29,426 bases of DNA from a virus. A program made the translations under genes and the position numbers. The stretch is from positions 1-29,426 of IMG/VR virus record IMGVR_UViG_3300030380_002109; one strand, given 5' to 3'. The notes under the pieces are model-generated. The model was not told where the DNA came from and did not search any database. It was given only the letters and a program-made list of their open reading frames with translations. Positions 1-29,426 of this stretch are shown here, piece by piece; the stretch's first letter is position 1; each line of letters opens with the position of its first letter.

Positions 1-107
1 CCCCATCTATCTGCTACCCATCTTGATAGAGCACTCCATGTTGCTCCTGCCATTTTTCTCTTTACTATCTCTTCTTTTGCCTCTTCTGGTATTACGAATG
101 TTGTCAT
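1..107 (-). CDS. Hypothetical protein, N-terminal part only (runs off left edge)
   Basis: About 35 codons are visible, beginning MTTFVIPEEAKEEIVKRKMA. The ATG follows a clear GGAGA ribosome binding site 20 bases after the preceding gene ends, so it continues the portal operon. The visible part is charged and helical, and the stretch IVKRKMAGATWSALSRWVADRW could form a helix-turn-helix of the homeodomain-like type seen in small phage proteins. That is only a resemblance. The product cannot be named because most of the gene lies outside the window. Confidence 0.6.
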   Translation of the reverse strand, partial: MTTFVIPEEAKEEIVKRKMAGATWSALSRWVADRW

Positions 108-127
108 TCTTGTCTCCTATATTGTTT

Positions 128-1231
128 CTAATCTTTAGGTACTCTCCTGTTTGGGGGATTCCTATATCCATTAGGGTCTGGTCTAGGGCTTCTTGGTGCC
201 CCGTATTGCTTTTCTAATGACTTTTTATAGTTTCCTAAAAAAGGCATATTATTTAGTTTACCATCTTTTTTGTCTTTCGACCAATCAGTTTCCATTTTTT
301 CAACTTCTTGTGTAGATTGAGTCGTAAATTTTATACCGTATTTTTCAGGATTATCTGAAATATCTTGATTTAATGCATCAATATTTTCCATATCTTTTTT
401 ATATCTTCTTTGCATATCAGTCATGCCGTCTTCTTTTTTTAGTTCTTTACGAACATCATTAATTAGTGAGACCACATATTGACTTAATTGATCTGTTTTC
501 TTCAATCCAAAAGCTCTATCCTCTGCGTTTCGCTCTCTAGCTTCCATAAAAGATTCCATGTCTCTTTCTTCTAAAGATGTTTTTACATTATTGTCTGGTG
601 TTAATCCACCAGTTCTACCTAAATCAAACTTAGGTTTATCTTTGTCTTTAATTAAGTCTAGTGTTTTTTCTTGTGTTTCTTGTAGCCACTTATCTAATTT
701 ATCTGGACCACTAGCTTTCTTTTTCTTTTTTTCGTTTTCTTTTATTTTTTGTTTTTCAGATAGTTTCTTCTTTTTCTTTTTAGACTTTGTGCCACTGTAT
801 GTTTCAGTAAATATTCCGGGATCAGATGCTACGGCAACTATGTCTCCCGCACCTGAAGTAGCTCCTCCAAAGTCTTTATACAGTTTTTCTACCTTAGAGT
901 CTTCTTTTTTATCAACTTCCATCAAATGCCCCATTCTTGCTTTAAGGTGTGATAAAGCTTTTGATGAGTCTTTCGCATTTATTGCAGTTGTCGCTTCTTT
1001 TTCATGGTGTTGACTTGCTCTCCTATGATAAGAAGATCCTGTCTTTTTAGGATGATGGATAGCTTTAACACCATTTTCATAATAATATACTACAGAACCA
1101 TCAGGTCTAGTTTCCCTATGATCATAAGAATGATCTGAATATTCATCGGGCTCGTTAGGAGATTTAGGTGACGCTGATTTTGGTAAAGTTTTATACTTAG
1201 TGTCCTTTGGATTAAACTTCATTTTAGCCAT
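128..1231 (-). CDS. Hypothetical Lys-rich protein downstream of the portal
   Basis: This 367-residue protein has no fold I recognise. It is very hydrophilic and low in complexity. Two lysine runs (KSKKKKKK and KKKKKAS) lie near residues 150-175, followed by charged helical segments and a C-terminus rich in Pro, Arg and Asn (PRSPRPDPNGYRNPPNRR). The start overlaps the portal stop as TAATG, so translation is coupled to the portal. A gene directly after the portal often encodes a head morphogenesis, scaffold or protease-associated protein, and the charged helical composition would allow a scaffold-like role, but no residue pattern proves it. The lysine runs are homopolymeric A tracts in the coding strand and could be prone to sequencing slippage, although the frame stays open throughout. 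Confidence 0.75.
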   Translation of the reverse strand: MAKMKFNPKDTKYKTLPKSASPKSPNEPDEYSDHSYDHRETRPDGSVVYYYENGVKAIHHPKKTGSSYHRRASQHHEKEATTAINAKDSSKALSHLKARMGHLMEVDKKEDSKVEKLYKDFGGATSGAGDIVAVASDPGIFTETYSGTKSKKKKKKLSEKQKIKENEKKKKKASGPDKLDKWLQETQEKTLDLIKDKDKPKFDLGRTGGLTPDNNVKTSLEERDMESFMEARERNAEDRAFGLKKTDQLSQYVVSLINDVRKELKKEDGMTDMQRRYKKDMENIDALNQDISDNPEKYGIKFTTQSTQEVEKMETDWSKDKKDGKLNNMPFLGNYKKSLEKQYGAPRSPRPDPNGYRNPPNRRVPKD

Positions 1232-3240
1232 TAGTCATCGTCCTCATCATCATCATAGCGTTCTACATTTACAGCTTTTGGTTTAGATGTGCCATCTCCT
1301 GTTTCAGCAGTATAGGCATCACTAAAGTATTTTTTACCTCCAGCCTCAGAAAATACTGGGTTTCCAAAGTATGCTTTTTCTATTTTATCAACTCCAGTCC
1401 CTGATAAGTTTCCTGTATATTCTTCCCCGTTATTAGAGAACCATACTTTATTACCGTCAGGTGATATCTGTTTAATAATTGGGAATTGATATCCTTGATC
1501 AGATAGACTGTCAATCCAAGTAGATGTTGTCACACCTTTCTTGAGATCAGGATTTTTTATATTCTTTGATTGTATATTTTCAAATCCTCTGGGAGTATCT
1601 ACGACAGCGTTTTCAACAGGCACTTCTTGTGAGCCCTCTTCACTTTCTTCTTCAGGCACGGTGCCCTCAGCATCTACAGGGACATCACCCTCACCTTCAC
1701 CTTCTTCTGGAACATCTCCCTGTGCAGCCTGTTGCTCTGCTTGTTGAGCTTGCATCTCCATTTGTGCTTCTGCTTGTGCAGCTTGCATTTCAGCTTGTTC
1801 AAGTGCTAATGCTTGTTGTTCACCCTGTAACTTAGCAGTAGGAACTGCCTGACCGCTAACAATAAAGTCAAGTTGATCTATCTTAAGGTTGTTACCAGCA
1901 AGATTAACATCAAAACCCATTCCTAACATTTGAGCTGCAATCGCTGTTCTCTGTTGTGACTGAGCAATTCTAGTAGCTTCTGCTTTTTCTTCGGGATTAG
2001 GTAATACTATTTTCCAGTCTGTAACACCAAAGTTATCTAATATAGCAGGGAATACTTTTTCCATTATTTGTCGTTGATCTCTTTCAACAACTCTACCCAT
2101 TACAGTCAATTGTGATGTTTGTTGTGTCAAACCACCAAATGAATCAGGAGCACCCTGCCACATTGGAGCTACACCCCATATAGCAGATACTCTTTCTCGT
2201 ATCTCTGCTCTTACAGGTAAGTAATCCATCTCTTGTAATGTATGGAATAGTCTTACCATGTCAACTCTACCTCTATTTGTTCTAGAAGATACAGCAATCA
2301 TAGGTATGTAGTTAGGATCTTGCCTTGTTTTTGCAGCAAGTGCTTCACGTTCTCTCTTTAAACTTTCTGGATCATCTGTAGTTACCATAACCATAGATGC
2401 AGGCATTTTTCTTTCAAAGAAATACCTGTATAAGTTTCTGTCCATACCAATTAAGGTTAGAGCTTTTTCAAATATTGTTAAAATAGGTGACCAACCATAT
2501 GTCTCAGTTGGATTAAATTTAGATAGATGTACAACTTCAGTGTCTAAAAAGTAATGCACCTCTGTTCTATATAAATATCGGTACATTGCAGGTTGTAGTT
2601 TTTGTTTACAATCTTCTTCAGGACATTCTTCTGGAGATTCTTTTATCTGTTCTCTATGTAATGGGCAAAAGAAATGAGAGTTTTTAGGTAGCCCTGTTTC
2701 ATCTAAGTCATATTCTATAAGAGCAGGGTTTATTCTTCTAATTTCAGTAACTCTTGATCTTAATCCCCCATCGCCTGTGTCATAATATTCTTTTGAAAAG
2801 TATAAGAATGCATCATCAACTGTGTTTAGATCCCAATGAAACTGCCTCAATACCTCTTCTAATCCTTGATCAAATACATTACAGTCATCCATAAACTCTT
2901 TTAGTCTATCTAATTGACCTTCATCTGGGTCTTCAACTAAAGGTTCAAATTGAATACCTCTTCTAAACACCTCACCTGTTATGTGTAGTATAGGTGCACG
3001 TAGTTCTTCAGCAGTATACGCTACAGTTTGTAAATCTTGTATTAGTTGTTTTCTATATGCAAGTTGATTTCTTACATAAGTGTTTACTATGTAATCAACA
3101 CCGAATGTTGGTCCACTACCTGTATCTCCAGCAGCTTTGCTTAATTGCATCATGTCCCCAAACATATCTATCTGAGAACCAAGTTTTCCCATGGACTTTG
3201 CCATTTCAGGAACTTCTGGAAGATATTCTCCTAATTTCAT
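1231..3240 (-). CDS. Portal protein
   Basis: This 669-residue protein is read as the dodecameric portal at the DNA entry vertex, to which terminase docks. Support comes from its size, its place after the terminase genes, and portal-like segments: an N-terminal region with helix and sheet, an FNPTETYGWSPI stretch near 242-253, the MDRNLYRYFFERKMPAS helix near 266-282, and WQGAPDSFGGLTQQTSQL near 361-378, which resembles the portal stem and crown region. Two features are unusual. A possible zinc loop is formed by C192, H195, C206 and C211. A long C-terminal extension after about residue 470 holds a Gln/Ala/Glu-rich coiled-coil (about 473-507), an acidic linker and a small terminal domain ending in an acidic run. 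The start follows an AAGGAATAAGG leader six bases after the previous stop. Product confidence is high, although family membership is inferred from motif resemblance. Confidence 0.85.
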   Translation of the reverse strand: MKLGEYLPEVPEMAKSMGKLGSQIDMFGDMMQLSKAAGDTGSGPTFGVDYIVNTYVRNQLAYRKQLIQDLQTVAYTAEELRAPILHITGEVFRRGIQFEPLVEDPDEGQLDRLKEFMDDCNVFDQGLEEVLRQFHWDLNTVDDAFLYFSKEYYDTGDGGLRSRVTEIRRINPALIEYDLDETGLPKNSHFFCPLHREQIKESPEECPEEDCKQKLQPAMYRYLYRTEVHYFLDTEVVHLSKFNPTETYGWSPILTIFEKALTLIGMDRNLYRYFFERKMPASMVMVTTDDPESLKREREALAAKTRQDPNYIPMIAVSSRTNRGRVDMVRLFHTLQEMDYLPVRAEIRERVSAIWGVAPMWQGAPDSFGGLTQQTSQLTVMGRVVERDQRQIMEKVFPAILDNFGVTDWKIVLPNPEEKAEATRIAQSQQRTAIAAQMLGMGFDVNLAGNNLKIDQLDFIVSGQAVPTAKLQGEQQALALEQAEMQAAQAEAQMEMQAQQAEQQAAQGDVPEEGEGEGDVPVDAEGTVPEEESEEGSQEVPVENAVVDTPRGFENIQSKNIKNPDLKKGVTTSTWIDSLSDQGYQFPIIKQISPDGNKVWFSNNGEEYTGNLSGTGVDKIEKAYFGNPVFSEAGGKKYFSDAYTAETGDGTSKPKAVNVERYDDDEDDD

Positions 3241-3245
3241 ATACC

Positions 3246-3662
3246 TTATTCCTTAGTTATTTCAACACTATCTATAGCTACTATCTTCGCTATCGTGTCT
3301 ATTGCATGTTGTTTTAACCCCGCCTTTTCTTCGTGTGTAACTTCAACGGCTGGCGTGGTCTCAATTTGTATTCGTAGTCTATCGTTTTCTTCTTTTAACT
3401 CAGTCACTTGGTCAGCTAAAGCATCATTTTCCATTAAGGCAGCATTTTGTAACACCCCTAATCTTGTTGCTTCTCTAACTAAAGCTAGAAAACTACCTTC
3501 AGATAAGACTGTGACTGCTTCACTAGCATCATCTATCTCATCTTCAGGATCTAATTTAGTTAAATCCTCATGCCAAGTATCGAGTATTCTCCAAGTACCA
3601 GCATTATCTTTTTGTGCGACATACTGTTCTTGTCTGTCTCTTAACATATTACCTATAGGCAT
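3246..3662 (-). CDS. Hypothetical coiled-coil protein ahead of the portal
   Basis: This is a 138-residue acidic protein of unknown function. Residues about 75-105 (ALMENDALADQVTELKEEND and onward) carry a heptad pattern typical of a short coiled coil, and the flanks are helical. It is the first gene after a strong promoter-like site whose -10 box ends only about 19 bases before the ATG, with the ribosome binding site GGAGA between them. It sits six bases upstream of the portal and is probably co-transcribed with it. It may be a small structural or assembly protein, but nothing in the sequence decides this. Confidence 0.75.
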   Translation of the reverse strand: MPIGNMLRDRQEQYVAQKDNAGTWRILDTWHEDLTKLDPEDEIDDASEAVTVLSEGSFLALVREATRLGVLQNAALMENDALADQVTELKEENDRLRIQIETTPAVEVTHEEKAGLKQHAIDTIAKIVAIDSVEITKE

Positions 3663-3680
3663 ATCTTTTCTCCTACTATT

Positions 3681-3709
3681 ATTATACTATTTTTTGCTAA
3701 AACTGTGAA
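3681..3709 (-). promoter_or_regulatory. Promoter, sigma70-like, ahead of the portal operon
   Basis: On the minus strand TTCACA (3709-3704) is followed after exactly 17 bases by TATAAT (3686-3681), a near-consensus sigma70 arrangement. It begins one base after the reductase stop codon. The transcription start would fall about seven bases past the -10 box, inside the sequence GTAGGAGA, leaving a leader of roughly 15 bases that is little more than the ribosome binding site. The core TAGTATAAT recurs at four other gene boundaries, once as GTGTATAAT. Confidence 0.7.
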
Positions 3710-3710
3710 T

Positions 3711-5582
3711 TTATGCTATATGACAAGCACTCCACCCGCAAGTTTTACATGTTTTACAACCAGACTCCATTACTATGTTAGGTTCTACACAACAGTCTGC
3801 TTCTTCTATCTCTTGAAAGAAATTAAGTTGTTCTTCTGTTTCAGGGGCATTTGTCTCCTCTGATTTGTGTGCAGTTACTAATACTTCTTTATCTCTACTA
3901 CCAGCTCTGTAAACTGTAATACCTTTACATTTTGTCTTCCAAGCTAGCATATAAGTTGTGTACACATCTTCTATTGTAGCATCATTTGCAAAGTTTATCG
4001 TCTTAGATATTCCAGAGTCACAATGTTCTTGAAAAGCTGCTTGCATTCCTACATGTGATTCAGGAGATATCTCAGGTGCTGTTGTATAGATTTCTTTTAT
4101 TTCGTCTGGCACTTCTGTCCTATCTTTTAATGAGCCACCATCAGATAAGTATTCCATAAGTTCTTCTGAATAAAAGCCCATATCTTTAGCATCTTGTTCA
4201 AAGTATTTATTTACATAGTAAAGTGTTTCCCCTTCTAATATGTTCATCTTTCTGTAAGCTAAAGAAAATAGTGGTTCTACTCCACTAGATGCATCAGCAA
4301 ACATAGAGATAGTTCCTGTAGGGGCTACAGTTAGTCTACAAGCGTTTCTATATTTTTCATCTTCGCCGTAATCACTGTTATCCCATGCAGGGAAAGTTCC
4401 TCTTTCTCCTGCTAATTCTTTAGATGCTTGATCTGCGTGAGTTTTTAAAAACCTCATTACATCAGATCCTATCTTTCTACCTTCTTTAGAACCATATGAA
4501 ACTCTAAGTTGCGTAAGCATATCTGCAAATCCCATAATGCCTAAACCTATTTTTCTTGTAGCTTTAGTCATTTTTTCTATTTCTGGCGTTGCATATTTGT
4601 TTGCATCTATTACGTTGTCTAAAAATCTTGTAGCTGTTTTAATTGTGTTTCTTAAATCATCCCACTTAATGTATGGTCTTATTTCTGTTTTCTCTACAAA
4701 GTTAGCTAAATTAATTGACCCTAAGTTACAAGATTCATTTCCTAATAAAGGTTGTTCACCACATGGATTAGTAGCAACCATTTCACCGTATTCTTCTGTG
4801 ACGTGATTGTCTTTGTTTACTTCATCTAAAAAGATCATGCCGGGCTCACCATTTCTCCATGCACCATATACCATTTTATCAAATACTTCTTTAGCGTTTA
4901 ACTCACCGACTACTTGTTTACTCTTTGGATTAATCAATGGGTAATTAAGATTAGCTTCTACGGCTTTCATAAAGTTAGAGTCTACACCTACTGATATGTT
5001 GAAGTTATGTATATCACCCTCTACTTTTTTGCAGTCAATAAATTCTAATATATCTGGATGGTAGACTGACATTACTGCCATGTTTGCCCCATCTCTTTTA
5101 CCACCTTGAGTAATCATGGATGATACTCTAGATAGTGTCTGTAACACTTGTATTGGACCGCAAGCAATACCGTGAGTTGTCTTTATCTTATCGCCTCTTG
5201 GACGTAACTTACTTAGGGCAAAGCCCGTCCCACCACCAAACTTTTGTACCATAGCTATGTCATGAGCTGCCTTCATAATGTCTTCCATACTATCTTCTAA
5301 AGGTAGTACAAAACACGCAGACAATGTGCCTTGTTTTGTGCCAGCGTTCATGAGTGTCGGAGAGTTAGGTATAAAGTTTAACTCGGTCATCATATCATAA
5401 AATTCTTTTGTCGTTAATTCTACATCTGCATCTGACTTTCCATATAATTTTTCAGAAGATGCTATAGCTTTAGCTACTCTTTCTAATAATGTATTTGCGT
5501 TTTCTTCAGGTTCACCTGATTCGTCTTTTAAATAATATCTCTTTGACGCTACTGTTTCTGCTTGTTGTGTTAACGTGACCAA
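3711..5582 (-). CDS. nrdJ: Class II (adenosylcobalamin-dependent) ribonucleotide reductase
   Basis: This enzyme makes deoxyribonucleotides for phage DNA synthesis using B12 as the radical source. From the TTG start at 5582 it is 623 residues. Visible features are NSPTLMNAG near 73-81, the redox cysteine C90 in LSACFVLP, GGGTGFALSKLRPRGD near 116-131, the active-site loop NPCGEQ with C274 and E276, its partner C285 in NESCNLGS, PTGTIS near 421-426, and a C-terminal cysteine cluster C609, C612, C615 and C620 typical of class II enzymes. No small-subunit gene is needed or seen. I chose the TTG because AGGAGG lies six bases upstream. The open frame continues 52 codons upstream, but that part overlaps the terminase C-terminus and looks unlike any reductase. 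The gene sits between terminase and portal, an unusual place, and may have its own promoter near 5719. Confidence 0.95.
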   Translation of the reverse strand: MVTLTQQAETVASKRYYLKDESGEPEENANTLLERVAKAIASSEKLYGKSDADVELTTKEFYDMMTELNFIPNSPTLMNAGTKQGTLSACFVLPLEDSMEDIMKAAHDIAMVQKFGGGTGFALSKLRPRGDKIKTTHGIACGPIQVLQTLSRVSSMITQGGKRDGANMAVMSVYHPDILEFIDCKKVEGDIHNFNISVGVDSNFMKAVEANLNYPLINPKSKQVVGELNAKEVFDKMVYGAWRNGEPGMIFLDEVNKDNHVTEEYGEMVATNPCGEQPLLGNESCNLGSINLANFVEKTEIRPYIKWDDLRNTIKTATRFLDNVIDANKYATPEIEKMTKATRKIGLGIMGFADMLTQLRVSYGSKEGRKIGSDVMRFLKTHADQASKELAGERGTFPAWDNSDYGEDEKYRNACRLTVAPTGTISMFADASSGVEPLFSLAYRKMNILEGETLYYVNKYFEQDAKDMGFYSEELMEYLSDGGSLKDRTEVPDEIKEIYTTAPEISPESHVGMQAAFQEHCDSGISKTINFANDATIEDVYTTYMLAWKTKCKGITVYRAGSRDKEVLVTAHKSEETNAPETEEQLNFFQEIEEADCCVEPNIVMESGCKTCKTCGWSACHIA

Positions 5583-5601
5583 AATGAACCTCCTATGGTT
5601 A

Positions 5602-6939
5602 CTACGATTTTTTATAATTACAATAAAGACACAAACCCCTAGCAGGCACCCACAATGAGGGACCACAGAAGTCCTCTGTACAATTTGGGTTGGGTGCTTG
5701 TAAGTTTTTGCTACTATCATTATACACGTTTTTATCAAAATCGATTAACTTTTCTGGCTTATTTTTGTCCATATTTTGATATTTTAGTGATGGTTCCACA
5801 TCGTGTACGAACTCTTGCAAATCACCTACAGCTTGCATGCTATAAATGCCTGTTTCATACGCAGCTTGTAAAGCCATTGCAATAGAGAAAAAAGCGTCTC
5901 CGTGACCCATTGGAGTCTCTGGGGCTTTCAATTCATTATTAACTGAAAGTATCTGTTGTCTTTGTCTAGTGTCTCTAATTAAAAATAAATTACCTGAATG
6001 AACATACTGTTCAAAGATATGTGCCATATTGTTTTTAGACTTCAAACTAAATGATAGTGGATGCCATTTTCTATCTAAACCCCTATCCTCTAACTCACCT
6101 CTTGTGTTATCTATATAACCCTTTGTCAACCCAAAGTTTTCAGCCGCTTCATTTAAATATTCTATTTGTTCTGAATAGTCCCAACCATCTAACCATGATT
6201 GATGTATCTGTTCTACTTTTTCACCTTTACGTTTAAATATCACTAGATGTGACGGGTGTCTTTTTTTACCCACGTCAAACCCTGCAAATACATCTTCATC
6301 TTCTTCAAAATCATGTTTTACAGTTGTAGGAAAAGACCTTAAGTTATCATCTTCACACTTTTCTATATCTTCAGAATCAAAATATGCTTCAGTATTAAAG
6401 TGTGGTTGCAGTAAAAACTCTGACGCAAATGACTTAGGTTTAGCTTTTTGTTGTTCTAATAACCATTCTTCACTATATAACTCTGGCATTAATACTCTTC
6501 TACCCGGTTCAGGGTCAAGTGCTGGCATCTTTCTTGTTACAAATCGGTCATCCTTTTCTAATATAGTAAGTAAATCTCCGGGCATCATAGGTGTACCAAC
6601 AATTACTACTGGTACTCCCTTATTAGGTATGAAAAGCGATTCAGTCAAAAAGTGGTCTTCAATCTTATTCATTTGCCCTAATGCAAGAGGGCTTTCAGGG
6701 TCTTTCAAAATGTCGTCTGCAATTAATGCTCCATTAACGTGCATACCTCTTTTGAATGAAAACAATCCTCCATGTAAAATTTCAGCACTGCCACCATTAC
6801 CTGTGTCATATCTAAATGTAAAATCAGCTTTTGGGGCTCTGTTAGTCATCATATCTTTCAATAAAGGATTACGGTTTACTTCTTTGTTTATTTCAGATAT
6901 GTGATACTTAGTTAAGACCATCTTCAATACACTTTTCAA
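5602..6939 (-). CDS. terL: Terminase large subunit, C-terminal fragment (Walker B and nuclease domain)
   Basis: This open frame carries most of a packaging motor. After the junction it reads KYHISEINKEV, then a Walker-B-like segment HVNGALIADDILKDP, the segment PVVIVGTPMMPGDLL typical of the ATPase core, and an RNase H-like nuclease with DVGKKRHPSHLVIF (first acidic residue), YIDNTRGELEDRG (second) and GHGDAFFSIAMA (last). The C-terminus has four cysteines (C420, C425, C437, C440) that could bind zinc. The Walker A P-loop that should precede KYHIS is absent, and the upstream part of the protein lies in another frame (6908-7117). The nominal start at 6939 is TTG without a good ribosome binding site, so this probably is not an independent start but the 3' part of one damaged or mis-assembled gene. 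Confidence 0.85.
   Translation of the reverse strand: MKSVLKMVLTKYHISEINKEVNRNPLLKDMMTNRAPKADFTFRYDTGNGGSAEILHGGLFSFKRGMHVNGALIADDILKDPESPLALGQMNKIEDHFLTESLFIPNKGVPVVIVGTPMMPGDLLTILEKDDRFVTRKMPALDPEPGRRVLMPELYSEEWLLEQQKAKPKSFASEFLLQPHFNTEAYFDSEDIEKCEDDNLRSFPTTVKHDFEEDEDVFAGFDVGKKRHPSHLVIFKRKGEKVEQIHQSWLDGWDYSEQIEYLNEAAENFGLTKGYIDNTRGELEDRGLDRKWHPLSFSLKSKNNMAHIFEQYVHSGNLFLIRDTRQRQQILSVNNELKAPETPMGHGDAFFSIAMALQAAYETGIYSMQAVGDLQEFVHDVEPSLKYQNMDKNKPEKLIDFDKNVYNDSSKNLQAPNPNCTEDFCGPSLWVPARGLCLYCNYKKS
5719..5748 (-). promoter_or_regulatory. Possible promoter inside the terminase 3' end, ahead of nrdJ
   Basis: TATAAT occupies 5724-5719 on the minus strand in the context GTGTATAATGATAGTAG, which closely matches the boxes at 3681 and 8937. 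The -35 region is weak; TTAATC lies 18 bases upstream. It would give a leader of about 130 bases for the reductase. It lies within coding sequence, so chance cannot be excluded. Confidence 0.4.
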
Positions 6940-7117
6940 CTTCTTCAGTTAATTTACCCACATGCCATGCTTGAAAATATTCTGGGTGCTCAAATCCTTG
7001 AGACCAAATATCCCTAGTAAACTCCCAAAAACTACCTACCTTATATTTATTACTTTTTTCTAGTTTTTCTGCAAGTAGTTCAAAGGCTTTGTCATATGTT
7101 GTTAAATCATCACTCAT
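6908..7117 (-). CDS. terL: Terminase large subunit, N-terminal fragment
   Basis: This 69-residue frame reads like the first part of a large terminase: an N-terminal helix, then SFWEFTRDIW and the AWHVGKLTEEVEKCIEDGLN stretch that in this family leads directly into the adenine-binding and P-loop region. It stops at that point with a TAA. The remainder of the terminase is in the frame of 5602-6939, shifted by one base. The frames can only be rejoined if a number of bases equal to 2 modulo 3 is restored, and the missing P-loop segment would be roughly 35-45 residues. It starts at an ATG overlapping the small terminase stop by eight bases. Confidence 0.75.
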   Translation of the reverse strand: MSDDLTTYDKAFELLAEKLEKSNKYKVGSFWEFTRDIWSQGFEHPEYFQAWHVGKLTEEVEKCIEDGLN

Positions 7118-7613
7118 TATCTTTTGATGCCATCAATACTTTCAATTTAGCCGCTATTTTTTTAATTAAATCTGGGTCTTCTATTTCCTCTACCAATATA
7201 TTAACTACATCTTGAATAAACTGAACATTAATTAGCCCTTCTGCAACCTGTCTTTCTCCCTGTATACCTATATCTAATGCTTTAACTGCGTCAAAAGCTC
7301 TTTCAAAATTAAGTAATTGTAGTTCTGAACCAGCTTTATCTCTAATACCTTTATACATTTCCTGATGTTCTTCTTGCATCCTAGCTAACTTTGTAGATTC
7401 GTTATCTTGTACTTTCTCCATAGCCTTAGCTTTTGTTTCAGCTAATCTTTGTTTCCAATCGTCTGCACGCACCCAAGCATATATAGTTTGCTCACTCATA
7501 ACCACACCGTGTTCTGCAGAAACTTGCAAAGCTATTTCTTTTGCAGAGTATTCCTCTGTCAAATATAATTTAAATGCACGGTCTTTAACCGCTTTAGGTA
7601 ATTTTTTAGGCAT
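7110..7613 (-). CDS. terS: Terminase small subunit-like HTH protein
   Basis: This 167-residue protein has an N-terminal helix-turn-helix (AVKDRAFKLYLTEEYSAKEI, then TIYAWVRADDWKQRL at about residues 7-57). YAWVRADDWKQR is characteristic of small terminase DNA-binding domains of the homeodomain type. A long helical central region and C-terminal helices would form the oligomer. Small terminases recognise viral DNA and stimulate the large subunit. Position directly before the large terminase fragments supports the call. The start overlaps the previous stop as TAATG. An unrelated HTH regulator is possible but less likely. Confidence 0.75.
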   Translation of the reverse strand: MPKKLPKAVKDRAFKLYLTEEYSAKEIALQVSAEHGVVMSEQTIYAWVRADDWKQRLAETKAKAMEKVQDNESTKLARMQEEHQEMYKGIRDKAGSELQLLNFERAFDAVKALDIGIQGERQVAEGLINVQFIQDVVNILVEEIEDPDLIKKIAAKLKVLMASKDNE

Positions 7614-8104
7614 TACATATATGCAGCATTAGACCATCCTGTATCAGCGTTTCCTGATTCAATACTTCCTCCATGTGGGCTTCCATCTGATTGTAACAAT
7701 TTACTAAAATCCATGCCACCTTTATTTTTATTACCAGCAGCATTAAAACATTCTGGTACTTTGTGTTTTACGCCACCTGTGGTGGTTATCTCTTTAAATT
7801 TTATACCTATCTCAGCTCTGCTACATACACCCCTTATCATTGCATCTTTTGGACCAAGAGGTTTATACTGAGGATTTTCTAGTAAAGTTGCTATAGTTCG
7901 TTTAGCTCCTTCAGTTTGTACATTGTGTATACATTTGTAATAGTCACACCACACAACCTTAGCATACTTTGCTTTGAACTCTTCAGCAGTCATGCCTTTG
8001 GGTAACTTATCTTCTATCTTGTTATCTTTGGGTTTAGGTGTATCATAAAAATATGTTTTATTTTTTTGACCTGTAGTTTTTTTATACCCTCTAGGTGCTG
8101 CCAT
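7613..8104 (-). CDS. Hypothetical protein with paired cysteines
   Basis: This 163-residue protein has no recognised family. It has a basic N-terminus (MAAPRGYKKTTGQKNKTY), then a middle segment VVWCDYYKCIHN with two cysteines, two later cysteines in RGVCSRAE and VPECFNAA, and a Gly/Ser/Asn-rich tail. The four cysteines could bind a metal, possibly zinc. The ATG follows AAGGAGAATAGA, a good ribosome binding site, and overlaps the RuvC-like gene by 14 bases. Lying between a resolvase and the terminase genes, it may take part in DNA processing for packaging, but this is only a guess from position. Confidence 0.7.
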   Translation of the reverse strand: MAAPRGYKKTTGQKNKTYFYDTPKPKDNKIEDKLPKGMTAEEFKAKYAKVVWCDYYKCIHNVQTEGAKRTIATLLENPQYKPLGPKDAMIRGVCSRAEIGIKFKEITTTGGVKHKVPECFNAAGNKNKGGMDFSKLLQSDGSPHGGSIESGNADTGWSNAAYM

Positions 8105-8570
8105 TTCTATTCTCCTTCACTGAGTACAATGCGATGCACGCAGCATCAGCATAATCTTGTTCGGGGAACTCGTCTCCCCACTTTTCTATTGCATATTTTA
8201 GTATATCATCTTTTGTAGCTTTACCACTACCTAATATATGTTTCTTCCAAGTACCATTATCTACTAATGCTGTTGGGATATCACTTAAACATAATGTGCC
8301 CCAAACAGCTCCAACTACTTCAGATAAAGTACGCACTACATTTCTGTTTTGTGCAAATATGGGTTCTTCAATTACAGCATAATTTACAGTGTCAATGTTA
8401 ATCTCTTCTACTAAGATTCTAGCAAAGTTATCCATTAACTCTGGAAATCTGTCTTTGAATGATTTTTTAGTATTACAATCGGCTTTGTAAATTTTTATTA
8501 AGTTTTCATCTTCATCTAGCTCTACAATATGAATTGCTTTACTAGAGGTATCTAGCCCTATATATTTCAT
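8091..8570 (-). CDS. RuvC-like Holliday junction resolvase
   Basis: This 159-residue protein has the RNase H fold signature of RuvC-type nucleases: an N-terminal first strand MKYIGLDTSSKAI with catalytic D7, the central acidic pair E68/E69 in YAVIEEPIF, and a C-terminal helix QDYADAACIALYS with D139 and D142. These would coordinate two metal ions to cut four-way junctions. In phages such enzymes resolve recombination or replication branches so that DNA can be packaged, which fits its place between recombination genes and terminase. No strong ribosome binding site precedes the ATG, and translation may be coupled to the small gene four bases upstream. Confidence 0.85.
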   Translation of the reverse strand: MKYIGLDTSSKAIHIVELDEDENLIKIYKADCNTKKSFKDRFPELMDNFARILVEEINIDTVNYAVIEEPIFAQNRNVVRTLSEVVGAVWGTLCLSDIPTALVDNGTWKKHILGSGKATKDDILKYAIEKWGDEFPEQDYADAACIALYSVKENRNGST

Positions 8571-8574
8571 AGTT

Positions 8575-8748
8575 CTATTGTAAAGGTATATCTTCCTTTA
8601 TAATCTGTCTAGATGTTAACTTATCGTACACTTTATCTTCTAGTGCATCTCTTTTAAATACAGCTATAGTTGCTCCTACACCTACTGCAAGTGCTCCTAC
8701 TACTGGTAAACTCTTTACTATTCCCTTTGCTACGTCTTTACTTGTCAT
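8575..8748 (-). CDS. Small membrane protein (57 aa)
   Basis: The 57-residue frame starts MTSKDVAKGIVKSLPVVGAL and has one hydrophobic helix rich in Gly, Ala and Val near residues 14-31, followed by a charged tail ending KEDIPLQ. The ribosome binding site AAAGGAGAAG is well placed. It lies 15 bases after another tiny membrane protein and both follow a promoter-like box, so they look like a two-gene cassette. Small phage membrane proteins in such pairs can be holin-like or superinfection-related, but one transmembrane segment and no family match do not allow a functional call. Confidence 0.7.
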   Translation of the reverse strand: MTSKDVAKGIVKSLPVVGALAVGVGATIAVFKRDALEDKVYDKLTSRQIIKEDIPLQ

Positions 8749-8763
8749 TACTTCTCCTTTAGT

Positions 8764-8913
8764 TTATTCTCCTTCTAGGATTTTCATACCTAGGGCAATT
8801 ATACCACCAATAGTTGCTGTAGATACCTCTGGCATCTGATAAAACAAGCCTACTACTGATAAAATAGTAAGGCATAATATTGCTAAAAATATTTGTGGTC
8901 TGAATTTTCCCAT
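8764..8913 (-). CDS. Small membrane protein (49 aa), possible holin-like
   Basis: The frame begins MGKFRPQIFLAILCLTILSV and encodes 49 residues. It contains a strong transmembrane helix near residues 8-25 and a second, weaker hydrophobic stretch (TATIGGIIALGM) near 33-44, ending in charged residues. Two short membrane spans with charged ends fit the general layout of class II holins, and similar pieces are often found near phage lysis genes, but no endolysin is visible nearby. The ATG is preceded by AATAGGAGATTTATATTAAT and a TATAAT box, giving it a very short leader. The function is an inference from topology only. Confidence 0.7.
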   Translation of the reverse strand: MGKFRPQIFLAILCLTILSVVGLFYQMPEVSTATIGGIIALGMKILEGE

Positions 8914-8936
8914 ATTAATATAAATCTCCTATTATT

Positions 8937-8966
8937 ATTATACTAAGTTTTATAGATTTTTATCAG
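8937..8966 (-). promoter_or_regulatory. Promoter-like site ahead of the membrane-protein pair
   Basis: TATAAT at 8942-8937 lies in the context CTTAGTATAATAATAATAGG. A weak -35 match, CTGATA (8966-8961), is 18 bases upstream. The -10 core is shared with sites at 3681, 26652 and 28964. The box sits just after the stop codon of the gene at 8950-9444, and the first ATG is 23 bases past the box. Confidence 0.6.
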
Positions 8967-9444
8967 TTCTTAGTGAAACAATTCTAGAAAGGGTGTTATA
9001 ACACTGACTAAAAGTGTTTAATCTACCTTCTTCGTACCTAAAACTAGTTTCTAACTCTACTTTTTTCTTAAATAAATCTTTTAGATGGTCGTGAGAAGAC
9101 ATAATTAATCCTCTAGCTTCATCTCTAGTAGGCTTTTTACCATCAATTGCTGACATAAATTTTGCAAAAGCAGCATTATACTCTTCATCAAAGATAGCTG
9201 AGATAGCCCCTACTTTAGCTCGTAGTGTAGCCACAACGTGTTCTAGTATAGCTTTACCCCCACCATATATAGCTAATAGTTTTTGTAACTGTTGATTTGA
9301 TGCAGAACTAACATCTGCCCAATCTACGTCTTTTTCAGCATCTAAAAATTCTTGATTGAATTTAATCCATGGTACGCTAGGAACAGAATCTCTTTCTTTC
9401 TTAGCATAGTCCATTACATCATCATAACCCCATTTTCTTTTCAT
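8950..9444 (-). CDS. Hypothetical helical protein after the Cas4-like nuclease
   Basis: This 164-residue protein is predominantly helical, with no catalytic motif that I recognise. It starts MKRKWGYDDVMDYAKKERDS and includes a glycine-rich turn (AIYGGGKAILEHVVATLRAK near 58-77) and several amphipathic helices. The start overlaps the upstream nuclease stop as TAATG and has AGGAGG before it, so the two are coupled. Pairing with a Cas4/RecB-like nuclease suggests a partner in DNA end processing or recombination, but that is positional inference. Confidence 0.75.
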   Translation of the reverse strand: MKRKWGYDDVMDYAKKERDSVPSVPWIKFNQEFLDAEKDVDWADVSSASNQQLQKLLAIYGGGKAILEHVVATLRAKVGAISAIFDEEYNAAFAKFMSAIDGKKPTRDEARGLIMSSHDHLKDLFKKKVELETSFRYEEGRLNTFSQCYNTLSRIVSLRTDKNL

Positions 9445-10121
9445 TATGTCCTCCTGTTTTTACATTTGCAATACCACATACCTGTACATGTTTCAGGTTC
9501 TGTAGTCATTGTCATTATTTTTTCACATCGTTTTAATATATTATCCCACGTCTTTTTATCTCTGTCAACTTTAAATGCTTTTAGGTTTTGGTCATTTTTG
9601 TTTTCATACATAACCACACCGTAATCTCTGTCAGTTAAGTTAAGATATATCTGTAACTGTATCATGTGTTCATGTTTTGGGGCTTCTTTTAAATCTTTGA
9701 AGTCCTCATCCTTTATAGTTTTCAACTCTAGTAAGGCTTCTTCATGCTTGTCGTGCTTTATTATGAAGTCAATCCTACCTGATATAGGAGGGTTTTCACT
9801 TTTTATAGATACTTCATCATCAATATATAGTTCGGCTTTTTCTAAATACTTTTTCATACGTCCTTCAAATGTACCCCCGTGGTCAAATATTCTTTGTATG
9901 CGAGGTTTTATAGTATCCCAATCAAGTAAACCATTATATGCCATATATAAATATTTATCACAAGGATTACCAAATACAGACGGATAAAACTTACCTTTGG
10001 ATGGGGGACTGTTTTTTCTACCAAGTACATTATCTATAGATTTTAATAACCATCTATCTTGATTCTTAGTTCGTTTACCCTTTGAAGGGGTCATATTGCT
10101 TATAGCTTCAATTCCTGCCAT
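9444..10121 (-). CDS. Cas4/RecB-like PD-(D/E)XK nuclease with putative Fe-S cluster
   Basis: This 225-residue protein has the core of a PD-(D/E)XK exonuclease: GRIDFIIKHD with the metal-binding Asp, EALLELKTIKD with the E-x-K pair, and HMIQLQIYLNL with the Gln/Tyr motif that is typical of RecB-type nucleases. One N-terminal cysteine, C54 in FGNPCDKYLY, and three C-terminal cysteines, C212, C218 and C220 in CTGMWYCKCK, match the one-plus-three arrangement that holds a 4Fe-4S cluster in Cas4 and AddB. It would resect DNA ends, supplying single strands for the RecA-like protein encoded two genes upstream. There is no CRISPR array or cas gene in the window, so a recombination role is more plausible. 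It overlaps the Vsr/DUF559-like gene by 22 bases. Confidence 0.85.
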   Translation of the reverse strand: MAGIEAISNMTPSKGKRTKNQDRWLLKSIDNVLGRKNSPPSKGKFYPSVFGNPCDKYLYMAYNGLLDWDTIKPRIQRIFDHGGTFEGRMKKYLEKAELYIDDEVSIKSENPPISGRIDFIIKHDKHEEALLELKTIKDEDFKDLKEAPKHEHMIQLQIYLNLTDRDYGVVMYENKNDQNLKAFKVDRDKKTWDNILKRCEKIMTMTTEPETCTGMWYCKCKNRRT

Positions 10122-10384
10122 ATCTTTGCCTTTATATCTTTATATGTTTTTTCTTTTACATGTACAATTTCATATCCTGCTTCTTTTAGATACTCATCTC
10201 GTAATGCATCTCTTTTTGCAAAGTGTCCAAAAGGACCATCTGCTTCTATTATAACATCCATTTCCGTTATTATGAAGTCAGGTACGTACTTACCTACAGG
10301 CGTTTGCCATGTGTATCGTAACCCCACCTCATCAAGCACTCTCGCTATCAGATTCTCCTGTAAGGTATGACTTTTTCGTGGCAT
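10100..10384 (-). CDS. Vsr/DUF559-type endonuclease-like protein
   Basis: This 94-residue protein resembles the small single-domain PD-(D/E)XK fold of Vsr and DUF559 nucleases: an N-terminal helix, GKYVPDFIITEMDVIIEADG with the PD and E-x-D positions near residues 31-50, KRDALRDEYLKEAGYEIVHV typical of the DUF559 C-terminal half, and a final helix. It overlaps the RecA-like gene by 53 bases, more than usual here. The overlap is believable because GAGGAG lies seven bases before the ATG. Its likely job is nicking or cutting DNA within recombination or host DNA degradation. The substrate cannot be told. Confidence 0.8.
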   Translation of the reverse strand: MPRKSHTLQENLIARVLDEVGLRYTWQTPVGKYVPDFIITEMDVIIEADGPFGHFAKRDALRDEYLKEAGYEIVHVKEKTYKDIKAKIWQELKL

Positions 10385-11342
10385 CTACAAGCTCCTCATA
10401 TTCTTTCGGGTTTTCTTTGAACCATGTAACAACTGCGTTCATACCTCTAAAATTAACTGTTTTATAATAATACATAGCACCTTTTTGTTCAATGATGTTT
10501 TCTTCTAAGGCTACTCTTACATAAGTTTCAATCATGTCTATACCACCATCAAACTTAAACGGTACGATAGCTTGTTCAAACTTTTCTCCACCAAACTTAT
10601 CTTTTAGTAATCTAGCGTTTATTTCAAACCCCATTCTATCTGCCATGTTTTTTGACCCACTTTTACCGGGTTTAGTTAACCAAGAGCCTCTAGTAAAGTG
10701 CATACAACAGTGTGAAAAGTATTTTTGTCCCTCTCCACCCGGCATTGTATCCATCATTTGTACATTACCCATAGTACCTCTAGTCTGATTTATAGCAACA
10801 AAAGCCCCACCGTGTTTTAATTCAGGTATAAGTCTCATTAACATTTGATTCCAAGCCCTAGATTGCCATGCAATAGGACTATGCCCTACGCCATCTTCAT
10901 GTGTAAAAATATCGTTAGGTACTAAACCTGCTACACTATCTAAAACTACTATATCTGCACCAGCTTGTAATGAGTTTCTAGCAGCTTTGAATGCTTCTTC
11001 AGAAGTATCAGGGTCATAAACTAACATTTCTTTTGTATTTAGTCCACTCTTAGTCATCCAGTCATTATCCCATGATTTCTCTAAATCAATCCACACAGCT
11101 ACTCCACCCTCTTCCTGTACGGTCTTGCACAATTGTGAAGCAACGTAAGACTTACCCGATGAAAATCCACCAAATAAAAGAGTAAATCTTTTTCTAGGTA
11201 TACCTCCATGTGTAATCTTGTCTAGTTGTGGGATGTTAAAAGGTATTTTAGTGTACTCAAAAACTGTATCATCTCCAGTCGTAGCTTTTACTTTTTTATC
11301 ATTTAGTAAACTGCTAAATATTTCTTTTGCATTTTCTCTCAT
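10332..11342 (-). CDS. RecA/UvsX-like recombinase
   Basis: This 336-residue ATPase would form filaments on single-stranded DNA and carry out strand exchange. It has Walker A GGFSSGKS at 58-65, catalytic Glu E88 in IDLEKSW, Walker B ADIVVLDSVAG with D135, and INQTRGTMG, which corresponds to the segment before the L2 DNA-binding loop. The C-terminus is short and acidic (ESDSESA), as in many recombinases. The start ATG overlaps the MazG-like stop as ATGA, with AAGGTGAAG upstream. Neighbouring nucleases and a RuvC-like resolvase support a complete recombination module. Host RecA is usually about 350 residues with a typical GPESSGKT loop, so the GGFSSGKS form favours the phage/UvsX side. Confidence 0.93.
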   Translation of the reverse strand: MRENAKEIFSSLLNDKKVKATTGDDTVFEYTKIPFNIPQLDKITHGGIPRKRFTLLFGGFSSGKSYVASQLCKTVQEEGGVAVWIDLEKSWDNDWMTKSGLNTKEMLVYDPDTSEEAFKAARNSLQAGADIVVLDSVAGLVPNDIFTHEDGVGHSPIAWQSRAWNQMLMRLIPELKHGGAFVAINQTRGTMGNVQMMDTMPGGEGQKYFSHCCMHFTRGSWLTKPGKSGSKNMADRMGFEINARLLKDKFGGEKFEQAIVPFKFDGGIDMIETYVRVALEENIIEQKGAMYYYKTVNFRGMNAVVTWFKENPKEYEELVDATKKSYLTGESDSESA

Positions 11343-11620
11343 ATTAAATCTTCACCTTTTTCAACTCGTCTTTTTATATTTCTTTTTTGTATTGCCTCTG
11401 CCCAAGCCATGCATACAGCACCGCATTGGATAAGTTCGTTATATAATTTAGTTGTATTTTTTTCATATACTTCTCTAGCTACTTCTCCAAACTCTTCACC
11501 TAGAATTACAGTCCAATATTCATCTGTATGATTTATTTGTTCGCCCCATTGCTTTTCTTGTGCTTCTCGTTCAGATAAAAATTGCTCTGTAATTATAGCT
11601 CTAACATGCTCAACTTCCAT
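11339..11620 (-). CDS. MazG-like NTP pyrophosphohydrolase domain protein
   Basis: This 93-residue all-helical protein has the layout of short phage MazG-like proteins: EKQWGEQ near 22-28, then ILGEEFGEVAREVYE with E42, E43 and E46 of the first metal-binding helix, and YNELIQCGAVCMAWAEAI for the second. In MazG the second motif is E-x-x-D; here the Asp position is Gln, so activity is uncertain. MazG-type enzymes hydrolyse nucleoside triphosphates or alarmone-like nucleotides and are frequent in marine phages. It overlaps the preceding gene by 11 bases. Confidence 0.75.
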   Translation of the reverse strand: MEVEHVRAIITEQFLSEREAQEKQWGEQINHTDEYWTVILGEEFGEVAREVYEKNTTKLYNELIQCGAVCMAWAEAIQKRNIKRRVEKGEDLI

Positions 11621-11843
11621 CCTTCTTTTTTCCCTTCTTTAGGATTCCCCTAATCTCACCATCAACTTTATCGTATACTGCTTTGTATGCTTTATCTAAT
11701 GTTAATCCCGCTTCTTCTAGTTGTTCTTCTATTGGTAATTCAGTATCAATGTCATGAATCTCCATGTCCATTCTTGCATACTGATTGGTTTCTAATGGAC
11801 CTACTCTAAATGTAAATCCTAATTTAAGTCCTACTTTAGCCAT
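11610..11843 (-). CDS. Small hypothetical protein
   Basis: This 77-residue protein begins MAKVGLKLGFTFRVGPLETN, has an acidic middle (ELPIEEQLEEAGLTLDKAYK) and a lysine-rich end (KKGKKKDGS). AAAGGAGATTAA precedes the ATG, and the start overlaps the upstream gene by eight bases, so it is a real gene in the operon. No family is recognised. The placement between a possible nuclease and a MazG-like gene gives no functional clue beyond nucleotide or DNA metabolism. Confidence 0.7.
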   Translation of the reverse strand: MAKVGLKLGFTFRVGPLETNQYARMDMEIHDIDTELPIEEQLEEAGLTLDKAYKAVYDKVDGEIRGILKKGKKKDGS

Positions 11844-12264
11844 TTAATCTCCTTTTGCCTGAACTTTGCATTTCATTTGTTAATTCTCTTATGGAAATTA
11901 AAACCCCTTTTGCACTTCTTCCGTCACTATCTTTATCTCCCATAGCCACTACTTCTGTAGCTTCATCAACTAATCTTTTAATCATTGAGGTGGGGGCTGC
12001 TATTATACCTTGTTCTTCTCCATCAGCTTCTAATATATGAATCCACCAATCTGCTTGAGTGGTCATAATACCTGATGGTGCCCCATTACCTTTATTCTTT
12101 CTTTCATCATATATTTCAATAGCTAAGTTTCCTGATGTAGCCCAGATACCTCTTTCAGTTTTAACTTCAACTTTACCATTACCTGATAATTTAGATATCC
12201 AATGTTCACCATTTTCTCCAAACGCTAAGTCATATCTCCAATCTTTATTGTGAGTTACTGTCAT
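11836..12264 (-). CDS. Possible PD-(D/E)XK nuclease-fold protein
   Basis: This 142-residue protein shows a pattern that could be a restriction-endonuclease-like core: DLAFGENGEHWI, KVEVKTERGIW (an E-x-K with nearby acidic residues), NLAIEIYDE, and SGIMTTQADWWIHIL, a segment common to small phage and Holliday-junction-type nucleases of this fold. The C-terminal part (about 95-142) is helical and basic. AAGGAGCTAGTAG precedes the ATG, and the gene overlaps the DUF3310 gene by 20 bases. The fold assignment rests on motif order only. Activity and target are unknown. Confidence 0.65.
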   Translation of the reverse strand: MTVTHNKDWRYDLAFGENGEHWISKLSGNGKVEVKTERGIWATSGNLAIEIYDERKNKGNGAPSGIMTTQADWWIHILEADGEEQGIIAAPTSMIKRLVDEATEVVAMGDKDSDGRSAKGVLISIRELTNEMQSSGKRRLNG

Positions 12265-12649
12265 CTACTAGCTCCTTCGCTATCAACATATCTATATATT
12301 GCTTTGCTTTATAAAGGTCTTTGATACCATCTTTATATCTCCACCTTGTTATATATTTTATCACATTTCCCTCTGCAAAGTTCATCTGATTGTCGTGTAT
12401 GTAATCAAATGGCTCTATATCAAAATGGTAATGTTTAGGGTCAACATCATTATCTCTATTGTATGCTTCTGTAAAACTATACTGTTTAGGTTTATCTGGT
12501 GTCTTATCTACTAAGTTTTTTATACCCCACTTTGTCATCTGTCTATATTCTGCCCATGATAAGTGTGAATAGTTTTCATTGTAGTCTCGCCACATCCCTT
12601 CTGTAAAATCGTATGGGGCGTTTGGGTTTTGCCATCCTGATGGTGCCAT
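12245..12649 (-). CDS. DUF3310-containing protein
   Basis: This 134-residue protein has a C-terminal half that matches the DUF3310 family seen in many phages: DPKHYHFDIEPFDYIHDNQM followed by FAEGNVIKYITRWRYK and LYKAKQYIDMLI (about residues 70-125). This domain is often listed near nucleotide kinase or metabolism genes, but its reaction is not established. The N-terminal 65 residues are rich in Trp and Tyr (WQNPNAPYDFTEGMWRDYN) and are not part of the family core as I know it. A GAGGAGATATAAA site precedes the ATG. Confidence 0.85.
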   Translation of the reverse strand: MAPSGWQNPNAPYDFTEGMWRDYNENYSHLSWAEYRQMTKWGIKNLVDKTPDKPKQYSFTEAYNRDNDVDPKHYHFDIEPFDYIHDNQMNFAEGNVIKYITRWRYKDGIKDLYKAKQYIDMLIAKELVDDSNSQ

Positions 12650-12650
12650 T

Positions 12651-13013
12651 TTATATCTCCTCTGTCGGTGTTAATAAGTCTTTCATAATTACAAATATAG
12701 GAGTTCTATCTCCCATCCATGCCCCCTCAGTATTATATTCAAAGTATTCTACTGCTTCCATATATGCTTCATCGCCTATATCTTGGACAACTTTAAGTTT
12801 TTCTTCTGCGTCCATTTTTTCAAACTCATGTTCTTTCTTTTTTTCTTTATAAAAATCTCTAGCAATTATTTCTATTGCTTTTTCTCTATCGTATATAGCA
12901 TAGGGTCCGTTAAACTGTTGAAATCCTAATCCTATAAAGGCTTCTTTTAGTCCATTATAGTATATAACTTCATCATCATTTTCTTCACAATGAAATACAT
13001 CTTTGCTAGACAT
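12651..13013 (-). CDS. Hypothetical protein next to bS21
   Basis: This 120-residue acidic protein begins MSSKDVFHCEENDDEVIYYN and has a lysine/glutamate-rich helix (FYKEKKKEHEFEKMDAEEKL near 54-73) followed by helical and hydrophobic segments ending LLTPTEEI. It overlaps the bS21 gene by eight bases and has AGGGAACAGG upstream. No recognised domain is present. It belongs to the replication and nucleotide block, but no function can be assigned. Confidence 0.7.
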   Translation of the reverse strand: MSSKDVFHCEENDDEVIYYNGLKEAFIGLGFQQFNGPYAIYDREKAIEIIARDFYKEKKKEHEFEKMDAEEKLKVVQDIGDEAYMEAVEYFEYNTEGAWMGDRTPIFVIMKDLLTPTEEI

Positions 13014-13188
13014 CCTGTTCCCTACTCTTTCTTAGCTTATTAGCCTTTTGTTGTTGCCGTTTTACACTCTTAGGTACAAACTCTTGTCGTTGTCTGTATG
13101 TATTTAAAGTGTCATCTTTTTGTAAACTCTTTTTAAAACGTCTTAAGAGTTTTTCAAATGTTTCGTTTTTCTTTGCTGTTACTTTCAT
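13006..13188 (-). CDS. rpsU: Ribosomal protein bS21 homologue
   Basis: This 60-residue basic protein matches bS21, the small 30S subunit protein near the anti-Shine-Dalgarno end of 16S rRNA. MKVTAKKNETFEKLLRRFKK corresponds to the N-terminal strand and first helix, with the RRFK element typical of the family, followed by RQRQEFVPKSVKRQQQKANK and a basic tail. Length is normal. I chose the ATG overlapping the polymerase stop (TAATG) over a TTG three codons upstream. Phage bS21 is known from some marine and giant phages, where it may replace the host protein and bias translation towards viral mRNA. Here it is directly coupled to PolA. Confidence 0.88.
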   Translation of the reverse strand: MKVTAKKNETFEKLLRRFKKSLQKDDTLNTYRQRQEFVPKSVKRQQQKANKLRKSREQDV

Positions 13189-15383
13189 TAGTCCCAATCT
13201 ATATGTTCTTCTAAATTAAACTTGTTTATATCATCAAAATCTTTTTTTACTGCCCATGAAGGGTCACATACTTCCATATCCACCTCTAGTGGAATGTTAA
13301 GTGTATTCTCCTTCATTAATCTTCTTATCTCAGGGGCTACATCATCTACCTCATCTTTATGTACCTCACAGATAATCTCATCATGCACTTGTAGTAACAG
13401 ATTACTCTTCTTATCCTTTAGGTATTCTGCCACAGCAACCATACGCTCACTCATTATATCTGCACTAGTTCCTTGAATCAGGTAGTTAACACCCTTATAT
13501 CCAAACTCACTAGGTACTCTATATACTCTACCATACTTATTCCTAACTTTACCATCTGCTTTTATCTTCTTTATAACCGCATTGAAAAACTTTCTAGAGC
13601 CTTTCATATTTTCTAAGTATGTGTTTTTATATTGAGCAGCTTCATCAGGAGTAGTATTAAGTTGTAAAGCTAGTTTATCTTTACCTATGCCGTATATTAC
13701 TCCAAAAGTAATTGACTTAGCTAACTGTCTAAAAAACTTGAACTGAGAATCATCTTCTGCAATGTTAAAAGCTATCTTAGCAGCTTCCCCATGAAAGTCT
13801 ACATCATCTTGTTTCATCAATTCATTCATCTCTTTGTTATCTACATAACTCATAAACACCCTAACTTCCATCTGAGAGTAATCATAAGCTATCATTTTGT
13901 AGTCATTTCTAGGTATAAACAAGTTTCTTATAGCAATTTGTCTATCGTCATTAGCGTTAAACTTATCCCCACCTAAAAAGCTCCATGTTTCTAATACATC
14001 ATCGGTTAGTTCTGTATTTGCATTACCACCTTTGCTAGATACAATGGCTGCTACCCTATCTCTAACATCCGCTTTGTCTGATTCTGATAGTTGTCTATCC
14101 TCTATGTAAACTGTATCTCTAGGTATATTCTGTAGATTAGGGCTACTAGATGAAAGTCTTCCTGTAACTGTACCCCAATTATTAAAACTAGTATGAAGCA
14201 CAGGCAGTTCTAAGTAAGGTTCTATATATGTAGACCTTATTTTCTCTAAAGCTCTATATTGTCTTATCAATCCCGCTAGTGGTGAGTTTAATCTTACAAG
14301 GGCTTCTTCATTCCACGCTTCTGCACCTTTTGCAGTGCGTAATGGAGAATGTATTCCCATAGCATTAAATGTTTCCCCTAACTGTTTAGTGCTACTAATA
14401 TTAAACTCATACCCCACTAATTTATATATCCTGTTTTTAAGTATATCTATGCGTTTTAAAGTCTTATCATATGCTTCTTTAGCGTAATTATTGTTTATTA
14501 ACACGCCCCGTTTTTCCATCATGTATAATGTTTTAGTTAAATCATTCTGAAATCTAAATAAATCTAGTTGATTTGATAATTCTAAATTACGCAACCTATC
14601 TTGATAAACTTTTCTAGTCCAATACACATCTTGTACACAATAAGGTCCTAAATAATGTGGGGGTGTGGCAGCAAAGTTTTTATTCCAAGAATGTTTTCTT
14701 AATATCTTTTTAGTTTCTACGTCATATAATCCAGCATTTTCTCCATAACTTCTAATAATTGTGTCTGTAAGACTTAACCTGTTCATAGTTGTGGGTTCAG
14801 TCATTCGTACCATAACTAGTACATCTACAAGATTCATATTAGGTATATCAATACCCTCATTCTCTAAAAACTTAGCATCAAATTTTACATTGTAACCAAT
14901 CAGACTTTTACAATTATCATTAATAAACCCTACTAATTCATTAAGTTGGGCTTGTGATAAATTGTTATACTGAACAACGTCAGTATCTTCTACCCATGTA
15001 GTAGTTGGTACCTCTTCTTGATTAATAACTTCCCCAGCTTCGTTTTTAGTCTTAACTATTTTAGTAGATGGGATTTGTTTATAAAAAGGTTCATCATACA
15101 TAGCTTGATGTCTGAAAGGAAAATAATAAATTTGAGAGTCTTTGTCAGTTACAGGCACTAATCCTATACCACATATCTGATTCATATCGTAGGGATTTAA
15201 TCCGTTAGTCTCTACATCAATAATCCACTCTGATACGTTAGGTAATGAATTTAATGTTTGTTTAAATGTGTCTGAAGTTACTATCATATCTGAATAAGCA
15301 AGACCCCCCGGCAGGACATACGCCGGAGAGTCTTTAATTATGGAGGTTGCTACCTTAGAATAAAGAGTCGTCATTATCATCAA
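13188..15383 (-). CDS. polA: DNA polymerase I-family replicative polymerase
   Basis: This 731-residue family A polymerase lacks the 5'-3' exonuclease domain. The proofreading domain shows Exo I WIIDVETNG (D56, E58), Exo II GYNVKFDAKFL (N165, D169) and Exo III YCVQD (Y248, D252). The polymerase domain has TGRLSSSSPNLQNIP, motif A IAYDYSQMEVR (D501), motif B RQLAKSITFGVIYG (R552, K556, F560, Y564) and motif C LLLQVHDEI (H667, D668, E669). F560 occupies the position of E. coli Phe762. About 55 extra residues separate NLQNIP from IRNLFIP, much more than in most relatives. The start overlaps the SSB-like gene by 29 bases; ATGs at 15383, 15380 and 15374 are all possible. It would copy the phage genome with the nearby helicase, primase and SSB. 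Confidence 0.95.
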   Translation of the reverse strand: MMIMTTLYSKVATSIIKDSPAYVLPGGLAYSDMIVTSDTFKQTLNSLPNVSEWIIDVETNGLNPYDMNQICGIGLVPVTDKDSQIYYFPFRHQAMYDEPFYKQIPSTKIVKTKNEAGEVINQEEVPTTTWVEDTDVVQYNNLSQAQLNELVGFINDNCKSLIGYNVKFDAKFLENEGIDIPNMNLVDVLVMVRMTEPTTMNRLSLTDTIIRSYGENAGLYDVETKKILRKHSWNKNFAATPPHYLGPYCVQDVYWTRKVYQDRLRNLELSNQLDLFRFQNDLTKTLYMMEKRGVLINNNYAKEAYDKTLKRIDILKNRIYKLVGYEFNISSTKQLGETFNAMGIHSPLRTAKGAEAWNEEALVRLNSPLAGLIRQYRALEKIRSTYIEPYLELPVLHTSFNNWGTVTGRLSSSSPNLQNIPRDTVYIEDRQLSESDKADVRDRVAAIVSSKGGNANTELTDDVLETWSFLGGDKFNANDDRQIAIRNLFIPRNDYKMIAYDYSQMEVRVFMSYVDNKEMNELMKQDDVDFHGEAAKIAFNIAEDDSQFKFFRQLAKSITFGVIYGIGKDKLALQLNTTPDEAAQYKNTYLENMKGSRKFFNAVIKKIKADGKVRNKYGRVYRVPSEFGYKGVNYLIQGTSADIMSERMVAVAEYLKDKKSNLLLQVHDEIICEVHKDEVDDVAPEIRRLMKENTLNIPLEVDMEVCDPSWAVKKDFDDINKFNLEEHIDWD
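15306..15328 (-). other. GC-rich hairpin in the polA coding start
   Basis: In the minus-strand RNA, CTCCGGC and GCCGGGG can pair into a seven-base stem with one G-U wobble and a nine-base loop. It lies about codons 19-26 of the polymerase gene. Its GC richness is striking in this AT-rich sequence, but a translational role is unproven. Confidence 0.4.
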
Positions 15384-16086
15384 CGCTTACCGCGTCTGAT
15401 GGTACGTTGTCAGAAGATGCTACATCACCAGCACCATATCTCTGACCTAAATACTCTTTAATAGGTGTAAGATTTTGTACTTCTGCTTGTTTATCATCAG
15501 GTAACTCAATGTTTCCTGAAGTAGAAGTAATTGTGTATGTAGTGTCTAGTGCACTACCTCTTCTTTTAACTCTAAGAACAGCCTTATTTAAAGCCCCATT
15601 GTCCTCAAAGATATCTACAAACTGATTCCAATTGCTGTTTTGTGCTCCAAAAGATAGAGTTAAAACTTTAAAATCGTTAACAGTTTCTTTGTATAGCTTA
15701 CTACCAGAAGGACTAGTCACCTCTTCCCATGTATCTACTCTTTGTTCTGCATGCATTATTTCTGTTACATACACCCAAAGTGCGAACTTGTGTCTTGGTG
15801 CTCTTCTTCTCCCATCTTCGTAAACCATAGCTTCACTAGGCACAGATGCAACGGGTTCTCCGTCTACAACTAATACGCTAGTCCAGCTCTTGTCCATACC
15901 TTGCTGAAATTCATACACATGAAAGTCATCCAAATGTATGTCGCCCTCTTCACCTGTGGCGATACTTTTCATGAAAACTTGGTCCCCATCTTTAAGCCAT
16001 ACTTCTTTACCAGAAGATTCTGACCCTAATGGTGTCCTGTTTTCCCTACTCTGTATAGTGTTTTGTATCATACCAATTCCTGACAT
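15355..16086 (-). CDS. Putative single-stranded DNA-binding protein
   Basis: This 243-residue protein is probably a phage SSB. It lies between primase and polymerase, has a beta-rich central part (WTSVLVVDGEPVASVPS, ALWVYVTEIMHAE, FKVLTLSFGAQNSNWNQF) consistent with an OB-type fold, and ends SVDDNDDSLF, an acidic tail with a terminal aromatic residue like the DDDIPF tip with which bacterial SSB recruits partners. The last part overlaps the start of polA by 29 bases. AAAGGAGACGTA lies upstream of the ATG. Family-level homology to a named SSB cannot be shown from sequence alone. Confidence 0.7.
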   Translation of the reverse strand: MSGIGMIQNTIQSRENRTPLGSESSGKEVWLKDGDQVFMKSIATGEEGDIHLDDFHVYEFQQGMDKSWTSVLVVDGEPVASVPSEAMVYEDGRRRAPRHKFALWVYVTEIMHAEQRVDTWEEVTSPSGSKLYKETVNDFKVLTLSFGAQNSNWNQFVDIFEDNGALNKAVLRVKRRGSALDTTYTITSTSGNIELPDDKQAEVQNLTPIKEYLGQRYGAGDVASSDNVPSDAVSVDDNDDSLF

Positions 16087-16096
16087 TACGTCTCCT

Positions 16097-16960
16097 TTAC
16101 CAGTATTTTTTATTTTTAATTACATTTTTTAGTATACCATAAGATTTGATGTCTTGCACATCTTTATATCCTTCAGGTATATTTATATAAGATACTTTGA
16201 TTTTATTACCTAATAAATCAAAAGCTCTTTTCTTTCCTCTTTGCCCTGCTTCATCATTATCTAAACATAGTATAAGTTCCTTAGTAGGTAATGTCAATAG
16301 CAAATCTCGTTGCTTATCAGACATACTCATTCCTAATAAAGCTACAGCAGGAAAACCTAACTGATTAAGCCACATAGCATCTAAAGGTCCTTCTGTAACA
16401 CACACATATTCACTATCGCGTATGTAAGGTTGTCCAAATAATATATGTGATTTCTTCAAACCCTTTGAATATAAGTATTTAGGGATTTGTTTTTCTTGTC
16501 TGGTAATCCAACCCACTGTTCTAAAGTTGTTATCTTTTACAGGTATTATCAAACCATTTGCAGGAGATATACCACATAACCATTTCTTCATACTTTGTTT
16601 GTCAAAACCCCTATCAAATATCCATTTAGGAACCATTCCTAGCTTAAAAGGAATGTTTACTTCAGGTAATGGTCCTTGTTCTTCTACAATAGGCTGAACA
16701 AATAACTTTTTGCTTTGCAAGTCTTTGTAGTCAGATAAGTATTGATTTACTTGCCTAAAATCCCAATCTTTATATTGTTGTAAAAAACTCTTTAGACCAC
16801 CTTGCCCACATCCAGCAAAACATATCCAAACCCCTTTATCTAAATTTATAGAACAAGATTCAGATGTATCATCATGAAAAGGGCACAGTATAGATATCTC
16901 ATCAGTACCAACAGGCACATCTATACCTAAATTAAGTAGTGCTTGGGTCCAATCTATCAT
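16097..16960 (-). CDS. DnaG-type primase
   Basis: This protein is 287 residues from the ATG at 16960. It has an N-terminal zinc-binding domain with C26, H29, C47 and C51 (ILCPFHDD and ICFAGCGQGG) and a TOPRIM core with E190 in CVTEGPLDA and D234/D236 in CLDNDEAG, which bind catalytic metals. It would synthesise RNA primers, working with the helicase encoded two genes upstream. The open frame extends 31 codons further upstream, but those codons lie within the zinc ribbon gene, lack family residues, and lead into MIDWTQALLNLGI, where primase sequence begins; the ATG is one base after the upstream stop. The protein is short for DnaG and has no helicase-interaction domain, as is usual in phages. 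Confidence 0.9.
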   Translation of the reverse strand: MIDWTQALLNLGIDVPVGTDEISILCPFHDDTSESCSINLDKGVWICFAGCGQGGLKSFLQQYKDWDFRQVNQYLSDYKDLQSKKLFVQPIVEEQGPLPEVNIPFKLGMVPKWIFDRGFDKQSMKKWLCGISPANGLIIPVKDNNFRTVGWITRQEKQIPKYLYSKGLKKSHILFGQPYIRDSEYVCVTEGPLDAMWLNQLGFPAVALLGMSMSDKQRDLLLTLPTKELILCLDNDEAGQRGKKRAFDLLGNKIKVSYINIPEGYKDVQDIKSYGILKNVIKNKKYW

Positions 16961-16961
16961 G

Positions 16962-17174
16962 CTATTTACTTTGTATGCGGTATATGTAACCATCGCTTTC
17001 CTTCCAAAAACCCTCTGGGAATGTAGTTCCGCATTGAAAACAATATGGGTCATTCTTCACTAAGCCTAAAACTTTTTTATTTAGTAGGTCATTTGCATCA
17101 ACTATAGTTTTACCTGTTCGTAATGTACCCTTAGCTGAACACTTACCACATTTTAAATTAATTAAACGTGCCAT
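16962..17174 (-). CDS. Zinc ribbon protein between helicase and primase
   Basis: This 70-residue protein has two CxxC pairs, C9/C12 (LKCGKCSAKG) and C45/C48 (YCFQCGTTFP), spaced as in a zinc ribbon. It overlaps the helicase gene by 17 bases and has AGAGGAGAATC before the ATG. Its position between helicase and primase suggests a nucleic-acid-binding accessory or a detached primase-like zinc domain, but no homologous function is clear. Confidence 0.8.
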   Translation of the reverse strand: MARLINLKCGKCSAKGTLRTGKTIVDANDLLNKKVLGLVKNDPYCFQCGTTFPEGFWKESDGYIYRIQSK

Positions 17175-18396
17175 GATTCTCCTCTATTCTGCCTCTATCA
17201 ACATCCCATACAAATTCTGTAGTAGATGAACCTAAATCTCCATCTCTATATTTTTGGAATGCTATTTCTCTTAGTTGAGGCTCGTCTTCTACCATACACA
17301 TTGATATTGCTACGTCTGATGCTCTTATTAAAGCATCTCCAAAAGCTACTTGTCCTGCTGTAGGTTGAGAAAACATATTAGCAGCATCTCTAGTTGCTTG
17401 TGTTGAGGCAATAACTGTAGTGTTAGTTGACAACGCCATGGTTTTAAGTCCATAAAATAACGAATGTGACTGTTCCCATGCTGCTTTATTCTTATCAGCA
17501 GTAGATACTAAGTACACCCCATCAATAATTAGCACGTCTGGACTATACTTACGCACTAAATTAGTAATACTAGGTAGTGATATACTATCTTCACCACTAA
17601 TATGGTCACATACTAGTAGGTTCTTATAGTTTACTTCCTCTAAAAAGCGTTTATACTCGCCTTCATCTATCTCTTTACCGTTTCTAAGGGCACTATGCGA
17701 TAGTTTATAGCCTAATGAGTGCCCTAATAGGACATCCATACGCAATCCTATTGATGCTGTAGGCATTTCGGTAGATACTAGTAGTGTTTTGTGCCCACTA
17801 CGCACTGAATCAGCTGCTAACTTGCAACATAACCAAGTTTTACCGACTGTAGGTCTTGCATAAGACGTAATTAAGTCTCCGGGTTGCCAACCAACCCCTG
17901 ATGCATTGATTAAATGGAAAGGAGTGCGTATTCCTATCAATCCGTCACCCATTTGCCTAATCTTACTACGTCTCTTCCACTCTTCATACCTATCTAGTCC
18001 CCCGCTATCGTATTGATTAACATCTTCATCGTGTAATATCTCTATATCACTAAGCCCTTCTATTAAACTACCCAATGCTTTCTTAGGGTTTTCGTCTAAT
18101 ACGGCTTGATTAGAGTTAATAGTGTTTACTATATTCCTAAACATAACCTGTTTGCTAAATTCATCAAGAGCATAATTAAAATTTACTGATTGTGCATCAG
18201 GTTTTAATGTATCAAACTTCTCTATCAACAATTCTGGTTTAGGGTACTCTTTATATGAGTCGATATGGTCTTGTATAAACTTAAATGTTTCGCCGTGTTC
18301 TGCAAAATCTTTAGGTGAATGAGCAAAATGTTTATAATTACTCGATTCACACAGACTAAAAATGACTGCAGACTCTATAAAATTATAATTTTCCAA
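17158..18396 (-). CDS. DnaB-like replicative helicase
   Basis: This 412-residue protein is a RecA-fold, hexameric DNA helicase. The C-terminal ATPase domain has QPGDLITSYA leading to Walker A ARPTVGKT at 180-187, a STEMP motif with E210, Walker B VLIIDGVYLV with D292, and ASTQATRDA for the sensor region. The N-terminal 120 residues resemble the DnaB primase-interacting helical domain. The usual first Walker A residue Gly is Ala here, GRPGxGKT becoming ARPTVGKT. The start is TTG, preceded only by a weak GAAGAGAAA site two bases after the sigma-like gene. There is no alternative start before the conserved part. The helicase is followed by primase, SSB and polymerase, as in a replication operon. 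Confidence 0.93.
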   Translation of the reverse strand: MENYNFIESAVIFSLCESSNYKHFAHSPKDFAEHGETFKFIQDHIDSYKEYPKPELLIEKFDTLKPDAQSVNFNYALDEFSKQVMFRNIVNTINSNQAVLDENPKKALGSLIEGLSDIEILHDEDVNQYDSGGLDRYEEWKRRSKIRQMGDGLIGIRTPFHLINASGVGWQPGDLITSYARPTVGKTWLCCKLAADSVRSGHKTLLVSTEMPTASIGLRMDVLLGHSLGYKLSHSALRNGKEIDEGEYKRFLEEVNYKNLLVCDHISGEDSISLPSITNLVRKYSPDVLIIDGVYLVSTADKNKAAWEQSHSLFYGLKTMALSTNTTVIASTQATRDAANMFSQPTAGQVAFGDALIRASDVAISMCMVEDEPQLREIAFQKYRDGDLGSSTTEFVWDVDRGRIEENHGTFN

Positions 18397-18398
18397 TA

Positions 18399-18941
18399 CT
18401 ATTTCTCTTCGTTTAACTTATTTCTTAATGATTTTTTTACTTTGTATATGGAGTAGTTTACCACAACTTCTTCTCCATTGACAATCTTTGTGTCAGAAAT
18501 ACTTTTTAACTGTTCTTCTATGTCTTTCATAGTATGGTTTTGGAACTTTTTAAGTAAGAACTCTTTTTCCCCTTTATCTAATTTAAGGGATTCTAAATAA
18601 TCTACGAACTCTACTTCATCTAAGTTTACATCTAATTGTTTTACAAAGTCACTTAATCTATATGAGTTATCATCTTCAGCAGTTTCTAAGTCTAAACTAT
18701 AACTTTGTATTTTTTTACTTGCTTGCAACCATAGTGTTTTTAATCTATTCACCATAGCTGTGTGTAAATATGTATGAAATATAGCGTTCCTATTTGGTTT
18801 ATATAACTTGGCTGCTTTAAGAACTATCATTCGTAATTCTTGTGCAAGGTCATCTCTGTCATAACCTTGTATATAAATGTTTGACAACATTTTGTTAATC
18901 TTCGGCTCCCATTGTAGTATTAGGTCGTTGTCTATTTTCAT
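18399..18941 (-). CDS. Sigma70-family RNA polymerase sigma-factor-like protein
   Basis: From the ATG at 18941 the protein has 180 residues. The N-terminal half matches sigma region 2: YDRDDLAQELRMIVLKAAKL, then AIFHTYLHTAMVNRLKTLWL, as in extracytoplasmic-type and phage sigma factors. The C-terminal part, LDKGEKEFLLKKFQNHTMKD followed by helices and KVKKSLRNKL, resembles region 4, but with a longer insertion than usual. It probably redirects host RNA polymerase to phage promoters. An ATG at 18992 is possible, but it has no ribosome binding site and lies deep in the previous gene; the chosen ATG has AGGAAAC upstream and still overlaps by 47 bases. Confidence in the sigma-like fold is good, while promoter specificity is unknown. 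Confidence 0.82.
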   Translation of the reverse strand: MKIDNDLILQWEPKINKMLSNIYIQGYDRDDLAQELRMIVLKAAKLYKPNRNAIFHTYLHTAMVNRLKTLWLQASKKIQSYSLDLETAEDDNSYRLSDFVKQLDVNLDEVEFVDYLESLKLDKGEKEFLLKKFQNHTMKDIEEQLKSISDTKIVNGEEVVVNYSIYKVKKSLRNKLNEEK

Positions 18942-19314
18942 TTGATTTTTGTTTCCTATATGTTTGATAGCAATCTCTTGTGCAATAAACATTCTTTAAT
19001 TTTAATCTATAGCCCTGCATTACTCTTTTTCTGCTCCTATAAAAAGGAACTCTACAAAAGGAACAGGTTAATCTTATTCTATTCCACCTAAATCTACATT
19101 CACCATCATGTAGTCCGTAGCGGTCCGTAGTTATCTCTCTACATACTTTACAGTATACCACAGGTTTAGGTTTGGGTGGGTTGGTTTCTAGATTGTTCTG
19201 GAGTAAAACTCTTCTTGCATACGATATATCTGCCCCTGCTCGTCTTGCAATTTCAGATGTAGACATAAAAGGGTTTTGTTTCCTAAGTCTAACAACTTTA
19301 TTCTTTACCTTCAT
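18895..19314 (-). CDS. HTH and double zinc-site protein, possible regulator
   Basis: This 139-residue basic protein begins with a helix-turn-helix-like region (MSTSEIARRAGADISYARRV at about 17-36), then carries two cysteine clusters: C55, C58, H69 and C73, and C84, C87, C111 and C115. These could bind two zinc ions and make a nucleic-acid-binding surface. It overlaps the tail protein gene by 17 bases and the sigma-like gene by 47. Position next to the sigma-like factor makes a role in regulating late or middle transcription plausible, but neither family is identified. The first ATG lacks a strong ribosome binding site and may use translational coupling. An ATG at 19266 is an alternative. Confidence 0.78.
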   Translation of the reverse strand: MKVKNKVVRLRKQNPFMSTSEIARRAGADISYARRVLLQNNLETNPPKPKPVVYCKVCREITTDRYGLHDGECRFRWNRIRLTCSFCRVPFYRSRKRVMQGYRLKLKNVYCTRDCYQTYRKQKSNENRQRPNTTMGAED

Positions 19315-22300
19315 TTTCTAACTTATCTACTTTATCAGATAACTCTTGTATTGCTTTCATCATAGGAGCTATAAATTCTGTATACGCTAAACCCATCTTA
19401 GCTTTTTTAGTATCCCCCTCTACTCCGCTGACTAAAGAGAAACCTTTTGGGTCTAAATTCATATCTTTTAATACCTGTTCTACATCTTGAGCGATTAAAC
19501 CGTGTTCAATTTTACTAGCTTCTAATCGAGTATATTTAGATGGTTTTAATTTTTTTATAAAGTCTAATCCAAATTCTGAAGGTTCAATATTTTCTTTTAA
19601 GGTTCTATCAGATGATGTATCATCAGCATTAGCCGAATACACTTTTTTCCATGCAAAACTACCATTTCCTAATTCAAATCCAGTTGTGCCATTAGAATTT
19701 ACAGTAGGCAACCAATCATTGGCTATGTCACCTGATAATGCCGACCCTCCTATGCTACCTTCGGCGTACACAATGGTGCTGTTCGTATTAGCTGTTTCTG
19801 CAGTTGTAGGGGCTCCTTGACTTATAAACAATTCTATTTTAGCTTTTGCACCTACAATACTAGCTGCACATCTAGCTATTTTTAAATTTTGAGCAGATAT
19901 AGGATATAAATCATTGTTACCTGTTAAGGCACTTCTTCCTGCAGCAGAATTTCGTTGTTCATAGTCATCTTCTTTTAAAGTTAAAAATTCACTAGTGGAT
20001 ACATGTGGGTCAAAGAAAATAATGTAATGGTCATCAGGATTACCGTCAGTATCAGAATCACTAAATACCATATCTCCGTTAACACCATATGTTGCCCCAT
20101 CTGTGCAACCAGCGTTTATGGAATAAGTTTCTGTACCTACATACAAAGTTCCAGCGTTCCATGATACGTTATCATCTTTTTCTGTCACAGTGCCCGATGA
20201 GTCGGAGCTACTACTTTTACCCGGATAAATTTGCCCTCTGTAATGTGGTTTATAAGTTTCAAAAGTATAGCCACCACCATAATCGTCATCTACCATATCA
20301 TCTAGGTTACTAACATTAGGTCTTCTAGCCGCTACTACTTTTTGTAAATCTAAAGTACCATCAGATTTTATACTCCCATCTCTAAAACCTATAGTTTCTA
20401 TATCAGTATATGCTTTTCCCCCAGTTTCATAATATATCATTGAAGTTACTAATGAAGGTCTAGCCGCTATGCCGTGTAGTTGAGAATCAACAATAACCAT
20501 ATGCCCACTTCTTACTGGAGCAGCAAATCTTAAATAATCATTAGCAGAAATACTGCCTGTATTTAACATAAATCGTAAATTTTCTTGTCCAGCCGTATTG
20601 TCTTTTCTGACATAATTTAAATATCCATGAGCTGATACATTACCCCCATCACCATCTAGTTTCATAATTGAATGTCCAGCTTTTACTATACGATTATATC
20701 CTCCAATTGTCCCTCCATTATCGTTATCAGTCAAAGTCTGTGCACTTGCATCAGTGAACTGTACGTTTGTTCCGCTTCCAACAGTAGTTTCTGTAATGGT
20801 ATCCCCACTAGCAGCAACCCTACTTTGAAAAGTAAGAGCAGGATAACTATTAGTTATTTGAAATCTACCCCTTATCTTAGGATTGTTTGATTGTAAAAAT
20901 CTAGCTGCGACAGCTTCTCTGATGTTTGCGTAACTATAATCTGACCCAAATTCCATAGTAATAGCAACTCGTTTACCATTTACTGCGGAAGGTCTAAAAC
21001 TGTTTGCTTTGCTTGGGTCATCTACTGCACTTAAGACTTTAGTATTACCACTACTAGCTGTATCTAAATATATAGTCTGCCCTGCTGACACGGTTGCTCT
21101 ATTACCATCAACAGTCGTGTTGGTAGTCCCTGATAATACTAATAAACCTGCTGAACTATGAGCAAATCCTGCATATTGTACATATCCTATTATGTCATCA
21201 CTCGCGTCTACAACCCTGCTTGGAAAAGAAGCCTGACTTTTTGCACTTGCAGAATCATAAAATATTCTTGGGTCATGAGCTCCTCTTAAACCTGCAGGGT
21301 CTCCTCTAGATGCCTCTATCCTTTTGTTAGCTCCTGTTGGATTATAGGATGTTGAAAATTGTTCGTCACTAAATGCTCCCCCTGTTCCCACATAAAATGC
21401 TTCCATTTCTATTTGACGCATTTTTCCACTCTGACTGTCTCTATATCTTACGTTAATTACGTTTACGTTTTCAGCTCCTTCTTCATCAAAAGATGCTCCC
21501 GGTATTATTCTTCGTTGGGCACCGTGTTCAGATACTGTTGAGGTGCTGCTTACATTCTGAAATCTCATTCTTCCAATGCTAGATGTGCCAGAGGATTCAG
21601 AATCAGCTGGTGATGGCATAAAACTCGTACCAAAATAGTTTAATAAAGGAACGGTCTTTAATCCTGTAGATACATTATAGTGATTAGCATCCATATAAAA
21701 ATTGTATCCAAATGCAAAAGATGATGGATTTTTATCTGTAAGAGCTAATCTTTGTATACTGTGTAAAACAGAATCATTAGTTGATTCAAAACTTATTCTA
21801 CCACTAGATGCAGACCCTGTTTTTTCTGATTTAGAAGTTCTAAATCTAACCTCTGCATTGCTTGAATTAGAAATAGGTTCTGTAGTTGTAATATCTCTTT
21901 CATTTCCGTCAGTCCCATCTCCAATATCTGCTTGATAATTTTGCACTAATTTCTTAATTACAGAAGATGTCCTTTGGTCTGATATGTCTGCAGATGCTGC
22001 GTTGTAACTTTGTGAAGATGTGGTTTCAGTATTGTAATAAACAACCGCACCACTCCCTGTTATCTGGCTTCTACCTAATTGATATAAAGCATCGTAAGCA
22101 GTTACATTCATAACTGTACCATTAGAGTCATGTTGTTTTGATATGCTTCCTACATCACCCCTAAATAAAACACTAAAATTAGCCCCATCAATAACTTTAA
22201 TTGGAGTGTTTTCTTTTATTATTCCATCTACTATACCTGCATCAGTAAATAACTGATTACGACTAGTGTTTCTTAATACTAATTGACATATTCCCGGTTG

Positions 22301-22705
22301 ATATAAAGTATCTTCTATATTTAAATGTTGCACTATTGAGTTACCATTTACATCATTTAATTCTGACCATGCATATATTGCGTCACCATCATCATGACTA
22401 GCTGCTGCACCACCTCTATCGGCTGCCCTATCAGCTATTACTGCGTTACTAAGTTCAGCTCTAGTTATAGTTATAGCAGTATCTGTAAAACTAGATATGT
22501 TTGACACCCTAAGTATTTCAGTTCCGATTAAAACCTCCATACCATTTATCATTCTGTGTCCTAATGAATCAGTTTCACCATCAAAAATAGTATTAAGAAC
22601 TGTCATAGACGTTACAGAATCATTAAAATCTGTTGCTACTTCACCTACTTGAACCCAAGCGTATACTTTAGATGGTTGAAAATTTAAAGGGTCTGTACCA
22701 GCCAT
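19298..22705 (-). CDS. Tail-tip protein with C-terminal S74 chaperone
   Basis: This is the largest gene (1135 residues). An N-terminal region of about 260 residues contains LNIEDTLYQPGICQLVLRNT and VLFRGDVGSISKQHD, consistent with a baseplate or tail hub fold. A long, Ser/Thr/Gly-rich middle part looks beta-structured and could bind receptors. At the C-terminus SDRTLKENIEPSEFGLDFIK begins a Peptidase S74 intramolecular chaperone, with S1032 and K1037 spaced as in the Ser-Lys dyad of endosialidase tailspikes, then IEHGLIAQDVEQVL and a coiled-coil end (LSDKVDKLENEGKE). The chaperone would guide trimer folding and then cleave itself off. It overlaps the upstream stop as TAATG. The hub assignment is weaker than the S74 one. 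Confidence 0.85.
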   Translation of the reverse strand: MAGTDPLNFQPSKVYAWVQVGEVATDFNDSVTSMTVLNTIFDGETDSLGHRMINGMEVLIGTEILRVSNISSFTDTAITITRAELSNAVIADRAADRGGAAASHDDGDAIYAWSELNDVNGNSIVQHLNIEDTLYQPGICQLVLRNTSRNQLFTDAGIVDGIIKENTPIKVIDGANFSVLFRGDVGSISKQHDSNGTVMNVTAYDALYQLGRSQITGSGAVVYYNTETTSSQSYNAASADISDQRTSSVIKKLVQNYQADIGDGTDGNERDITTTEPISNSSNAEVRFRTSKSEKTGSASSGRISFESTNDSVLHSIQRLALTDKNPSSFAFGYNFYMDANHYNVSTGLKTVPLLNYFGTSFMPSPADSESSGTSSIGRMRFQNVSSTSTVSEHGAQRRIIPGASFDEEGAENVNVINVRYRDSQSGKMRQIEMEAFYVGTGGAFSDEQFSTSYNPTGANKRIEASRGDPAGLRGAHDPRIFYDSASAKSQASFPSRVVDASDDIIGYVQYAGFAHSSAGLLVLSGTTNTTVDGNRATVSAGQTIYLDTASSGNTKVLSAVDDPSKANSFRPSAVNGKRVAITMEFGSDYSYANIREAVAARFLQSNNPKIRGRFQITNSYPALTFQSRVAASGDTITETTVGSGTNVQFTDASAQTLTDNDNGGTIGGYNRIVKAGHSIMKLDGDGGNVSAHGYLNYVRKDNTAGQENLRFMLNTGSISANDYLRFAAPVRSGHMVIVDSQLHGIAARPSLVTSMIYYETGGKAYTDIETIGFRDGSIKSDGTLDLQKVVAARRPNVSNLDDMVDDDYGGGYTFETYKPHYRGQIYPGKSSSSDSSGTVTEKDDNVSWNAGTLYVGTETYSINAGCTDGATYGVNGDMVFSDSDTDGNPDDHYIIFFDPHVSTSEFLTLKEDDYEQRNSAAGRSALTGNNDLYPISAQNLKIARCAASIVGAKAKIELFISQGAPTTAETANTNSTIVYAEGSIGGSALSGDIANDWLPTVNSNGTTGFELGNGSFAWKKVYSANADDTSSDRTLKENIEPSEFGLDFIKKLKPSKYTRLEASKIEHGLIAQDVEQVLKDMNLDPKGFSLVSGVEGDTKKAKMGLAYTEFIAPMMKAIQELSDKVDKLENEGKE

Positions 22706-23172
22706 TAACTATCACTCCTGAACTTTGTAACAAATACCATAGTAAAACTAAATCTGTCCTCAGTCGCAGGGGCTAAATCAAATCTTGCTTGAGATATAGC
22801 CGCTTCATAAGCTGCTACAGGTGTGCCTGAGCCATCAGAAATCATCACTTCTACTTTTGAACTTGACTCATTAAAAAATTCAGTTGTTACGAAGTCTTCT
22901 AATTGTTCTTTAGTCGGCACTACATAACTCGTACTACTATTTCTAGTAGGTCCACTTACAGTTTCACTTGGGTCATCTGTATCTACCAAGCCTGTTACTG
23001 TTATACTAGGTCTTATAGTACCTATGTCAATTAATTCAGGGCTACCACCATTAGCAATAGGAATCTGTATAGGAGTCTTTACATAGTTAATAGAAAAAGA
23101 GTCTGCTTTTAAAGCAAACCTTTTTTCACTACCATCTGTTGTGCCATCATATAAACATACCGCTAAAGCCAT
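22705..23172 (-). CDS. Small tail protein of unknown role (after tape measure)
   Basis: This 155-residue protein is beta-rich, starting MALAVCLYDGTTDGSEKRFA and ending FSFTMVFVTKFRSDS, with alternating hydrophobic and charged segments typical of small tail or distal tail proteins. It lies between the tape measure and tail-tip genes, the usual place for a distal tail protein, and is coupled to both through TAATG overlaps. No catalytic motif is seen. A distal tail or baseplate-like role is inferred only from position and composition. Confidence 0.7.
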   Translation of the reverse strand: MALAVCLYDGTTDGSEKRFALKADSFSINYVKTPIQIPIANGGSPELIDIGTIRPSITVTGLVDTDDPSETVSGPTRNSSTSYVVPTKEQLEDFVTTEFFNESSSKVEVMISDGSGTPVAAYEAAISQARFDLAPATEDRFSFTMVFVTKFRSDS

Positions 23173-24233
23173 TAATAACCACCCCCACCTATTCTTGCAA
23201 CTTCTCTATCGTATGCATTCATATTTGTTTCTTGTGAACCAATAAAGCCAGCGTTTGATGATATTGGAAAAGCCTCTTGTACTTGCATAGTCTGTGCATA
23301 ATCAGAACCTGCTTGTCCTCTACCACCTTGATTTATTTCTGCTCCTGCCACACCTGTGCCAGCACTCCCCATCAACATATTAGCTATTGCTCCACCTGCT
23401 GCTGCACCACCTAATGCCCCAACAATCGTTCCAACCACACCAAACATACTACCAATTGCTGCTCCTAATGCTGCTGCGACTGATTGTATAAAAAATCTCA
23501 TTAAGGCTTTTAGTCCAGACTCAATACCTTGTTCTGCAAACGTACTTGCTATATTTACACCTGAAAAAATTAAACCTATAAATCCAACACTTCTAACAAA
23601 ATTAGTTAGTCTGCTTACAGTTCCACCCATCATGTTAAATACGGTAGCTCCTACAATTGCTTTTGAACCTGTTTGTAATGCTGCTACCACACCCGGACCA
23701 AGAGCCGCTGCTCCTAATCCTGTAACTATATCAGACAGTCTTAATCTACCATCTGCTGAAACCCCATCTTTATCAAATAAATTAATTACAGGTCTAAATA
23801 CGTTACCTAATGCAACAGCTATACCACCTAAAGTTCTACCTACACCCGCTACTAACGCTACTAATCTAGGTAAAGTGGCTTGTGATATTTGAGCTATTAC
23901 TGGTGTAAAATTAGCCATCGCAGCTAATCCTGATGCAAATAAAGGAGCTAAAGGAGCTAAAAGAACATCAAAAAATCCACCTACTATTTGAAACAAAGCA
24001 CCTAGTGTGTTTGTAAACAATTGGGAGTTTTTAAGTAATGCCGCTAAACTTATTTGGACACCTAATAACCCTAAAATAGTTTTTTGTCTTTGACTCGCAG
24101 CTTGTTGGTTTGCCCTGTTTTCACGAGCTGCAGCATTCGGGTCTGCAGCCGTACCTCCGCTTCCTGATTGTAAAGCAGCAGTTCTTGCAGCATCCTGCAC
24201 TAGATTAAAATTTACTGTATATTCTTCAGCCAT
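23172..24233 (-). CDS. Tape measure protein
   Basis: At 353 residues this protein is short for a tape measure but has the expected traits: a charged N-terminus, repeated hydrophobic and Gly/Ala-rich helical segments (VGFIGLIFSGVNIAS, AALGAAIGSMFGVVGTIVGA, ALGGAAAGGAIANMLM) and a soluble C-terminal tail rich in Gly and Asn. It directly follows the two chaperone genes, the normal tail order. Tape measures set tail length; at about 0.15 nm per residue, this length would suggest roughly 50 nm. The stop overlaps the next gene as TAATG. Confidence 0.8.
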   Translation of the reverse strand: MAEEYTVNFNLVQDAARTAALQSGSGGTAADPNAAARENRANQQAASQRQKTILGLLGVQISLAALLKNSQLFTNTLGALFQIVGGFFDVLLAPLAPLFASGLAAMANFTPVIAQISQATLPRLVALVAGVGRTLGGIAVALGNVFRPVINLFDKDGVSADGRLRLSDIVTGLGAAALGPGVVAALQTGSKAIVGATVFNMMGGTVSRLTNFVRSVGFIGLIFSGVNIASTFAEQGIESGLKALMRFFIQSVAAALGAAIGSMFGVVGTIVGALGGAAAGGAIANMLMGSAGTGVAGAEINQGGRGQAGSDYAQTMQVQEAFPISSNAGFIGSQETNMNAYDREVARIGGGGY

Positions 24234-24238
24234 TTATT

Positions 24239-24463
24239 TTACCTTTTAGGGAAGTGATTTGGATGAGACTGTGCGGCTTCTTGATGTCTTTGATTTCTTT
24301 CCATTTGCTCTTTTTTAAGTTCTTCAAATGATTGATTCATCGCTAAAAACATCATTACCTCAGTATTATCCAACTCCCTTATTTCACTATAAGTTAATCC
24401 TAAGTTTAACAATGTCAACGTAGTCGCAAAATGCGTAAATAAAACCGACTCCTTTGTTGACAC
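24239..24463 (-). CDS. Tail assembly chaperone, distal part (T frame)
   Basis: This 74-residue frame begins with GTG and reads MSTKESVLFTHFATTLTLLN, then SYSEIRELDNTE-like charged segments and a polar end. Together with the previous frame it makes the classical G-T arrangement of siphovirus tail assembly chaperones. The upstream gene is in the -1 frame relative to it and has a poly-A slip site; read through, the fusion would be 203 residues (119 from G, 10 linker, 74 here). GGAGTAAAT also lies just upstream of the GTG, so separate initiation is possible. It sits five bases before the tape measure gene. Confidence 0.8.
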   Translation of the reverse strand: MSTKESVLFTHFATTLTLLNLGLTYSEIRELDNTEVMMFLAMNQSFEELKKEQMERNQRHQEAAQSHPNHFPKR

Positions 24464-24486
24464 ATTTACTCCGCGTAAGAATCGGT

Positions 24487-24849
24487 CTATCCTTTTTTTA
24501 CTACATCAACTTCTAAGAAATTAGATTCAAAAGCAGAAGGCACTAGTTTTTCTAGTGCTGCCCCTAATTCTTGATTTATACTAGTTAAGAATGCATCTGT
24601 GGTATCTCCCCAAGGTGCCTCAACTATTATTTCTTTTAATACTTCTTTGATGTAAATACCACTCTCAAAATTAGAGTTACCTTTATCATCAAATGTCATA
24701 CACCTAGCCACCAATTCATTTTTTTGTTGCCAACTCATTGGTTTAATAACTACATCAAACTCATCGTCCTGTAATTTTACTGTGTATGTCTGTTTCTCTT
24801 CTTTTATCTTGTACTTATTTAAGTCAAACTTTGACTCATTTGTTGTCAT
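24487..24849 (-). CDS. Tail assembly chaperone, proximal part (G)
   Basis: This 120-residue acidic protein starts MTTNESKFDLNKYKIKEEKQ and resembles phage tail assembly chaperones: a short beta-rich N-terminus (YTVKLQDDEFDVVIKPMSW) followed by helices, ending DVVKKG. It lies between the tail tube and tape measure genes, exactly where G-type chaperones are found. A poly-A run just before its stop lets some ribosomes shift into the T frame. G alone and the G-T fusion are both needed to load the tube onto the tape measure in related phages. Confidence 0.82.
   Translation of the reverse strand: MTTNESKFDLNKYKIKEEKQTYTVKLQDDEFDVVIKPMSWQQKNELVARCMTFDDKGNSNFESGIYIKEVLKEIIVEAPWGDTTDAFLTSINQELGAALEKLVPSAFESNFLEVDVVKKG
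24493..24499 (-). promoter_or_regulatory. -1 programmed frameshift slip site, A_AAA_AAA
   Basis: In the minus-strand mRNA, GTA AAA AAA GGA TAG ends the G frame. The seven A residues fit the A_AAA_AAA heptamer in phase with the zero frame. Slipping back by one base at the second AAA gives AGG ATA GAC and an open frame that runs without a stop into the T frame. No strong pseudoknot is evident downstream; only a weak CCG/CGG stem follows. Confidence 0.85.
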
Positions 24850-24858
24850 GCTTTTCTC

Positions 24859-26631
24859 CTACGTATATACTTTTTCTGTATCTGTAACTATTATTTTTAA
24901 GTTTCTACAACTAAACTCTGCTCCTACTTGTAGAATAGGCTCACCACTAATTGGGTGTGGGGCACTAGTTAAAAATGCTCCATTTTCACCTAATCCCGGT
25001 TCTGCACCCGTAGTTTCATCCCCCGAAGTGTAATCCGCTGGAATTAATATCTGAATACTATCATTAGTTCCTCTAGTGAATGTAAGTTCAATATTAAACC
25101 CTTCCATCCCACTTCCGTAGTTACCTTCTATAAGTAACTGCTTGAAAAATTCTGTAGCAGTATCTCTGCTAACAGCTGTTTCAGAAGCCCCAGAATCTGG
25201 TAAAGCAAGTGTACAACTCATGCTGTAACTTCTTCTACCTTCTCTAATTTCTGCTGGACCTCTTTGTCTTCCAAATCTAGGAGCTATATAATATCTAGCT
25301 TCTTCACCATTTGAAATACTTAAATTAAAACTTCTAACTCTAGCAAACTCCTGCCCCATAATTTTTACTTGTCCTTGAGAGAAGTAATACGGTTCAGTAG
25401 TAGGCAAACTTGCATCAGAAGTTGAAATGTCTAACATATCTGTGTATCTAGGCATACCTGCTGACATAGAGTCTCCATTAAATAGACCTGTGTTAGCTGC
25501 TTCAGAACCCGGATTTACATCTGATTGAGATATCTCTTTTTGATTATGGAACATATCTAAAAATTGTACTGAGTCCCAGCTAGTCATTAGCATACTACCT
25601 TCATCAGCAGATATACTACATGAACCTACAAATCCTCCAACGTATCTTCTGTCAAAGTCATTAGCCGTTGTTTCACTACTATCTCTCATGTGTGCGTGCC
25701 AAGTCATAGTATCTAATAATACTGACTCAACTATGTGATGTTTTATTGTTGCACCAGAGCTTACTTCTCTAGCTGCAGAATCATCAGGGTGGTCAAATCT
25801 AAAAGGTTTCTCTAGTCTTGCTACATTTGTACTTGGAAATGCTGCAATCTTTTGTATTTCTTGACTTGTATCAGCAACTGATGTGCCCGTTCTAATCGTC
25901 CCAGAACTTGCAAAGCATATAAAGTCTCCTGCACTATACCCATGAGAACCGTCTAGTGTCACATAAATGTCACCTTTACTGACAGCCCCATCAATATCTG
26001 TGCTTGCAGATTCTACTGCAGACGGTACATCAAACACATCTCCAATAGCCCATCTTAAAGGTTTACCATTTAGTGGTATAAAACCCGGTAATGAACCTGT
26101 AAAGGATTGTGCTCCAACATACATTTTAGTCCAGTCTCTTTTTTGACCTATACCTAAAAAGTATCTTGGTTCATAAGAAGGTGTTAAATCTGGCAATGTA
26201 ACTGATTCGTATACACCCGGAACTTCTGTAATTATCTTCTGTTCTTGAGTAGTAGCTGATGCATCTATCTCAGATATGGTTGTGTTGTCTACATGATTAA
26301 AACCTAAAGGTCTGTCAAAGAATATAGTGTTATCATTTGCTGATAAATCAGTTCCATGAACAATTCTTCTTACTTCATAAGGAGCTGCTGTAGAACTAGT
26401 CGCGTCACTTGTTGAAGTGCCCGGACCTATTCTAACCATATCTCCCACTACAAATGGACCATTAGTTATACCATCATAGTCAACTTGTGAAGTTCCAGCA
26501 GTTACTGCACCTTTTATATCAGCGTGAGTACCACTTGATTTTAAACTTCCATTATTTAATTCTACATCTCCTCCCGGAGCTGATTCCATCGCATACGTTA
26601 GTTGCGATTGGTCTGACCGAAATACTGCCAT
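24859..26631 (-). CDS. Major tail (tube) protein, large form
   Basis: This 590-residue protein begins MAVFRSDQSQLTYAMESAPG and is rich in beta-like segments and Ser/Thr/Gly/Asp. GSCSISADEGSMLMTSWDSV near the middle and a C-terminal part with VRSFNLSISNGEEARYY and YSMSCTLALPD resemble tail tube proteins, which form stacked rings. It is long for a tube, so there may be an extra decorative domain. Its location after adaptor genes and before the tail chaperones is typical. TAGGAGGAAATATA precedes the ATG, and a promoter-like box lies in the 36-base gap and the end of the preceding gene. Confidence 0.75.
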   Translation of the reverse strand: MAVFRSDQSQLTYAMESAPGGDVELNNGSLKSSGTHADIKGAVTAGTSQVDYDGITNGPFVVGDMVRIGPGTSTSDATSSTAAPYEVRRIVHGTDLSANDNTIFFDRPLGFNHVDNTTISEIDASATTQEQKIITEVPGVYESVTLPDLTPSYEPRYFLGIGQKRDWTKMYVGAQSFTGSLPGFIPLNGKPLRWAIGDVFDVPSAVESASTDIDGAVSKGDIYVTLDGSHGYSAGDFICFASSGTIRTGTSVADTSQEIQKIAAFPSTNVARLEKPFRFDHPDDSAAREVSSGATIKHHIVESVLLDTMTWHAHMRDSSETTANDFDRRYVGGFVGSCSISADEGSMLMTSWDSVQFLDMFHNQKEISQSDVNPGSEAANTGLFNGDSMSAGMPRYTDMLDISTSDASLPTTEPYYFSQGQVKIMGQEFARVRSFNLSISNGEEARYYIAPRFGRQRGPAEIREGRRSYSMSCTLALPDSGASETAVSRDTATEFFKQLLIEGNYGSGMEGFNIELTFTRGTNDSIQILIPADYTSGDETTGAEPGLGENGAFLTSAPHPISGEPILQVGAEFSCRNLKIIVTDTEKVYT

Positions 26632-26651
26632 TATATTTCCTCCTACGTTTT

Positions 26652-26680
26652 ATTATACTATAAAATCCTATGTTTCTAAA
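26652..26680 (-). promoter_or_regulatory. Promoter-like site ahead of the tail tube gene
   Basis: TATAAT at 26657-26652, with TTTAGA 17 bases upstream (26680-26675), is followed by AAAACGTAGGAGG. The transcript would start within a few bases of the ribosome binding site. The -35 element is inside the 3' end of the preceding gene. The core TAGTATAATA matches the other sites in the window. A dedicated promoter would give extra mRNA for the abundant tube protein. Confidence 0.6.
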
Positions 26681-27117
26681 GTAATTGCAGTGTTGACTAA
26701 TTGTACAGATACTGTGCCCACCCATACATTAGCTTGTGCATTTGTTAATTCATTAAAATCTAAAAATTGTATACGTTGAAAGTTAGTTAAACTATGTATT
26801 CTAGCGTGACAAATACGTCTAACTTCTCTCATAACATCATACAATCGTTGTCTGCTTTCTTGTGTATATATTTCTAGAGTAATATTGTAAATTCTATTAC
26901 CAAACTTCCTGTTACCTATTGGTATTTCTTGTAATGCAGGACCAGATGCTCTTGCTATAATTTGGTCATTAACATTTAAGTTATACCTCATAGGTTCACT
27001 AGCCCCAGTTACCTCTATAAAACCGGGTTTTTTACCAGCCCCACTAACATTAGTATGAGTCCACTGGTCTTCTAATTCAGTAATAAATTCATTTACAGGT
27101 ATTGGTTCAGTAGGCAT
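26668..27117 (-). CDS. Putative tail completion/terminator protein
   Basis: This 149-residue protein starts MPTEPIPVNEFITELEDQWT and has NITLEIYTQESRQRLYDVMR followed by strand-like segments (VWVGTVSVQLVNTAITLET). Size, mixed helix and strand, and position between the adaptor and the tail tube resemble small tail terminator or head-tail joining proteins. A firm family match cannot be claimed. The start immediately follows the stop of the adaptor gene. Confidence 0.65.
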   Translation of the reverse strand: MPTEPIPVNEFITELEDQWTHTNVSGAGKKPGFIEVTGASEPMRYNLNVNDQIIARASGPALQEIPIGNRKFGNRIYNITLEIYTQESRQRLYDVMREVRRICHARIHSLTNFQRIQFLDFNELTNAQANVWVGTVSVQLVNTAITLET

Positions 27118-28254
27118 CTAGAATATCTCCACACGTTTAAGTGACTCAATACCCTCTGCTACTTCATTTTGAAAAAGCTGTAATTTAGTTTGTAATGGGA
27201 CTCTATCCATACCGCTTACTGCTAGATTACCAAAGTCAGAGTTTTTAAGTATCTCTATTGCTGCTAATTTTTTAGTTATCTCAGTAACAAATGGTCCTTC
27301 TCTTACATCTGTTCCTATGTTTCTACCATATAAATATTTTAATTTTACTGGCATTATAAATTCACCCCCACCAAATCTAAATGTTGGTGTGTTAAATCCT
27401 CTGAATCTTGCAGGTAAAAAGAAGTATCTAGAAAAATGTATCATGCCAGTATCTCTAACTAAAAAGTAATCTTTATCTCTACCTTTGCTTCTAACATCAA
27501 ACTCAGAACCATCCCACACTGCTAATTCTAATATCTTGTATGGGTCTGGTCTATCAGGTTTAAATCCAAATATATTAAAGTCATGTTTTTCATCTGCCAC
27601 ATAATTCATTCTCCAAGATTTTCTAGTCTGATAATCTATTTGAGCCTGAGCCCCATGGATATATGTTTCTACTGTAGCTTTAGTTGGAATAGTGGTTGTT
27701 GTAAAATCTGTAGTGCCTGTCACATTTGCAAGTTGTAGTAGTTCAAATACTTCTTGTGTAGTGCAATATGCTTCTACAGGTCTTTTTCTAATATTTTTAA
27801 CAGTCGCACCAGTGGTTACACCATTCGGGGCACTTATTCTTATCCAATATGCAGACTGTCCTGCATCAACAGTTGTTTTAGCCCAATCGCTTATCACTCT
27901 TATTGGGAAGATTTCTACACCATCTCCTGCAAATCCGTAAGCATCTCCAGAGTATGTGCCATCATCACCATCATCTAAATTAAATTCTTGCGTATCAGGA
28001 ATAAATTCTTTAAAACTAGACCCGTTGAAATACTCGTATTTTAAAGGTGCTGTATAACTACCTGCTGAATCTATGTCAAATATTGCCATATCAAATTTAG
28101 CGTCATCTCCTAAATATAAAAAATCGGCAGTATCTTCTATTACTGTAAATGATGTACCAGTAATAGACCTTGCTTCTAAATCCCTATTAGTAAAGACACC
28201 TCCACCGGTATCAATTCTAACATAATCAAATTGTTCGTTTGCCACTGTAGGCAT
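27118..28254 (-). CDS. Putative head-tail adaptor (gp6-like region)
   Basis: This 378-residue protein has an N-terminal beta-rich part of about 160 residues (containing YFNGSSFKEFIPDTQEF and YWIRISAPNG) and a central segment CTTQEVFELLQLANV, then TIPTKATVETYIHGAQAQID, then YQTRKSW, resembling the four-helix head-tail connector domain of gp6-like proteins. The C-terminal part ends KLQLFQNEVAEGIESLKRVE. It would sit between portal and tail. The N-terminal part may face outward as a decoration. A GGAGGG site is near the start. Confidence 0.68.
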   Translation of the reverse strand: MPTVANEQFDYVRIDTGGGVFTNRDLEARSITGTSFTVIEDTADFLYLGDDAKFDMAIFDIDSAGSYTAPLKYEYFNGSSFKEFIPDTQEFNLDDGDDGTYSGDAYGFAGDGVEIFPIRVISDWAKTTVDAGQSAYWIRISAPNGVTTGATVKNIRKRPVEAYCTTQEVFELLQLANVTGTTDFTTTTIPTKATVETYIHGAQAQIDYQTRKSWRMNYVADEKHDFNIFGFKPDRPDPYKILELAVWDGSEFDVRSKGRDKDYFLVRDTGMIHFSRYFFLPARFRGFNTPTFRFGGGEFIMPVKLKYLYGRNIGTDVREGPFVTEITKKLAAIEILKNSDFGNLAVSGMDRVPLQTKLQLFQNEVAEGIESLKRVEIF

Positions 28255-28257
28255 TGG

Positions 28258-28482
28258 TTAACCCTCCGAGTTTTCCTCCGTTGTTTCTTCAGGCTTTTCT
28301 TCTACTACTTCTTCTGGAGCTTCTACTCCTAGTTTACCTCTTAAGTAACCAGCTGCTCCATTTACTTGCTGAATTTTTGTTATTAGCAAATCTCGTTGGT
28401 TATTAAGATTAAGTAACTGTTGTCTTAATGTTACAACTTCTTTTTCTAAAGTTTCTAAATCTGTTTTAAGCTCTTCTTGCAT
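28258..28482 (-). CDS. Small coiled-coil protein
   Basis: This 74-residue protein has a clear heptad coiled coil (ETLEKEVVTLRQQLLNLNNQ, residues about 10-42) and an acidic Glu-rich tail (PEEVVEEKPEETTEENSEG). The stop/start overlap TAATG couples it to the previous gene. Such short coiled-coil proteins near head genes may act in assembly, but no specific role is known. Confidence 0.75.
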   Translation of the reverse strand: MQEELKTDLETLEKEVVTLRQQLLNLNNQRDLLITKIQQVNGAAGYLRGKLGVEAPEEVVEEKPEETTEENSEG

Positions 28483-28904
28483 TATGCATTTCTCCTTGAA
28501 CTAATGCCTCTTTTTATAGAGACTCTTCTAATTCTTTTAGGTGGGGCATCTCCCCACACAGGTCTAACCCCATTTAAAAAGGGTAGACAATTGTTTATAT
28601 GTAATACATGACCATCTTCTTTTTTGTCGTCCCATATGTGTTTGCATTCTTCTGATGCATCATTACATGGTTGAACCATACCGTTAAAGCCACTTACATA
28701 TAGTATATCATCTCCAGTCAAAATATTTGTGTTTAATATAAAAGATTTACCTCTTCTTAATAAACTTTTTATTTTTCTTTCAACTGTTTTAGTCCTTGCA
28801 TAGTGTTTCTTGTAAGTTAAAACAGGAAACTCTACATAGTCCTCATTCTGCCACCACTTCTTATCCGTCCAATAATGTTTGTACGTTTTAGTTTCTATTG
28901 GCAT
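28482..28904 (-). CDS. Hypothetical basic protein before head-tail genes
   Basis: This 140-residue protein has an aromatic N-terminus (MPIETKTYKHYWTDKKWWQN), a basic central region (TVERKIKSLLRRGKSFILN) and a strongly basic end (PPKRIRRVSIKRGISSRRNA), so it may bind nucleic acid or a negatively charged virion surface. Two cysteines near residues 79-86 (PCNDASEECKHIW) are too few for a clear metal site. AGGAGGTACAT precedes the ATG, following a promoter-like box. No family is recognised. Confidence 0.7.
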   Translation of the reverse strand: MPIETKTYKHYWTDKKWWQNEDYVEFPVLTYKKHYARTKTVERKIKSLLRRGKSFILNTNILTGDDILYVSGFNGMVQPCNDASEECKHIWDDKKEDGHVLHINNCLPFLNGVRPVWGDAPPKRIRRVSIKRGISSRRNA

Positions 28905-28963
28905 ATGTACCTCCTAAAATCGTATCTTAACTTATTCTAACTTATTTTGCAAGTTCTACTTAT

Positions 28964-28993
28964 ATTATACTAACTTTTTATAGAAATCTTTAA
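28964..28993 (-). promoter_or_regulatory. Promoter-like site ahead of head/tail genes
   Basis: TATAAT at 28969-28964 is preceded after 18 bases by TTAAAG (28993-28988). Context AGTTAGTATAATATAAGTAG matches the other boxes. The leader would be about 55 bases and ends in AGGAGG. The -35 overlaps the stop codon of the gene to the right. Confidence 0.55.
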
Positions 28994-29295
28994 AGTTGGG
29001 GGTTTATTGTTGGTTGATTCATAAAGGTTCTGCCTTCATTTAAATTTGTTACCCTATCAGCATCTAGTGCCCAATTACCATCTATGTATGTAAAACAATT
29101 ACCAAAAAATGATGTAGGTGCTGTAACGCCTTCGTATACTGTATGTGTTGAAGAATTTATATCTAATACGATAGTATTCCTGTCATTATGAGTATGTGTA
29201 AATTTACATTCATCAGATGTCATGGTTATTATTTGACTATCTTCTAAACAATAAACTACCCTATTATCTGAATTTTTAACTATTATTTTTGCCAT
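28990..29295 (-). CDS. Hypothetical virion-type protein
   Basis: This 101-residue protein begins MAKIIVKNSDNRVVYCLEDS and consists largely of short strands, with turns containing Asn, Asp and Gly (SSTHTVYEGV, FTYIDGNWAL). Such composition is common in small tail or head decoration proteins, and the gene stands just before the adaptor block. It overlaps the partial gene at the right edge by 20 bases. No domain is recognised. Confidence 0.65.
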   Translation of the reverse strand: MAKIIVKNSDNRVVYCLEDSQIITMTSDECKFTHTHNDRNTIVLDINSSTHTVYEGVTAPTSFFGNCFTYIDGNWALDADRVTNLNEGRTFMNQPTINPQL

Positions 29296-29426
29296 TTAAC
29301 ATTGCCTTTTCTTGAGCTTCAATTTGTTTTTTGAAGTCTTCATCTATTGTTTTTAGTGGACCTATAACATTTATCATTTCACCTTGACTACTGCCCGGTG
29401 TCAAGTTTTTTGCTCTTTCTTGTAAT
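29276..29426 (-). CDS. Partial hypothetical protein, C-terminal part (5' end outside window)
   Basis: The last 49 residues of a gene entering from the right are visible: LQERAKNLTPGSSQGEMINV, then IGPLKTIDEDFKKQIEAQEK and NGKNNS, followed by a TAA. It is polar and helical. It overlaps the next gene by 20 bases in another frame. No function can be given. Confidence 0.55.
   Translation of the reverse strand, partial: LQERAKNLTPGSSQGEMINVIGPLKTIDEDFKKQIEAQEKAMLNGKNNS

Follow-up and report, generated by a model that had tools for sequence, protein, structure and literature searches.

The stretch of DNA analysed here (the window) is the 29,426-base virus record IMGVR_UViG_3300030380_002109, which derives from a tailed phage whose genes lie on the minus strand. 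The phage is presumably marine, judging by the IMG sample numbers of its relatives, and the window is probably a fragment of a longer genome, as some relatives' records span 38-43 kb. The large-terminase gene is broken at window positions 6909-6911. An intact small-terminase gene lies upstream of it, confirming the packaging-gene context, and an intact portal gene lies downstream. The features of the locus are as follows:

1231-3240, minus strand: portal protein, intact (PHROG 18178, portal, E = 7.6e-41), downstream of the terminase
3711-5738, minus strand: large subunit of RNR
5173-6911, minus strand: downstream flank of the junction, identical to relative L001 for 1,739 bp
5602-7117, minus strand: split large terminase
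5602-6918, minus strand: C-terminal part of the large terminase from KYHISEINKEV, with Walker B, the nuclease domain and the C-terminal tail and without the P-loop
6939-5602, minus strand: C-terminal open reading frame (ORF), 445 aa, with a mechanically assigned TTG start (ORF list)
6908-7117, minus strand: N-terminal large-terminase fragment, 69 aa, ending ...KCIEDGLN at a TAA stop (ORF list)
6909-6911, minus strand: deletion junction, a CTA common to both sides, where 128 bp of the relatives are absent (blastn of the flanks)
6912-11837, minus strand: upstream flank of the junction, of the type of relative L002/L090, with two mismatches in 4,929 bp, the nearest at 7784
7110-7613, minus strand: small terminase, intact (PHROG 2414, E = 3.9e-7; Pfam Terminase_5, E = 3.7e-5), upstream of the large terminase

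Further genes of the window encode a RuvC-like resolvase, a UvsX-like recombinase, a family A DNA polymerase, a primase and a DnaB-like helicase; the UvsX-like and DnaB-like products, which are the other P-loop proteins of the record, are ordinary replication proteins. In the exonuclease region of the polymerase, near residues 76-140 (window 14963-15158), it carries some 42-45 in-frame residues that are absent from relatives L084, L087 and L088, a natural length variant in which the frame stays intact. A 1,135-aa protein (window 19298-22705) matches tail fibre and tail spike families at its C terminus, and its end (TLKENI...HGLIAQDVE) may resemble an S74-type chaperone domain.

A first-pass annotation, made from the letters alone, had described a large terminase in two frames, the first ending in EDGLN and the second resuming at KYHISEINKEV, from which the P-loop and its flanks (35-45 residues) were missing; the ORFs, in frames -2 and -3, bear this out. 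The N-terminal fragment shares 97-100% identity with residues 1-74 (numbered from stop to stop) of the relatives' 552-codon frame, and the C-terminal part is 93.6-99.3% identical by tblastn to the same gene in relatives, with a PHROGs match to the terminase large subunit. In the nearest relative, L002/L090 (IMG/VR 3300006928_001720), the gene order is that of the window over 6,292 bp and the terminase is whole: a single 552-codon frame reads EDGLN, then 43 residues including PRAHFKST, then KYHIS. The window lacks exactly 128 bp of this sequence. When its flanks were aligned by blastn with 80 related loci, query positions 1-492 corresponded to L002 positions 4391-4882 and query positions 490-800 to L002 positions 5008-5318. 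The loss is thus 2 modulo 3 and falls within the 105-140 bases that had been predicted, and the proposed CTA overlap is present at 6909-6911; the annotated description held in all the details tested. The TAA stop is formed by the junction itself, and the contig sequence runs cleanly across it, with no N.

The gap removes codons 70-112 of the 547-aa protein, comprising the first strand, most of the P-loop PRAHFKST, a helix and the next strand; 26 of these residues are invariant among 20 aligned relatives. An AlphaFold model of the intact relative is of low confidence (mean pLDDT 54.9) and served solely to confirm to which fold family the protein belongs and that the lost stretch has a strand-loop-helix-strand character; it places strands at residues 70-73 and 100-104 and a helix at 78-95, an arrangement that would form the core expected of an ATPase nucleotide site. 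The annotation had also called for a search for the missing segment in the rest of the genome; within the record, blastn-short and tblastn found no copy.

We compared the site with the 80 IMG/VR loci that encode a related terminase. All close relatives covering both flanks run through extra DNA at the position of the junction (blastn), and PR[AF]HFKST occurs within one open frame in 70 of the 80 loci, that is, in all 70 relatives that span the site. The frame is complete in 56 of these 70 (549-567 codons from stop to stop); in the other 14 it is truncated by contig ends alone. Eight loci without the motif (L028, L033, L053, L057, L066, L072, L074 and L075) start at, near or downstream of the site, truncated there by the end of a contig or by a gap in a scaffold. 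The remaining two, L079 and L080, are distant relatives (38-40% identity) that carry ARLH[SG]KSE at the place of the P-loop; in them a deviant, P-loop-like motif, ESARLH[SG]KSE, replaces PRAHFKST. With the segment present in every spanning relative, the observation is not due to chance. The annotation had named relatives that also lack the segment, together with uniform spanning coverage, as evidence that would refute an assembly error; no spanning relative lacks it.

The junction sequence, searched with both alleles of a nearby polymorphic base, was absent from the other IMG/VR contigs searched, a set that may not include records closely similar to the window. When the relatives' ORFs were tested on the window, no other coding-strand gene was split between frames, so the genome is not in decay; one antisense ORF pair near 26,646 emerged from the same test and is not a coding-strand gene. 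On these comparisons, the terminase lesion is single and private and, as the near-identical neighbour L002/L090 is intact, recent. Two other records of the family, 3300030095_001288 (L053/L078) and 3300030104_002135 (L069/L075), each consist of two pieces that lie 10 bases apart inside the terminase gene and look as if separated by a short N run, so that this gene seems prone to assembly breaks.

The two flanks of the junction resemble different relatives. L002/L090 differs from the window by five mismatches in 6,292 bp, with no indel besides the 128 bp: apart from the two upstream mismatches, three fall within 1,363 bp downstream (at 6901, 6508 and 6280), the nearest 8-10 bases from the junction. 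In L001 (IMG/VR 3300025101_000178) the terminase frame runs unbroken to the end of the contig. Comparing L001 with the window gives 7 mismatches over 204 bases upstream of the junction, the nearest at 6986, and none over 1,739 bases downstream (Fisher p = 1.3e-7); the corresponding contrast for L002 is weak (Fisher p = 0.07). The bounding mismatches at 6986 and 6901 therefore place a haplotype switch within an interval that contains the junction. The lost 128 bp lie wholly within a 212-bp stretch that is identical in L001 and L002, in which short reads are unable to separate the two haplotypes; this position is not special, since several stretches of at least 200 bp in the terminase gene are the same in both relatives. 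Beyond window position 5173, inside the RNR gene, identity to L001 drops from 100% to about 88%, and over the whole 6.3-kb downstream alignment L001 is about 11% different. This drop suggests that haplotypes in the population are mosaic, or else that the L001 contig is chimeric.

The annotation had left three explanations open: an assembly error, a defective variant, or a P-loop supplied elsewhere. The first two both fit the data and the third does not. We consider the 128-bp gap to be probably a sequencing or assembly artefact of a presumably marine tailed-phage contig, in view of the intact relatives, the switch of haplotype where the flanks meet and the shortness of the overlap. Two nearly identical haplotypes would have been joined across the 3-base overlap, either in a chimeric molecule of the library or when contig ends were joined, and the P-loop segment dropped in the process. 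We infer that the join was made in vitro or in silico rather than in the phage, which would itself most likely encode an ordinary, intact large terminase; the haplotype change together with the 3-bp overlap fits a chimeric join better than an evolved gene. Microdiversity of marine viral populations is known to confound short-read assembly (PMC6487183), and contigs of two other records of the family also break within the terminase gene. Against an artefact, an overlap of 3 bases falls below every k-mer size, so that plain graph collapse cannot produce the junction and a junction-bearing molecule or a contig-end join must be assumed; moreover, natural recombination could account for the haplotype change as well, and a recombinant or deletion of natural origin would have the same appearance.

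It is possible, though on balance unlikely, that the phage population truly contains a deletion variant in which 128 bp were lost between two CTA triplets by slippage or end joining. Such a variant would make a fragment of 69 aa and a P-loop-less motor, would leave its own DNA unpackaged, and could be maintained only where intact relatives infect the same cell, unless it is a dead mutant of recent origin. The clean, N-free sequence across the junction speaks for it, and the CTA overlap is of the usual size for a microhomology deletion; however, 7% of random 128-bp deletions in this sequence would show three or more matching bases by chance, so the overlap carries little weight in either direction. 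A lethal allele would be expected to be scarce next to intact alleles, but here it is the one that was assembled; its junction occurs in no second record, its flanks belong to different haplotypes, no hairpin favours deletion (folding z-score 0.35), and no direct repeat beyond CTA links the deletion ends. That such a variant is kept in nature as a satellite-like cheater within its own species, packaged by the motor of an intact co-infecting relative, we regard as very improbable. Equally improbable is that the record comes from a provirus in decay or a remnant domesticated by its host, with the terminase as the first gene to be lost. Inactivated terminases do occur in prophage remnants, but the window holds neither a tRNA nor evident host genes, the terminase is the only coding-strand gene that is split, and a search of the genome_contigs collection (bacterial and archaeal species) gave no related terminase. 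Finally, we give almost no credence to a virus that works without a P-loop at this site, obtaining the segment from elsewhere (a split gene, a trans copy or a helper motor) or by frameshifting. Walker B and the nuclease motifs are intact and the record, as a fragment, leaves unseen genes, but the record nowhere contains the missing segment, a frameshift linking the two frames would still omit residues 70-112 with their 26 invariant positions, a nearly identical genome keeps the ordinary gene, and no relative has the gap. In addition, mutating catalytic residues of the ATPase centre of T4 gp17 abolishes packaging (PMC3012670). Nothing points to a new packaging mechanism, and a P-loop acting in trans found no support.

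A public viral contig can carry a clean-looking, N-free deletion of an essential motif in a marker gene, which calls for caution: terminase phylogenies or motif surveys built on such records would wrongly report that the P-loop had been lost. Should the deletion be real, the genome would be packaging-dead on its own, since the record holds no other copy of the segment and frameshifting would not restore it, and would represent a dead or helper-dependent phage variant.

The window copy was compared with the defining features of a large terminase (TerL). Its fragment shows sequence similarity to known TerL proteins (PHROGs 38, 5909, 9 and 675). As the annotation had noted, Walker B and the nuclease motifs are intact: Walker B with its catalytic acid is present as GALIADDILKD, where A173, L174, A176, D177 and D178 are invariant columns, and the acidic motifs of the RNase H-like nuclease (GFDVGKKRHPSH, YIDNTRGELED and HGDAFFS) stand at conserved columns, with D324, D379 and D450 in invariant columns. 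A relative's model matches the G20c nuclease (5m1f, TMt 0.64). The Walker A P-loop is absent from the window copy, and the window protein, lacking residues 70-112, would be expected to fail in forming a nucleotide site or packaging DNA with ATP. No solved structure for this terminase family was found by sequence; in Foldseek, the low-confidence model of the L002 protein (mean pLDDT 54.9) matches the large terminases of T4, HK97 and D6E, with hits to 3cpe, 6z6d and 5oeb at E <= 2e-9. The intact L002 gene matches phrog_38 (E = 2.4e-26, residues 26-299, P-loop included) as well as phrog_5909, in keeping with the TerL of tailed phages in the PHROG 38 group, whereas the window copy differs from that group in its missing residues 70-112 and its division between two frames.
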